DNA of 64,000 nucleotides. It comes from Photorhabdus laumondii subsp. laumondii. GTDB taxonomy: Bacteria; Pseudomonadota; Gammaproteobacteria; Enterobacterales; Enterobacteriaceae. Below are positions 1 through 64,000 of this stretch, piece after piece. The stretch is taken from contig NZ_CP024901.1 of NCBI RefSeq assembly GCF_003343245.1, positions 4,216,001 to 4,280,000 of the forward strand. The letters are read 5' to 3'. Numbering within the stretch: position 1 is the stretch's first letter; each line of letters opens with the position of its first letter. Position numbers and translations under genes: made by a program. Under the pieces are notes generated by a model that searched no databases, was not told the DNA's origin, and saw only the letters and a list, made by a program, of their open reading frames with translations.

Positions 1-2335
1 TCCCTGCATCTATTTTTTGAGCAACAGACTTATTAAGCAGATTTTTAGCTGCAATAACCGCTACAGCTTCTGTTTGTACCGCTTCCGCCGCAGTTTTACC
101 CGCACCGATTATACCCGCAGCACCCACACCACCCGGTGTTAATGCCTCAGCGACCTGCATACCCGCATGACTCAATCCTTCTGCCAAATCCTTGGCACCT
201 TCTTTGGTGCTACCTAATACTTTTACCGTTCCCGCAGCCAAAACGCCCGTCCCAACCGCCGCTTCTGGCGCAATCGCATCAGCGACAAAAATACCTACGT
301 TATTCAGGCACAGCGCCGGATTGGTTTTACAGCCCTCAAGCGCAACACGCCCTGCCGTTGCCATTTCAGCCGAGGCGGCAATCAGTATCTGGCCGCCATA
401 AACCAGCGCATAACCGCCTGCCGCCACCGCGGTAACGGCAATCGCCGCATCCTGCCGCGCAATGACGCGCGCTTCCGCAGCTTTATCCCCTTTTCCTGCC
501 GCTAAGATGTCTTTTTGATTTTCTACCGATAACTGATACAACATGTGCTCAGTCATGTTATTACGATAGACAAGCTCCGCGCTGTTCGCCGCACTGTAAG
601 CGCCTTCCGGGGTATGGCTAATCAGGGCACCTGATAATGCCCCGATAAATTTAGCCGTCTGAGCCTTAACTTCATTACCCGTCAGCGCTTCCTGTAGCTT
701 ATGGATTTGTCGCTCAGTTTCATTCTTATACGCCGGTTCAAATAGCCGGCTTTCCATTGTGATTGCCGCTAATTCAGCCGCCAGCGCACCCACAGCCGCC
801 CCTTTGGCATCCCCGCCGGCAATTTCAGCGCTAATGCCTGCCACAACCGTATGGCTCAATATCTTGCCTGAATGGCCTAAAATCTCCCCATTATCACCAA
901 TCAGTTTGGCACCTTCCGCATTAATCTGGTTACCTATATTGCTCAACAACGCGGTTTGCAGGTTATCCGTAAAACTGCCGCCGTTAATCGCCGTCCCTAT
1001 TGTTGAACTCACGATGGATTGTGCCGCAACACGCTGGGCCACCTGACTCCAATTCTGATTACTCAATAAGGGAAGCTGCGCTTTTAGCGGATCGACAACG
1101 CCTTTTCCCTCCACTAATTTTCCCCAGCCCATCGTGTGGTCTAAGCCCCCTAATGCGCCACCCACGGCGATTTGGGTCACGAGGGATTTGACGGCTTCGC
1201 GCTTCGCTAAGGCAGCCAGTGTCTTGGTGAGATCCCCTTTATTTTCAACTAAGGCCACCGCCGCCTGCGAGGTCAACCCGATCATTCCGCCATAAGCCGC
1301 CCCATAAACCGCGCTCGCCGTGGCTCCCGTAGCGCCTGTCGCCCCCACGGCACCACTTCCCGCCCAGGCCGCCAGGCCCGAACCCGCCGTGACCGCCGCG
1401 ACCGCAATCGCAATCACCGCACCCACTACAGGGTTTAAGCTTTCGCTTTTTTTGTCCCAGCTACTGTAAGCGTCCTTAACCTGATTCCACTGGACATCAT
1501 TGCGGCCTTGAAGATTTTTCAGCCATTCCGTACCGGGAGTGTGACTCAGTACCCCTAACGCGTCTTCCAGTAACTGCCCCTCTTTCACTTTCACATCCGC
1601 ATTGATGCCTGTCGCCGCCTCCACCGTCAGCGTACCGCCAACATGCACTGAGGGGATTATCCAAGTCTCCTCACGGTGACCTTTATCGCGCTGTGTAATA
1701 AAAAAGCCTTTTGATGTCGTGATGCTCTGCTCAAAATCAATATTGGGCATCGCCTTGAAGTTCACTTTCCCTGTCTGGCTGGTGATTTTCGCGTTTTTAC
1801 CGGTTTCTATCCGACTCGCTTCCAATGTCACCTCATCTTTTGCCATCAGGTTAATATCACCCCCGGCCGTAAATTCCGTGACTTTGTTGGTCTTCTTGAT
1901 TTGTATTCTATGTTCGGTTTTAGACCCAAACACTTTACACGACTTTATGGGCCCCAAACCTTTACAGCTTTTCTCTGTTTCTTCCCGCCTGTAGACTTCT
2001 TCCATCGCTTGCGCATAGAGAAAGCCACCTGTTGCCGCAATATCCATCACCCCTTTGGCGATTAACGCCGTCGCCTGGAATAAAATACTGCCCTGAGAGC
2101 GAATAGTTAATGCGCCACCACTATTCAGCCGACTGGCGTGTTGCGTAAAGCGCTCAATATTCCCCTCGCGGATAAATTCTTGTCGCGATTCAAAGCGAAC
2201 ATTGCCACCCGCGGACAGCAGCATATCACTGCCGGATGTCAAGCTGGCCCCGGAGGTCAGCAGGTTGCCTGCTGCAACTAGTGTGAGATTCTTGGCAGCA
2301 TTGATGGCGCTGGTGGCATAAAGGTATTGTTTATA
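1..2335 (-). pseudogene. distal part of FhaB/CdiA-type adhesin, cut off by the array and by the window edge
   Basis: The minus strand is open for 778 codons and runs off position 1. The upstream part (near 1400-2300) encodes haemagglutinin-type beta-helix repeats with phrases such as AAKNLTLVAAGNLL and SGSDMLLSAGGNV. After it comes an Ala/Gly-rich hydrophobic stretch (about 1250-1450) and then a DUF637-like pretoxin region rich in ALIGG/NGGSFTDNLQTALLS-type sequence (about 700-1150). This order is typical of the part of CdiA/FhaB just before the variable toxin tip, which would lie off the left edge. The fragment has no start of its own: its 5' codons join in frame to the 2135-codon fragment ending at 28938 once the array at 2337-28938 is removed. 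As the sequence stands it is unlikely to be translated as part of a secreted adhesin. Confidence 0.8.
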
Positions 2336-2355
2336 ACAACCCATTCCATTGCGAA

Positions 2356-2690
2356 GTTGACCGCCAAACACCGATTTTCCCAATGCCCTCAGCCAGTTAC
2401 CACCCGTTTTTTCCAATGGGCGTTCACCGCCGGCCCCAAAACCCCCTGACGCGCTTTTCGCCTCCAAAGGCCGGTTTTTCCCGCCGTGCCATTGTCAGTG
2501 TAGCGCCTTTTTCGGCAACGGGCGAACGTCGCCCAACTCGCTTGGGCGGCGGATGCCCGTTCTGCGGGCGCGGGCGGCATAGAGCCCGCAAGCGGCGCCC
2601 CTGCGACGCTCGGGGGCACCGGGGTTTCGGGTTGCGCATGACCTTGCATGACCACGCGATTTTGTTCAGGGAAGCCCCCGGGGGCTGCAC
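2356..2690. other. GC-rich left arm of the unit, no convincing gene
   Basis: These 335 bp are very GC-rich and hold several short inverted repeats, for example GCGCGGGCGGC-type clusters and a GCCCCCGGGGGC palindrome just before the insertion sequence. Open frames exist on both strands, but they are Arg/Pro-rich products of high GC with no plausible family. I read the stretch as the noncoding end of the mobile unit. It continues across the insertion sequence into 4183 onward. Confidence 0.5.
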
Positions 2691-4182
2691 CTGTCTTTCC
2701 TACACAAATATTTTAACCCGCCCCCGCGTTATTGAACTTTTCCCTCATAGATTGATCTCAATAAAAAACACGACTTGAGGTAATCTTTATGTTTTCAACC
2801 AGCGCCGAACAATGGGCAAATGACACGTTTCAACATGCGGAATTAGGTGATAAACGCCGTACCAACCGCCTGGTGAAAGTGGCCTGTTCGTTGGCTAACC
2901 ATATAGGACAATCGCTCGTGCAATCTCTTGACTCTCCTGCCGATGTTGAAGCGGCCTACCGACTGACCCGAAATTCCGCCATTGCGCCTCAGGCCATCGC
3001 CGAAGCCGGATTTACCGCCACCGTCGCTCACGCTCAACGTTATCATTGCCTGTTAGCGCTGGAAGACACGACAACCCTGTCATTTTCCCATGCGTCGGTC
3101 GCCGATGAACTCGGCTATACCACCTCAAAGGAAAAATCCCGGGGCATGCAGGCACACTCGGTGTTGTTATTTGCGCCTGAAGAACAACAGGTCGTGGGGT
3201 TGATAGAGCAACAGCGCTGGTGTCGAGATGTCAGTGATTATGGCAAAAGCCGACAACGCGATACACGCCCTTATGAAGGGAAAGAGAGTTATAAGTGGGA
3301 ACGGGCCTCACAAGCCGTCGACAGCCGGTTAGGGGAGCAGATGGCCAACGTGATTTCTGTCTGTGACCGTGAAGCCGATATCATCGAATATCTGCGTTAT
3401 AAAACGAGCCAAAAACAACGTTTCGTCATCCGTTCGATGCAAAACCGGCGTATAGAGGAAAGTCAGGATAAACTTTATGACTTTATTAGCCGGTTACAGA
3501 GTGCTGGAGAACGATTAGTTCAGGTCAGACAGAAAGGCGGGCGTCAGGCGCGTGTCGCGCATTGTGATATCAGTTATGCCGAAGTGACGTTGAAAATCCC
3601 CGAAGGAAAAAGCGGTGAGGCGGTGCGGATATTTTATGTCGGTTGCTACGAAAAAGGTCCGGAGGATGGGCTTTGCTGGCATCTTCTGACCTCCGAACCC
3701 GTCAACAGTCAGGAAGACGCCCATAAAATATTCAGTTATTACGAGCGCCGCTGGCTGATAGAAGAATTTCACAAAGCGTGGAAAACGGGCGGCACGCAGG
3801 TAGAAGCGCTGCGTATGCAAAGCAAAGATAATCTGGAGCGCATGATAGTGCTGCTGGCCTTTATTGCGGTACGAATACACCAGCTGCGTTTTATGGGTCT
3901 GAACAAAGAAGAGGCAGAGAAAGAGAGCTGTGAGACAGTATTAAGCCCCCTGGCGTGGAAATTACTGTGGTCAAAACAAGAAAAACGCCGTGTGCCGAAA
4001 AAAGCCCCGAGTTTGCATTGGGCCTTCATCAATCTGGGAAAACTGGCCGGCTGGTACGATTCCAAACGCACGGGTCGAGTCGGATGGGAACGACTTTGGG
4101 AAGGCTGGTTTCGGCTGCAAACCCTGATAGACGGCTATTTGCTGGCTAAATCAGTTGATTTGGAGATCTGATCAAGAGACAG
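2691..4182 (+). mobile_element. IS50-like insertion sequence (IS4 family), copy 1
   Basis: The right end AGATCTGATCAAGAGACAG (4164-4182) matches the 19-bp inside end of IS50/Tn5 as I know it, including two GATC Dam sites. The left end CTGTCTTTCCTACACAAAT (2691-2709) matches the Tn5 outside end at 14 of 19 positions. GGCTGCAC directly flanks both ends (2683-2690 and 4183-4190). It can be read as a 9-bp duplication GGGCTGCAC if the last G is assigned to the target. IS50-group elements make duplications of 8 to 9 bp. The element is about 1.49 kb with one transposase gene and sits in the GC-rich arm of the unit, so it entered before the unit was triplicated. Confidence 0.9.
2789..4171 (+). CDS. 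tnp: IS50/Tn5-type DDE transposase, copy 1
   Basis: This 460-residue protein resembles Tn5 transposase along its length. The N-terminal DNA-binding part begins around AELGDKRRTNRLVKVA. The catalytic triad is visible as D93 (LEDTTTLS), D193 (SVCDREAD) and E325. E325 lies in a perfect IS4-family YREK signature, Y318-R321-E325-K332 (YERRWLIEEFHKAWK). The conserved C-terminal block SLHWAF...DSKRTG...LWEGW is present. The stop codon overlaps the right terminal repeat, as in IS50. The start follows GAGGTAATCTTT, a weak ribosome site. I see no internal stop or frameshift, so it is probably functional for cut-and-paste transposition. Confidence 0.95.
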   Translation: MFSTSAEQWANDTFQHAELGDKRRTNRLVKVACSLANHIGQSLVQSLDSPADVEAAYRLTRNSAIAPQAIAEAGFTATVAHAQRYHCLLALEDTTTLSFSHASVADELGYTTSKEKSRGMQAHSVLLFAPEEQQVVGLIEQQRWCRDVSDYGKSRQRDTRPYEGKESYKWERASQAVDSRLGEQMANVISVCDREADIIEYLRYKTSQKQRFVIRSMQNRRIEESQDKLYDFISRLQSAGERLVQVRQKGGRQARVAHCDISYAEVTLKIPEGKSGEAVRIFYVGCYEKGPEDGLCWHLLTSEPVNSQEDAHKIFSYYERRWLIEEFHKAWKTGGTQVEALRMQSKDNLERMIVLLAFIAVRIHQLRFMGLNKEEAEKESCETVLSPLAWKLLWSKQEKRRVPKKAPSLHWAFINLGKLAGWYDSKRTGRVGWERLWEGWFRLQTLIDGYLLAKSVDLEI

Positions 4183-4702
4183 GGCTGCACGGGGCGGCGA
4201 TGGCGAGCACGGGAATGAGCAAGGAGCCTGCGACTGCGAACCGGGCGCAGCCAGTGCAGCGGGGTTGGGGCGGGGGGAAGTCAATGAGCGGAGGCCGCAG
4301 GCCGACCTGCCTTTAGGGGGGTTGGCCCAACGGTTGCAGGGCAGCTAAAGAAGAACTCAGAGTTGCCGATGTCCGGCTCAGTCGGTTAGAGCATAAGGCG
4401 CAGCCTTGTGCGCCACTCCCCGCAATGCCGACCCGCGGGGGCGCAAGACATAATGCCAATTATACGCATTAAGCCGCTCATCAATGCTCAGGCGGTTGCC
4501 CGGGCTCACCGGCGCAGTGCGTATAATTCCCCCCGCATTATGTTCAATAGGCGTTGGGCGGCCTGGACCGGCTTAACGGGGACGCTCGTGGTTGAGCCGC
4601 CTGACGACTATTTACCCCCGCGTGCGCCGGGGCTAACGGGCAGTCCGGCCACGGTCTGCCCCCACACCGAACCCGCCCAACTCAACGGGGGCGTACGGAC
4701 GC
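4183..4702. other. GC-rich segment between the IS and the recombinase gene
   Basis: These 520 bp continue the noncoding GC-rich arm interrupted by the insertion sequence. They contain the inverted pair of recombination-site-like motifs at 4448-4544 and further short palindromes. An open frame at 4408-4815 (+) is Arg/Pro-rich, runs through the recombinase 3' end on the opposite strand, and has no family resemblance, so I do not call it a gene. Confidence 0.5.
4448..4544. repeat. pair of inverted site-like motifs next to the recombinase gene, copy 1
   Basis: ACATAATGCCAATTATACGC (4448-4467) is followed 51 bp later by GCGTATAATT-CCCCCC-GCATTATGTT (4519-4544). The second is the reverse complement of the first except for its central spacer (six C instead of one base). 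Each site is itself an imperfect palindrome of two 9-10 bp arms. The pair lies about 160 bp past the stop of the tyrosine recombinase gene, where core or accessory sites of such enzymes are often found. A role as recombinase binding site is inference. Confidence 0.5.
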
Positions 4703-5833
4703 TCAGCGGCTATCGGGGGTTGAGGTCGGCTCTGAACTGTCCGGCGGCGTGTCCGTGTCGGCGTTATCGTCGGCGTACAGGTCGGCCAGTAAACCCACCT
4801 CATCGGCGTCGCTGACTTTTTCATCGGCCATTTGCTCCGCCGGATGGGTGCTGGCGTGCACCGCCTGCAAGGCCCGGATAGAGACCTGCGTATACACCTG
4901 GGTGGATTCCACGCTGGCATGGCCTAACATGGCCTGTATCCAGCGCAGGTCCGCCCCGTTCTCCAGCATCTGCGTCGCCATCGCATGCCGGAACAGGTGG
5001 CAGGCACCTTTTTTCTCGATACCCACCGCGTTGATATAAGCTGTCACCAAATTGCTGATACCGTTAGCCTGTAAGCCGTCCAGCCCATCCATTGCGACGA
5101 ATAATGCCTTGACGTCTGGATTGACGATAAGTTGTGGCCGCACCTGTTGCTGATAGCGCTGTAGCCAGCTTAAGGCCCGTTCACCGAGGGGCAACACCCG
5201 GTCTTTATTCCCCTTGCCCTGCCGGATGGTCACCGTTTTGCGTTTTCCGTCAACGCTGTACACATCCAGCCGGGTTAATTCGCCCCGACGCATCCCGGTT
5301 GACCAGAGCAACTCCATCAACGCCCGGTCACGTACCCCCTGCAACGTCGTCAGGTCAGGCTGCGCCAGTATCTGTTCGGTTTCATCGATGGTCAGGATAT
5401 AGCGCGGCAGGTGCTTTTCCAGTCTGGGGAGTTCAATGTCCGCCGCCGGGTTCGCCAGTATCAGATTCTGTTTCGTCAGCCATTTGAACCAGACCTTCAA
5501 GGGTTCCAGTTGGGTACGTTGCGTCCGGGTGCTTAACGGTTCACCGTTGGTCTTGCGGTACTGGTACAGATAACGCTGGTAACGCTCCAGTATCGGCCGC
5601 GTGATATCCGCTGCGTAGTATAAGCCGCGCTCGGTTGCCCACAGGATAAAGTGGTAAGTATGGTGCGTCTGTACTTTCAGCGTGCTTTCTGACCAATTCC
5701 GTTCCTGTCGCCACACCACAAAGCGCAGCAACAACGCATACAGGCTCTTCGGGTCGTGCGCCGGACCGACAGGTTTGCGGTACACTTCATCTACTGTCAG
5801 CAGGCTTCCTCTGCGGGGTTTACGGTTTGCCAT
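4703..5833 (-). CDS. int: tyrosine recombinase/integrase, copy 1
   Basis: This 376-residue XerC/D-like site-specific recombinase has an N-terminal SAM-like core-binding domain (about residues 25-125) and a C-terminal catalytic domain. All expected catalytic residues are visible: R182 (STGMRRGEL), the beta-hairpin lysine in GKGNKDR (about 207), H279 and R282 (HLFRH), H305 (MLGHAS) and the nucleophile Y314 (TQVYTQVS). A charged Asp-rich tail of about 50 residues follows. The start codon sits 4-9 bases after a GGAGG site inside the end of the primase gene, and the two genes overlap by 14 bp, so they are co-transcribed and translationally coupled. It is the natural candidate for excision and integration of the unit, although the inserted site is not a tRNA or dif. 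Confidence 0.93.
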   Translation of the reverse strand: MANRKPRRGSLLTVDEVYRKPVGPAHDPKSLYALLLRFVVWRQERNWSESTLKVQTHHTYHFILWATERGLYYAADITRPILERYQRYLYQYRKTNGEPLSTRTQRTQLEPLKVWFKWLTKQNLILANPAADIELPRLEKHLPRYILTIDETEQILAQPDLTTLQGVRDRALMELLWSTGMRRGELTRLDVYSVDGKRKTVTIRQGKGNKDRVLPLGERALSWLQRYQQQVRPQLIVNPDVKALFVAMDGLDGLQANGISNLVTAYINAVGIEKKGACHLFRHAMATQMLENGADLRWIQAMLGHASVESTQVYTQVSIRALQAVHASTHPAEQMADEKVSDADEVGLLADLYADDNADTDTPPDSSEPTSTPDSR

Positions 5834-8800
5834 GATTGACCTCCGGTTGAGATTGAGGGGTGGGCGCAGACAAGGGGCGCGTTTTCTTTTTTCCTTTTAT
5901 CACGGTGTCTTCCGTTACCCCGACTTGCGGTACGCTGAACCCGTGCTCTGCCTGCTCGGATGGGGATTTTTTCACCCCAGACTTAGCCCGGACCTGACCC
6001 AGACTTGAGGCAGACTTGCGTTTATTTAAGTCAGACTTGCTCTCCTGACCTGTCGGGACGGCTTCCGGTGTTTTATCCCTGTCGGGCACGGGCAATGCGT
6101 CTCTGTGATTATTTTCCCTAATAACCGCGTTTTCATCTGCCCGGACTTGTGCCCCCGCCGGCCCTTGTGCTATCGGGGATGACGCGGGTTTTTCTTCCCC
6201 AGACTCAGGCCAGACTTGCCCCGGACTTGGGGAAGACTTGCGACCTTTCGGGTCAGACTTGCGTTCACTGCCGGCGGTTTCGGAGTCCGGTTCTCCGACA
6301 TCCAGCAGGCCGCACAGGTGGGCTGCGCCGTTGTCTTCCCCGTCCCACAGCAGTTCATAATGCAGCAGGTGCCCCCGGCTGCCGCCATGCAACAGCAGGT
6401 ATTCCATTTCCGTCAGCCGTTGACAGTGGTTTTTGAGCTGGCTGTCGCTCCAGTGGGTAAAGGCACGGATATCTCGCCGGGTAAAGCGGACTTCATTTGG
6501 CTGGCAGTGCTGGATTTGCGCCTGTTCGTTCACCATCTCTTGTATCAGCAGTAACAGCTTGCGCGTCTGCGGCGGCATTTCATCCAGCGTGCGCCCCAGC
6601 ACCTCATGCGCCAGCCGGTTGGCGAGGGCAATATCGTCTTGGGTGACTTCGATATATTCGATGACCTGCCCGCGGTGGGTCGTTTTCTTCACTTCACGTT
6701 GATACTGGTGCAGCAGGGCAATGGCCTGTATCAGCGTCAGGTATTTCATGTGGTCGCGCCGCATCCGGGTTTTGTCTGACAGGAACGTCAGTTGGTGGGC
6801 GTAAGGATTGACCACTTTCAGCGGCCTTAACAAGCGCTGGGCGTTCTGGTGTAACTGTGTCAGATAACCTTTCTCCGAGTCAGCCAGCAACCCGGCCAGC
6901 GTCTGGCGGTGCCGCTGCATGGCGTGGATGGCCTGCGTCTGCTCGCGCGATTCGTTGACCGTCAGCACCAGACAGCGGTTCAGCAGCTCTTCATCCACAT
7001 CAATGGCCGTCGTCGTTAACATCAGCATCACCGGTCCCTGCACCTTGTATTCCCGCGTCACCAGTTCGCCGCTCTGTTCGTTTTTGCCGGTACTGGCGAT
7101 TTTTAGCTCGCCGTCGGACTGTAACAGTTTCAGGGCATAGGCCGCCTGCCGCACGCCTTCCTCTTCGGCTATCGCCAGTATTTTGTGTTGCAGGCTGGTT
7201 TCGCCGAGGTAATACAGGCTCTGTCCGGTCATCGCCGAGTACTGGATACGCTCCTCTTCCGGCATCAGGTTCAGCACGGCATCCATCAGGCTGCTCTTGC
7301 CTGCCGCGCTGCTGCTCTGGATTAACACGGCCAGCGGTTTATCGAGTTTGCGCGAGACTGCCGCCAGATACCCGGTCAGCAGATTGGTGGATTCGCCGAC
7401 CACGCCACAGGCGGCCATGTCGTTGATAATCTGTTCTGTTAAGTTTGGCGATGTCAGCAACGCCAGCGCGGCGGCTTCGTCTTCCGCGCTGACCGTGACT
7501 GCCGTTGTCCCTGAGGCTTCGGCGTCGGCCTGCTGTTGCGCGTCCTGTTGCTGCTCCAGCATCAGCAAGACCCGCCCGGCTTCACGTTTAATCACAGACG
7601 GCTCGCATTCCAGCTCTTGCGCCGCCGTGCTGATGTAGTTCTGACGATGCCGCGCATGGTACATGTCCAGCGTATCCACATGGAACAGGCCGGACGTTTC
7701 ATCCCGCACCTGCACGTTCACCTTCATCACATCCGGCACCGGGGATTTTTTCATCCCCCGTACCCGCCAGACCCGGGGGCCGCTTTTCATCAACAGTTCA
7801 CCGCAGGCCGTGCGCTCACAGGGCACGGGGGCAACAGTCAGCGCCGACGGGGCGGCTAAAGCAGCCGGTTTAGCCACCCCGGCACTTTGGGGCTTTTCCG
7901 TCACTGTCGGCGAGACGGGCCGCTCATGGCTGAACACCGCGCCCGGCGCTGTTCCCTGTCCCAGCCAGACCGCCTGTTGCAACGCCAGCCCCAGCGCATG
8001 TTCGGCGTTGCCGCTTTTCAGCGCATAGTCATTGGCATCCATGCCCGGCGGGAACTGCACCCGCCATGCCTCGATACCGGCTTCCAGTAAATCAGCGGCC
8101 ACACTGGTCGCGCCACGGTCTCCGGCCTCGTCCCGGTCAAAGGCAATCAGCACCCGTTTCACGCCGTGATACTGTAAGGCTTCGAGGTGCTCACGGTTAA
8201 ACCCGTTCACCCCGAACGCGGCAATCACGTTACGGAACCCGGCACACCAGAACGTCATGGCATCGATCAGCGCTTCGCACAGGATAATTTCATTTGATGC
8301 CTGCATCGCCGATTCATTCCAGACCCCGGCTAGCGGTGACGGCAGATACAGATGCTTCGGGCTGTCTTTCAGCACTTTGTAATCCGGCTGGGTCCGGCGA
8401 CCATACAGTTGCAACACCCGCCCGCGGCTGGTCACATTGACCGATTCTGTCCAGCCGATCACCGGCACCACGACGCAGCCCCGGAAGTGGTCCTGCCGGG
8501 TAGTGGTACGCAACACGCCCAGACCTGATAGTTTGTCGCGCAGTTGCTGGCCTTCCTGACTGCTCTTGGACGGTAATAAGCCCGCTGAACCGCCGATCCC
8601 GTGATGGCCCGCGTACCCCAGCTTAAAGTGACTGACCAGTTCAGGATGATTCAGCCCGCGTCGTTCCAGCCAGGCTTTGGCTTCCGGTGACGCCAGTAAG
8701 TGCTGATGATAAAAATCAATCACCTGATGCAGCAGCGCCTGCCCGTCATCGTCCAGGTCGGCCAGTTTCGGACGCGGCAGGGGGGCCGCCTGTAATTCCG

Positions 8801-9134
8801 GCTGGGCGGCTAACGAAGAAGCGGCCACAACCGCATTGTCCATGTCCGGCAGCCCGGCCAGCTCCCGCAGCCGGCGGATACCGATTTTCAACGTCACGCC
8901 TTCCGTTTGTATCACCCAGTCGAGCACCGACCCCGCTGCGCCACAGCCAAAGCAGTGATACAGGTTCTTAGCCGGCGATATCACCATTGAGGGGGTTTTC
9001 TCGTTATGGAACGGACAGCGCAGCACATAATCCTCACCGCGTTTTTTCATCGTACGGCCTTGCTTACGCGCCAGCCCCAGCAACGAGACGGTTTGCTTTA
9101 AGTGGGCTAAATCGGTATCGGGAATGCGGGCCAT
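5820..9134 (-). CDS. CHC2/TOPRIM primase fused to an ATPase-helicase, copy 1
   Basis: This is a 1104-residue replication protein. A DnaG-type zinc finger is at the N-terminus (C40, H43, C61, C64; CPFH...CFGC). It is followed by a TOPRIM catalytic region (about 285-370; CEALID and AFDRDEAGDRG), a linker, and a helicase-like ATPase domain with Walker A SSSAAGKSS near 606-614 and a Walker B-like LAIAEEEG about 50 residues later. The C-terminal 180 residues are low-complexity, rich in Ser, Lys and Pro, and contain a twice-repeated Lys/Ser segment encoded by the iteron array. The architecture recalls primase-helicase initiators of satellite phages such as P4 alpha, which also bind iterons. It starts after a strong CAGGAGG site and is divergent from the Xre gene. 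Initiation of replication of an excised circle is my inference. Confidence 0.88.
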   Translation of the reverse strand: MARIPDTDLAHLKQTVSLLGLARKQGRTMKKRGEDYVLRCPFHNEKTPSMVISPAKNLYHCFGCGAAGSVLDWVIQTEGVTLKIGIRRLRELAGLPDMDNAVVAASSLAAQPELQAAPLPRPKLADLDDDGQALLHQVIDFYHQHLLASPEAKAWLERRGLNHPELVSHFKLGYAGHHGIGGSAGLLPSKSSQEGQQLRDKLSGLGVLRTTTRQDHFRGCVVVPVIGWTESVNVTSRGRVLQLYGRRTQPDYKVLKDSPKHLYLPSPLAGVWNESAMQASNEIILCEALIDAMTFWCAGFRNVIAAFGVNGFNREHLEALQYHGVKRVLIAFDRDEAGDRGATSVAADLLEAGIEAWRVQFPPGMDANDYALKSGNAEHALGLALQQAVWLGQGTAPGAVFSHERPVSPTVTEKPQSAGVAKPAALAAPSALTVAPVPCERTACGELLMKSGPRVWRVRGMKKSPVPDVMKVNVQVRDETSGLFHVDTLDMYHARHRQNYISTAAQELECEPSVIKREAGRVLLMLEQQQDAQQQADAEASGTTAVTVSAEDEAAALALLTSPNLTEQIINDMAACGVVGESTNLLTGYLAAVSRKLDKPLAVLIQSSSAAGKSSLMDAVLNLMPEEERIQYSAMTGQSLYYLGETSLQHKILAIAEEEGVRQAAYALKLLQSDGELKIASTGKNEQSGELVTREYKVQGPVMLMLTTTAIDVDEELLNRCLVLTVNESREQTQAIHAMQRHRQTLAGLLADSEKGYLTQLHQNAQRLLRPLKVVNPYAHQLTFLSDKTRMRRDHMKYLTLIQAIALLHQYQREVKKTTHRGQVIEYIEVTQDDIALANRLAHEVLGRTLDEMPPQTRKLLLLIQEMVNEQAQIQHCQPNEVRFTRRDIRAFTHWSDSQLKNHCQRLTEMEYLLLHGGSRGHLLHYELLWDGEDNGAAHLCGLLDVGEPDSETAGSERKSDPKGRKSSPSPGQVWPESGEEKPASSPIAQGPAGAQVRADENAVIRENNHRDALPVPDRDKTPEAVPTGQESKSDLNKRKSASSLGQVRAKSGVKKSPSEQAEHGFSVPQVGVTEDTVIKGKKKTRPLSAPTPQSQPEVNHGKP
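5978..6261. repeat. iteron-like 11-bp repeat clusters inside the primase gene, copy 1
   Basis: The motif CAGACTTG (allowing one or two changes) begins at 5978, 5989, 6000 and 6011, then 6032. In a second cluster it begins at 6200, 6211, 6222 and 6233, then 6254. Both clusters have the same spacing of 11-11-11-21 bp and lie 222 bp apart. Eleven is not a multiple of three, so repeats within a cluster are read in different frames. The repetition is therefore a DNA-level signal and not a by-product of a protein repeat. A T-rich tract (5881-5901) lies nearby. The pattern looks like an origin with iterons bound by the encoded primase or by host proteins. Confidence 0.65.
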
Positions 9135-9167
9135 GGATTACCTCCTGTAAAAACCTGTCAATAGACA

Positions 9168-9196
9168 TTGTAGTAGCATTAATATGAGACTATAAT
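9168..9196 (+). promoter_or_regulatory. sigma70-type promoter of the Xre gene, copy 1
   Basis: TTGTAG (9168-9173) is followed after 17 bp by a perfect TATAAT (9191-9196), 40 bases before the Xre start. It lies in the divergent gap with the primase gene, so the Xre protein may repress both directions. Confidence 0.6.
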
Positions 9197-9235
9197 ATAG
9201 CCATTGAGTCAAGCAGTTTAAAAGGAGGGCTTACA

Positions 9236-9622
9236 ATGCACATCTCATTACCACACTGGATTTGTGAGGAAGATATGCAACTGTTTGCTACACGGCTAAA
9301 GGAAGCCAGAGAAGCCCGCAAGATGACACAAGCAAGATTAGCTGAACTGCTCAACGTTGATCGCCGGGTTTATAACCGTTGGGAACGCGGCGCTTCCGTT
9401 CCTCAACTGGATGCCGTGGTCAGGATCGCTCAGGTATTACAAAGTAGTCTGGATTCACTTGTCGGACTGGAACCCATGACACCGCCACAGATACATAATC
9501 CGCGTTTACAGGCGCTTGTGATGCAGATGGATTCATTATCAGATGAAGATCAGCAGGCGCTGATTGTGTTGATGGACAGTTTGCTTAAACGTTCGAAGAT
9601 GACGCAGTTACTGACATCGTAG
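9236..9622 (+). CDS. Xre-family transcriptional regulator, copy 1
   Basis: This 128-residue protein has a Cro/C1-type helix-turn-helix at about residues 15-70 (ATRLKEAREARKMTQARLAELL...YNRWERGASVPQL). A short helical tail (SLSDEDQQALIVLMDSLLK) could dimerise. The start follows a very strong AAAGGAGGG site; an internal ATG at residue 14 is a less likely start. It is divergent from primase-integrase and upstream of symE. By analogy with phage and ICE regulators it would control replication and excision genes. That role is inferred. Confidence 0.88.
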   Translation: MHISLPHWICEEDMQLFATRLKEAREARKMTQARLAELLNVDRRVYNRWERGASVPQLDAVVRIAQVLQSSLDSLVGLEPMTPPQIHNPRLQALVMQMDSLSDEDQQALIVLMDSLLKRSKMTQLLTS

Positions 9623-9724
9623 AAAGAATTTGCTACAGGAAAGACGATTTTTATTTAGTGCAGCATTACCAGACGGCCATCCGGTAACGCTGCTAACCGT
9701 AGGCAACTAACAGGAGTAGTTACC

Positions 9725-9967
9725 ATGGCTAACCGCGATTGTAATGCAGATTTAGCGATTTCAAAAGCCCGGCGCAGCTATAAGGTGGGGTATGCCCGCA
9801 CCCGCCACGAAGACCGCAGCACCGGCATGACCCGCTATTACAGCCAGCACCCCAGTTTGCATCTTAAAGGCAACTGGCTGGAAGAAGCGGGCTTTGCCAC
9901 CGGTCAGCCGGTGCAGGTCAGTGTTGAGCACGGACAGTTGATTATCCGGCTCGTCGAGAACGGCTAA
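9725..9967 (+). CDS. symE: SymE-family toxin, copy 1
   Basis: This 80-residue protein has the SymE/AbrB-like signature LHLKGNWLEEAGFATGQPVQVSVE...LIIRL in its C-terminal half. In E. coli SymE is an SOS-induced toxin kept silent by the antisense RNA SymR; such an antisense promoter may exist at the 5' end here but I cannot show it. A GGAG ribosome site precedes the ATG. A 9-bp inverted repeat, AGCATTACC/GGTAACGCT, lies just upstream (about 9662-9692). It sits between the Xre regulator and the convergent immunity gene and may help retain the unit. Confidence 0.85.
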   Translation: MANRDCNADLAISKARRSYKVGYARTRHEDRSTGMTRYYSQHPSLHLKGNWLEEAGFATGQPVQVSVEHGQLIIRLVENG

Positions 9968-10014
9968 CCGCTAAAGGGGAGATCCCAGCGCTTGGGCTGG
10001 GATCTGGGGTTAGC
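9963..10014. terminator. long hairpin between symE and the immunity gene, copy 1
   Basis: GATCCCAGC/GCTGGGATC (9981-9989 and 9996-10004) is nested inside an outer GCTAACC/GGTTAGC pair (9963-9969 and 10008-10014). The hairpin overlaps the ends of both convergent genes. It lacks a clear T-run, so it may be a bidirectional terminator or an RNA stabiliser. Confidence 0.5.
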
Positions 10015-10321
10015 AAAAATCTTGTTCTATTCTGCCTTCCGATTTCAATGTTTCTAAAAAACATTGATAAGCAACTGGATCTGCTTCTAACAGGTCATCT
10101 AATATATTTTTTTCAATGAGTGGCTTGTAAAATATGCCATTTTCAAAGAAAACAAAATCACCAGATAACGATGACTCTATAATTTCTACTTCCTCTGCGT
10201 TATAACTAAGCAGCCCGTCATAACCTTTAGCAAAACCGTAAAAGTATGTTTTTTCTCCGAACCAATATATGGCAAAAACTTCAATAATTTTTTCTGATTT
10301 GAACTTTTTTATTTTCATCAT
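10010..10321 (-). CDS. probable CdiI-type immunity protein, copy 1
   Basis: This small, acidic, AT-rich gene of 103 residues is rich in aromatic residues (AIYWFGEKTYFYGFAKGYDG). I do not recognise a named family. Its start overlaps the last four bases of the toxin fragment gene, the usual arrangement of cdiA-CT/cdiI pairs. Low G+C compared with the rest of the unit suggests the toxin-immunity cassette has a different origin from the integrase-primase part. The function is inferred from position. Confidence 0.65.
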   Translation of the reverse strand: MMKIKKFKSEKIIEVFAIYWFGEKTYFYGFAKGYDGLLSYNAEEVEIIESSLSGDFVFFENGIFYKPLIEKNILDDLLEADPVAYQCFLETLKSEGRIEQDFC

Positions 10322-11235
10322 TTTTTATCCGTGATTGAAGGCTTAGGTTGGATTTCAGGCCGTTTAGGAGTTGTAATCTTCATATCATAAGCCTTACCAG
10401 TAGTTGAGTTATATTGATAATGGATGGTGATATTTGAACCGTCTGGTAACTCATGTGTAACTTGCATTTTCTGGAATCCTGCATCAGTAGGGAAACGAGG
10501 ATCTTTATTCATTCCTCTAAGTGGATCACCTGAAGATGGGTTAGCTTTAACTTGGTTCCATAAAATCTGCTCATTCAGATCCCTTGGCGCTGCAACTTGT
10601 TGCCCCGGTTTCGCGGTAGATATCTTTTCAGCATTTTTGATAAGCTGTTGATGATAAATAGTATTAGCCGATTTATCACCCAGATTCGTTGTGCCTTGAC
10701 TGTTTTTCCCAATCTTTTCCAGCGCCGCTTTCTCTGTATTAACAACCGCGCCTGTGCTTCCTTTTGTTGTTGGCGATGATTTCGGCCCTTTGCTGCCCTC
10801 AACAATAACAGGCAACGTCATCGCCATCGCAGCGGCAGTCTCCTGACTCATGCCCATTGCTTCAAAGCGTTTTGTCCAGCCGAGTTCGCCTACCTTGCCG
10901 GTTGCCGCCTGACCTAACGTATTCACCGCCGACAGGTAATTTCTGAACTCAACTGGCAATGTGCCATCCCGGTCCATATTTTTGAGGGTCCGCTCAAACA
11001 CCGGCCACTGATCAACCAGATAACCATACTTCTGTGCGCACTGGGTCGGGTTGCTGTTACAGAAATCCATCATTTCCTGCTGATTGCGGATATTAGTGTC
11101 TACCATATCCTTGATCACTTGTTTGCAGCTTTCGCCTTCACAGGTGCGGGCTTGATGCGCAAAACTGTCCAGCTCATTCACGCTCAGATAGTTATTCTCA
11201 ACAACAACCCATTCCATTGCGACGTTGACCGCCAA
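10318..11235 (-). CDS. CdiA-CT toxin fragment with VENN motif, copy 1
   Basis: This 305-residue frame starts at a TTG only three codons into the unit boundary (a later ATG at 11217 is possible). It contains VVVENNYLS, the VENN-type motif that marks the start of CdiA toxin tips. A Cys-containing entry region follows (CEGESC, CNSNPTQC), then a linker, then a C-terminal domain of about 100 residues (DPRFPTDAGFQ, THELPDGSNITIHYQY) that looks like a small nuclease domain; the fold is not certain. There is no signal peptide or TPS domain, so it is an orphan cassette. Its 5' end is created by the unit-unit junction. Confidence 0.75.
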   Translation of the reverse strand: MAVNVAMEWVVVENNYLSVNELDSFAHQARTCEGESCKQVIKDMVDTNIRNQQEMMDFCNSNPTQCAQKYGYLVDQWPVFERTLKNMDRDGTLPVEFRNYLSAVNTLGQAATGKVGELGWTKRFEAMGMSQETAAAMAMTLPVIVEGSKGPKSSPTTKGSTGAVVNTEKAALEKIGKNSQGTTNLGDKSANTIYHQQLIKNAEKISTAKPGQQVAAPRDLNEQILWNQVKANPSSGDPLRGMNKDPRFPTDAGFQKMQVTHELPDGSNITIHYQYNSTTGKAYDMKITTPKRPEIQPKPSITDKK

Positions 11236-11558
11236 ACACCGATTTTCCCAATGCCCTCAGCCAGTTACCACCCGTTTTTTCCAATGGGCGTTCACCGCCG
11301 GCCCCAAAACCCCCTGACGCGCTTTTCGCCTCCAAAGGCCGGTTTTTCCCGCCGTGCCATTGTCAGTGTAGCGCCTTTTTCGGCAACGGGCGAACGTCGC
11401 CCAACTCGCTTGGGCGGCGGATGCCCGTTCTGCGGGCGCGGGCGGCATAGAGCCCGCAAGCGGCGCCCCTGCGACGCTCGGGGGCACCGGGGTTTCGGGT
11501 TGCGCATGACCTTGCATGACCACGCGATTTTGTTCAGGGAAGCCCCCGGGGGCTGCAC

Positions 11559-13050
11559 CTGTCTTTCCTACACAAATATTTTAACCCGCCCCCGCGTTAT
11601 TGAACTTTTCCCTCATAGATTGATCTCAATAAAAAACACGACTTGAGGTAATCTTTATGTTTTCAACCAGCGCCGAACAATGGGCAAATGACACGTTTCA
11701 ACATGCGGAATTAGGTGATAAACGCCGTACCAACCGCCTGGTGAAAGTGGCCTGTTCGTTGGCTAACCATATAGGACAATCGCTCGTGCAATCTCTTGAC
11801 TCTCCTGCCGATGTTGAAGCGGCCTACCGACTGACCCGAAATTCCGCCATTGCGCCTCAGGCCATCGCCGAAGCCGGATTTACCGCCACCGTCGCTCACG
11901 CTCAACGTTATCATTGCCTGTTAGCGCTGGAAGACACGACAACCCTGTCATTTTCCCATGCGTCGGTCGCCGATGAACTCGGCTATACCACCTCAAAGGA
12001 AAAATCCCGGGGCATGCAGGCACACTCGGTGTTGTTATTTGCGCCTGAAGAACAACAGGTCGTGGGGTTGATAGAGCAACAGCGCTGGTGTCGAGATGTC
12101 AGTGATTATGGCAAAAGCCGACAACGCGATACACGCCCTTATGAAGGGAAAGAGAGTTATAAGTGGGAACGGGCCTCACAAGCCGTCGACAGCCGGTTAG
12201 GGGAGCAGATGGCCAACGTGATTTCTGTCTGTGACCGTGAAGCCGATATCATCGAATATCTGCGTTATAAAACGAGCCAAAAACAACGTTTCGTCATCCG
12301 TTCGATGCAAAACCGGCGTATAGAGGAAAGTCAGGATAAACTTTATGACTTTATTAGCCGGTTACAGAGTGCTGGAGAACGATTAGTTCAGGTCAGACAG
12401 AAAGGCGGGCGTCAGGCGCGTGTCGCGCATTGTGATATCAGTTATGCCGAAGTGACGTTGAAAATCCCCGAAGGAAAAAGCGGTGAGGCGGTGCGGATAT
12501 TTTATGTCGGTTGCTACGAAAAAGGTCCGGAGGATGGGCTTTGCTGGCATCTTCTGACCTCCGAACCCGTCAACAGTCAGGAAGACGCCCATAAAATATT
12601 CAGTTATTACGAGCGCCGCTGGCTGATAGAAGAATTTCACAAAGCGTGGAAAACGGGCGGCACGCAGGTAGAAGCGCTGCGTATGCAAAGCAAAGATAAT
12701 CTGGAGCGCATGATAGTGCTGCTGGCCTTTATTGCGGTACGAATACACCAGCTGCGTTTTATGGGTCTGAACAAAGAAGAGGCAGAGAAAGAGAGCTGTG
12801 AGACAGTATTAAGCCCCCTGGCGTGGAAATTACTGTGGTCAAAACAAGAAAAACGCCGTGTGCCGAAAAAAGCCCCGAGTTTGCATTGGGCCTTCATCAA
12901 TCTGGGAAAACTGGCCGGCTGGTACGATTCCAAACGCACGGGTCGAGTCGGATGGGAACGACTTTGGGAAGGCTGGTTTCGGCTGCAAACCCTGATAGAC
13001 GGCTATTTGCTGGCTAAATCAGTTGATTTGGAGATCTGATCAAGAGACAG
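11559..13050 (+). mobile_element. IS50-like insertion sequence, copy 2
   Basis: Same ends and the same flanking GGCTGCAC as copy 1. The identical insertion point in each unit shows that the insertion preceded amplification. Confidence 0.9.
11657..13039 (+). CDS. tnp: IS50/Tn5-type DDE transposase, copy 2
   Basis: Same 460-residue protein as copy 1, with D93, D193, E325 and the YREK signature intact and the stop codon inside the right terminal repeat. Three intact copies of this gene lie 8.9 kb apart, so pairs of outer ends could mobilise the DNA between them as composite transposons. Confidence 0.95.
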   Translation: MFSTSAEQWANDTFQHAELGDKRRTNRLVKVACSLANHIGQSLVQSLDSPADVEAAYRLTRNSAIAPQAIAEAGFTATVAHAQRYHCLLALEDTTTLSFSHASVADELGYTTSKEKSRGMQAHSVLLFAPEEQQVVGLIEQQRWCRDVSDYGKSRQRDTRPYEGKESYKWERASQAVDSRLGEQMANVISVCDREADIIEYLRYKTSQKQRFVIRSMQNRRIEESQDKLYDFISRLQSAGERLVQVRQKGGRQARVAHCDISYAEVTLKIPEGKSGEAVRIFYVGCYEKGPEDGLCWHLLTSEPVNSQEDAHKIFSYYERRWLIEEFHKAWKTGGTQVEALRMQSKDNLERMIVLLAFIAVRIHQLRFMGLNKEEAEKESCETVLSPLAWKLLWSKQEKRRVPKKAPSLHWAFINLGKLAGWYDSKRTGRVGWERLWEGWFRLQTLIDGYLLAKSVDLEI

Positions 13051-13315
13051 GGCTGCACGGGGCGGCGATGGCGAGCACGGGAATGAGCAAGGAGCCTGCG
13101 ACTGCGAACCGGGCGCAGCCAGTGCAGCGGGGTTGGGGCGGGGGGAAGTCAATGAGCGGAGGCCGCAGGCCGACCTGCCTTTAGGGGGGTTGGCCCAACG
13201 GTTGCAGGGCAGCTAAAGAAGAACTCAGAGTTGCCGATGTCCGGCTCAGTCGGTTAGAGCATAAGGCGCAGCCTTGTGCGCCACTCCCCGCAATGCCGAC
13301 CCGCGGGGGCGCAAG

Positions 13316-13412
13316 ACATAATGCCAATTATACGCATTAAGCCGCTCATCAATGCTCAGGCGGTTGCCCGGGCTCACCGGCGCAGTGCGTATAATTCCCC
13401 CCGCATTATGTT
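13316..13412. repeat. inverted site-like motifs, copy 2
   Basis: The same pair as in copy 1 (ACATAATGC...TATACGC and its inverted partner with six central C), about 160 bp past the recombinase stop. Confidence 0.5.
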
Positions 13413-13570
13413 CAATAGGCGTTGGGCGGCCTGGACCGGCTTAACGGGGACGCTCGTGGTTGAGCCGCCTGACGACTATTTACCCCCGCGTGCGCCGGGG
13501 CTAACGGGCAGTCCGGCCACGGTCTGCCCCCACACCGAACCCGCCCAACTCAACGGGGGCGTACGGACGC

Positions 13571-14701
13571 TCAGCGGCTATCGGGGGTTGAGGTCGGCTC
13601 TGAACTGTCCGGCGGCGTGTCCGTGTCGGCGTTATCGTCGGCGTACAGGTCGGCCAGTAAACCCACCTCATCGGCGTCGCTGACTTTTTCATCGGCCATT
13701 TGCTCCGCCGGATGGGTGCTGGCGTGCACCGCCTGCAAGGCCCGGATAGAGACCTGCGTATACACCTGGGTGGATTCCACGCTGGCATGGCCTAACATGG
13801 CCTGTATCCAGCGCAGGTCCGCCCCGTTCTCCAGCATCTGCGTCGCCATCGCATGCCGGAACAGGTGGCAGGCACCTTTTTTCTCGATACCCACCGCGTT
13901 GATATAAGCTGTCACCAAATTGCTGATACCGTTAGCCTGTAAGCCGTCCAGCCCATCCATTGCGACGAATAATGCCTTGACGTCTGGATTGACGATAAGT
14001 TGTGGCCGCACCTGTTGCTGATAGCGCTGTAGCCAGCTTAAGGCCCGTTCACCGAGGGGCAACACCCGGTCTTTATTCCCCTTGCCCTGCCGGATGGTCA
14101 CCGTTTTGCGTTTTCCGTCAACGCTGTACACATCCAGCCGGGTTAATTCGCCCCGACGCATCCCGGTTGACCAGAGCAACTCCATCAACGCCCGGTCACG
14201 TACCCCCTGCAACGTCGTCAGGTCAGGCTGCGCCAGTATCTGTTCGGTTTCATCGATGGTCAGGATATAGCGCGGCAGGTGCTTTTCCAGTCTGGGGAGT
14301 TCAATGTCCGCCGCCGGGTTCGCCAGTATCAGATTCTGTTTCGTCAGCCATTTGAACCAGACCTTCAAGGGTTCCAGTTGGGTACGTTGCGTCCGGGTGC
14401 TTAACGGTTCACCGTTGGTCTTGCGGTACTGGTACAGATAACGCTGGTAACGCTCCAGTATCGGCCGCGTGATATCCGCTGCGTAGTATAAGCCGCGCTC
14501 GGTTGCCCACAGGATAAAGTGGTAAGTATGGTGCGTCTGTACTTTCAGCGTGCTTTCTGACCAATTCCGTTCCTGTCGCCACACCACAAAGCGCAGCAAC
14601 AACGCATACAGGCTCTTCGGGTCGTGCGCCGGACCGACAGGTTTGCGGTACACTTCATCTACTGTCAGCAGGCTTCCTCTGCGGGGTTTACGGTTTGCCA
14701 T
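13571..14701 (-). CDS. int: tyrosine recombinase/integrase, copy 2
   Basis: Same 376 residues as copy 1 with R182, H279, R282, H305 and Y314 present. It overlaps the primase gene by 14 bp. In an array it could act on any pair of unit borders and release monomer or dimer circles. Confidence 0.93.
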   Translation of the reverse strand: MANRKPRRGSLLTVDEVYRKPVGPAHDPKSLYALLLRFVVWRQERNWSESTLKVQTHHTYHFILWATERGLYYAADITRPILERYQRYLYQYRKTNGEPLSTRTQRTQLEPLKVWFKWLTKQNLILANPAADIELPRLEKHLPRYILTIDETEQILAQPDLTTLQGVRDRALMELLWSTGMRRGELTRLDVYSVDGKRKTVTIRQGKGNKDRVLPLGERALSWLQRYQQQVRPQLIVNPDVKALFVAMDGLDGLQANGISNLVTAYINAVGIEKKGACHLFRHAMATQMLENGADLRWIQAMLGHASVESTQVYTQVSIRALQAVHASTHPAEQMADEKVSDADEVGLLADLYADDNADTDTPPDSSEPTSTPDSR

Positions 14702-17700
14702 GATTGACCTCCGGTTGAGATTGAGGGGTGGGCGCAGACAAGGGGCGCGTTTTCTTTTTTCCTTTTATCACGGTGTCTTCCGTTACCCCGACTTGCGGTA
14801 CGCTGAACCCGTGCTCTGCCTGCTCGGATGGGGATTTTTTCACCCCAGACTTAGCCCGGACCTGACCCAGACTTGAGGCAGACTTGCGTTTATTTAAGTC
14901 AGACTTGCTCTCCTGACCTGTCGGGACGGCTTCCGGTGTTTTATCCCTGTCGGGCACGGGCAATGCGTCTCTGTGATTATTTTCCCTAATAACCGCGTTT
15001 TCATCTGCCCGGACTTGTGCCCCCGCCGGCCCTTGTGCTATCGGGGATGACGCGGGTTTTTCTTCCCCAGACTCAGGCCAGACTTGCCCCGGACTTGGGG
15101 AAGACTTGCGACCTTTCGGGTCAGACTTGCGTTCACTGCCGGCGGTTTCGGAGTCCGGTTCTCCGACATCCAGCAGGCCGCACAGGTGGGCTGCGCCGTT
15201 GTCTTCCCCGTCCCACAGCAGTTCATAATGCAGCAGGTGCCCCCGGCTGCCGCCATGCAACAGCAGGTATTCCATTTCCGTCAGCCGTTGACAGTGGTTT
15301 TTGAGCTGGCTGTCGCTCCAGTGGGTAAAGGCACGGATATCTCGCCGGGTAAAGCGGACTTCATTTGGCTGGCAGTGCTGGATTTGCGCCTGTTCGTTCA
15401 CCATCTCTTGTATCAGCAGTAACAGCTTGCGCGTCTGCGGCGGCATTTCATCCAGCGTGCGCCCCAGCACCTCATGCGCCAGCCGGTTGGCGAGGGCAAT
15501 ATCGTCTTGGGTGACTTCGATATATTCGATGACCTGCCCGCGGTGGGTCGTTTTCTTCACTTCACGTTGATACTGGTGCAGCAGGGCAATGGCCTGTATC
15601 AGCGTCAGGTATTTCATGTGGTCGCGCCGCATCCGGGTTTTGTCTGACAGGAACGTCAGTTGGTGGGCGTAAGGATTGACCACTTTCAGCGGCCTTAACA
15701 AGCGCTGGGCGTTCTGGTGTAACTGTGTCAGATAACCTTTCTCCGAGTCAGCCAGCAACCCGGCCAGCGTCTGGCGGTGCCGCTGCATGGCGTGGATGGC
15801 CTGCGTCTGCTCGCGCGATTCGTTGACCGTCAGCACCAGACAGCGGTTCAGCAGCTCTTCATCCACATCAATGGCCGTCGTCGTTAACATCAGCATCACC
15901 GGTCCCTGCACCTTGTATTCCCGCGTCACCAGTTCGCCGCTCTGTTCGTTTTTGCCGGTACTGGCGATTTTTAGCTCGCCGTCGGACTGTAACAGTTTCA
16001 GGGCATAGGCCGCCTGCCGCACGCCTTCCTCTTCGGCTATCGCCAGTATTTTGTGTTGCAGGCTGGTTTCGCCGAGGTAATACAGGCTCTGTCCGGTCAT
16101 CGCCGAGTACTGGATACGCTCCTCTTCCGGCATCAGGTTCAGCACGGCATCCATCAGGCTGCTCTTGCCTGCCGCGCTGCTGCTCTGGATTAACACGGCC
16201 AGCGGTTTATCGAGTTTGCGCGAGACTGCCGCCAGATACCCGGTCAGCAGATTGGTGGATTCGCCGACCACGCCACAGGCGGCCATGTCGTTGATAATCT
16301 GTTCTGTTAAGTTTGGCGATGTCAGCAACGCCAGCGCGGCGGCTTCGTCTTCCGCGCTGACCGTGACTGCCGTTGTCCCTGAGGCTTCGGCGTCGGCCTG
16401 CTGTTGCGCGTCCTGTTGCTGCTCCAGCATCAGCAAGACCCGCCCGGCTTCACGTTTAATCACAGACGGCTCGCATTCCAGCTCTTGCGCCGCCGTGCTG
16501 ATGTAGTTCTGACGATGCCGCGCATGGTACATGTCCAGCGTATCCACATGGAACAGGCCGGACGTTTCATCCCGCACCTGCACGTTCACCTTCATCACAT
16601 CCGGCACCGGGGATTTTTTCATCCCCCGTACCCGCCAGACCCGGGGGCCGCTTTTCATCAACAGTTCACCGCAGGCCGTGCGCTCACAGGGCACGGGGGC
16701 AACAGTCAGCGCCGACGGGGCGGCTAAAGCAGCCGGTTTAGCCACCCCGGCACTTTGGGGCTTTTCCGTCACTGTCGGCGAGACGGGCCGCTCATGGCTG
16801 AACACCGCGCCCGGCGCTGTTCCCTGTCCCAGCCAGACCGCCTGTTGCAACGCCAGCCCCAGCGCATGTTCGGCGTTGCCGCTTTTCAGCGCATAGTCAT
16901 TGGCATCCATGCCCGGCGGGAACTGCACCCGCCATGCCTCGATACCGGCTTCCAGTAAATCAGCGGCCACACTGGTCGCGCCACGGTCTCCGGCCTCGTC
17001 CCGGTCAAAGGCAATCAGCACCCGTTTCACGCCGTGATACTGTAAGGCTTCGAGGTGCTCACGGTTAAACCCGTTCACCCCGAACGCGGCAATCACGTTA
17101 CGGAACCCGGCACACCAGAACGTCATGGCATCGATCAGCGCTTCGCACAGGATAATTTCATTTGATGCCTGCATCGCCGATTCATTCCAGACCCCGGCTA
17201 GCGGTGACGGCAGATACAGATGCTTCGGGCTGTCTTTCAGCACTTTGTAATCCGGCTGGGTCCGGCGACCATACAGTTGCAACACCCGCCCGCGGCTGGT
17301 CACATTGACCGATTCTGTCCAGCCGATCACCGGCACCACGACGCAGCCCCGGAAGTGGTCCTGCCGGGTAGTGGTACGCAACACGCCCAGACCTGATAGT
17401 TTGTCGCGCAGTTGCTGGCCTTCCTGACTGCTCTTGGACGGTAATAAGCCCGCTGAACCGCCGATCCCGTGATGGCCCGCGTACCCCAGCTTAAAGTGAC
17501 TGACCAGTTCAGGATGATTCAGCCCGCGTCGTTCCAGCCAGGCTTTGGCTTCCGGTGACGCCAGTAAGTGCTGATGATAAAAATCAATCACCTGATGCAG
17601 CAGCGCCTGCCCGTCATCGTCCAGGTCGGCCAGTTTCGGACGCGGCAGGGGGGCCGCCTGTAATTCCGGCTGGGCGGCTAACGAAGAAGCGGCCACAACC

Positions 17701-18002
17701 GCATTGTCCATGTCCGGCAGCCCGGCCAGCTCCCGCAGCCGGCGGATACCGATTTTCAACGTCACGCCTTCCGTTTGTATCACCCAGTCGAGCACCGACC
17801 CCGCTGCGCCACAGCCAAAGCAGTGATACAGGTTCTTAGCCGGCGATATCACCATTGAGGGGGTTTTCTCGTTATGGAACGGACAGCGCAGCACATAATC
17901 CTCACCGCGTTTTTTCATCGTACGGCCTTGCTTACGCGCCAGCCCCAGCAACGAGACGGTTTGCTTTAAGTGGGCTAAATCGGTATCGGGAATGCGGGCC
18001 AT
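14688..18002 (-). CDS. CHC2/TOPRIM primase-helicase, copy 2
   Basis: Full-length 1104-residue copy, with the same zinc finger, TOPRIM and Walker motifs as copy 1 and no frameshift. With copy 1 it defines the intact sequence against which the broken copy 3 can be judged. Confidence 0.88.
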   Translation of the reverse strand: MARIPDTDLAHLKQTVSLLGLARKQGRTMKKRGEDYVLRCPFHNEKTPSMVISPAKNLYHCFGCGAAGSVLDWVIQTEGVTLKIGIRRLRELAGLPDMDNAVVAASSLAAQPELQAAPLPRPKLADLDDDGQALLHQVIDFYHQHLLASPEAKAWLERRGLNHPELVSHFKLGYAGHHGIGGSAGLLPSKSSQEGQQLRDKLSGLGVLRTTTRQDHFRGCVVVPVIGWTESVNVTSRGRVLQLYGRRTQPDYKVLKDSPKHLYLPSPLAGVWNESAMQASNEIILCEALIDAMTFWCAGFRNVIAAFGVNGFNREHLEALQYHGVKRVLIAFDRDEAGDRGATSVAADLLEAGIEAWRVQFPPGMDANDYALKSGNAEHALGLALQQAVWLGQGTAPGAVFSHERPVSPTVTEKPQSAGVAKPAALAAPSALTVAPVPCERTACGELLMKSGPRVWRVRGMKKSPVPDVMKVNVQVRDETSGLFHVDTLDMYHARHRQNYISTAAQELECEPSVIKREAGRVLLMLEQQQDAQQQADAEASGTTAVTVSAEDEAAALALLTSPNLTEQIINDMAACGVVGESTNLLTGYLAAVSRKLDKPLAVLIQSSSAAGKSSLMDAVLNLMPEEERIQYSAMTGQSLYYLGETSLQHKILAIAEEEGVRQAAYALKLLQSDGELKIASTGKNEQSGELVTREYKVQGPVMLMLTTTAIDVDEELLNRCLVLTVNESREQTQAIHAMQRHRQTLAGLLADSEKGYLTQLHQNAQRLLRPLKVVNPYAHQLTFLSDKTRMRRDHMKYLTLIQAIALLHQYQREVKKTTHRGQVIEYIEVTQDDIALANRLAHEVLGRTLDEMPPQTRKLLLLIQEMVNEQAQIQHCQPNEVRFTRRDIRAFTHWSDSQLKNHCQRLTEMEYLLLHGGSRGHLLHYELLWDGEDNGAAHLCGLLDVGEPDSETAGSERKSDPKGRKSSPSPGQVWPESGEEKPASSPIAQGPAGAQVRADENAVIRENNHRDALPVPDRDKTPEAVPTGQESKSDLNKRKSASSLGQVRAKSGVKKSPSEQAEHGFSVPQVGVTEDTVIKGKKKTRPLSAPTPQSQPEVNHGKP
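14846..15129. repeat. iteron-like clusters, copy 2
   Basis: CAGACTTG-type boxes at 14846, 14857, 14868, 14879 and 14900, and at 15068, 15079, 15090, 15101 and 15122; same spacing rule as copy 1. Confidence 0.65.
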
Positions 18003-18035
18003 GGATTACCTCCTGTAAAAACCTGTCAATAGACA

Positions 18036-18064
18036 TTGTAGTAGCATTAATATGAGACTATAAT
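18036..18064 (+). promoter_or_regulatory. promoter of the Xre gene, copy 2
   Basis: TTGTAG, 17-bp spacer, TATAAT, as in copy 1. Confidence 0.6.
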
Positions 18065-18103
18065 ATAGCCATTGAGTCAAGCAGTTTAAAAGGAGGGCTT
18101 ACA

Positions 18104-18490
18104 ATGCACATCTCATTACCACACTGGATTTGTGAGGAAGATATGCAACTGTTTGCTACACGGCTAAAGGAAGCCAGAGAAGCCCGCAAGATGACACAAG
18201 CAAGATTAGCTGAACTGCTCAACGTTGATCGCCGGGTTTATAACCGTTGGGAACGCGGCGCTTCCGTTCCTCAACTGGATGCCGTGGTCAGGATCGCTCA
18301 GGTATTACAAAGTAGTCTGGATTCACTTGTCGGACTGGAACCCATGACACCGCCACAGATACATAATCCGCGTTTACAGGCGCTTGTGATGCAGATGGAT
18401 TCATTATCAGATGAAGATCAGCAGGCGCTGATTGTGTTGATGGACAGTTTGCTTAAACGTTCGAAGATGACGCAGTTACTGACATCGTAG
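18104..18490 (+). CDS. Xre-family regulator, copy 2
   Basis: Same 128 residues as copy 1, including the helix-turn-helix and the strong GGAGG ribosome site. Three gene copies would raise repressor dosage if the protein silences the divergent primase-integrase operon. Confidence 0.88.
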   Translation: MHISLPHWICEEDMQLFATRLKEAREARKMTQARLAELLNVDRRVYNRWERGASVPQLDAVVRIAQVLQSSLDSLVGLEPMTPPQIHNPRLQALVMQMDSLSDEDQQALIVLMDSLLKRSKMTQLLTS

Positions 18491-18592
18491 AAAGAATTTG
18501 CTACAGGAAAGACGATTTTTATTTAGTGCAGCATTACCAGACGGCCATCCGGTAACGCTGCTAACCGTAGGCAACTAACAGGAGTAGTTACC

Positions 18593-18835
18593 ATGGCTAA
18601 CCGCGATTGTAATGCAGATTTAGCGATTTCAAAAGCCCGGCGCAGCTATAAGGTGGGGTATGCCCGCACCCGCCACGAAGACCGCAGCACCGGCATGACC
18701 CGCTATTACAGCCAGCACCCCAGTTTGCATCTTAAAGGCAACTGGCTGGAAGAAGCGGGCTTTGCCACCGGTCAGCCGGTGCAGGTCAGTGTTGAGCACG
18801 GACAGTTGATTATCCGGCTCGTCGAGAACGGCTAA
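18593..18835 (+). CDS. symE: SymE-family toxin, copy 2
   Basis: Same 80 residues as copy 1 with the LKGNWLEEAGF...GQPV signature and the same upstream inverted repeat. Confidence 0.85.
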   Translation: MANRDCNADLAISKARRSYKVGYARTRHEDRSTGMTRYYSQHPSLHLKGNWLEEAGFATGQPVQVSVEHGQLIIRLVENG

Positions 18836-18882
18836 CCGCTAAAGGGGAGATCCCAGCGCTTGGGCTGGGATCTGGGGTTAGC
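18831..18882. terminator. hairpin between symE and immunity gene, copy 2
   Basis: Same nested GATCCCAGC/GCTGGGATC and GCTAACC/GGTTAGC pairs as copy 1. Confidence 0.5.
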
Positions 18883-19189
18883 AAAAATCTTGTTCTATTC
18901 TGCCTTCCGATTTCAATGTTTCTAAAAAACATTGATAAGCAACTGGATCTGCTTCTAACAGGTCATCTAATATATTTTTTTCAATGAGTGGCTTGTAAAA
19001 TATGCCATTTTCAAAGAAAACAAAATCACCAGATAACGATGACTCTATAATTTCTACTTCCTCTGCGTTATAACTAAGCAGCCCGTCATAACCTTTAGCA
19101 AAACCGTAAAAGTATGTTTTTTCTCCGAACCAATATATGGCAAAAACTTCAATAATTTTTTCTGATTTGAACTTTTTTATTTTCATCAT
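18878..19189 (-). CDS. probable CdiI-type immunity protein, copy 2
   Basis: Same 103-residue protein as copy 1, overlapping the toxin fragment stop by four bases. Intact copies of an immunity gene would protect the cell even if the toxin fragments are silent. Confidence 0.65.
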   Translation of the reverse strand: MMKIKKFKSEKIIEVFAIYWFGEKTYFYGFAKGYDGLLSYNAEEVEIIESSLSGDFVFFENGIFYKPLIEKNILDDLLEADPVAYQCFLETLKSEGRIEQDFC

Positions 19190-20103
19190 TTTTTATCCGT
19201 GATTGAAGGCTTAGGTTGGATTTCAGGCCGTTTAGGAGTTGTAATCTTCATATCATAAGCCTTACCAGTAGTTGAGTTATATTGATAATGGATGGTGATA
19301 TTTGAACCGTCTGGTAACTCATGTGTAACTTGCATTTTCTGGAATCCTGCATCAGTAGGGAAACGAGGATCTTTATTCATTCCTCTAAGTGGATCACCTG
19401 AAGATGGGTTAGCTTTAACTTGGTTCCATAAAATCTGCTCATTCAGATCCCTTGGCGCTGCAACTTGTTGCCCCGGTTTCGCGGTAGATATCTTTTCAGC
19501 ATTTTTGATAAGCTGTTGATGATAAATAGTATTAGCCGATTTATCACCCAGATTCGTTGTGCCTTGACTGTTTTTCCCAATCTTTTCCAGCGCCGCTTTC
19601 TCTGTATTAACAACCGCGCCTGTGCTTCCTTTTGTTGTTGGCGATGATTTCGGCCCTTTGCTGCCCTCAACAATAACAGGCAACGTCATCGCCATCGCAG
19701 CGGCAGTCTCCTGACTCATGCCCATTGCTTCAAAGCGTTTTGTCCAGCCGAGTTCGCCTACCTTGCCGGTTGCCGCCTGACCTAACGTATTCACCGCCGA
19801 CAGGTAATTTCTGAACTCAACTGGCAATGTGCCATCCCGGTCCATATTTTTGAGGGTCCGCTCAAACACCGGCCACTGATCAACCAGATAACCATACTTC
19901 TGTGCGCACTGGGTCGGGTTGCTGTTACAGAAATCCATCATTTCCTGCTGATTGCGGATATTAGTGTCTACCATATCCTTGATCACTTGTTTGCAGCTTT
20001 CGCCTTCACAGGTGCGGGCTTGATGCGCAAAACTGTCCAGCTCATTCACGCTCAGATAGTTATTCTCAACAACAACCCATTCCATTGCGACGTTGACCGC
20101 CAA
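19186..20103 (-). CDS. CdiA-CT toxin fragment, copy 2
   Basis: Same 305-residue frame as copy 1, with the VENN motif just inside the unit border and no secretion signal. It ends at the junction with copy 3. Confidence 0.75.
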   Translation of the reverse strand: MAVNVAMEWVVVENNYLSVNELDSFAHQARTCEGESCKQVIKDMVDTNIRNQQEMMDFCNSNPTQCAQKYGYLVDQWPVFERTLKNMDRDGTLPVEFRNYLSAVNTLGQAATGKVGELGWTKRFEAMGMSQETAAAMAMTLPVIVEGSKGPKSSPTTKGSTGAVVNTEKAALEKIGKNSQGTTNLGDKSANTIYHQQLIKNAEKISTAKPGQQVAAPRDLNEQILWNQVKANPSSGDPLRGMNKDPRFPTDAGFQKMQVTHELPDGSNITIHYQYNSTTGKAYDMKITTPKRPEIQPKPSITDKK

Positions 20104-20426
20104 ACACCGATTTTCCCAATGCCCTCAGCCAGTTACCACCCGTTTTTTCCAATGGGCGTTCACCGCCGGCCCCAAAACCCCCTGACGCGCTTTTCGCCTC
20201 CAAAGGCCGGTTTTTCCCGCCGTGCCATTGTCAGTGTAGCGCCTTTTTCGGCAACGGGCGAACGTCGCCCAACTCGCTTGGGCGGCGGATGCCCGTTCTG
20301 CGGGCGCGGGCGGCATAGAGCCCGCAAGCGGCGCCCCTGCGACGCTCGGGGGCACCGGGGTTTCGGGTTGCGCATGACCTTGCATGACCACGCGATTTTG
20401 TTCAGGGAAGCCCCCGGGGGCTGCAC

Positions 20427-21918
20427 CTGTCTTTCCTACACAAATATTTTAACCCGCCCCCGCGTTATTGAACTTTTCCCTCATAGATTGATCTCAATAA
20501 AAAACACGACTTGAGGTAATCTTTATGTTTTCAACCAGCGCCGAACAATGGGCAAATGACACGTTTCAACATGCGGAATTAGGTGATAAACGCCGTACCA
20601 ACCGCCTGGTGAAAGTGGCCTGTTCGTTGGCTAACCATATAGGACAATCGCTCGTGCAATCTCTTGACTCTCCTGCCGATGTTGAAGCGGCCTACCGACT
20701 GACCCGAAATTCCGCCATTGCGCCTCAGGCCATCGCCGAAGCCGGATTTACCGCCACCGTCGCTCACGCTCAACGTTATCATTGCCTGTTAGCGCTGGAA
20801 GACACGACAACCCTGTCATTTTCCCATGCGTCGGTCGCCGATGAACTCGGCTATACCACCTCAAAGGAAAAATCCCGGGGCATGCAGGCACACTCGGTGT
20901 TGTTATTTGCGCCTGAAGAACAACAGGTCGTGGGGTTGATAGAGCAACAGCGCTGGTGTCGAGATGTCAGTGATTATGGCAAAAGCCGACAACGCGATAC
21001 ACGCCCTTATGAAGGGAAAGAGAGTTATAAGTGGGAACGGGCCTCACAAGCCGTCGACAGCCGGTTAGGGGAGCAGATGGCCAACGTGATTTCTGTCTGT
21101 GACCGTGAAGCCGATATCATCGAATATCTGCGTTATAAAACGAGCCAAAAACAACGTTTCGTCATCCGTTCGATGCAAAACCGGCGTATAGAGGAAAGTC
21201 AGGATAAACTTTATGACTTTATTAGCCGGTTACAGAGTGCTGGAGAACGATTAGTTCAGGTCAGACAGAAAGGCGGGCGTCAGGCGCGTGTCGCGCATTG
21301 TGATATCAGTTATGCCGAAGTGACGTTGAAAATCCCCGAAGGAAAAAGCGGTGAGGCGGTGCGGATATTTTATGTCGGTTGCTACGAAAAAGGTCCGGAG
21401 GATGGGCTTTGCTGGCATCTTCTGACCTCCGAACCCGTCAACAGTCAGGAAGACGCCCATAAAATATTCAGTTATTACGAGCGCCGCTGGCTGATAGAAG
21501 AATTTCACAAAGCGTGGAAAACGGGCGGCACGCAGGTAGAAGCGCTGCGTATGCAAAGCAAAGATAATCTGGAGCGCATGATAGTGCTGCTGGCCTTTAT
21601 TGCGGTACGAATACACCAGCTGCGTTTTATGGGTCTGAACAAAGAAGAGGCAGAGAAAGAGAGCTGTGAGACAGTATTAAGCCCCCTGGCGTGGAAATTA
21701 CTGTGGTCAAAACAAGAAAAACGCCGTGTGCCGAAAAAAGCCCCGAGTTTGCATTGGGCCTTCATCAATCTGGGAAAACTGGCCGGCTGGTACGATTCCA
21801 AACGCACGGGTCGAGTCGGATGGGAACGACTTTGGGAAGGCTGGTTTCGGCTGCAAACCCTGATAGACGGCTATTTGCTGGCTAAATCAGTTGATTTGGA
21901 GATCTGATCAAGAGACAG
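20427..21918 (+). mobile_element. IS50-like insertion sequence, copy 3
   Basis: Same ends, target duplication and transposase as copies 1 and 2. Confidence 0.9.
20525..21907 (+). CDS. tnp: IS50/Tn5-type DDE transposase, copy 3
   Basis: Same 460-residue transposase with all catalytic residues. No length change is seen in this copy, in contrast to the nearby primase gene. Confidence 0.95.
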   Translation: MFSTSAEQWANDTFQHAELGDKRRTNRLVKVACSLANHIGQSLVQSLDSPADVEAAYRLTRNSAIAPQAIAEAGFTATVAHAQRYHCLLALEDTTTLSFSHASVADELGYTTSKEKSRGMQAHSVLLFAPEEQQVVGLIEQQRWCRDVSDYGKSRQRDTRPYEGKESYKWERASQAVDSRLGEQMANVISVCDREADIIEYLRYKTSQKQRFVIRSMQNRRIEESQDKLYDFISRLQSAGERLVQVRQKGGRQARVAHCDISYAEVTLKIPEGKSGEAVRIFYVGCYEKGPEDGLCWHLLTSEPVNSQEDAHKIFSYYERRWLIEEFHKAWKTGGTQVEALRMQSKDNLERMIVLLAFIAVRIHQLRFMGLNKEEAEKESCETVLSPLAWKLLWSKQEKRRVPKKAPSLHWAFINLGKLAGWYDSKRTGRVGWERLWEGWFRLQTLIDGYLLAKSVDLEI

Positions 21919-22183
21919 GGCTGCACGGGGCGGCGATGGCGAGCACGGGAATGAGCAAGGAGCCTGCGACTGCGAACCGGGCGCAGCCAGTGCAGCGGGG
22001 TTGGGGCGGGGGGAAGTCAATGAGCGGAGGCCGCAGGCCGACCTGCCTTTAGGGGGGTTGGCCCAACGGTTGCAGGGCAGCTAAAGAAGAACTCAGAGTT
22101 GCCGATGTCCGGCTCAGTCGGTTAGAGCATAAGGCGCAGCCTTGTGCGCCACTCCCCGCAATGCCGACCCGCGGGGGCGCAAG

Positions 22184-22280
22184 ACATAATGCCAATTATA
22201 CGCATTAAGCCGCTCATCAATGCTCAGGCGGTTGCCCGGGCTCACCGGCGCAGTGCGTATAATTCCCCCCGCATTATGTT
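22184..22280. repeat. inverted site-like motifs, copy 3
   Basis: Same inverted pair as in copies 1 and 2. Confidence 0.5.
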
Positions 22281-22438
22281 CAATAGGCGTTGGGCGGCCT
22301 GGACCGGCTTAACGGGGACGCTCGTGGTTGAGCCGCCTGACGACTATTTACCCCCGCGTGCGCCGGGGCTAACGGGCAGTCCGGCCACGGTCTGCCCCCA
22401 CACCGAACCCGCCCAACTCAACGGGGGCGTACGGACGC

Positions 22439-23569
22439 TCAGCGGCTATCGGGGGTTGAGGTCGGCTCTGAACTGTCCGGCGGCGTGTCCGTGTCGGCGT
22501 TATCGTCGGCGTACAGGTCGGCCAGTAAACCCACCTCATCGGCGTCGCTGACTTTTTCATCGGCCATTTGCTCCGCCGGATGGGTGCTGGCGTGCACCGC
22601 CTGCAAGGCCCGGATAGAGACCTGCGTATACACCTGGGTGGATTCCACGCTGGCATGGCCTAACATGGCCTGTATCCAGCGCAGGTCCGCCCCGTTCTCC
22701 AGCATCTGCGTCGCCATCGCATGCCGGAACAGGTGGCAGGCACCTTTTTTCTCGATACCCACCGCGTTGATATAAGCTGTCACCAAATTGCTGATACCGT
22801 TAGCCTGTAAGCCGTCCAGCCCATCCATTGCGACGAATAATGCCTTGACGTCTGGATTGACGATAAGTTGTGGCCGCACCTGTTGCTGATAGCGCTGTAG
22901 CCAGCTTAAGGCCCGTTCACCGAGGGGCAACACCCGGTCTTTATTCCCCTTGCCCTGCCGGATGGTCACCGTTTTGCGTTTTCCGTCAACGCTGTACACA
23001 TCCAGCCGGGTTAATTCGCCCCGACGCATCCCGGTTGACCAGAGCAACTCCATCAACGCCCGGTCACGTACCCCCTGCAACGTCGTCAGGTCAGGCTGCG
23101 CCAGTATCTGTTCGGTTTCATCGATGGTCAGGATATAGCGCGGCAGGTGCTTTTCCAGTCTGGGGAGTTCAATGTCCGCCGCCGGGTTCGCCAGTATCAG
23201 ATTCTGTTTCGTCAGCCATTTGAACCAGACCTTCAAGGGTTCCAGTTGGGTACGTTGCGTCCGGGTGCTTAACGGTTCACCGTTGGTCTTGCGGTACTGG
23301 TACAGATAACGCTGGTAACGCTCCAGTATCGGCCGCGTGATATCCGCTGCGTAGTATAAGCCGCGCTCGGTTGCCCACAGGATAAAGTGGTAAGTATGGT
23401 GCGTCTGTACTTTCAGCGTGCTTTCTGACCAATTCCGTTCCTGTCGCCACACCACAAAGCGCAGCAACAACGCATACAGGCTCTTCGGGTCGTGCGCCGG
23501 ACCGACAGGTTTGCGGTACACTTCATCTACTGTCAGCAGGCTTCCTCTGCGGGGTTTACGGTTTGCCAT
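22439..23569 (-). CDS. int: tyrosine recombinase/integrase, copy 3
   Basis: Same 376 residues with an intact active site. Because the upstream primase frame is broken here, translational coupling across the overlap may be weaker in this copy. Confidence 0.93.
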   Translation of the reverse strand: MANRKPRRGSLLTVDEVYRKPVGPAHDPKSLYALLLRFVVWRQERNWSESTLKVQTHHTYHFILWATERGLYYAADITRPILERYQRYLYQYRKTNGEPLSTRTQRTQLEPLKVWFKWLTKQNLILANPAADIELPRLEKHLPRYILTIDETEQILAQPDLTTLQGVRDRALMELLWSTGMRRGELTRLDVYSVDGKRKTVTIRQGKGNKDRVLPLGERALSWLQRYQQQVRPQLIVNPDVKALFVAMDGLDGLQANGISNLVTAYINAVGIEKKGACHLFRHAMATQMLENGADLRWIQAMLGHASVESTQVYTQVSIRALQAVHASTHPAEQMADEKVSDADEVGLLADLYADDNADTDTPPDSSEPTSTPDSR

Positions 23570-26500
23570 GATTGACCTCCGGTTGAGATTGAGGGGTGGG
23601 CGCAGACAAGGGGCGCGTTTTCTTTTTTCCTTTTATCACGGTGTCTTCCGTTACCCCGACTTGCGGTACGCTGAACCCGTGCTCTGCCTGCTCGGATGGG
23701 GATTTTTTCACCCCAGACTTAGCCCGGACCTGACCCAGACTTGAGGCAGACTTGCGTTTATTTAAGTCAGACTTGCTCTCCTGACCTGTCGGGACGGCTT
23801 CCGGTGTTTTATCCCTGTCGGGCACGGGCAATGCGTCTCTGTGATTATTTTCCCTAATAACCGCGTTTTCATCTGCCCGGACTTGTGCCCCGCCGGCCCT
23901 TGTGCTATCGGGGATGACGCGGGTTTTTCTTCCCCAGACTCAGGCCAGACTTGCCCCGGACTTGGGGAAGACTTGCGACCTTTCGGGTCAGACTTGCGTT
24001 CACTGCCGGCGGTTTCGGAGTCCGGTTCTCCGACATCCAGCAGGCCGCACAGGTGGGCTGCGCCGTTGTCTTCCCCGTCCCACAGCAGTTCATAATGCAG
24101 CAGGTGCCCCCGGCTGCCGCCATGCAACAGCAGGTATTCCATTTCCGTCAGCCGTTGACAGTGGTTTTTGAGCTGGCTGTCGCTCCAGTGGGTAAAGGCA
24201 CGGATATCTCGCCGGGTAAAGCGGACTTCATTTGGCTGGCAGTGCTGGATTTGCGCCTGTTCGTTCACCATCTCTTGTATCAGCAGTAACAGCTTGCGCG
24301 TCTGCGGCGGCATTTCATCCAGCGTGCGCCCCAGCACCTCATGCGCCAGCCGGTTGGCGAGGGCAATATCGTCTTGGGTGACTTCGATATATTCGATGAC
24401 CTGCCCGCGGTGGGTCGTTTTCTTCACTTCACGTTGATACTGGTGCAGCAGGGCAATGGCCTGTATCAGCGTCAGGTATTTCATGTGGTCGCGCCGCATC
24501 CGGGTTTTGTCTGACAGGAACGTCAGTTGGTGGGCGTAAGGATTGACCACTTTCAGCGGCCTTAACAAGCGCTGGGCGTTCTGGTGTAACTGTGTCAGAT
24601 AACCTTTCTCCGAGTCAGCCAGCAACCCGGCCAGCGTCTGGCGGTGCCGCTGCATGGCGTGGATGGCCTGCGTCTGCTCGCGCGATTCGTTGACCGTCAG
24701 CACCAGACAGCGGTTCAGCAGCTCTTCATCCACATCAATGGCCGTCGTCGTTAACATCAGCATCACCGGTCCCTGCACCTTGTATTCCCGCGTCACCAGT
24801 TCGCCGCTCTGTTCGTTTTTGCCGGTACTGGCGATTTTTAGCTCGCCGTCGGACTGTAACAGTTTCAGGGCATAGGCCGCCTGCCGCACGCCTTCCTCTT
24901 CGGCTATCGCCAGTATTTTGTGTTGCAGGCTGGTTTCGCCGAGGTAATACAGGCTCTGTCCGGTCATCGCCGAGTACTGGATACGCTCCTCTTCCGGCAT
25001 CAGGTTCAGCACGGCATCCATCAGGCTGCTCTTGCCTGCCGCGCTGCTGCTCTGGATTAACACGGCCAGCGGGTTTATCGAGTTTGCGCGAGACTGCCGC
25101 CAGATACCCGGTCAGCAGATTGGTGGATTCGCCGACCACGCCACAGGCGGCCATGTCGTTGATAATCTGTTCTGTTAAGTTTGGCGATGTCAGCAACGCC
25201 AGCGCGGCGGCTTCGTCTTCCGCGCTGACCGTGACTGCCGTTGTCCCTGAGGCTTCGGCGTCGGCCTGCTGTTGCGCGTCCTGTTGCTGCTCCAGCATCA
25301 GCAAGACCCGCCCGGCTTCACGTTTAATCACAGACGGCTCGCATTCCAGCTCTTGCGCCGCCGTGCTGATGTAGTTCTGACGATGCCGCGCATGGTACAT
25401 GTCCAGCGTATCCACATGGAACAGGCCGGACGTTTCATCCCGCACCTGCACGTTCACCTTCATCACATCCGGCACCGGGGATTTTTTCATCCCCCGTACC
25501 CGCCAGACCCGGGGGCCGCTTTTCATCAACAGTTCACCGCAGGCCGTGCGCTCACAGGGCACGGGGGCAACAGTCAGCGCCGACGGGGCGGCTAAAGCAG
25601 CCGGTTTAGCCACCCCGGCACTTTGGGGCTTTTCCGTCACTGTCGGCGAGACGGGCCGCTCATGGCTGAACACCGCGCCCGGCGCTGTTCCCTGTCCCAG
25701 CCAGACCGCCTGTTGCAACGCCAGCCCCAGCGCATGTTCGGCGTTGCCGCTTTTCAGCGCATAGTCATTGGCATCCATGCCCGGCGGGGAACTGCACCCG
25801 CCATGCCTCGATACCGGCTTCCAGTAAATCAGCGGCCACACTGGTCGCGCCACGGTCTCCGGCCTCGTCCCGGTCAAAGGCAATCAGCACCCGTTTCACG
25901 CCGTGATACTGTAAGGCTTCGAGGTGCTCACGGTTAAACCCGTTCACCCCGAACGCGGCAATCACGTTACGGAACCCGGCACACCAGAACGTCATGGCAT
26001 CGATCAGCGCTTCGCACAGGATAATTTCATTTGATGCCTGCATCGCCGATTCATTCCAGACCCCGGCTAGCGGTGACGGCAGATACAGATGCTTCGGGCT
26101 GTCTTTCAGCACTTTGTAATCCGGCTGGGTCCGGCGACCATACAGTTGCAACACCCGCCCGCGGCTGGTCACATTGACCGATTCTGTCCAGCCGATCACC
26201 GGCACCACGACGCAGCCCCGGAAGTGGTCCTGCCGGGTAGTGGTACGCAACACGCCCAGACCTGATAGTTTGTCGCGCAGTTGCTGGCCTTCCTGACTGC
26301 TCTTGGACGGTAATAAGCCCGCTGAACCGCCGATCCCGTGATGGCCCGCGTACCCCAGCTTAAAGTGACTGACCAGTTCAGGATGATTCAGCCCGCGTCG
26401 TTCCAGCCAGGCTTTGGCTTCCGGTGACGCCAGTAAGTGCTGATGATAAAAATCAATCACCTGATGCAGCAGCGCCTGCCCGTCATCGTCCAGGTCGGCC

Positions 26501-26871
26501 AGTTTCGGACGCGGCAGGGGGGCCGCCTGTAATTCCGGCTGGGCGGCTAACGAAGAAGCGGCCACAACCGCATTGTCCATGTCCGGCAGCCCGGCCAGCT
26601 CCCGCAGCCGGCGGATACCGATTTTCAACGTCACGCCTTCCGTTTGTATCACCCAGTCGAGCACCGACCCCGCTGCGCCACAGCCAAAGCAGTGATACAG
26701 GTTCTTAGCCGGCGATATCACCATTGAGGGGGTTTTCTCGTTATGGAACGGACAGCGCAGCACATAATCCTCACCGCGTTTTTTCATCGTACGGCCTTGC
26801 TTACGCGCCAGCCCCAGCAACGAGACGGTTTGCTTTAAGTGGGCTAAATCGGTATCGGGAATGCGGGCCAT
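23556..26871 (-). pseudogene. primase-helicase with three one-base indels, copy 3
   Basis: Compared with copies 1 and 2 there is one extra G at 25786-25789 (GGCGGGGAACT), one extra G at 25071-25073 (AGCGGGTTTAT) and one missing C at 23888-23891 (TGTGCCCCGCC). The frame is split into pieces of 368 residues (zinc finger and most of TOPRIM), a middle piece, a 433-residue ATPase piece and a short C-terminal piece. All three changes are length changes in short G/C runs, and none is seen elsewhere in the copy. This is what uncorrected long-read errors look like in a repeat; real decay is the alternative. Confidence 0.8.
23714..23996. repeat. iteron-like clusters, copy 3
   Basis: Boxes at 23714, 23725, 23736, 23747 and 23768, and at 23935, 23946, 23957, 23968 and 23989. 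The clusters are 221 bp apart because of the missing C between them; the spacing within each cluster is unchanged. Confidence 0.65.
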
Positions 26872-26904
26872 GGATTACCTCCTGTAAAAACCTGTCAATA
26901 GACA

Positions 26905-26933
26905 TTGTAGTAGCATTAATATGAGACTATAAT
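26905..26933 (+). promoter_or_regulatory. promoter of the Xre gene, copy 3
   Basis: TTGTAG, 17-bp spacer, TATAAT, as in copy 1. Confidence 0.6.
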
Positions 26934-26972
26934 ATAGCCATTGAGTCAAGCAGTTTAAAAGGAGGGCTTACA

Positions 26973-27359
26973 ATGCACATCTCATTACCACACTGGATTT
27001 GTGAGGAAGATATGCAACTGTTTGCTACACGGCTAAAGGAAGCCAGAGAAGCCCGCAAGATGACACAAGCAAGATTAGCTGAACTGCTCAACGTTGATCG
27101 CCGGGTTTATAACCGTTGGGAACGCGGCGCTTCCGTTCCTCAACTGGATGCCGTGGTCAGGATCGCTCAGGTATTACAAAGTAGTCTGGATTCACTTGTC
27201 GGACTGGAACCCATGACACCGCCACAGATACATAATCCGCGTTTACAGGCGCTTGTGATGCAGATGGATTCATTATCAGATGAAGATCAGCAGGCGCTGA
27301 TTGTGTTGATGGACAGTTTGCTTAAACGTTCGAAGATGACGCAGTTACTGACATCGTAG
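26973..27359 (+). CDS. Xre-family regulator, copy 3
   Basis: Same 128-residue helix-turn-helix protein as copies 1 and 2, with no change. Confidence 0.88.
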   Translation: MHISLPHWICEEDMQLFATRLKEAREARKMTQARLAELLNVDRRVYNRWERGASVPQLDAVVRIAQVLQSSLDSLVGLEPMTPPQIHNPRLQALVMQMDSLSDEDQQALIVLMDSLLKRSKMTQLLTS

Positions 27360-27461
27360 AAAGAATTTGCTACAGGAAAGACGATTTTTATTTAGTGCAG
27401 CATTACCAGACGGCCATCCGGTAACGCTGCTAACCGTAGGCAACTAACAGGAGTAGTTACC

Positions 27462-27704
27462 ATGGCTAACCGCGATTGTAATGCAGATTTAGCGATTTCA
27501 AAAGCCCGGCGCAGCTATAAGGTGGGGTATGCCCGCACCCGCCACGAAGACCGCAGCACCGGCATGACCCGCTATTACAGCCAGCACCCCAGTTTGCATC
27601 TTAAAGGCAACTGGCTGGAAGAAGCGGGCTTTGCCACCGGTCAGCCGGTGCAGGTCAGTGTTGAGCACGGACAGTTGATTATCCGGCTCGTCGAGAACGG
27701 CTAA
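27462..27704 (+). CDS. symE: SymE-family toxin, copy 3
   Basis: Same 80-residue SymE-like protein as copies 1 and 2. Confidence 0.85.
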   Translation: MANRDCNADLAISKARRSYKVGYARTRHEDRSTGMTRYYSQHPSLHLKGNWLEEAGFATGQPVQVSVEHGQLIIRLVENG

Positions 27705-27751
27705 CCGCTAAAGGGGAGATCCCAGCGCTTGGGCTGGGATCTGGGGTTAGC
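27700..27751. terminator. hairpin between symE and immunity gene, copy 3
   Basis: Same nested inverted repeats as copies 1 and 2. Confidence 0.5.
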
Positions 27752-28058
27752 AAAAATCTTGTTCTATTCTGCCTTCCGATTTCAATGTTTCTAAAAAACA
27801 TTGATAAGCAACTGGATCTGCTTCTAACAGGTCATCTAATATATTTTTTTCAATGAGTGGCTTGTAAAATATGCCATTTTCAAAGAAAACAAAATCACCA
27901 GATAACGATGACTCTATAATTTCTACTTCCTCTGCGTTATAACTAAGCAGCCCGTCATAACCTTTAGCAAAACCGTAAAAGTATGTTTTTTCTCCGAACC
28001 AATATATGGCAAAAACTTCAATAATTTTTTCTGATTTGAACTTTTTTATTTTCATCAT
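27747..28058 (-). CDS. probable CdiI-type immunity protein, copy 3
   Basis: Same 103 residues as copies 1 and 2. This is the copy nearest to the adhesin N-terminal part, where a cdiI gene would be expected if the toxin cassette were fused to it. Confidence 0.65.
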   Translation of the reverse strand: MMKIKKFKSEKIIEVFAIYWFGEKTYFYGFAKGYDGLLSYNAEEVEIIESSLSGDFVFFENGIFYKPLIEKNILDDLLEADPVAYQCFLETLKSEGRIEQDFC

Positions 28059-28948
28059 TTTTTATCCGTGATTGAAGGCTTAGGTTGGATTTCAGGCCGT
28101 TTAGGAGTTGTAATCTTCATATCATAAGCCTTACCAGTAGTTGAGTTATATTGATAATGGATGGTGATATTTGAACCGTCTGGTAACTCATGTGTAACTT
28201 GCATTTTCTGGAATCCTGCATCAGTAGGGAAACGAGGATCTTTATTCATTCCTCTAAGTGGATCACCTGAAGATGGGTTAGCTTTAACTTGGTTCCATAA
28301 AATCTGCTCATTCAGATCCCTTGGCGCTGCAACTTGTTGCCCCGGTTTCGCGGTAGATATCTTTTCAGCATTTTTGATAAGCTGTTGATGATAAATAGTA
28401 TTAGCCGATTTATCACCCAGATTCGTTGTGCCTTGACTGTTTTTCCCAATCTTTTCCAGCGCCGCTTTCTCTGTATTAACAACCGCGCCTGTGCTTCCTT
28501 TTGTTGTTGGCGATGATTTCGGCCCTTTGCTGCCCTCAACAATAACAGGCAACGTCATCGCCATCGCAGCGGCAGTCTCCTGACTCATGCCCATTGCTTC
28601 AAAGCGTTTTGTCCAGCCGAGTTCGCCTACCTTGCCGGTTGCCGCCTGACCTAACGTATTCACCGCCGACAGGTAATTTCTGAACTCAACTGGCAATGTG
28701 CCATCCCGGTCCATATTTTTGAGGGTCCGCTCAAACACCGGCCACTGATCAACCAGATAACCATACTTCTGTGCGCACTGGGTCGGGTTGCTGTTACAGA
28801 AATCCATCATTTCCTGCTGATTGCGGATATTAGTGTCTACCATATCCTTGATCACTTGTTTGCAGCTTTCGCCTTCACAGGTGCGGGCTTGATGCGCAAA
28901 ACTGTCCAGCTCATTCACGCTCAGATAGTTATTCTCAATCGCCATCAT
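28055..28948 (-). CDS. CdiA-CT toxin fragment, copy 3, out of frame with the adhesin
   Basis: The toxin cassette is the same from ENNYLSVNELD to the end, but the bases before it now come from the adhesin (ATGATGGCGATTGAGAAT). The adhesin frame reads GGC-GAT-TGA and stops two codons after INDG. The toxin frame is shifted relative to it and could start at ATG 28948 or 28945, without a good ribosome site. So the third cassette sits exactly where a toxin tip would be attached but is not fused in frame. A frameshift would be needed to make a chimeric adhesin-toxin. Confidence 0.7.
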   Translation of the reverse strand: MMAIENNYLSVNELDSFAHQARTCEGESCKQVIKDMVDTNIRNQQEMMDFCNSNPTQCAQKYGYLVDQWPVFERTLKNMDRDGTLPVEFRNYLSAVNTLGQAATGKVGELGWTKRFEAMGMSQETAAAMAMTLPVIVEGSKGPKSSPTTKGSTGAVVNTEKAALEKIGKNSQGTTNLGDKSANTIYHQQLIKNAEKISTAKPGQQVAAPRDLNEQILWNQVKANPSSGDPLRGMNKDPRFPTDAGFQKMQVTHELPDGSNITIHYQYNSTTGKAYDMKITTPKRPEIQPKPSITDKK

Positions 28949-31900
28949 TAATCGGCGAATATTTCCGGGCAGAGAACAGTAAATCCCGACCAGCGTTAAC
29001 CGAGACATTTCCTTTAGTCGATATTAATCTCGCGATACCCGCAATATCGCCCCCTGCACTGAGTTGCAGGTGATCACCCGCGGTAATTTGCGTACCTAAT
29101 TCAGAGAATTTGTCTAATCCATCTAATTCGGATAAATAAAACAGGCTCTCTGGCGTATTGGGCCGAGAGATATCAATATCGCGACCCGCACTGAGCATGA
29201 CTTGTTGTCCCGCCCGGATACCCGCTTGCCGCAACATTAAATCATTTCCCGCAAACAGATTAATATTGCCCGCCGCCTTCAATTGGCTTCGACTGGCATT
29301 CAGGTTACGACCCGCACTTAATGTCAGATTGTGTGATTTATCTAACTGAGTACCGGAAAGGTCCAGATCGTTGCCCGCGGAAATCCGCAAATGATTATCG
29401 GCCGAAATTGAGGCTAATAACTCATGAGGCCGATTCCGTCCCATTTGGATGTCGCCTTCACGCACCAGAAGCTCAACATTTTCCCCTTTTAACTCTGCCT
29501 GACGAGCGGTGATATCCTTGCCCGCAATTAAGGTCAGATTTTTATTTGCCGCTAATTTAACCCGGTCGGCATTAATTTCATGACCCGCATTTAACGTTAT
29601 ATTGTTGGCTTTATCGAACAAAAGACCCTGGAGATCCAGTTTGTTGCTCGCGAACATCTGCACATTATTGCTGGCCGAAATACGCGAATCATGCCCGCCC
29701 ATTTGAATGTTGCCTTCACGCGCGAGAAGCTCAATATTTTCCCCTTTCAGCCCGGTTTCACGGGCAGTGATACCTTTGCCCGCAATCAGTGTCAGATTTT
29801 TCTGCACGGCCAATTTAACCCGGCTGGTATCAATTTCATGACCCGCGTTTAACGTTATCGTGTTTGATTTATCGAACAAAAGACCATAGAGATCCAGTTT
29901 GTGATCCGCGAATATCCGCAAATTGTTGTCGGCCGAAATACGCGAACCGTCCCCCCACATCTGGATGTCGCCTTCACGCGTAAGCAGTTCAATATTTTCT
30001 CCCTTCAACCCGACTTGAAAAGCCTCAATATCTTTACCTGCAATCAAGGTCAGATTTCTTTTTGCCTCCAGTGTACTCTGGCCGGCATACATTCGACGCT
30101 CGGCGATGACGGACAGATCATTGCCCGCGTTGAGGTGCCCTATGTTAATAATTTCACCGGCATGCAGCAGAATATTTTTCGCCGAGATGAATGCCGTTCC
30201 GCGGAGTTGATGAATAAAATCAGCCACCACATTCAGATCGGCGGAGAGTTTACCGTCCATCCCGCGGTTAAAATCGTGACCGGTTAAGATGAGATTTTTC
30301 TTCGCATGAAACTGACTTTCATCATTATCCAGCTTCGTTGCATGGATATAAGCGTTCATTCCCGCCGCGACGCTGGCATCCCAGGCATTATTTAACGCTT
30401 TTGCGCGAATAATAATATCGCCGTTATGGGTTTTCAGTGTCGCTGAAGTGTTGTTAATTTCAGTGCTTAAATTACCGCTCGCGTCTTTTTGCAGCCAGAG
30501 ATGATTATTTGCCTGAATCAGCCCCTTATACTGATTGTATAAATGGTCGATAAATAACCGCATGTCACCTTCTGCGATAATCTTACCGGTGTTGTTCAGC
30601 GTGTTCGCGGCAAGCGTGATCTCTTTCCCTGCCTGCACATGACTCTGTTCCGCCGTTTTAATGCTTTTACTGCTAACGGTGATATCCGTTTTGGCCTGTA
30701 TATTGCCCAGAGTCACCTTACCATCCGCCGTCAGACTAATGTCGCCTTGCGTTGCCGTCAGGTTGGTCAGGTTAACTCCCTTACCCGCCTCAGTACTCAC
30801 CAGACGGATTTTATTGGCATACATTCCCCCCAATGACCCGGTATCAATCGCTTTCCAAGAGGTATCACCCTCGCCTGCAATAGGGATAAGAGTCCCGCGT
30901 TTGAAATCAATCCGGTTGGCCCCTTGTGTCAATGTCAGGTTTTTCGCCTGCACTTTGCCGTTAAGTATCGTCGCACGGCTGATAATGTCGACAGCATCCT
31001 GCGCCGTTGCGTCCAGCCCCTTTTCATCAAAGGTTATGACACCTTTTTTCATCTCTAAAGCCGCTAACGCGCCCTCTTTATCAAATACCGGTTTCCCGGT
31101 CGATAAGGTGACAGCCGGGGTATTGATAAAACCACAACCATGACAGGTTATGCCGTTCGGGTTAGCGATGAAGACCGGGGCTTTTTGCCCCACCACTTCC
31201 AACAGACCCTGTAGATTTGAGGCTAAAGTCCCCACCACTTCATTAATAATCAACTCAGCCGATTGACCGTTGAAGTGAGGGTTCGCCCCAATTTGTCCCG
31301 CCAGTACGGATTGGGTAGCTTCGGTAGCATTATTGAGCACCAGCCCGGAAGCCCCAACATTAAACTCCCGATAACGGTTATGTGAAACACCCCGGGAATT
31401 CGGTGCCGCAATATGGATAATAGGCAGGTTATTTCTCACAGCAATCCGCGCTCGCTTATCCGCCAGTTGAATCCCGGGTATTCCACCAGCTATTTCTGGG
31501 ATATTGATGGTCAGTTGGGGGGCATTATCTAATGCGAGGTCAATCAACGCCGAAGTCACCGGAGTATATCTCCCGTCGGCTAAGTGCAACGCGGTACTAT
31601 ATTGGGCGACTGCGGCCGTCCCTTCTGCCGATAATGCTGTCTCTGTTATATTGCTGTCGGCAATCAGCGCTAAATTGTTGCCAGCGGTGACCTTGCCAAT
31701 ATTAATCGAGCCACCACTGGTCAGGGTAATATCTTTCCCGGCGGTCAGGGAAATCCCATCCAACTTTATCCCCCCTCCAGCGTGAAGATCAATATTCTCA
31801 TCCGCCGCCAAATGCTGATTAATACCAATCCACCCATTACTCGCCATAAAGATATTTTTCGCCCGGTTAATTAGCGTATCTGAAAGCGATATTCCCTGTT

Positions 31901-34900
31901 CAGACAGAATACGCAGCGTATTAACCGCAGAAATAATAGGTAATACTTGTGTGCTTTCCGACGTGTCACTAGGTGAAACAGAAGTATTATAACTATTGGC
32001 AATCAAGGTAATGTCATGACCTGAAATATCCGTGCCACGCACCGTAAAACTGTTCTTTCCCTGTAGCAGAACCTGGTTCCCGGCGGTGATATTTCCCCCA
32101 TCTAAAGACAAGGTTTTCGCTTTAATAGTGACATCACCGTCGGCACGAATTCGTCCCCAACTCTGCAATGTATCGGTTGTCAATATCAGATGTTGACCGG
32201 CTTGCATATGACTTTTTTTCACCATGTCAATGTCTTTACCGTTAACGGTGATATCCGTTTTGGCCTGTACATCCCCCAGAGTCACCTTGCCATCCGCCGT
32301 CAGACTGATGTCGCCTTGGGTTGCCGTCAGGTTGGTCAGATTGACAACCTTACCCGGCTCGGTACTCACCAGACGGATTTTATTGGCATACATTCCCCCT
32401 AATAACCCGGTATCAATCGCTTCCCAAGGGCCATAATCTTCCCCTGTCATGGGAACAAGGGTTCCGCGTTTGAAATCAATCTGGTTGGGGCCTTGTGTCA
32501 ATGTCAGGCTTTTCGCCTGGAGTTTACCGTTAAGCTTAGTGGTCCGGCTGATGATAGCGATCGAATCTTGCGCTGTTGCATCCAGTCCCTTTTCACCCAA
32601 GGTGATAGCGCCTTTTTTCACTTCCAAGGCCGCTAATGCGCCATCTTTATCAAATACCGGTTTACCGGTCGATAAGGTGACAGCCGGAGTATTAACAAAG
32701 CGACAACCATTACAGGTCATACCGTTCGGGTTAACAATGAAGACATTAGCTTTCTGCCCTGCAACTTCCAACAGCCCTTGCAGATTTGAGGCTAAGGTAC
32801 CCACCACTTCATTAATAATCAGTTCAGCCGATTGACCGTTGAAGTGAGGGTTCGCCCCAATTTGTCCCGCCAGTACGGATTGGGTAGCTTCGGTAGCATT
32901 ATTGAGCACCAGCCCGGAAGCCCCAACATTAAACTCCTGATAACGGTTATGTGAAACACCACGGGCGTTAGGTGCCGCAATATGAATAATAGGGTGATTG
33001 TTTTTCGAGGTGATCCGAGTTTGCTTATCCGCCAGTTTAATCCCTGGGACTTCTCCTTCTACTTCTGAGGCGTTTATGGTCAGTTGAGGAGCATGGCTTA
33101 ACGCACATGCAATCAGCGCAGAAGTGACTGGCGTATATTTCCCTTCAACTGAGTTATACCTCCCTGACGGTGAATGTAACTCTGCGTTGTTTTTGACAAT
33201 GGCAGTCACCCCTTTTGCCGACAAAGTTGCCTCAGTATCAATAATGTCACCACCAGCATTAAGGGTTAAATTATTGCCGGCAGTGATGATACTGCTCGCT
33301 ATGGGTAATTGAAATTGTGGGTAAGATTGTTCGTCTTCCTCGTCATCAGCATTTTCATATTCATAATGCTTTTCATAACCCGTTCCGTGTTCATCTTCAT
33401 ATTCATAGGGGTCCTCTGCTGTGATTTTACTCACATCAAGCGTGCCGCCACTGGTCAGCGTGATATCTTTCCCCGCCGTCAAGGAAATGCTTCTCAGATC
33501 GACAATCTTTCCTGCATGGATCTCAATATTTTCATCCGCTTGCAATTGGCTGAGCTGGCGCAGACGCTGATTAATGAATGCTTGTTTAGCGCCGTCATTG
33601 AGTGAACTCTGCTCATCAATTAAATCACCAGAGGCATAAATCTCAAGCTTATCATTGGTTGCCAAAAAGATATTTTTCGCCCGGTTAATCAGAGTATCGG
33701 CGATATTAATAGGACCCTCGGCGATAATGCGTAATATGTTATCAGCAGAAAGCGTGGTTAATACCCTTATTCCCTCAGGGGTATAGTCATCTCCAGAGAC
33801 AACAGACAGCAGCCCCCGGCTGGCAAGCAAGGTCACATCCCGACCGGAGATATCATAACCATTCACATCAAGATGTGATTTTCCATCCAGCATGACATGG
33901 TTCCCGGCTTTTAAATTCCCCTGGCCTAAATAGATTGTTTCTGCGTCAACGGCTAAGTTTTGTTCTGCCCTCATTGACGCACGATTTGCTAAATCTCGGG
34001 CAGTGAGAGAAATGTTTTTCCCGGTGATTAACGCCAGATCCGTAGGTTTCTTTCCCGCTTTAAAATGTTCTTTATTAAAATCAAAACTAAATCCCTCTTT
34101 AAAGACAGCCGTCAAATCCCCACCGGCACTCAGTTTACCAATGATATTCTGCTGATTGTCTTTTATCGCTTTGGTTGAAAAATTTTTGCCTGTCAGGGTG
34201 AGATTTTGTCCCGCGCTTAACTCACCAACATTATTTATCTCGTTCGCGGTAATGCTGTTGTTTTTACCCGCGGTAATAATCGGGTGGCTTTGCTTAGTCG
34301 GGTTTACGTTATCAAGTTGAGTCGCTTTAATCGTGACATCACCATCCGCCCGGATTTGGCCTTGATTCCTCAGTGTTTCGGTGGTCAATTTCAGATGTTG
34401 ACCCGCCTGCACATGGCTTTGTGCCGCCGTTTCAATGGCTTTACTGTTGATGTTGATATCGGTCTTAGCTTGTACCTCCCCCAAGATAATTTTACCCTCA
34501 GCGGTTAAACTGATAGCGTCTTGGGTTGTGGTCAGGTTGGTGAGATTAACCCCAACCCCGTCTTCAGTGGCAACCAGTCGGATTTTATTGGCATACATGC
34601 CGCCTAAGGCTTTAGTATCAACCGCTAATTGCGGTTTTGCCCCTTCTCCGGCGATAGGTTTAACCGTGCCGTCTTTCAAGCTGACACGGTTGGCCCCCTG
34701 AGTCAGCGACAGAGTGTTAGCCTGAATTTTTCCATTCAACTCCGCCGCCCGGCTGATGATATCGACATAATCCGTCGTCTTGCCGTCCAGCCCTTTGCCG
34801 CCAATGGTAATCTGGCCTTTTTTCACTTCCAGTGCTTCCAACGCACCCTGTTTATCAAATTGGGGTTTACCGGTGGTCAGGGTTGCGCTGGCGGTATTAA

Positions 34901-35342
34901 TAAAACCACAACCATCGCAGGTAATGCCGTTAGGGTTGGCAATCATCACGTTGGCTTTATTGCCAACAATTTCCAACTGGCCTTGCAGGTCAGAGCGGCC
35001 ACTGCCGGTGACTTCGTTAATAATCAGTTCCGCTGCTTTGCCTTTCAGGTTAGGGTTCGCGTTAAGTTGCCCTGCCAGTTGTGATTGAGCCGCCTGTGTC
35101 GCGTTATTAAGTACGGCCCCCTGAGTGGCAACATTGAACTCTTGATAGGTGTTGTGGGATATCCCTGCATCATTCGGCGTGGCGATATTCACCACCGGTA
35201 CATTGCCCTGATTTTGTACCTGTGTGCGGTTGTTATCCGGTGTTATGCCGATAGCCATAGCCGGGTGCAATGGCTGGATTGCCGTCAGGTAAATTAAAAG
35301 ATAACTTGTGACCCTAGCCATCGAGTTGTGGCGTTTATCCAT
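28935..35342 (-). CDS. FhaB/CdiA-type two-partner-secretion adhesin, N-terminal part
   Basis: This frame has 2135 residues and is truncated at its 3' end by the array. A signal sequence (about residues 1-31, LLIYLTAIQPLHPAMA) is followed by a TPS haemagglutination domain (about 32-300) with the NPNL and NPNG motifs and a CxxC pair (NPNGITCDGCGF). Unusually, two more TPS-like domains follow at about 780-1080 and 1304-1600 (NPNGMTCNGC and NPNGITCHGC). Between and after them are beta-helix repeats (AGNNLTL, AGKDITLTSGG, SADNNLRIFA). An Asp/Glu-rich insertion lies near residues 660-680. The typical extended signal peptide region is absent. No TpsB/CdiB transporter gene is in the window. Secretion would need a partner encoded elsewhere, and the product now stops before the pretoxin region. 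Confidence 0.88.
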   Translation of the reverse strand: MDKRHNSMARVTSYLLIYLTAIQPLHPAMAIGITPDNNRTQVQNQGNVPVVNIATPNDAGISHNTYQEFNVATQGAVLNNATQAAQSQLAGQLNANPNLKGKAAELIINEVTGSGRSDLQGQLEIVGNKANVMIANPNGITCDGCGFINTASATLTTGKPQFDKQGALEALEVKKGQITIGGKGLDGKTTDYVDIISRAAELNGKIQANTLSLTQGANRVSLKDGTVKPIAGEGAKPQLAVDTKALGGMYANKIRLVATEDGVGVNLTNLTTTQDAISLTAEGKIILGEVQAKTDININSKAIETAAQSHVQAGQHLKLTTETLRNQGQIRADGDVTIKATQLDNVNPTKQSHPIITAGKNNSITANEINNVGELSAGQNLTLTGKNFSTKAIKDNQQNIIGKLSAGGDLTAVFKEGFSFDFNKEHFKAGKKPTDLALITGKNISLTARDLANRASMRAEQNLAVDAETIYLGQGNLKAGNHVMLDGKSHLDVNGYDISGRDVTLLASRGLLSVVSGDDYTPEGIRVLTTLSADNILRIIAEGPINIADTLINRAKNIFLATNDKLEIYASGDLIDEQSSLNDGAKQAFINQRLRQLSQLQADENIEIHAGKIVDLRSISLTAGKDITLTSGGTLDVSKITAEDPYEYEDEHGTGYEKHYEYENADDEEDEQSYPQFQLPIASSIITAGNNLTLNAGGDIIDTEATLSAKGVTAIVKNNAELHSPSGRYNSVEGKYTPVTSALIACALSHAPQLTINASEVEGEVPGIKLADKQTRITSKNNHPIIHIAAPNARGVSHNRYQEFNVGASGLVLNNATEATQSVLAGQIGANPHFNGQSAELIINEVVGTLASNLQGLLEVAGQKANVFIVNPNGMTCNGCRFVNTPAVTLSTGKPVFDKDGALAALEVKKGAITLGEKGLDATAQDSIAIISRTTKLNGKLQAKSLTLTQGPNQIDFKRGTLVPMTGEDYGPWEAIDTGLLGGMYANKIRLVSTEPGKVVNLTNLTATQGDISLTADGKVTLGDVQAKTDITVNGKDIDMVKKSHMQAGQHLILTTDTLQSWGRIRADGDVTIKAKTLSLDGGNITAGNQVLLQGKNSFTVRGTDISGHDITLIANSYNTSVSPSDTSESTQVLPIISAVNTLRILSEQGISLSDTLINRAKNIFMASNGWIGINQHLAADENIDLHAGGGIKLDGISLTAGKDITLTSGGSINIGKVTAGNNLALIADSNITETALSAEGTAAVAQYSTALHLADGRYTPVTSALIDLALDNAPQLTINIPEIAGGIPGIQLADKRARIAVRNNLPIIHIAAPNSRGVSHNRYREFNVGASGLVLNNATEATQSVLAGQIGANPHFNGQSAELIINEVVGTLASNLQGLLEVVGQKAPVFIANPNGITCHGCGFINTPAVTLSTGKPVFDKEGALAALEMKKGVITFDEKGLDATAQDAVDIISRATILNGKVQAKNLTLTQGANRIDFKRGTLIPIAGEGDTSWKAIDTGSLGGMYANKIRLVSTEAGKGVNLTNLTATQGDISLTADGKVTLGNIQAKTDITVSSKSIKTAEQSHVQAGKEITLAANTLNNTGKIIAEGDMRLFIDHLYNQYKGLIQANNHLWLQKDASGNLSTEINNTSATLKTHNGDIIIRAKALNNAWDASVAAGMNAYIHATKLDNDESQFHAKKNLILTGHDFNRGMDGKLSADLNVVADFIHQLRGTAFISAKNILLHAGEIINIGHLNAGNDLSVIAERRMYAGQSTLEAKRNLTLIAGKDIEAFQVGLKGENIELLTREGDIQMWGDGSRISADNNLRIFADHKLDLYGLLFDKSNTITLNAGHEIDTSRVKLAVQKNLTLIAGKGITARETGLKGENIELLAREGNIQMGGHDSRISASNNVQMFASNKLDLQGLLFDKANNITLNAGHEINADRVKLAANKNLTLIAGKDITARQAELKGENVELLVREGDIQMGRNRPHELLASISADNHLRISAGNDLDLSGTQLDKSHNLTLSAGRNLNASRSQLKAAGNINLFAGNDLMLRQAGIRAGQQVMLSAGRDIDISRPNTPESLFYLSELDGLDKFSELGTQITAGDHLQLSAGGDIAGIARLISTKGNVSVNAGRDLLFSARKYSPINDGD
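30640..31440 (-). repeat. third TPS-like domain, internal duplicate
   Basis: The segment encoding PIIHIAAPNSRGVSHNRY to SHVQAGK is closely similar at DNA level to 32195-33005, with long stretches of near identity (for example around the GASGLVLNNATEATQSVLAG coding region). It looks like a recent in-gene duplication that keeps the reading frame. Borders are approximate. Confidence 0.7.
32195..33005 (-). repeat. second TPS-like domain, internal duplicate
   Basis: Partner of the repeat at 30640-31440, encoding PIIHIAAPNARGVSHNRY to SHMQAGQ. The first TPS domain (about 34440-35250) is more divergent, so the duplication of domains 2 and 3 is younger. Borders are approximate. Confidence 0.7.
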
Positions 35343-35359
35343 CGTACTGTCCCTTTTCC

Positions 35360-35653
35360 TAATTTAAGTGTGACAAAGTCAGTCATGCTGACTAATAAAT
35401 TACCCAATGAGGTATTAGCGGTTTTTCGTACCCGTGCGTTGATATCCTGCAAAGTTAAACCCGCGGATAAATAAGAATGCATCGAGTGTTCTTGGTCTGA
35501 CCGGGACAAACTTTCTGCCCCTGCAAATTCAATCCGGTGCATAATGTGACAAATAGATCCCAATGCACCCGATGTTGAAACATATGTCCATTCGGATGTT
35601 GCCCGCAGGATAAGTACTGCCAAGCTGCGGCGATAAAGCGATAATCTTTCCAT
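35360..35653 (-). pseudogene. possible remnant of a LuxR-type regulator upstream of the adhesin
   Basis: A minus-strand open frame (119 residues, running into the adhesin start) contains SLSRSDQ, then LSAGLTLQDINARVRKTANTS, then LVSMTDFVTLKLG. This has the layout of a LuxR-type helix-turn-helix (L-T-x-R-E ... AG-x-x-x-x-E-I-A ... K-x-V ... KLG) but with key positions lost. A second frame (35455-35682) overlaps it. I see no good start site. It may be decayed coding DNA or chance. Confidence 0.25.
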
Positions 35654-36068
35654 AGAAAATATTGATAATTTGATAGTGGCATAATAAAACTATTCTAATG
35701 TTTAATTATTTGCTTGTCTAAATCATCAGTACGAAATGTGATCAGCGTCTGGGTTTTTAATCCTGCTAATGGCGAATCTGATATATTAAATGCCAGAAAA
35801 TCGCGATAAGGCTGGAGATATTAAATGGTGACGGAGTAGAAGGAAAAGACTAAGGATTGTGAATATCATACAATAATAATAAATTATTATATTAATAATA
35901 GTTTCAATTTTATATTAATGAAATATCATTACCCATAAAAACTTATTTAAATAAAATATCAATAAAAACATTTTATTAAATAAAAATAACAATAATGAAA
36001 GATGCTGTTAGATTAGAAATAGCATGTAAAGCTTGGGAGAAAAAGGTATTAAATATATAAATTAATTT
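35654..36068. other. AT-rich spacer with no gene
   Basis: This stretch is strongly AT-rich, with runs such as AATAATAATAAATTATTATATTAATAATAG (shown in part: 35867-35905). I find no open frame or RNA gene. It likely contains the adhesin promoter and forms a boundary between the accessory region and the gcv operon. Confidence 0.5.
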
Positions 36069-36196
36069 TATACCCGTCATCTTTCAAGTTGCCTCTTTGT
36101 TGGCTGCACTCGCTCACCCCGGTCACATCGTTATCTATGCTCCCGGGGATTCTCTCCCTTGCCGTCGCGATCCATCTTGAAATCCAGAGGGTATAT
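36069..36196. repeat. ERIC element
   Basis: A palindromic intergenic repeat of about 127 bp, starting TATACCCGTCATCTTTCAAG and ending CCAGAGGGTATA. The centre (GCTCACCCCGGTCAC...CTATGCTCCCGGGGATT) matches the core of the enterobacterial repetitive intergenic consensus. It lies downstream of gcvP. Confidence 0.85.
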
Positions 36197-36225
36197 ATTT
36201 AAATCGACTTCGCCAATAAATATAA

Positions 36226-36270
36226 ATAATAGCAACGCCAGTTATTATGCTGGCGTTGGCTATTTTATGA
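36226..36270 (-). terminator. terminator of the gcv operon
   Basis: AATAGCAACGCCAG and CTGGCGTTGGCTATT form a long, slightly imperfect stem around an 8-base loop directly after the gcvP stop codon. Only a weak T-rich tail follows. Confidence 0.6.
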
Positions 36271-36274
36271 GTGA

Positions 36275-39151
36275 TTATTGATAATCACTGACAGGTGCAC
36301 AAGAGCAATGCAGATTACGATCACCGTAAACATCATCAAGGCGTTTAACCGCAGGCCAATATTTATTGGCTTTGGTTTCCAAGGTTGGGAAAACCGCAGT
36401 TTCACGGCTGTAACTATGGCTCCAGTCAGAAACCAGTTCAGCTTGTACGTGAGGCGCGTTAACCAATGGGTTATCTTCTAATGACCACTCACCTTTTGCC
36501 ACTTTGCCAATTTCAGCACGGATCGCCAGCATGGCATCCACAAAGCGATCAATTTCCACTTTGCTTTCTGATTCCGTGGGTTCCACCATCAGCGTGCCGG
36601 CAACCGGGAATGACATGGTTGGCGCATGGAAGCCATAGTCAATCAAGCGCTTGGCAATATCCATCTCACTGATACCAAACTCTTCTTTCAACGGTCGAAT
36701 ATCCAGAATACATTCATGTGCCACATAACCGTTATGACCCGTATACAACACGTCATAATCATTCTTTAAGCGAGCAGCAATATAGTTAGCATTCAAAATC
36801 GCCGTCTGGCTTGCCTGCTTCAACCCTTGCGAGCCCATCATACGGATATACATCCAGCTAATCGGCAAAATAGAAGCACTACCAAATGGTGCCGCTGAGA
36901 CAGCTCTCTGTTCAGTAAGGCCATCCATTTGAACTACCGAGTGTCCCGGTAAGAACGGGGCCAAATGGGCTTTTACGCCAATCGGCCCCATACCTGGGCC
37001 ACCACCGCCGTGTGGGATACAGAATGTTTTATGCAGGTTGAGGTGCGAAACATCAGCTCCGATAAAACCGGGCGCGGTGATACCAACCTGCGCATTCATA
37101 TTCGCACCATCAAGGTAAACCTGACCACCATACTGGTGAATGATTTCACACACCTGACGAATAGTTTCTTCATATACGCCGTGGGTCGATGGGTAAGTCA
37201 CCATGATGCAGGAAAGCTCATTACCTGATTCTTCCGCTTTTTCACGCAGGTCAACTAGATCAATGTTGCCCTCTTTATCGCAACTCACCACCACAACGGT
37301 CATGCCTGCCATATGAGCAGATGCCGGGTTGGTACCATGAGCAGAACTGGGGATCAAACAGATATGACGATGCCCTTCTCCACGACTTTCATGGTAACGG
37401 CGAATAGCAAGCAGACCCGCATATTCACCCTGTGCACCGGAGTTTGGTTGCATACAAACGACATCGTAACCTGTCAGTTGCACCAGCCAGTGAGATAATT
37501 GGCTGATCATTTGCTGATAACCCTGCGCTTGCTCTGGCGGACAAAATGGGTGTAGTTCATTAAATTCAGGCCAAGAGATCGGCAACATTTCTGCCGCGGC
37601 ATTAAGTTTCATGGTGCAAGAACCCAATGGGATCATGGCCTGATTCAGTGCCAAATCTCGGCGCTCAAGACGATGCATATAACGCATCATATCCGTTTCG
37701 CTGTGATAACGGTTGAAATTTGGATGCAGCAGGATTTCATCACTACGCAACATTGAGGCAGGAATGGAGTGACTTTCCGTCATCAGCTCTTTATCCAGTG
37801 CTTCAACATCTAGCTTGTCATCCGTGCCTGTCAGCACAGAGAACAATTTGATCACATCATCACGGCGGGTAGCTTCACTCAATGTGATCCCCACCGCGCC
37901 GTAAGTATCGGTACGCAAATTGATTTCAGCTTTCTCTGCCCGGGCTAATACCGCCGCTTTATCAGCAACTTCAACCGTCAGCGTATCAAACCAAGTTTTG
38001 TAACGTAGAGTAAACCCAGCTTTCTGTAACCCAACCGCCAGAATGTCAGTCAGACGATGAATACGACCTGCAATGCGTTTCAGCCCCTTCGAACCATGAT
38101 ATACCGCATACATCGCCGCGATATTTGCCAGCAACACCTGAGCCGTACAGATGTTGGAATTCGCTTTCTCACGACGGATATGCTGCTCACGGGTCTGCAT
38201 TGCCATGCGCAGTGCCGTATTACCTGCCGCATCTCGGGAAACACCGATAATACGTCCCGGCATAGAACGTTTGAATTCATCACGGCTGGCAAAAAATGCG
38301 GCGTGGGGACCGCCATATCCCATTGGTACCCCAAAACGCTGAGCTGAACCAAACACCATGTCAGCGCCTTGTTTACCCGGTGCAGTCAGCAGCAGCAACG
38401 CCATCAAATCAGCGGCAACACTGACAATGATTTTGCGCTGTTTCAGTTGTGCGATCAGATCCGCATAATCATGAACTTCACCTGTCGTGCCAACCTGTTG
38501 TAACAACACACCAAATACACCGTCCAGCTCCAAGACTTTTTCTGCTTTATCCACAATCACATCAAAGCCAAAGGTTTCCGCGCGGGTACGAACAACATCT
38601 AATGTTTGAGGATGGATATCATCAGCAACAAAGAAACGGTCAGCATTTTTCAGTTTGCTGATACGTTTTGCCATTGCCATTGCTTCAGCCGCCGCGGTGG
38701 CTTCATCCAGCAAAGAAGCAGAAGCAATATCCAACCCCGTCAAATCGATCGTCACTTGTTGGAAATTTAACAGTGATTCAAGGCGACCTTGAGAAACTTC
38801 GGGTTGATAAGGTGTATAAGCGGTATACCAGCCAGGATTTTCTAATAAATTACGCAAAATAACTGGCGGAAGCACCGCAGGCGCATACCCCATGCCAATA
38901 TAGGATTGGTAACGTTTATTTTGGCTGGCAATCGCTTTCAATTCAGCTAGTGCTTGCTGTTCAGTTGCACCGCCACCAACATCGGGCGGCTCTGGCAACG
39001 CGATATCACGAGGAACAATTTTCTGTGTTAAATCATTAAGGGAACTTGCCCCCACTGTCGCCAACATCTCTTTTTGCTGTTCGGCGGAAGAGCCAATATG
39101 ACGGCGGATAAACTCGCCCTGATTTTCGAGTTGGCTTAATGTCTGGGTCAT
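36275..39151 (-). CDS. gcvP: glycine dehydrogenase (decarboxylating), P-protein
   Basis: 958 residues, the usual length. GcvP decarboxylates glycine with pyridoxal phosphate and passes the aminomethyl group to the lipoyl arm of GcvH. The cofactor lysine lies in [18 protein letters not shown], with the Gly-rich loop after it. The N-terminal half (FIRRHIGSS) is the ancient duplicate of the C-terminal half, as in all homodimeric P-proteins. It is the third gene of gcvTHP and is separated from gcvH by an 87-bp gap that contains a terminator-like hairpin. The frame is intact. Confidence 0.98.
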
Positions 39152-39193
39152 TTGTGACTAATTCCTGAAGCTGGCCAGAAATGGCATACAAAT

Positions 39194-39226
39194 AAAAACG
39201 CCCTGCTCACAATGTGAAACAGGGCG
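39194..39226 (-). terminator. terminator-like hairpin between gcvH and gcvP
   Basis: Read on the minus strand, CGCCCTG and CAGGGCG form a stem around a 14-base loop, followed directly by TTTTTATTTG. This is a good intrinsic terminator shape inside the operon. It may lower gcvP relative to gcvTH, or protect the 3' end of a gcvTH mRNA. Confidence 0.65.
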
Positions 39227-39238
39227 ACGGTAAGTATA

Positions 39239-39631
39239 TTATTCTTCTTCGTCCAGAAGTGCCTGATATCCTTCGGCATTCAGCAAACTCGAAAGTTCAC
39301 TTTTATCAGAGGCTTTAATACGGAACAGCCAGCCTTCATGATAAGGCTCACTGTTAACCAGTTCAGGCGCGTCATTTAGCGCGTCATTAACGGCAATAAT
39401 TTTACCACTCAGTGGTGCATAGATATCAGAAGCCGCTTTTACTGATTCAACAACCGCACAATCATCACCAAGATTGATTTGATCACCTACTTCCGGCAAA
39501 TCAACAAAAACCATATCACCGAGCAGCTCCTGTGCATGCTCGGTAATACCTACCGTGTATTCATCATTACCTTCTGCACGAACCCACTCATGTGATTCAA
39601 CATATTTTAACTCTGCGGGTACATTACTCAT
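39239..39631 (-). CDS. gcvH: glycine cleavage system H protein
   Basis: 130 residues from the MSNVPAEL start. I chose this ATG over one six codons upstream because GGAG lies ten bases before it and because E. coli GcvH begins at the same residues. The lipoylated lysine is in [18 protein letters not shown]. It shuttles the aminomethyl and reducing groups between GcvP, GcvT and Lpd; Lpd is encoded at 62540 in this window. Confidence 0.97.
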
Positions 39632-39752
39632 TACCATCATCTCCTTCAATCCTAGAATCTACCCCTATTAGGCTATTTTGTGCTCCTGCACCAATTATGC
39701 TTACCGGGATAAATGACTATTTACTCATCAAGTTATTATTCGATAAAAATGA

Positions 39753-40847
39753 CTATACGAGAGGTTTGCCCGCCCGTACAAAGCTGGGTTTGACTACCTG
39801 AACCGGCATTTCACGATTGCGGATTTGGACAACCGCCTGTTCACCAATTCCTTGCGGCACACGGGCAAGGGCAATACTGAATCCTAATGTTGGAGAGAAC
39901 GTACCACTGGTAATAACGCCAGAATGTAAGGTGCCCATCTCATCAGTAAAACTAACCGCTAAACCACCGCGTAACACACCCTTTTCTCTCATCACCAAAC
40001 CAACCAACTGTTCAGTGCCCTCTTCACGCTGTTTTTCTAGCGCTTCACGGCCGATAAACTGGCGATCTTCGGGTTTCCAAGCGATTGTCCAACCCATGTT
40101 AGCCACAAGGGGAGAAATGGTTTCATCCATTTCCTGTCCATAGAGGTTCATACCGGCTTCAAGTCGCAGCGTATCACGCGCACCTAATCCCGCAGGCTTA
40201 ACGCCGACACTCAGCAATTTTTGCCAGAAATCGGCTGCTTGCTCTTTTGGTAATGCCACTTCATAACCCGCCTCACCGGTATAACCCGTTGTTGCGATAA
40301 ACAGATCCCCCGCCTGAACACCAAAGAAAGGTTTCATTCCGGCAATAGTCTGTTTTTGTTCATCATTCAATAGAGACTCTACTTTTGCCTGAGCGTCAGG
40401 CCCCTGAACCGCAATCAATGCCAGATCATCACGAACCTGAATATCAACCGGGTAATTGGCGACATGTTCATTAATCCAAGCCAGATCTTTCTCACGAGTC
40501 GCAGAATTGACCACCAACCGATAAAAATCATTGCTAAGGTAATAAACAATCAGGTCATCAATTACACCACCAGAAGCATTAAGCATCCCGGTGTATAAGG
40601 CTTTACCCTTTTCTGTCAGTTTAGCAATGTCATTTGCCAACAAATAACGCAGGAAATCACGGCAACCAGTACCATGCAGATCCACAATCGTCATGTGGGA
40701 AACATCAAACATACCAGCATGAGTGCGGACAATGTGATGTTCATCCATTTGTGAACCATAATGCAAAGGCATCATCCAGCCATGAAAATCTACCATACGT
40801 GCACCACAAGCCAGATGCTGGTCATACAATGGGGTTTGTTTTGCCAT
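39753..40847 (-). CDS. gcvT: aminomethyltransferase, T protein of glycine cleavage
   Basis: 364 residues, full length. GcvT releases ammonia from the GcvH-bound intermediate and forms 5,10-methylene-tetrahydrofolate. Typical blocks are visible: [16 protein letters not shown] near the N-terminus, [16 protein letters not shown]-like folate-binding sequence ([15 protein letters not shown]) and the C-terminal [21 protein letters not shown]. First gene of the gcvTHP operon. Confidence 0.97.
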
Positions 40848-41205
40848 TATTTCCCTCTTTTCATTTCCTACATGAAAACATACCGCGTATTAACCGACAG
40901 ATACTGTGAATCATGAACAAAAAGCGGCTAAAAAACGCGACGCAAACGATATCTTAAAATGAAAGTTATCACTGAAAACCAAAATGAACCATAAGTAAAA
41001 ATAGGGTTCAATCCAGTGACCATCAAAAAACGTGTTGTGAGTATGCAGAATTTTCAACTATTAAAATGAGTCATAATACTCAAAATTAACAATTAACTTT
41101 AGAAAACACCCATTTTCTGTTACAAGCTAACTGAAATATGAATAAAATCACCTATTCATATTTCAGCAAGGTATGAGAAAAAGTTATCGATAAGCAGAGG
41201 CTAAA
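40848..41205. other. gcvT upstream region
   Basis: 358 bp without a gene between gcvT and ubiI, both on the minus strand. It is AT-rich. In E. coli the equivalent region binds GcvA, Lrp and PurR. I do not see a glycine riboswitch. The 3' end of ubiI should terminate here, but no strong hairpin is evident. Confidence 0.45.
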
Positions 41206-42426
41206 TTAGATTTTTTCAGCCGAACAGAGCCAATTCGGCAAGTCATTCAATCCCATTGCCTGACGAAGTAATTTAGGTTTAATTCCCGGTAAATTATCTG
41301 CCAGAGACAACCCGACATCCCGCAAAAGTTTTTTCGCCGGATTATTGCCATCAAATAATTGACGAAAACCTTGCATCCCGGCCAGCATCACAGCAGCACC
41401 ATGTTTACGTCGGCGCTCATAACGACGTAAATAAAAGTGCTGACCAATATCTTTTCCCTGACCATGCAAACGACGCAATTCACCTATCAGCTCAGCGACA
41501 TCCATAAAGCCCAAATTCACACCTTGGCCTGCCAATGGGTGAATAGTATGGGCGGCATCTCCCAACAAGGCCAGACGATGAGCCGCAAAATTACGGGCAT
41601 AACGACCCGTCAGTGGAATCGTCAGACGCTCACTCATCAGTTCACATTGACCAAGGCGCAGATCAAAGTCTACCGCCAATTGCTGGTTGAAACGCCTATG
41701 ATCAAGCTGTTTGTACTGTTCTGCGACTTCACCCGGTAGTGACCAGACGATAGAACATAAATGGGGATCGGCAAGCGGCAAAAACGCCAAAATACCCTCA
41801 CCATAAAAGACCTGACGAGCAACCCAGCCGTGCGGCTCTTCGGTGCGAATAGTGGCTACCAATGCATGATGTTCATAATCCCAGAATGTGAGAGGGATAT
41901 CAGCATGTTGACGCAACCATGAATGAGCACCATCAGCACCAACAACTAAACGAGCAGTTAACATGCGACCATCGGATAAAGTCATAAAAGTTTCATTTTC
42001 ACCCCAAGCTACCTGTTTCAAAGCCGCGGGTGCCAAAATGGTCACGTCAGATAAGCTATCTACTTTTTTCCATAATGTTTCACGGATAACTCGGTTTTCA
42101 ATGATATGACCAAGATATTCCAGCCCATATTCAGCCGCACTGAACCGAATACGGCCAAAGCTATCCCGCTCCCAAACCTCAATTTCCTGATAAGGACTGG
42201 TGCGCATATCCAAAATATCTTGCCACACACCAAGATGCTGCAATAAGCGCTCACTAGCTGCATTAATCGCAGAAACCCGCAAAGTGTACTCTTCTCCAGC
42301 AACAACGGATTGAGTCGGCGGATAGCTCTCCACCACAGCCACTCGCAAGCCACTGCCTTGTAAGCCACAGGCAAGCGCTAAACCAACCATACCGCCACCA
42401 GCGATAACCACATCAAATGATTGCAT
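41206..42426 (-). CDS. ubiI: 2-octaprenylphenol hydroxylase (C5 hydroxylation in ubiquinone synthesis)
   Basis: 406 residues from the MQSFDVVIAGGG start, which has AGAGG upstream and aligns with E. coli UbiI (VisC). The open frame extends 33 codons further upstream but that part overlaps the intergenic region and looks noncoding. FAD-binding motifs: GGGMVGLALACGL at the N-terminus, DG motif in VVGADGAHSWLR, and GDAAHTIHPLAGQGVNLG. It is an aerobic flavin monooxygenase and is co-transcribed with ubiH, 38 bp away. Confidence 0.96.
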   Translation of the reverse strand: MQSFDVVIAGGGMVGLALACGLQGSGLRVAVVESYPPTQSVVAGEEYTLRVSAINAASERLLQHLGVWQDILDMRTSPYQEIEVWERDSFGRIRFSAAEYGLEYLGHIIENRVIRETLWKKVDSLSDVTILAPAALKQVAWGENETFMTLSDGRMLTARLVVGADGAHSWLRQHADIPLTFWDYEHHALVATIRTEEPHGWVARQVFYGEGILAFLPLADPHLCSIVWSLPGEVAEQYKQLDHRRFNQQLAVDFDLRLGQCELMSERLTIPLTGRYARNFAAHRLALLGDAAHTIHPLAGQGVNLGFMDVAELIGELRRLHGQGKDIGQHFYLRRYERRRKHGAAVMLAGMQGFRQLFDGNNPAKKLLRDVGLSLADNLPGIKPKLLRQAMGLNDLPNWLCSAEKI

Positions 42427-42464
42427 AATATAACGTCCTCTTATTTTGTCTGCTTTATCTGCGG

Positions 42465-43643
42465 TTATCTTTGGGCGACCCAACCTAGAGTCTGACGGGC
42501 CAGTATATCCCGCATAGGAGGGCATTTTTCCATCATCATCAGGCCAAAGTTACGCCCGATTTGTAATGGAAAATAACGATTGGCAAATACCCGTATCAAT
42601 CCATCGGTAATATCAATGGTGTTTTCCCGATCTAAAACCCGTTGCTGTTGATAGTTAGCCAGGACCTGGTAAGCACCAATATCCTGACCAGCAGCAAAAG
42701 CCTCAGAAACAATCTGAGCCAGTGTCATAACATCTCGCATACCAAGATTAAAGCCCTGACCCGCAATCGGATGTAATGTTTGTGCAGCATTTCCCACCAG
42801 CGCCAATCGGTGGCTAATTTGTTGATTTGCAGTAGATAGTGTCAATGGATAGCGATAACGCTGGCCGGTTTCCAATATTTTCCCCAGTCTCCAGCCAAAT
42901 GCTTGCTGTAACTGCCTAAGAAATTGCTCATTATTCCAACCCGCTATCTCCTTTCTCCGCGCCAACTGATGGCACCATACCAGCGAGCTCCGCCCCTCAG
43001 ACATTGGCAGCAAAGCAAGTGGGCCATATTCGGTGAAACGTTCAAATGCCCTACCTCGCGGATGCTCTGAAGTCAGTACATTAGTAATCACGGCAACCTG
43101 CTCATAAGCATGCCGCTGCCACTGAATATTACAAGCGTGACCAATGGCAGAATGACTGCCATCTGCTGCTACCAGCAATTCACCTTGCAATCGTTCGCCA
43201 CTGTCCAAAATGACAGCAACCGATGACAAAGTTCTTTCAACAGCCATAACCTTGGATGGACAATATAGCGTTACACCAGGCGCATTTTTCAGCAATCCGA
43301 ACAAACCCTGCCCTGCATCATACAATTCAATAACATTACCTAGCGCTGGAATGTTATATTCTTTTGCATAAAGATTCACAAACCCTGCATGACCACGATC
43401 ACTAACATGAACGTGAGTTATTGGTATCACATAATCTTCCAGAGCAGACCAAACACCAATCTGTTGTAAACGCTGACAAGTACCGTAAGCCAGCGCTATC
43501 GCTCTGGCATCAAAGCCGGGATGTTTCTGCTCCGGCTCTGCTGCTTCAATCAGGGACACATGGATCTGCCCCTTACTCAGGGAAGATATCGCCAGCGCAA
43601 GCGTCGCGCCGGTCATGCCTCCACCAACGATAATCACGTTCAT
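42465..43643 (-). CDS. ubiH: 2-octaprenyl-6-methoxyphenol hydroxylase (C1 hydroxylation)
   Basis: 392 residues. FAD motifs are GGGMTGATLALAI, AADGSHS and GNAAQTLHPIAGQGFNLG. It belongs to the same family as the neighbouring ubiI and acts one step away in ubiquinone biosynthesis. The start is seven bases after the pepP stop, so translation is probably coupled. Full length and intact. Confidence 0.96.
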   Translation of the reverse strand: MNVIIVGGGMTGATLALAISSLSKGQIHVSLIEAAEPEQKHPGFDARAIALAYGTCQRLQQIGVWSALEDYVIPITHVHVSDRGHAGFVNLYAKEYNIPALGNVIELYDAGQGLFGLLKNAPGVTLYCPSKVMAVERTLSSVAVILDSGERLQGELLVAADGSHSAIGHACNIQWQRHAYEQVAVITNVLTSEHPRGRAFERFTEYGPLALLPMSEGRSSLVWCHQLARRKEIAGWNNEQFLRQLQQAFGWRLGKILETGQRYRYPLTLSTANQQISHRLALVGNAAQTLHPIAGQGFNLGMRDVMTLAQIVSEAFAAGQDIGAYQVLANYQQQRVLDRENTIDITDGLIRVFANRYFPLQIGRNFGLMMMEKCPPMRDILARQTLGWVAQR

Positions 43644-43650
43644 TCTTAAC

Positions 43651-44967
43651 TTAACCCTGTTTTGCTTCCGCCATCAGAGCTTCAATCTCATCAGCTTCTT
43701 TAGTGACACTGGCTGTCAGGTTTTCATTACCTGTTTCAGTGATCAAAATGTCATCTTCAATACGGATACCGATACCCCGATATTCCATCGGTACATCGGC
43801 ATCTGGTGCAATATACAGCCCCGGTTCAACCGTCAATACCATTCCTGGTTGCAAAATACGGTCGCGCTCTACGCCATAGTCACCGACATCGTGCACATCC
43901 AATCCTAACCAATGACCGAGGCCATGCATAAAGAATTGGCGATAGGCTTTGGTTTCGATTAAATGCTCAACTTCACCGTGCATAATGCCCAGTTTCACCA
44001 ACTCTTCCACCATAATCCGCACCACATGTTCTGTGACCTTGTTGATGCTGGTACCTGGCTTATACAATTCCAACGAAACATTTAACGTTTTCAGTACGAT
44101 ATCGTAAATTTCACGCTGAGCACGAGTAAACTTGCCATTGACAGGGAAAGTACGGGTGATATCTCCGGCATACCCCAGATATTCACAACCTGCGTCAACC
44201 AACACCAAGTCACCCTCTTTCATCCTGCTTTCATTCTCGGTGTAGTGCAGAATACAGCTATTTTCACCGCTCCCAACAATCGTGTTGTAAGCAGGATAGC
44301 GAGCCCCTTGATGTGTAAATTCGTGATGAATTTCAGCTTCCAGTTGATACTCAAACATTCCTGGGCGGCAAACTTTCATCGCGCGCCTATGGGCCTGAGC
44401 ACTGATTTTACCTGCCCGGCGCATAGCCTCAATTTCTGCCTTAGATTTGAACAACCGCATTTCATGTACCCAAGGGCGCCAATCAGTTATCGATAAAGGC
44501 GCTGAAAGATTACGGCGACCGCCTTTTCTTAATATATCCAACGCATGAAAGACAATTTCATCTGCGTAGGCAAATTCACCTTGCGCGTGATAAACCACAT
44601 TCAAACCATTCAGCAACAGGTAAAGCTCTTCTTTGATATCATCAAAAGGCAAAGCGCGATCAATACCCAGTTTTTCCGGTGCCGCTTCTTGCCCAAGACG
44701 ACGACCAAACCAAATTTCCGCAGTCAAGTCACTCGCTCGATTAAAAAGCACACTATGATTATGCGTATCATCACTCTTAATTAATATCAGCACCGCTTCC
44801 GGTTCATTAAACCCAGTCAAATAAAGGAAATCGCTATGCTGACGATAGGGATATTCATTATCTGAATTTCGTGGCGCAGGCGGAGAAGAAAAAATAATCG
44901 CTGCGCTGGCCGGAGCCATTTTTGCCAGTAAAGCCTGACGGCGGGATAAATATTCTTGTTTGATCAT
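43651..44967 (-). CDS. pepP: Xaa-Pro aminopeptidase P
   Basis: 438 residues. It removes N-terminal residues that precede proline, using two manganese ions. Metal ligands of the pita-bread fold are visible: two Asp in VDAGCEYLGYAGDITRTF, His in HGLGHWLGLDVHDVG, and Glu in TVEPGLYI and RIEDDILIT. Located between ygfB and ubiH as in E. coli. Confidence 0.97.
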   Translation of the reverse strand: MIKQEYLSRRQALLAKMAPASAAIIFSSPPAPRNSDNEYPYRQHSDFLYLTGFNEPEAVLILIKSDDTHNHSVLFNRASDLTAEIWFGRRLGQEAAPEKLGIDRALPFDDIKEELYLLLNGLNVVYHAQGEFAYADEIVFHALDILRKGGRRNLSAPLSITDWRPWVHEMRLFKSKAEIEAMRRAGKISAQAHRRAMKVCRPGMFEYQLEAEIHHEFTHQGARYPAYNTIVGSGENSCILHYTENESRMKEGDLVLVDAGCEYLGYAGDITRTFPVNGKFTRAQREIYDIVLKTLNVSLELYKPGTSINKVTEHVVRIMVEELVKLGIMHGEVEHLIETKAYRQFFMHGLGHWLGLDVHDVGDYGVERDRILQPGMVLTVEPGLYIAPDADVPMEYRGIGIRIEDDILITETGNENLTASVTKEADEIEALMAEAKQG

Positions 44968-45013
44968 ACCCTCTCCTGCGACTTATAATTATTTTGCGTT
45001 CAATAAACACCAA

Positions 45014-45589
45014 TTAATGCAATGTTGGTTTATCATTTTTGGCGATTAAAACGGTTTTAGGTTCAGTAAAGGCGATATAGCAAAGCTGTGCGGCCACTTG
45101 CACATATTCAAGGACCTCTTCCAGTGCTTGGGACAACTCTTCTTGATCATCACCTTCTTCATAACCAAGCAGACCGATATTGCGCAAATCACCAATAATC
45201 TCACTAATCTCTTTTCTATCCGCGAACTTCGGTTGAGCAACCCCTAATCCCAGCAAAAAATGGTTAACCCATCCAGCTAATGCATCTGCTCGTTCAAATA
45301 CATTATCTTCCTCATCTGGCAGCAATAAACCGAATGCAAAATTACTGTCATCCAATGATTCGAATGTGATTTCACGTAATTCACGCAATTTTTGGGCTAA
45401 TGGATGAGAAAAAGCTAACCCATCATTCGCTAAGTCATGAACTAAGACCTGCCAACTACTGTCGCGATTACCGCCGCACAGCAGGCCGCTAATCAACCCA
45501 TGCATCTCCGCTGCCGTCAGTGCCACTGACTGTTGATGCAATGTTTCGTCAAAAGATTGATAATCTGGTAATGAATTCTGTATAGACAT
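45014..45589 (-). CDS. ygfB: YgfB/YecA-family protein
   Basis: 191 residues of the UPF0149 family, helical and acidic ([33 protein letters not shown]). In Pseudomonas a YgfB homologue influences antibiotic resistance regulation; the role here is not known. First gene of the ygfB-pepP-ubiHI operon and divergent from zapA. Confidence 0.93.
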
Positions 45590-45778
45590 GTGTATTGGTC
45601 ATCGTTGACGGTGTAAGTTCATGCTATGCTACCACCAAGGGGAGTCGCTATACCAGACAACAACCTTAGGTAATCGTGAGTTGTCTGTCGGTATGGCGTT
45701 ATAATGATTGGCGCCGGTTTCAATTCTTCTATAATTCAGAATTAAAACCGGGACGCAGCAATAAGTCAGGAAGGGGTC

Positions 45779-46108
45779 ATGTCTGCACAACCAGTAGATA
45801 TCCACATTTTTGGGCGGTCACTACGTGTCAATTGTCCATCAGAGCAAAAAGAAGCATTGCTGGCTGCGGCTGTGGAACTTGAGCAACGTTTAGACGATTT
45901 AAAAGAGCGCACCAGAGTAACCAATACTGAACAACTGATTTTTATTGTAGCACTGAATATCTGTCACGAATTGGCACAAGAAAAAGTGAAAACCCGTGAC
46001 TATGCCTATAATATGGAACAGAAAATAAAGATGCTTCAACAGACTATAGAACAAGCATTAGTGGAACAAGGTCGCATCACTGAGAGTACTATTTCATCAA
46101 ATGAATGA
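45779..46108 (+). CDS. zapA: cell division protein ZapA
   Basis: 109 residues. The N-terminal part ([16 protein letters not shown]) is the globular ZapA head and is followed by a long coiled coil (about 50-100). It bundles FtsZ filaments at midcell. A strong AGGAAGGGG site precedes the ATG. It lies directly upstream of 6S RNA, the standard enterobacterial arrangement. Confidence 0.95.
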
Positions 46109-46218
46109 ATTCTATTGATAAATCATGCATTAGTGAGTGAATCATTCGAGAATTAGTTGCTTTCTGTGTTTAGTTTCATACAATAGGTGTCATAAAGTTG
46201 CTTACAAGCGCTGAATAA

Positions 46219-46404
46219 ATTTCTCTGAGATGTTCGTTAACGGGGAAAGTCCCCTGAGCCGATATTTCATACATTATAGAATGTGGTGCTCCGTAGTCTG
46301 GTGTGCATGCTCGGTCCAGCCGAGAAGCCTTAAAGCTGCGACGCTGCGTTCACCTTGAACCGAGGGTTCAAGGGTTACTACCTGTAACGGCATCTTGGAG
46401 AATC
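46219..46404 (+). ncRNA. ssrS: 6S RNA
   Basis: The ends ATTTCTCTGAGATGTTCG and GGCATCTTGGAGAATCTC pair to form the closing stem. The conserved central blocks AGTCCCCTGAGCCGATATTTCATA and CTCGGTCC.GCCGAGAAGCCTTAAA.CTGCGACG are present in the order seen in E. coli. 6S RNA mimics an open promoter and sequesters sigma70 RNA polymerase in stationary phase. It lies between zapA and fau, which are normally co-transcribed with it. Confidence 0.95.
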
Positions 46405-46442
46405 TCAACCTTAATCGCTGCTGCTATCCACTGGCAAGTTCT

Positions 46443-47039
46443 ATGCAATCAGAGCACCTATTATCACTCAGACAAAGCATTAGAAAGAAAATACGCCAAC
46501 AACGCCGTGAACTCACTTCTGAACAACAATCTCTTTTTGCAAGACAGGCTGCTGAGCGAGCAATCAACCACCCCAAAATTCACCAAGCCAACAAAATCGC
46601 GCTATTCCTTTCGTTTGATGGTGAACTCGATACCCGTCCACTGATTAACCAACTCTGGCAACAAAATAAACAGATCTATCTGCCGGTATTGCACCCTTTC
46701 CGTCATCACCATCTGCTATTTTTAAACTATCAACCCAATAGTCGGCTTGTCAGAAATCGCTTCAATATAGAAGAGCCACCGCTGAATGTTGAGCAGGTTT
46801 TACCGTTATCAGAGCTGGATATCATGATGATCCCGCTGGTTGCTTTTGACCGCACAGGACAACGGCTTGGCATGGGTGGTGGCTTTTACGATCGTACATT
46901 GAGGCAATGGCAACAAAAAAATTTCTACCCGATAGGTCTGGCGCATAACTGTCAGTTAGTCGATACACTGCCCATAGCCGAATGGGATATCCCATTACCC
47001 GAAATCATCACACCTGAAAAAATCTGGCAATGGCAGTAA
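46443..47039 (+). CDS. fau: 5-formyltetrahydrofolate cyclo-ligase
   Basis: 198 residues from the ATG of MQSEHLLSLRQ; a longer frame starting at 46395 would overlap the 3' end of 6S RNA and is unlikely. Family blocks: SFDGELDTRPLI, YLPVLHP, PLVAFDRTGQRLGMGGGFYDRTL. It converts 5-formyl-THF to 5,10-methenyl-THF, linking to the one-carbon units made by gcvTHP. Also known as ygfA, with a proposed role in persistence. Confidence 0.93.
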   Translation: MQSEHLLSLRQSIRKKIRQQRRELTSEQQSLFARQAAERAINHPKIHQANKIALFLSFDGELDTRPLINQLWQQNKQIYLPVLHPFRHHHLLFLNYQPNSRLVRNRFNIEEPPLNVEQVLPLSELDIMMIPLVAFDRTGQRLGMGGGFYDRTLRQWQQKNFYPIGLAHNCQLVDTLPIAEWDIPLPEIITPEKIWQWQ

Positions 47040-47040
47040 A

Positions 47041-47072
47041 AAATGGGTGCCTTACACAAAGCACCCATTTTT
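47041..47072. terminator. bidirectional terminator between fau and serA
   Basis: AAATGGGTGC and GCACCCATTT pair around a ten-base loop. A run of T follows on both strands, so it can serve fau (+) and serA (-). Confidence 0.8.
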
Positions 47073-47087
47073 GACATATCAAAATAC

Positions 47088-48329
47088 TCAGTAAAGCAGA
47101 CGAGAACGGATAGTACCCGGCAATGCTTTCAGTTTCTGAAATACCATTTCAGCTTGAGCCGGATTTTCAGTCACAATATCAATCACCACATAACCCATGT
47201 CCCCACTGGTACGCAGATACTGAGCGGCAATATTGATATCCTGTTCAGCAAACACCTGGTTAATACTGTTCAATATACCCGGGCGATTTTCATGAATATG
47301 TAGAAACCGGTTGGTATCATCAGCATGAACAGGAAGAGACACTTCTGGGAAGTTTACTGCTGATAAGGTAGAACCATTATCAGAGTATTTCGCTAACTTT
47401 CCTGCGACTTCATAACCAATGTTTTCCTGCGCTTCTTGGGTAGAACCACCAATATGTGGGGTCAGCAACACGTTATCAAATTTACGTAACGGTGACTCAA
47501 ATGGATCATTATTGGTTGCCGGTTCAACAGGGAACACATCCACAGCCGCCCCTGACAGATGTTCACTTTCCAATGCATCACATAATGCCGGGATATCCAC
47601 CACCGTTCCGCGTGAAGCATTAATCAGGATAGAACCCGGTTTCATCAGGGTCAGTTCAGTTGCACCAATCATATTTTTAGTTGATGGCGTTTCTGGTACA
47701 TGCAAACTAACCACATCACTCATATTCAGTAATTCTGACAAGTGACGTACCTGATGAGCGTTACCTAACGGCAATTTGTTTTCAATATCGTAAAAGTAGA
47801 CATCCATACCAATATTTTCAGCCAGAATACCAAGCTGAGTGCCAATATGACCGTAACCGATAATGCCCAGTTTTTTACCACGAACTTCATAGCAGCCTTT
47901 AGCCTGCTTATCCCACACGCCACGATGAGCTTTCGCATTCGCCAAAGGGATACGACGCAGCAATAACAACAGCTCACCAAGGACCATTTCAGCAACAGAA
48001 CGGGTATTAGAAAATGGCGCATTAAAGACAGGGATACCACGTTTTGCAGCCGCTTTCAGATCAACCTGATTGGTACCAATGCAAAAACAGCCTACAGCAA
48101 CCAATTTTTCGGCCGCCTGAAAAATGTCTTCGGTCAGTTGTGTGCGGGAACGGATACCAACAAAATGGGTATCACGAATTGCCTCTTTTAACTCTTTGGG
48201 ATCTAATGCTCCCTTATGATATTCGATATTGCTATAACCGGCTGCTCGTAGATTTTCTACCGTGCTCTGATGTACACCTTCTAATAGCAAAAATTTAATC
48301 TTATCTTTTTCCAGAGATACCTTAACCAT
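47088..48329 (-). CDS. serA: D-3-phosphoglycerate dehydrogenase
   Basis: 413 residues. First step of serine biosynthesis. NAD site GIIGYGHIGTQLGI, catalytic region LTPHIGGSTQEAQ, and a C-terminal ACT domain (HENRPGILNSINQVF...GYVVIDI) that binds serine for feedback inhibition. It lies beside rpiA on the same strand, with 272 bp between them, which is where serA promoters and Lrp sites lie in relatives. Confidence 0.97.
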   Translation of the reverse strand: MVKVSLEKDKIKFLLLEGVHQSTVENLRAAGYSNIEYHKGALDPKELKEAIRDTHFVGIRSRTQLTEDIFQAAEKLVAVGCFCIGTNQVDLKAAAKRGIPVFNAPFSNTRSVAEMVLGELLLLLRRIPLANAKAHRGVWDKQAKGCYEVRGKKLGIIGYGHIGTQLGILAENIGMDVYFYDIENKLPLGNAHQVRHLSELLNMSDVVSLHVPETPSTKNMIGATELTLMKPGSILINASRGTVVDIPALCDALESEHLSGAAVDVFPVEPATNNDPFESPLRKFDNVLLTPHIGGSTQEAQENIGYEVAGKLAKYSDNGSTLSAVNFPEVSLPVHADDTNRFLHIHENRPGILNSINQVFAEQDINIAAQYLRTSGDMGYVVIDIVTENPAQAEMVFQKLKALPGTIRSRLLY

Positions 48330-48560
48330 TTATCCTGCCTATTGTTACGCTTCGTTACATTTAAGATTCATTCTCTCAACATAACAAAAAAAACGAACAC
48401 AGCAATATAAACGATTGCTATTCCCATCACATAAGTCTTAATAAAGTAGTTATTATGAGGAATAAAATGATCTGAAAAAGAACAAAATTAGGATTTAGAT
48501 CAAATAACAATCAGAGATATGAAATATATCACTAAATTCTCCACCTATTCTAAAAGTGAA

Positions 48561-48592
48561 AAAATTTTTAAGGGCGAAAAATTCCGCCCCTG
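48561..48592 (-). terminator. terminator of rpiA
   Basis: GGGGCGG-AATTTTT-CGCCC type stem-loop read on the minus strand, followed by TTAAAAATTTTTTC, directly after the rpiA stop. Confidence 0.75.
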
Positions 48593-48601
48593 TAAATAAT
48601 A

Positions 48602-49261
48602 TTATTGAGTGATGGTTTCCACTCCATCAAGTGTTCCCATCAATACAATATCCGCACCACGGTTAGCAAATAGGCCCACAGTCACCACACCTGAGATACG
48701 ATTAATTTTATTCTCTAACTCAGCAGGATCGAGTATGGCTAGATTATGCACATCAAGAATCACATTGCCGTTATCAGTCACAACATTCTGACGATATTTT
48801 GGTACTCCCCCCAATTTAACCAACTCACGAGCAACATAAGCCCGAGCCATTGGAATCACCTCAACCGGCAGAGGGAATTTACCCAATACCTCAACTTTTT
48901 TAGAAGCATCAACAATACAAACGAATTTTTTTGCTATTGCAGCAATGATTTTTTCACGCGTCAATGCAGCACCACCGCCTTTAATCATCTGCATATTGCC
49001 ATTGATTTCATCCGCGCCATCAACGTAGATATCAAGGGAATCGACTTCATTACAATCGAATACAGGAATCCCCAAACTTTTTAACTTCTCAGTAGAAGCC
49101 TCAGAGCTGGATACTGCCCCTTCAATCTGATCTTTAATGGAACCGAGGGCATCAATAAAGTGTGAAGCCGTTGAGCCTGTCCCCACACCCACAACTGTTC
49201 CTGGTGTAACAAATTCGAGTGCTGCCCAACCTACTGCTTTTTTTAGTTCGTCCTGAGTCAT
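48602..49261 (-). CDS. rpiA: ribose-5-phosphate isomerase A
   Basis: 219 residues, full length. Interconverts ribose 5-phosphate and ribulose 5-phosphate in the pentose phosphate pathway. Motifs [15 protein letters not shown] (phosphate loop), DGADEIN and [12 protein letters not shown] are typical of type A enzymes. Confidence 0.97.
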
Positions 49262-49341
49262 ATCAATTCATTGCCTATTATCAGTTACAAGGAAAGCCTG
49301 TCGACTAGTATAAACCTTGATAGCAACAAAGAAACCGCAAT

Positions 49342-49469
49342 TATACCCGTTATCTTTCAAGTTGCCTCTTTGTTGGCTGCACTCACTCACCCCGGTCACA
49401 TAGTTTTCTATGCTCCCGGGGATTCGCTCCCTTGCCGTCGCGATGCGTCTTGAAATCCATTAGGTATAA
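49342..49469. repeat. ERIC element
   Basis: About 127 bp, TATACCCGTTATCTTTCAAG to CCATTAGGTATA, in the same orientation as the copy at 36069. It lies upstream of rpiA and downstream of the small gene at 49553. Confidence 0.85.
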
Positions 49470-49513
49470 GTTGAGTGAGATGAATCATGGAAAATTAAGA
49501 CTAAATAATGTGA

Positions 49514-49536
49514 AAAACCCGCCATACTAGCGGGCT
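49514..49536 (-). terminator. terminator of the small gene at 49553
   Basis: On the minus strand GCCCGC-TAGTATG-GCGGG is followed by TTTTTC, a compact intrinsic terminator 17 bases after the stop codon. It supports the reality of the small gene. Confidence 0.7.
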
Positions 49537-49552
49537 ACAAAAAGAGTGATGT

Positions 49553-49714
49553 CTATGCAGCCTCTTTGTTACGACGACGACCTTGCTTTTCTTGACTTGG
49601 TGCCTGTGCATGATCTTCTAAAACCGGACCTACTTTCATAAGAAAATCTAAGGTCTCTCCAGCTTTTTTATAAGTTTGAATAGTATCGAACATCGGTTCT
49701 TTTTGTGTTCTCAT
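49553..49714 (-). CDS. uncharacterised 53-residue protein
   Basis: The frame is MRTQKEPMFDTIQTYKK...GRRRNKEAA, with an AGAGGTG ribosome site six bases before the ATG and its own terminator. The protein begins with a short amphipathic stretch, has a central helix-like segment (AGETLDFLMKVGPVL) and ends with a basic tail. It has no signal peptide. I do not recognise the family. It could be a small regulatory or toxin-like peptide; it lies between two ERIC elements and downstream of another orphan gene on the same strand. Confidence 0.6.
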   Translation of the reverse strand: MRTQKEPMFDTIQTYKKAGETLDFLMKVGPVLEDHAQAPSQEKQGRRRNKEAA

Positions 49715-49882
49715 AGCAACACCTCTAAAACAACTTCACATTACTGAACTGATTTAGTCATACAGGACAAAAAATTCCCGACAAAATCTCTCTGTTATGG
49801 CCATGCAACAAATTTAGTAAGATTTCACCTTCAACAAATCTAAATGAACAAAATAATTATCCCACCTGGTCTACCAAGATAC

Positions 49883-50007
49883 TATACCCGTTATCTTTCA
49901 AGTTGCCTCTTTGTTGGCTGCACTCGCTCACCCCGGTCATCGTTACCTATGCTCCCGGGGATTCACTCCCTTGCCGTCGCGATCCATCTTGAAATCCATA
50001 AGGTATA
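49883..50007. repeat. ERIC element with small internal deletion
   Basis: TATACCCGTTATC to CCATAAGGTATA. Compared with the other copies it lacks three bases in the centre (CCGGTCATCGTTACC). Confidence 0.85.
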
Positions 50008-50032
50008 TAACACGCATATAAATGCAGAGATG

Positions 50033-50587
50033 TCAAAGAACTAACGCCTTAGACCTACTCTTCAACTTTGCCGTTAATGTCTTAATATCACATGACATGA
50101 CATACCCACAACGCTCTAGCTCAAAACCAAACGAGCGATAGTAAGCTATTTTATCCTTAACGGGTTCATGAATCCTGACGTCTTCACCATCAGCCACATT
50201 CATGAAAATCAAAGTTGCATACAGAGTATACAAAAGCATCTTTCTATGCAACGGATGATTTTCCATATCCTTCACAAAATTTTCCAATACATGGATGTTA
50301 AAACTTTTATCGTTCAAATCATATGTCGATAAAGCGACTCCAGCCGGAGCAGATTCAATTTGGAGATTTTCCCTTGATACGACAAATTTTATGCATAAGC
50401 TGAAGCAGTCATGTCGATTACCGACTTCTGTAATATAATATTCCCAGTTAAGCTCACCATACGCTTTTGTTAGCATGTTTGCATCGCTGTCAGAGATAGG
50501 ACCAACCGCCAAATCTATTCCTCTCTGATCCATATATAACTGCAAAGTATTATACGTTAATTGTGCAACATGTTTCAGTGACAGCAT
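50033..50587 (-). CDS. uncharacterised protein, possible GNAT-type fold
   Basis: 184 residues from the ATG at 50587, which has AAGG eight bases upstream; the longer frame starts with TTG too close to that site. The C-terminal segment IAYYRSFGFELERCGYVMSCDI resembles the last strands of N-acetyltransferases, where a Tyr and a Gly-Phe turn are common, but a clear acetyl-CoA loop (Q/RxxGxG/A) is missing. No membrane segment. The function is unknown. Confidence 0.6.
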   Translation of the reverse strand: MLSLKHVAQLTYNTLQLYMDQRGIDLAVGPISDSDANMLTKAYGELNWEYYITEVGNRHDCFSLCIKFVVSRENLQIESAPAGVALSTYDLNDKSFNIHVLENFVKDMENHPLHRKMLLYTLYATLIFMNVADGEDVRIHEPVKDKIAYYRSFGFELERCGYVMSCDIKTLTAKLKSRSKALVL

Positions 50588-50967
50588 AAAAAGCAACCTT
50601 ACTTATATTGTTATTAAATAGCCAAAAATAACGATTTTTTAACAACTTTATTGAAAGACTACACTTAAGCGAAACATGCAAACCACCTTTAGCTCGATCA
50701 AAAATTCATCATTAAGCTATCAAAAACAGCTTCACCCAGTGCTTTCTCCTGAGCATATCGCCTATTCAACCACGTCAACAAACTCAACCTTCAAAAATGG
50801 AACCCCCTTCCCAAAGGCGACCAACCAACAAAAATTTATCCAAATTGGGTATAACATGCTTGATTTCTGAAAAGTAGGATTTTACGGCCCACCAGATAAA
50901 TTGCCTCATACATCAGAAAAATATGGCATAGTGATATTCAGAAAAATAAATGGAGAATCTTTCTATA
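50588..50967. other. divergent spacer upstream of argP
   Basis: 380 bp between the orphan gene (-) and argP (+). It is AT-rich. A 64-codon plus-strand frame at 50676-50870 lacks a ribosome site and family features. The argP promoter should lie near 50900-50940. Confidence 0.45.
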
Positions 50968-51870
50968 ATGAAACGCCCTGACTACCGAACACTACAAGCC
51001 CTGGATGCAGTGATCCGAGAACGCGGCTTCGAGCGCGCTGCCCAGAAACTCTGTATCACTCAATCCGCAGTTTCTCAACGTATCAAACAGTTGGAAAATC
51101 TGTTCGGTCAGCCTCTATTGGTACGCACCGTTCCTCCACGCCCTACCGAACAAGGACAAAAACTACTGGCACTATTGCATCAGGTAGAGTTGTTGGAAGA
51201 ACAATGGCTAGGCAATGAACAGGGGACCGATACTCCATTGCTGCTTTCATTAGCCGTCAACGCTGACAGCTTAGCAACCTGGCTGTTACCAGCTCTACAT
51301 CCGGTACTCGCTGATTTACCTATCCGACTCAATATTCAAGTTGAAGATGAAACTCGGACTCAAGAACAGCTAAGAAGAGGTGAAGTCGTTGGCGCAGTCA
51401 GTATTCAACCACAGCCTTTACCCAGTTGTCTGATTGATAAACTAGGCGCACTGGATTATCTGTTTGTCGCCTCACCAGAATTTGCGACCCGCCATTTCCC
51501 AAATGGGGTTACCCGTTCGGCGTTACTAAAAGCCCCAGCAGTTGCATTCGACCATCTGGATGATATGCATCAGGCATTTTTACAACAGAACTTCGAATTA
51601 TCACCGGGTAGCGTTCCATGTCATATCGTCAACTCATCTGAAGCCTTTGTACAACTGGCAAAACAGGGTTCCACTTGTTGTATGATCCCACATTTGCAGA
51701 TTGATCAAGAATTGAAAAATGGTGAACTGATCGACCTGACACCGGGTTTATGTCAGCGCCGGATGCTCTACTGGCATCGTTTTGCACCGGAAAGCAGGAC
51801 TATGAAAAAAGTGACTGACGCCCTGTTGAAACTTGGGCGTCAGATGTTAAGACAAGATGATATTAATTAA
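50968..51870 (+). CDS. argP: LysR-type regulator ArgP (IciA)
   Basis: 300 residues from [10 protein letters not shown], the start conserved in E. coli; the frame opens six codons earlier at 50950 but GGAG at 50951 serves the internal ATG. The helix-turn-helix is [22 protein letters not shown]. The co-inducer domain follows. It activates argO (here at 52703) in response to arginine and canavanine and is inhibited by lysine. Confidence 0.96.
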
Positions 51871-52589
51871 GGTTTGAGCTCAAAAACCACATCAACCTGA
51901 TCGCTGAAGTTGATGCTATCCTGCTGGTAAGTTTCACCCACTCCAGCAGCAGCACCTCCCGACATCATCACATCAGTATTGCGATACTTCATGTGATCAA
52001 TCACCTCTGGTGCTCGGTAATTGATACTGTATATCGAGCCAACTTTGCTATTAAAGCCTTTCGCCAAGGCACCAGCTTGTTCAATTGCATTCTCAATCGC
52101 TTTCTGGCGGGCTTCATCACGATATTTTTGCGGATTGTCCACACCAAACTGAACAGATACGATTTCATTCAAACCCGCTTTTAATGCACCATCTAGCAGA
52201 TCATTAAGTTGATCTAACTTACGAACCTTCACCTCCACTGAACGGATCGCACGATAGCCTTTCAGCACCGATTTGCCCGATACATTATCGTACTCATAAT
52301 CAGGCTGAGTACGCAAATTCGCGGCATCAATATCTTTCTTTTCAATACCGTGATTTTTCAGAAAATCAAAATACTTAGCAACCAGTTCATCAACCTGCTT
52401 TTTAGCCCCAGAAGCATCTTTAGCCGCAATATTGACGTTAATCAGCAATGTTGCTATATCCGGTTCTGCTTTCACTACCGCATTACCAGAAGTAATAACA
52501 TGAGGGACTCCGGGTAAATCAGCAGCCTGTGCAGCAAGTGGCACCCCGGCACTTAACATGGCGGCCAACCCCAATGATTTTAATTTCAC
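51867..52589 (-). CDS. yggE: periplasmic SIMPL-domain protein
   Basis: 240 residues with a GTG start five bases after GGAGG. A signal peptide ([22 protein letters not shown]) ends in an AQA cleavage site. The SIMPL/DUF541 domain follows. YggE homologues are linked to oxidative stress tolerance. The gene is convergent with argP and the two overlap by four bases at their stop codons. Confidence 0.92.
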
Positions 52590-52702
52590 ACAACCTCCGA
52601 AGAAAACCTGTTACAGAAAATGTTCATCCCACGGAAAAACCGAAATATACATGGGATGAATAAAACACTAACACAGAGAGTGTATGCAAAGAAGTGTTCA
52701 GC

Positions 52703-53326
52703 TTAATCAGAAATTAGCAATCCCTGCTTAGCAAGTTGCCATGCGATATACCACATTATGATACAAATAAACCCATTAATAATCCGTTGAGAAAGCGGCT
52801 TACTTAGCACAGGGGAAAACCATGCAGCCAGCAATGACAGAGAAAAAAACCAACTAACAGAAGCACTTGCCGCCCCAAAAGTAAACCAAGGCCTGAGGTC
52901 TGAAGATAACTGACCACCAATACTACCCAGAACAACAATGGTATCTAAATAAACATGCGGATTTAACCAAGTGACCGCAAAGATGATCGCAACTACCCGC
53001 CAACGGTTTTTTACTGAATTATTTACCTGCGCCAATTCAACATTGGCAAACAAAACCACACGTAAGGCCCCCCATCCATACCAGAATAAAAAAGCAACAC
53101 CTCCCCAGGTGACAAATTGCAAGAGTAAAGTTGACTGACTAAGTAATGCACTACCACCAAATACACCGACACCAATCAGAAAACCATCACTGATCGCGCA
53201 CAAAGTTGCGCTCATCAAATGAAATTGTCTCCTGCTACCTTGCTGCATGACAAAGGCATTTTGTGGGCCAAGAGGCAAGATCATTGCTGCGCTAAGAAAA
53301 AAACCCTGCACAAATGTCGATAACAT
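52703..53326 (-). CDS. argO: arginine exporter ArgO
   Basis: 207 residues from [10 protein letters not shown], which has AGGAGT eight bases upstream; five more codons are open before it. LysE-family transporter with about six membrane helices and the family signature [26 protein letters not shown] is also conserved. Exports arginine under ArgP control. Confidence 0.95.
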
Positions 53327-53906
53327 AAAAAAACTCCTCAATAATTATTCACTTTGCTATTTCAATGTTCAGAATATTAAGAAGAATAGCTCATTAGAGG
53401 AAATAAATGTTTCTAATCGATCATAAGAAATTTTAATAACCAACCAAAAATCAGATTCTTACAGGAAAATCATTTAATTAATTCAAAAAAATCAAGCTAA
53501 TACCCATTCAAAACATTAATAAACCCTTAATTCTGTAAAAATTAAGAAAAATAAATTATCGATTGAATTATATTAGCAATCATTATTACTAGCGCACTCA
53601 CTATCATAAATAACTATTTTTTCCGAAGCAATGCTGAAAAGATACTAAACCAATCTAAAACAATTTAATATCATATTAATACAGCAATCAAATATTACCA
53701 ATATCGAATCTTGCCATAAACCTCTTAATGATAACCACATAAAAAAATAACCTGTTACGATAGATTGCAAACACTTAACCGTTTACTTTATAAAATGAGA
53801 CAATGATAAAAAAACCATAAAAAAACCATGGATTATTGGAATTTATTCACAACATTAACTACTCTTTAATTACTGACTATCAAGCCAATAGAAAATGGGG
53901 TTGCAT
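53327..53906. other. AT-rich region upstream of the RiPP-like locus
   Basis: About 580 bp, very AT-rich and free of convincing genes. It should contain the argO promoter with its ArgP site at the left end and the promoter of the peptide gene at the right end. The composition differs from the adjacent housekeeping genes and suggests an acquired insert. Confidence 0.5.
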
Positions 53907-54056
53907 ATGAACGTATCTACAAAAAATCATGATGCTAAATTATCCCCTCCGGGGGAGAATAGTAAAAATAAAGATAATAGAGAGATTAATGATAACAGAG
54001 ATAAATCAGAATACGAAAATTATCCTGAGCTTTCTCAATGGACCTTTAGATTCTAA
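53907..54056 (+). CDS. candidate RiPP precursor peptide
   Basis: 49 residues, ATG six bases after GGGG. The first 35 residues are hydrophilic and rich in Asn, Lys, Asp and Glu, as in a leader. The tail ENYPELSQWTFRF is aromatic and ends at Phe. The gene is 187 bp upstream of a radical SAM/SPASM peptide maturase on the same strand. There is no Gly-Gly site. The last residues W45-T-F47-R-F49 alternate aromatic and polar residues and would suit side-chain crosslinking. I infer that it is the substrate of the maturase. The core is not proven, and no close family is recognised from memory. Confidence 0.7.
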   Translation: MNVSTKNHDAKLSPPGENSKNKDNREINDNRDKSEYENYPELSQWTFRF

Positions 54057-54243
54057 ACACTAACAATTTAACTTAAACAACGGCATTGGTAGTCAGTACC
54101 TATACCTAAAATTAATCCCATTAACGCTATTTTATTTATCATTTTACATTCTCAATACTGATGTACTGTATATGCGTATTAATAACTTTACACAGTTTGA
54201 ATAAAAACCATCTACAAAAATAACACTTAAAAGAGAGGTTAAG

Positions 54244-55542
54244 ATGAACGAAAAAATAGAAGTAAGAAATATAGATGTAAATAGCGATATGAGTACTAAT
54301 TACACTAAAAAAAGACCTAAAATCCCTCAGGAACTATACGCATATGAAGATATAAAGAAAATTCCAATCCAAGATATCCTTTCTGATGAGGAAATAGAAA
54401 TTTATGAAAATGAAATGCAGAAAAAAATAAAAGCAAAACCGTTGGGATCTAACAAACTTGTTGTTGTTACCAAAGCGACCAGATTATGCAATCTAAGATG
54501 TTCCTACTGCCATTCATGGGCTGAAGGGAAAAATAATACCATGAGTTTTAGCAGTTTAGTTGCTATGACGAAAAGGATCCTCGATATTCCTGATTTAATT
54601 AGAATTGAATTTGTATGGCATGGCGGTGAAGTTACAAGATTAAGACCTGAATTTTTCATAAAATTCATTTGGTTACAACAACATATTAAGAGAGATAACC
54701 AATTCGTTACCAATGCGATACAAACAAATGCTGTGAATATCAGTGAAAAATGGATAGCATTGATAAAAAGATTGAATATTAGTGTTGGAATAAGTCTTGA
54801 TGGTCACCCCGAAATTAATGATAGCAGAAGAGTTGATCTAAAAGGCGTTGGCACTTCGAAAAGAATAGAAAAAACAATACAAACATTTAGAAATAACAAT
54901 ATTAAATATGGAGGGCTAGTTGTCGTTGATCGGCTTATTCTTGAAGCAAATAAAAGAGAACTATTAAGCTATTTTGCAAGAATAAACCTCAATGATCTTG
55001 TTTTTCTAGATATCGTTCCAGATAACAGGTTGCTTCCAGGAGAGTCTCCAGGTGACAGTTATGTCAATTACTTCGAATACATGGACTTTCTCTCGGAACT
55101 ATTTCTAATTTGGTGGAAGGAATATAAAGACACAATTAACATTCCTTTATTTAACTCATTTGTTGGTGTTTTGAAAGGTGCTAGTAATGTTCTGATGTCA
55201 TGTTATTGGTCAGAAAAATGCCATCAAGAAGTTGTTACAATTGAGCCAAATGCAACCGTATCTGCATGTGATAAATACGTCGGAAGCGAAAATTTTTACT
55301 ATGGTTCATTGCTAGATAATGACTTAAAAACATTATTAGAGAATTCTATACATTATGAAAAATCAGAAAAAGAAGAAATCACTAATAATAACAACATGAA
55401 AAATTGCCAGTGGTTTCATTTATGTCACGGTGGATGCCCACAAACGAGAATAAGTAACAGGAAACATAATAAAATGTACTCAGATATATTAGCATGTTGC
55501 GGAACTGACAAGCTACTTAATACAATTTCTGGAGTTTTATGA
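54244..55542 (+). CDS. radical SAM/SPASM peptide maturase
   Basis: 432 residues. The radical SAM cluster is C82-x3-C86-x2-C89 (CNLRCSYC). The fold continues through IEFVWHGGE and GISLDGHPEINDSRR. The C-terminal SPASM region has C342 (SACDKY), C388, C394, C398 (CQWFHLCHGGC) and a CC pair near residues 419-420, enough for two auxiliary 4Fe-4S clusters. An N-terminal extension of about 70 residues precedes the barrel. Such enzymes form thioether, C-C or C-O crosslinks in RiPPs; the sequence KATRLCNLRCSYCHSWAEG is close in style to cyclophane-forming maturases. AGAGG precedes the ATG and the stop overlaps the next gene by four bases. Confidence 0.9.
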   Translation: MNEKIEVRNIDVNSDMSTNYTKKRPKIPQELYAYEDIKKIPIQDILSDEEIEIYENEMQKKIKAKPLGSNKLVVVTKATRLCNLRCSYCHSWAEGKNNTMSFSSLVAMTKRILDIPDLIRIEFVWHGGEVTRLRPEFFIKFIWLQQHIKRDNQFVTNAIQTNAVNISEKWIALIKRLNISVGISLDGHPEINDSRRVDLKGVGTSKRIEKTIQTFRNNNIKYGGLVVVDRLILEANKRELLSYFARINLNDLVFLDIVPDNRLLPGESPGDSYVNYFEYMDFLSELFLIWWKEYKDTINIPLFNSFVGVLKGASNVLMSCYWSEKCHQEVVTIEPNATVSACDKYVGSENFYYGSLLDNDLKTLLENSIHYEKSEKEEITNNNNMKNCQWFHLCHGGCPQTRISNRKHNKMYSDILACCGTDKLLNTISGVL

Positions 55543-56069
55543 TGGAAAATAACAATAAAAACACTAACTTTAATAAAACTGAAATGAATAAATTCACTTT
55601 TGTAGAATCAAAATTGAGCAATGAAGAAGTCGTTGATATACATGATATAATGGTGAACTCAGGAGAATTAAGACCTATTGAATACCTTAAGTTATGCCAG
55701 AATGAGATTAAAGAATCAAAGAGAATAGTTATACTATGTAGTCATAATACAGAGTTTGTCGGTATGGCACATATTCTCTTAATATCTGAACGCACATCAT
55801 TTAATGATCAGGGAATTATTGAACTCCATGACCTTTGGGTTAATCCAAAGTGGAGGAGAAATGGCATAGTACTTCCTCTCTCTCGCAAAGTAGAAGAAAT
55901 TTGTTATCAACGACTTAACGTAAAAAATGTTGGCTTGGCGATACAACTCTATAAAAACAATGAATATATTTTGCGATTTTATATGAAAATTGGGTATAAA
56001 CCCATTGATTTGCAAATAGATGGTTCTAATACAGTATTATGGATGACAAAAGAAATAGAACCTTTTTAA
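55539..56069 (+). CDS. GNAT-family acetyltransferase of the RiPP-like locus
   Basis: 176 residues, starting in the ATGA overlap with the maturase gene, so the two are coupled. The acetyl-CoA region is LHDLWVNPKWRRNGIVLPLSRKVEE (R-x-x-G-I/V-type loop), and the C-terminal YKNNEYILRFYMKIGYKPI holds the usual Asn and Tyr. It could acetylate the mature peptide, give self-resistance by acetylating it, or modify another target. No transporter or peptidase is encoded in the cluster. Confidence 0.85.
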   Translation: MMENNNKNTNFNKTEMNKFTFVESKLSNEEVVDIHDIMVNSGELRPIEYLKLCQNEIKESKRIVILCSHNTEFVGMAHILLISERTSFNDQGIIELHDLWVNPKWRRNGIVLPLSRKVEEICYQRLNVKNVGLAIQLYKNNEYILRFYMKIGYKPIDLQIDGSNTVLWMTKEIEPF

Positions 56070-56094
56070 ACGACTGGTATTGAACTATCAATAT

Positions 56095-56160
56095 CAGAGT
56101 CTATCCCTAATAGGCGTAATTATTGCAAACAATGGCAAATAAAACAGCCTAATGGGATAG
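56095..56160. terminator. possible hairpin at the end of the RiPP-like operon
   Basis: CTATCCCTAATAGGC (about 56100) and GCCTAATGGGATAG (about 56147) can form an imperfect stem with a 30-base loop after the acetyltransferase gene. No clear T-run, so assignment is weak. Confidence 0.35.
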
Positions 56161-56205
56161 GTTATTAGTCTCTCTATTTAACTCAACAATATCATCATAC
56201 CGAGA

Positions 56206-56332
56206 TATACCCGTTATCTTTCAAGTTGCCTCTTTGTTGGCTGCGCTCACTCACCCCGGTCACATAGTTACCTATGCTCCCGGGGATTCGCTCCCTTGCC
56301 GTCGCGATCCATCTTGAAATCCATAGGGTATA
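56206..56332. repeat. ERIC element
   Basis: Full 127-bp copy, TATACCCGTTATC to CCATAGGGTATA, between the RiPP-like locus and mscS. Confidence 0.88.
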
Positions 56333-56498
56333 AAACAACCAGATGGTTGTTAAAAATAAGGGATTATTTCGCAGTAACTCAATCCGGTCTGAACGATCAC
56401 AAAATCAATAAATCACCAACCGGACTGAATTCTGCCAATAATAACGCCAACATCGATACCTTAATATATGCGAAGAGGATCGTGATGATAATCAAACT

Positions 56499-57371
56499 TT
56501 AATCGCTCACCCTATTCTGCGACACAGCTTGGTTCTGATGCAAATAAACATCCATTTGCGGATAAGGAATACTGATATTGTGTTTATCCAATGTGCGTTT
56601 AAAGTCCTCCATCAAATCCCAATAAACCTCCCAAGCATCACCATTGGTGGTCCATACACGCACAATAAAATTCAGTGAAGAGGGAGCCATTTCATGCAAA
56701 CGAATCGTCACGCCTTTTTCATGCTGAATACGATTGTCTGCGGCAATAACATTGCCTAATACTTTTTTAACTTCGTCAATATCCGCATTATACGCCACAC
56801 CGACCATAATCTGGGTTCGACGATTCGGTTCACGGCTGGTATTAATAACATTATCTGCAATAATTTTCCCATTCGGGATCACGACAATTCTGTCATCTGC
56901 TGTACGCAATGTAGTAGAGAAAATCTGCACTTGAACAACAGTGCCTTCAACCGCGCCCAGAATAACATATTCACCCGCACGAATTGGACGAAAAGCCACT
57001 AACAATACCCCTGCGGCAAAATTGGACAAAGAACCTTGTAAAGCTAAACCAACAGCTAAACCAGCCGCACCAATAACCGCAATGACAGAAGCCGTCTGAA
57101 CACCTAATTTGCCCAAAACTGCAATAATAGTGAACGCAATAATCAAATAACGAACAACAGCAGCCAGGAAATCTGATACCGTTACATCAATGCCACGCAA
57201 TGACATAACTCTTTTTACACCCTTACTAATGAGTTTCGCCGCCATCAATCCCAGAACAAGAATGAGAATAGCAGCAACAGCATTGACCAGATATTGAATG
57301 ATTAAATCCTGATGATTAATAAGCCAACTTGTAGCTTCATTAATGCCACCAGACAGATTGATATCTTCCAT
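56499..57371 (-). CDS. mscS: small-conductance mechanosensitive channel
   Basis: 290 residues, close to E. coli MscS. Three N-terminal membrane helices, with the pore helix [24 protein letters not shown], then the cytoplasmic beta and alpha/beta domains ([27 protein letters not shown]). It opens on hypo-osmotic shock. In E. coli mscS follows argO, with fbaA on the other side; here argO is separated from it by the RiPP-like locus and yacL lies beyond. Confidence 0.96.
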
Positions 57372-57509
57372 TTAAAACCACCTTGATTCTTTAACTATTT
57401 AACCTACCATTGAGTAAAATTACTCGATGACTATCCTTCATAGCAACCATATAACAGTAAGAAAAAAACCTATCGTGCCAGAGAATTATTTTTGTCTATA
57501 TACAGCCTC

Positions 57510-57881
57510 TCACCAATCGTACTTTTGCAAAATAAAATCCCGATAATCGGCCAACATATCAATAAAATCCTTGGTACCGCAAAAAGCCAGGCTCTCCTTA
57601 TCGTAATAACTCATGCCCTCCTCCATCGAATCAGTTTCAAACTCAAGCTGATTGGCACGAACCATAACTTCTTCGTCATCCATTAACAGCGTATATTCAT
57701 GACCTACAAGTTGCCATTGACGTTCACTACCTTTAATTTCGGCCAACGCTGAGGCAATCTTATCTATCACCGCCAAATCACCTTTAACTTCTTCATTCAG
57801 CCACTGACCAATAGCTTCGTGATCCATCGAGAACCGGCTAGTCACCAGTCCAGTGACATCCAGCAAAAATTCGTATTCCAT
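57510..57881 (-). CDS. yacL: YacL family protein
   Basis: 123 residues from the second ATG ([11 protein letters not shown]), six bases after AGAGG, matching the E. coli start MDYEF. The family blocks [31 protein letters not shown] and [13 protein letters not shown] are conserved. Uncharacterised acidic protein normally next to acnB. Confidence 0.93.
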
Positions 57882-57883
57882 CA

Positions 57884-58162
57884 TTACCTCTGGTGCGTTC
57901 TTTCCATTTTAATATTTCCTGGCAATTCCGCCTCAAAATCAGCCCACAAACTGCCAAGAAGTGGGAGATTAAAGCCTCTATGCTGACACAACGGCATGGT
58001 TTTCACCGGGATAACCGAAATATACACCCCCAAGTTATTCTTGAGGTTTGTGTCCGCGATGGCTTTCATCGGAGGAGAGTCCAGCCTCAGTGCAAATATA
58101 GGCAAATACACTATAATTAATAATATCTCAGAGAAACAAAAACAGCAAAATCGAATACACAT
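57884..58162 (-). CDS. possible small gene upstream of yacL
   Basis: An open frame of up to 92 codons ends at the yacL start. The C-terminal 60 residues ([38 protein letters not shown]) look protein-like, but no ribosome site is visible and the opposite strand is also partly open. I do not recognise it. It may be spurious. Confidence 0.25.
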
Positions 58163-58256
58163 CCACTAATTGATGAGATATATTCAAGGATCTTGTAATA
58201 GAAAAATTTATTTTCTATCTTGTCAGCAAAAACAAAAACACCTTTCAGGAGCCATT

Positions 58257-58552
58257 ATGATACGCCATATTCTTTTGTTAAAATTCACATCCGAGATAAA
58301 ACAACAACAATTAACGACGATAAGAGATACCGCTATTTCCATGCAGCATCAGATCAAAGGCATTTCTTCTATCGAGTGGGGAAGTCATGTAAGTAGTGAA
58401 AACAAAAAAAAGGTTTTACACATGCTATCACCATGACATTTGATGATCATAAAGCTATTGCAAACTATTTGCCTCACCCAGCGCATGATAAATTAAAAGA
58501 TCTCCTTATAGATTCGGTCGCTGATATCATCGTCTTTGATTATGAAGTGTAA
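58257..58552 (+). pseudogene. Dabb-domain protein with a one-base frameshift
   Basis: Starts MIRHILLLKFTSEI after AGGA, a typical stress-responsive A/B-barrel (Dabb) beginning. The frame breaks in an A8 run at about 58404-58411. With one more A it would continue GFTHAITMTFDDHKAIANY... to ...ADIIVFDYEV and give about 98 residues, the usual family length. This is either a pseudogene, a homopolymer sequencing error, or a site of slippage. Functions of this family are mostly unknown. Confidence 0.75.
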
Positions 58553-58701
58553 TTTTCATTTATGGTAAATAACCATCTGCTAATCAATGTTCAACATAAT
58601 GAATATTGTCGGCACGTCTAAGAATAATTAGGTACGCCGATTATTGGTAGAAATAAAATTACGCATCTTTTCATGGGGAATTTAAATATTTAATCAATAA
58701 T

Positions 58702-58807
58702 TATACCTTATGGATTTCAAGATGCATCGCGACGAGCATAGGTAACTATGTGACCGGGGTGAGCGAGTGCAGCCAACAAAGAGGCAACTTGGAGGATAAC
58801 GGTATAT
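58702..58807. repeat. short ERIC derivative, inverted
   Basis: TATACCTTATGGATTTCAAG to AGGATAACGGTATA, opposite orientation to the other four copies. About 22 bp around GGCAAGGGAGCGAATCCCCGG are missing, so the arm pairing is altered. It lies downstream of the Dabb gene. Confidence 0.8.
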
Positions 58808-58875
58808 ATCATTGAAAATTATTAAAAAGATATAACAACCGGATGGGTTAAAACAATATAAAACCAGTTTAAACC

Positions 58876-58930
58876 GGAGTATTTAAGGAGTATTTAAGGA
58901 GTATTTAAGGAGTATTTAAGGAGTATTTAA
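58876..58930. repeat. five tandem copies of an 11-bp repeat
   Basis: GGAGTATTTAA is repeated five times without change (55 bp) in a noncoding AT-rich spacer. It has the properties of a variable-number tandem repeat. Confidence 0.9.
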
Positions 58931-59430
58931 TTTATCATGATTTTGCATAATAAATGCAACATAATAGCACTGAAATTAACCCGATCTGTATGCTGTAAAA
59001 CCATGTATTTTGGGATTTTATTATGCCGATAATTAGGTTTTTTCTGTTTTTATTTTTTTAGGCTTAAAACCATAAAGAGTAACAGGTTTATTAATAGCAT
59101 TAAAATAAAATCCAATTTATTTAATGGTTTTTAATACTACTAAACGCTTTTTCTTTTTTCATTGTTAATTTTTTAATGCGGTTAATATTGTTATTTTATC
59201 ACTTCAATCAATTTAAAATCCGTTCTTCCTAATGTTTTCTCTTTTAATATCAGTTATAGAATGAAACTTTTTACCTCCTTTAAAAAATCCTTAATCACTG
59301 TTTTTTTACCTTTAATGATTAAAGTTTTTATTTTTTTTCATGATATGCTTGTCTTTTTTCCAGTATTTAAAGCCACACTAACAGGCAAAAAACGAATTTT
59401 CTTAACTAACACTCGTTTTATCATTATCTA
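58931..59430. other. AT-rich spacer downstream of acnB
   Basis: About 500 bp with many T-runs and no open frame with a ribosome site or recognisable RNA gene. I see nothing functional in it. Confidence 0.5.
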
Positions 59431-59456
59431 AAATGGGAGGTTTTTACCTCCCATTC
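59431..59456 (-). terminator. terminator of acnB
   Basis: AATGGGAGGT and ACCTCCCATT pair around four bases, 14 bp past the acnB stop. On the minus strand the stem is followed by TTTAGA. Confidence 0.75.
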
Positions 59457-59469
59457 ATTGGTATCGCAA

Positions 59470-62067
59470 TTACACCGTGGTTTGGAAAATCACATCATCC
59501 GCTTTTTCAGTGTATTGGTTCAGTTGATCAAAATTGAGATAACGGTAAGTATCTTCCGCAGTCTCATCAACTTTATCCATAAATTGCTGGTACTCTTCCG
59601 GTGTAGGTAAACGTCCCAACAAAGAAGCCACAGCCGCCAGTTCAGCCGATGCCAGGTAAACATTCGCCCCCGTCCCCAGACGATTCGGGAAGTTACGAGT
59701 CGAAGTGGAGACCACAGTTACACCGTCAGCAACGCGGGCTTGGTTACCCATACACAAGGAACAGCCAGGAATTTCAACCCGTGCCCCACTCTTACCAAAG
59801 ATGCTGTAATAACCTTCCTCTGTGAGTTGAGCTGCATCCATTTTCGTTGGCGGAGCAACCCACAAGCGAGTTGGTAATTGACCTTTATGTTGATCCAATA
59901 ATTTACCGGCTGCACGGAAATGACCAATGTTAGTCATACAAGAACCGATAAAAACCTCATCGATTTTACTGTTAGCCACATCAGACAGTAAACGGGCATC
60001 ATCGGGATCGTTCGGTGCACACAGAATAGGTTGTTTGATTTCAGCCAGATCGATTTCGATAACTGCGGCATATTCTGCATCAGCATCAGCTTCCAACAAT
60101 TGAGGATCTTTCAGCCAATTCTCCATGCCCGTTACACGACGCTCTAAAGTACGGCGATCACCATAACCTTCGGCAATCATCCATTTCAGCAGCACAATAT
60201 TGGATTGCAGGTATTCAATAATCGGTGCTTTATCCAATTTAATGGTACAGCCCGCCGCAGAGCGCTCCGCAGAAGCATCCGCCAGCTCAAATGCCTGCTC
60301 AACTTTCAGATCTGGCAAACCTTCGATTTCGAGAATACGGCCAGAGAAGATGTTTTTCTTACCTTTCTTTTCAACCGTCAGAAGACCTTGCTGAATCGCA
60401 TAGTAAGGAATCGCATGAACCAAATCACGCAGAGTAATACCGGGCTGCATCTGCCCTTTAAAACGAACCAGCACCGATTCTGGCATATCCAAAGGCATCA
60501 CCCCCGTCGCAGCAGCAAACGCTACCAGACCAGAACCCGCCGGGAAGGAAATACCAATCGGGAAACGCGTATGAGAATCACCACCGGTACCAACGGTATC
60601 AGGCAACAGCATACGGTTCAGCCATGAGTGAATAATGCCATCACCCGGACGCAGAGAAACACCGCCACGATTCATGATGAAATCAGGCAAGGTATGGTGA
60701 GTAGTGACGTCAACTGGCTTAGGATAAGCCGCCGTATGGCAGAATGACTGCATTACCAGATCCGCAGAGAAACCCAAACACGCCAGATCTTTCAGTTCGT
60801 CACGGGTCATTGGGCCAGTTGTATCCTGAGAACCAACAGAGGTCATTTTAGGTTCACAGTATTCACCAGGGCGAATACCCACAGTGCCACATGCCCGACC
60901 AACCATTTTCTGAGCCAAGGAGAAACCGCGACGACTTTCTTCAACCGCTTTCGCCTGACGGAAGACATCACTGGGGGGTAAACCAAGAGACTCACGCGCC
61001 TTACTGGTCAAACCACGGCCGATAATCAGTGGAATACGGCCACCCGCACGCACTTCATCCAACAATACATCTGTTTTCAGTTCAAATTCAGCCAGTAACT
61101 CATTGGTTTCGTGGTGACGTACTTCCCCTTTATATGGGTAGATATCAATTACCTCCCCCATATTTAATTTGTTCACATCCAGCTCAATTGGCAGCGCACC
61201 GGCATCTTCCATCGTATTGAAGAAGATTGGCGCAATTTTACCGCCCAGAACGACACCGCCACCACGTTTATTTGGCACAAAGGGAATATCGTCGCCCATA
61301 AACCATAATACTGAGTTAGTGGCCGATTTGCGGGAAGAACCTGTACCAACCACATCACCGACATAAGCCAGCGGATAGCCTTTCTTATTCAGCTCTTCAA
61401 TCTGTTTGATTGGACCAATAACACCAGCTTGATCCGGGACAATCCCTTCGCGAGCATTTTTCAACATTGCCAGAGCATGCAGCGGAATATCAGGGCGTGA
61501 CCATGCATCCTGCGCAGGAGATAAGTCGTCAGTGTTTGTTTCACCCGTCACTTTAAATACCGTGACTGTAATTTTTTCTGCCAATTCAGGGCGTTCCAGA
61601 TACCACTGCGCATCAGCCCAAGATTGCATAATTTGTTTGGCTTGTGGATTACCTGCTTTTGCTTTTTCTTCTACATCATAGAAGTTATCAAACATCAACA
61701 AAGTATGAGAGAGCGCTTTAGCTGCAATTGGAGCCAGTTTTTCATTATCCAAAGCATCAATCAAAGGATGAATATTATAACCACCTTGCATCGTTCCAAG
61801 CAGCTCAACCGCCTTTTCTGGCGTAATTAGCGGTGAAATGGTTTCATCTTTCACAATGGCGGCAAGAAAACCGGCTTTTACATAAGCCGCTTCATCAACG
61901 CCAGGGGGAATACGGTTAATCAGCAAATCTAACAGGAAATCTTCTTCACCTTTTGGTGGACTCTTCAGTAACTCAACCAGCGCCGCCGCTTGTGTCGCGT
62001 CCAATGGTTTAGGGACGACACCTTGGGCTGCACGCTCGGCTACGTGCTTGCGGTATTCTTCTAGCAC
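59470..62067 (-). CDS. acnB: aconitate hydratase B
   Basis: 865 residues, full length. Interconverts citrate and isocitrate in the TCA cycle. The N-terminal HEAT-like domain ([17 protein letters not shown]) is characteristic of type B. Cluster ligands are visible as Cys in [10 protein letters not shown] and in [13 protein letters not shown]. Substrate-binding SRNFPNRLG-like sequence ([11 protein letters not shown]) is present. In E. coli apo-AcnB binds mRNAs when iron is short. Located between yacL and lpd as in relatives. Confidence 0.97.
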
Positions 62068-62539
62068 GACTTTCTCCTCGCTCTCATTGTCATTTTATCT
62101 ACCCGGCTCTGCACCCGCCTTAGAACCTGCCTCACCAAGCTATTATCTTTGCGTAACAATATGTGTTTTCGCAACAAATAGCCCCTCCTGAAACAGGTTG
62201 TTAGTTATGGTTCCGGGTGCCAGGTCAGAGGATTGCCGGCATAACTTAACAAGTGCAAAACAAGTTATGCCCAGCTTCGGGCGCTCAGCATACCAAAATT
62301 TGAATACGATGTTAATTCGTTCACAGAAAAGTAACATTAACTGATAGTAATATTCTGAATTAACAGCAGACAAAGCTATTAAAACAGATTATTCCGCTGA
62401 TTTTTGCCAGTAGCACCCACAAAAACCATACTTTTTATATTGAGTCTCCTCAAACAGGTCATACCAGATAAAAAAACGGCTTTCAATAAATGAAAGCCGC
62501 TTCGGTAAATTACATTAATAGATTGATCGATTTAAGAAA
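62068..62539. other. intergenic region between lpd and acnB
   Basis: 472 bp. It holds the lpd terminator on the right and the acnB promoter region on the left. A 76-codon minus frame (62143-62373) has no ribosome site or family features and is not called. Confidence 0.5.
62471..62505 (-). terminator. terminator of lpd
   Basis: GCGGCTTTCA-TTTAT-TGAAAGCCG on the minus strand, followed by TTTTTTTATC; a strong intrinsic terminator. Confidence 0.85.
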
Positions 62540-63967
62540 TTATTTCTTTTTCTTCGCTTTCGCATTTGGCAAATCAGTAATACTGCCTTCAAAGACTTCA
62601 GCAGCCAGACCTACCGACTCATGCAACGTTGGGTGAGCATGGATAGTCAATGCGATATCTTCCGCATCACAACCCATTTCAATTGCCAGACCGATTTCAC
62701 CCAACAATTCACCACCGTTAGTACCCACAATCGCACCACCGATAATACGATTACTTTCTTTATCGAAAATCAATTTGGTCATACCGTCAGCACAATCAGA
62801 AGCAATTGCGCGGCCAGAAGCTGCCCACGGGAAAGTAGCCGTTTCATAGCTAATGCCTTTCTCTTTCGCTTCTTTCTCAGTCAGGCCAACCCATGCAACT
62901 TCTGGTTCAGTGTAAGCAATGGATGGAATCACTTTTGGATCAAAGTAGTGTTTCTTACCCGAAATAACTTCCGCCGCAACGTGACCTTCATGAACACCTT
63001 TATGCGCCAACATCGGCTGACCAACGATGTCACCAATAGCAAAGATGTGCGGTACATTGGTGCGCATTTGCTTATCAACATGGATAAAGCCGCGGTCATC
63101 AACGTCAACACCGGCTTTACCTGCATCCAGCATTTTACCGTTAGGTACACGACCGATAGCAACCAGAACCGCGTCATAACGCTGTGGTTCTGCTGGTGCG
63201 TTTTTGCCTTCCATCGTGACGTAGATACCATCTTCTTTGGCTTCTACCACGGTAACTTTGGTTTCCAGCATCAGATTGAATTGTTTGCTGATACGTTTGG
63301 TAAAGACTTTCACCACGTCTTTATCAGCCGCAGGAATAACCTGATCCAACATTTCAACAACATCAATCTGAGAGCCCAGAGCGTGGTAAACGGTTCCCAT
63401 TTCCAGACCGATAATACCACCGCCCATGACCAACAAGCGGCCAGGAACCGTAGTCAGCGCCAAAGCATCGGTAGAATCCCAAACGCGCGGGTCATCATGA
63501 GGAATAAATGGCAGTTGGATAGGACGGGAGCCCGCGGCAATAATGGCGTTATCAAAATTAATCGTTGTTGCGCCACCTTCACCTTCAACAACCAGCGTGT
63601 TCGCCCCTGTAAATTTACCAAAACCATTAACCACTTTAACTTTGCGGCCTTTAGCCATACCAGCCAAACCACCGGTTAGCTGATTAATAACTTTTTCTTT
63701 CCAAACACGGACTTTTTCGATGTCAGTTTTGGGTTCACCAAAAACGATGCCATGATCTGCCAGCGCCTTAGCTTCCTCAATCACTTTTGCTACATGCAGC
63801 AATGCCTTGGAAGGGATACAACCAACGTTAAGACAAACACCACCTAAGGTAGAGTAACGTTCCACCAGAACGGTTTCTAAACCTAAATCCGCGCAACGAA
63901 AAGCAGCAGAATACCCTGCTGGACCTGCCCCAAGTACCACTACTTGGGCTTTAATTTCAGTACTCAT
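62540..63967 (-). CDS. lpd: dihydrolipoamide dehydrogenase
   Basis: 475 residues from the second ATG (MSTEIKAQVV), as in E. coli; AGAGG precedes both ATGs. E3 component shared by pyruvate and 2-oxoglutarate dehydrogenases and the glycine cleavage system. Redox disulfide in GGVCLNVGCIPSKALL, FAD and NAD Gly-rich motifs (VVLGAGPAGYSAAFR, VMGGGIIGLEMG), catalytic His-Glu in HAHPTLHES. It reoxidises lipoyl-GcvH from the operon at 36275-40847. Likely the last gene of a pdhR-aceEF-lpd operon that continues off the right edge. Confidence 0.98.
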   Translation of the reverse strand: MSTEIKAQVVVLGAGPAGYSAAFRCADLGLETVLVERYSTLGGVCLNVGCIPSKALLHVAKVIEEAKALADHGIVFGEPKTDIEKVRVWKEKVINQLTGGLAGMAKGRKVKVVNGFGKFTGANTLVVEGEGGATTINFDNAIIAAGSRPIQLPFIPHDDPRVWDSTDALALTTVPGRLLVMGGGIIGLEMGTVYHALGSQIDVVEMLDQVIPAADKDVVKVFTKRISKQFNLMLETKVTVVEAKEDGIYVTMEGKNAPAEPQRYDAVLVAIGRVPNGKMLDAGKAGVDVDDRGFIHVDKQMRTNVPHIFAIGDIVGQPMLAHKGVHEGHVAAEVISGKKHYFDPKVIPSIAYTEPEVAWVGLTEKEAKEKGISYETATFPWAASGRAIASDCADGMTKLIFDKESNRIIGGAIVGTNGGELLGEIGLAIEMGCDAEDIALTIHAHPTLHESVGLAAEVFEGSITDLPNAKAKKKK

Positions 63968-64000
63968 CATGACCTCTTAATTGTTTGTCCGGCGGGTCAG

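Follow-up and report, generated by a model that had tools for sequence, protein, structure and literature searches.

The three genes that lie between argO and mscS in the chromosome of Photorhabdus laumondii subsp. laumondii almost certainly form a cluster IV daropeptide biosynthetic gene cluster, orthologous to the type described from P. asymbiotica (Guo et al. 2022; PMC9055067). In the window, by which we mean the entire 64,000-nucleotide stretch of DNA analysed, all three are read on the plus strand: a DarA-type precursor gene of 49 codons whose product carries the core WTFRF at residues 45-49 (53907..54056), a gene for a 432-residue DarE-type radical SAM/SPASM maturase (54244..55542), and a gene for a 176-residue GNAT-family N-acetyltransferase (gnat, 55539..56069), which matches PF00583 with 38.6 bits (cut-off 20.7). 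The identification is based on a maturase that passes the DarE cut-off and is 96% and 95% identical to those of two relatives, on identical precursor residues 32-49, on a matching mass and on the same gene content. The original prediction had read the locus as a RiPP precursor, a radical SAM/SPASM maturase and an acetyltransferase, and this reading was correct. It had also stated that the combination belongs to no described class, which is contradicted by the publication of the cluster IV type in PMC9055067.

Guo et al. sorted DarE enzymes into four clusters, the fourth of which is found in Photorhabdus and is characterized by a WT(F/Y)RF core (PMC9055067). According to the legend of Fig. 7 of that article, in whose main text the word "acetyltransferase" appears once, cluster IV is devoid of DarBCD but has a gene for a putative N-acetyltransferase. 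The same marks are found in the window: a core of the WT(F/Y)RF form, a putative N-acetyltransferase and no DarBCD-sized frame beside the precursor and maturase genes in the list of open reading frames between argO and mscS. This list contains no further frame of transporter or protease size either, as had been predicted. Conversely, the two marks of the bicyclic darobactins, a WNWx(K/R)xF core and DarBCD, are both missing from this interval, the core being WTFRF. The P. asymbiotica cluster has in common with the window the WTFRF core (W45, F47), the DarE-type maturase, the putative N-acetyltransferase and the lack of DarBCD; it differs in belonging to another genome, that of the window being 5.69 Mb and having been compared with 11 other Photorhabdus genomes. 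In a text search of the literature, "WTFRF" or "monocyclic daropeptide" was found in PMC9055067 alone.

Residues 1-431 of the maturase match the NCBIfam model DarE (NF038005) with 707.3 bits, against a cut-off of 650, which makes the protein a member of the DarE family. Thus, the profile search that had been proposed as a check places it in a peptide-modifying family. The runner-up NCBIfam model is DarW (418.1 bits), the XyeB model gives 76.7 bits for a cut-off of 450, the Pfam match is Radical_SAM, and the best PDB sequence match is an anaerobic sulfatase-maturating enzyme (5.5e-32). As expected of a daropeptide maturase, the enzyme has both the CxxxCxxC motif (C82/C86/C89) and the cysteines of the SPASM region (C320, C326, C342, C388, C394, C398, C418 and C419), all of them invariant in 13 aligned DarE-type sequences; of ten additional loci where the hits were partial or secondary, some but not all are represented in this set. 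In this alignment, the two orthologues, from P. asymbiotica DSM 15149 (96% identity) and P. australis DSM 17609 (95%), stand apart from the ten other DarE-type proteins, which are only 46-49% identical to the window's enzyme. That distance, together with a gene content unlike that of canonical darABCDE, could be taken to mean that the locus represents a new RiPP class. We regard this as next to impossible and rejected it, since the maturase is over the DarE cut-off and the gene content, the core and the crosslink of cluster IV are already published (PMC9055067). The window's 707.3 bits are the lowest score among the full-length DarE hits over the cut-off in a search of 295 genomes of the family. 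In plasmids, tblastn with the maturase returned 242 records, all below 60% identity, the best being a Vibrio crassostreae record annotated darE (52.5%).

The 49-residue gene ahead of the maturase, the starting point of the original prediction, holds up. The small frame is present at all three loci that carry this maturase, with relatives' copies 88 and 90% identical to that of the window, and is therefore not a chance frame. As listed, the open reading frame begins at an upstream in-frame ATG (53895) and encodes 53 amino acids, four more than we assign. The start at 53907 is preferred because its ATG is conserved in both relatives, where the upstream start is a TTG, and because it yields the W45/F47 numbering of PMC9055067. 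From residue 32 to residue 49, the precursors of the window, P. asymbiotica DSM 15149 and P. australis DSM 17609 do not differ; the six residues of 49 that differ between the window and DSM 15149 all lie before residue 32. The P. asymbiotica sequence used in this comparison is that of the DSM 15149 genome. A W-x-W/F/Y core near the C-terminus is present in all three carriers, in each case as WTFRF at residues 45-49.

The chemistry has been reported for the P. asymbiotica pair, DarApa/DarEpa. Modification adds 14 Da to the precursor, W45 and F47 are linked through an ether according to MS/MS, and E. coli lysate releases the ether-bearing pentapeptide WTFRF (m/z 770.3595; PMC9055067). Ring formation required the precursor and the maturase alone in co-expression (PMC9055067). 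Which atoms take part in the bond was assumed there from the example of darobactin, and the amount of material was too small for NMR; for the P. khanii enzyme, water was shown to be the source of the oxygen, and a dehydro-Trp product was also shown (PMC9055067). For WTFRF plus O minus 2H (+13.979), we compute an [M+H]+ of 770.3620, the same as the calculated value in PMC9055067. For the ether-bearing tryptic fragment 32-49, we compute 1177.0240, about 8 ppm from the 1177.0334 calculated in PMC9055067, where the fragment was observed at 1177.0314; this discrepancy counts against the match. The ether crosslink of the window's product is thus predicted from the published pair and the computed mass, and from the sequence likeness we infer that the same chemistry would take place in the window's organism: the DarE-type radical SAM enzyme would oxidise the beta carbon of F47 with oxygen from water, this oxygen would be joined to the indole ring of W45 to give a single ether-bridged ring, and unspecified cellular peptidases would free the pentapeptide WTFRF. 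The crosslink expected in the original prediction, a loss of 2H per bond, does not agree with the P. asymbiotica result, an ether formed by addition of O and loss of 2H.

A carbon-carbon bridge of the triceptide kind would be expected if W45 were the counterpart of the third core residue, W3, of darobactin rather than of the first. In the MAFFT alignment, W45 does fall under the second Trp of DarA; WTFRF differs at one residue from WTKRF, with which the darobactin B core WNWTKRF ends, and P. asymbiotica has both precursors (L052 and L001). However, the sequence PELSQ before W45 resembles, by eye, PEITA before the first Trp of DarA, an alignment other than that chosen by MAFFT, and the reported shift is +14 Da, not -2 Da, located by MS/MS between W45 and F47 (PMC9055067). 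We therefore consider a W45-F47 carbon-carbon bridge very improbable, and for P. asymbiotica it is rejected on the published +14 Da.

Two further known systems resemble the locus in part. The darobactin clusters (darABCDE, clusters I-III) resemble it in their DarE-type maturase and in an ether ring from the Trp in position 1 to the aromatic residue in position 3, and differ in the bicyclic WNWx(K/R)xF-type core, a second, carbon-carbon ring and the DarBCD transporter. The XyeB-type cyclophane (triceptide) maturases are likewise radical SAM/SPASM enzymes that bridge nearby side chains, but the bridge in their products is carbon-carbon, unlike the ether. Triceptides are described in the introduction of PMC9055067.

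The three genes are AT-rich, as had been noted (GC 0.31 for the precursor gene, 0.32 for darE and 0.31 for gnat, vs 0.48 for the entire window and mostly about 0.42-0.45 for nearby genes). In the window, 187 bp (54057-54243) separate the precursor gene from darE, and the start of gnat overlaps the stop of darE in an ATGA (55539-55542), the overlap of the original description. A promoter scan gave 7 sites vs 17.2 expected from shuffled sequences, and there are 2 terminator-like sites vs 1.4 expected. The precursor gene and darE of P. asymbiotica are separated by some 250 bp of repeat sequence, so that the two need not share a transcript there. Copies of a short repeat of about 127 bp occur in that same P. 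asymbiotica interval; in the window, this repeat, which resembles ERIC elements, is found at 56200-56335 and, inverted, at 58701-58802, and in the genome 40 matches, scored out of 632 candidates, are 96-100% identical.

NCBIfam models identify the products of the flanking genes as ArgO (349.9 bits, cut-off 298) and MscS (403.8 bits, cut-off 321), and beyond argO lies a gene encoding ArgP. Both argO and mscS were found in all 12 Photorhabdus genomes of the genus set, in which the window's own genome (G000) is included. Their spacer measures 724-749 bp in eight genomes and 2971-3244 bp in the three carriers of the locus, which in every case sits at this site; the difference in length indicates that the locus was inserted between argO and mscS, as proposed in the original prediction. 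From blastn of the 11 other genomes' sites against the window and from the spacer lengths, the variable segment, to which no strand is assigned, extends approximately from 53699 to 56498. In the twelfth genome (G303), the spacer of 2089 bp holds a frame for a DDE_3 transposase (L064 2003-3067) in place of the daropeptide unit, and thus the spacer has accepted inserts more than once. By argO, the nearest relatives of the window are G295 and G299 (99%), and both have an empty site; in G295, 344 bp of non-matching sequence stand where the window has the variable segment.

The locus is also less diverged at synonymous positions than its surroundings. Against P. asymbiotica, dS is 0.21 for darE, 0.27 for gnat and 0.28 for the short precursor gene, vs 0.63 for lysR/argP, 0.65 for the gene at 51867-52589, 0.73 for argO, 0.63 for mscS and 0.49 for the gene at 57510-57884. 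This last neighbour has the lowest value of the five, and the P. australis contig ends there, which leaves four neighbours for that comparison: 0.52-0.76, vs 0.21 for darE, 0.24 for gnat and 0.11 for the precursor gene. Between P. asymbiotica and P. australis, locus genes and these four neighbours alike give 0.17-0.22. Since dS in the locus is roughly two- to threefold below that of the neighbours, the unit has probably moved horizontally, and the pattern suggests a transfer, with the site unchanged, between the lineage of the window and that of P. asymbiotica and P. australis. The comparison involves one locus and five neighbouring genes, and AT-richness could by itself lower dS in the locus. 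Both this slower synonymous change in AT-rich genes and an old locus repeatedly lost would explain the pattern less well than horizontal movement does, as they fit a two- to threefold difference more poorly.

Within the genus set, a DarE of the window's type (95-100% identity) is present in three of the 12 genomes: the window's own, P. asymbiotica DSM 15149 (G296) and P. australis DSM 17609 (G297). A second type, 49-51% identical, occurs in six (G300, G301, G138, G303, G296 and G297), where it belongs to canonical darobactin loci situated elsewhere in the chromosome. Two of the three carriers, G296 and G297, thus hold a canonical darobactin cluster as well, and a genome search found no second DarE in the window's genome. 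In the remaining five (G295, G298, G299, G233 and G302), no DarE-type match was detected at E <= 1e-60. The six canonical loci encode a DarA with WNWSKSF, followed by frames in darBCD order and then darE. Profile searches bear on DarBCD in full at one of these loci, L054, where DarB (940.0 bits, cut-off 700) and DarC (502.4, cut-off 450) pass and DarD misses its cut-off of 375 by 0.2 bits (374.8); the DarB model is also passed in L050 and L053, and the other three loci were recognized by gene order and size. The canonical cluster of P. asymbiotica (L052 9329-10045) has two precursor genes, with the cores WNWSKSF and WNWTKRF, in addition to the WTFRF locus; WNWTKRF is the core listed for darobactin B (PMC8694152). 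At the family level, 11 of 295 genomes have a DarE-type match at E <= 1e-60, ten of them over the cut-off, including that of the window, and one (G022) partial.

The acetyltransferase follows the window-type maturase closely. It is present in the same three of the 12 genus genomes and in none of the other nine, including those that have a canonical cluster only; among 15 further genomes that gave a DarE-type hit, six of which belong to the 12, it was found in two, G296 and G297; among 394 genomes of the order, the window's own is the single one with a match at E <= 1e-6; and plasmids gave no relative at E <= 1e-3. Among the genomes searched, the GNAT is found only with this locus. The protein has no close named family, its best NCBIfam match reaching 20.9 bits for a cut-off of 93.1; a PDB sequence search gave one chance-level match (E 0.75), and an AlphaFold2 model built from three sequences is poor (mean pLDDT 39.9). 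The reading frames of darE, gnat and the precursor gene are all open. Against P. asymbiotica, dN/dS is about 0.085 for darE, 0.26 for gnat and 0.18 for the precursor gene (0.52 against P. australis, from few sites); the value of 0.26 suggests that gnat is still under purifying selection.

The ATGA overlap, the co-occurrence in the same three of 12 genomes and the precedent of OatA speak for an enzyme that would act on the peptide. In odilorhabdin-producing Xenorhabdus and Photorhabdus, the producer is protected by the GNAT OatA (PMC8749412). The likeness to the window's GNAT, drawn from its description, lies in the linkage to a peptide antibiotic cluster in these genera; a difference is that OatA acetylates side-chain amines of odilorhabdins (PMC8749412). 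In our proposal, the co-translated GNAT would acetylate the freed N-terminal amine, either to protect the cell, in lieu of the DarBCD exporter that the cluster lacks, or to complete the product, a role to which we give somewhat less than an even chance. We are equally tentative about the fuller form of the proposal, in which the GNAT would N-acetylate the Trp at the start of the ether-bridged pentapeptide and the three genes would constitute a version of the darobactin system that lacks an exporter, suffices by itself and moves horizontally. Linkage and co-occurrence are observed; a self-resistance acetyltransferase is the putative role. The computed [M+H]+ of the acetylated ether product is 812.3726, a shift of +42.011 Da.

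Alternatively, the GNAT may act on another substrate, or be a passenger gene of the island outside the pathway, a possibility that we rate only slightly lower. Indeed, the protein is a GNAT without a known substrate, the published ring was obtained with precursor and maturase alone (PMC9055067), and gnat diverges faster than darE (dN to P. asymbiotica 0.070 vs 0.018). Both versions of this alternative are opposed by the ATGA overlap with darE, by the presence of the GNAT in the three carriers and its absence from the nine remaining genus genomes, by its confinement, among the 15 other genomes with a DarE hit, to two that are both carriers, and by the dN/dS of 0.26. A literature search, outside of which lies the daropeptide review of Ma et al. 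2024 (cited in PMC11531245), found no report of peptide acetylation, of a role for the GNAT or of bioactivity for cluster IV.

Elsewhere in the window, an exact tandem repeat with a unit of 8868 bp extends over 2356-23891, as two complete copies and part of a third; 12668 bases are identical at an offset of 8868 (2356-15023). The unit encodes a transposase, a tyrosine integrase and a 1104-residue frame of the primase/toprim type, in whose place the third copy has three shorter frames, one with primase/toprim domains. Stacking of a mobile element, or an effect of assembly, could account for this repeat. Three matches to the Rfam sRNA isrA, equal in score and on the minus strand (9796-9918, 18664-18786 and 27533-27655), lie at intervals of 8868 and 8869 bases, in keeping with the period of the repeat. 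Further along, a TPS (two-partner secretion) domain is present in the 2135-residue product of 28938-35342 (minus strand).

The antibiotic lead darobactin, whose target in Gram-negative bacteria is BamA, which it blocks, is a daropeptide, and cluster IV is a natural version with one ring and no exporter. The class of the cluster was already known; modestly new are its distribution, its fixed site, its probable transfer, the co-occurrence of the GNAT and the coexistence with canonical clusters. The probable horizontal transfer, the same site in all three carriers and the presence of full darobactin clusters alongside in two of them suggest that the cluster IV unit has a separate job under selection. 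The remaining interest lies in the acetyltransferase and in the mobility of the unit. If our proposal is correct, a role in tailoring or disarming a daropeptide would be demonstrated for an acetyltransferase for the first time, and the unit would complement canonical darobactin in some Photorhabdus strains and stand alone in others.
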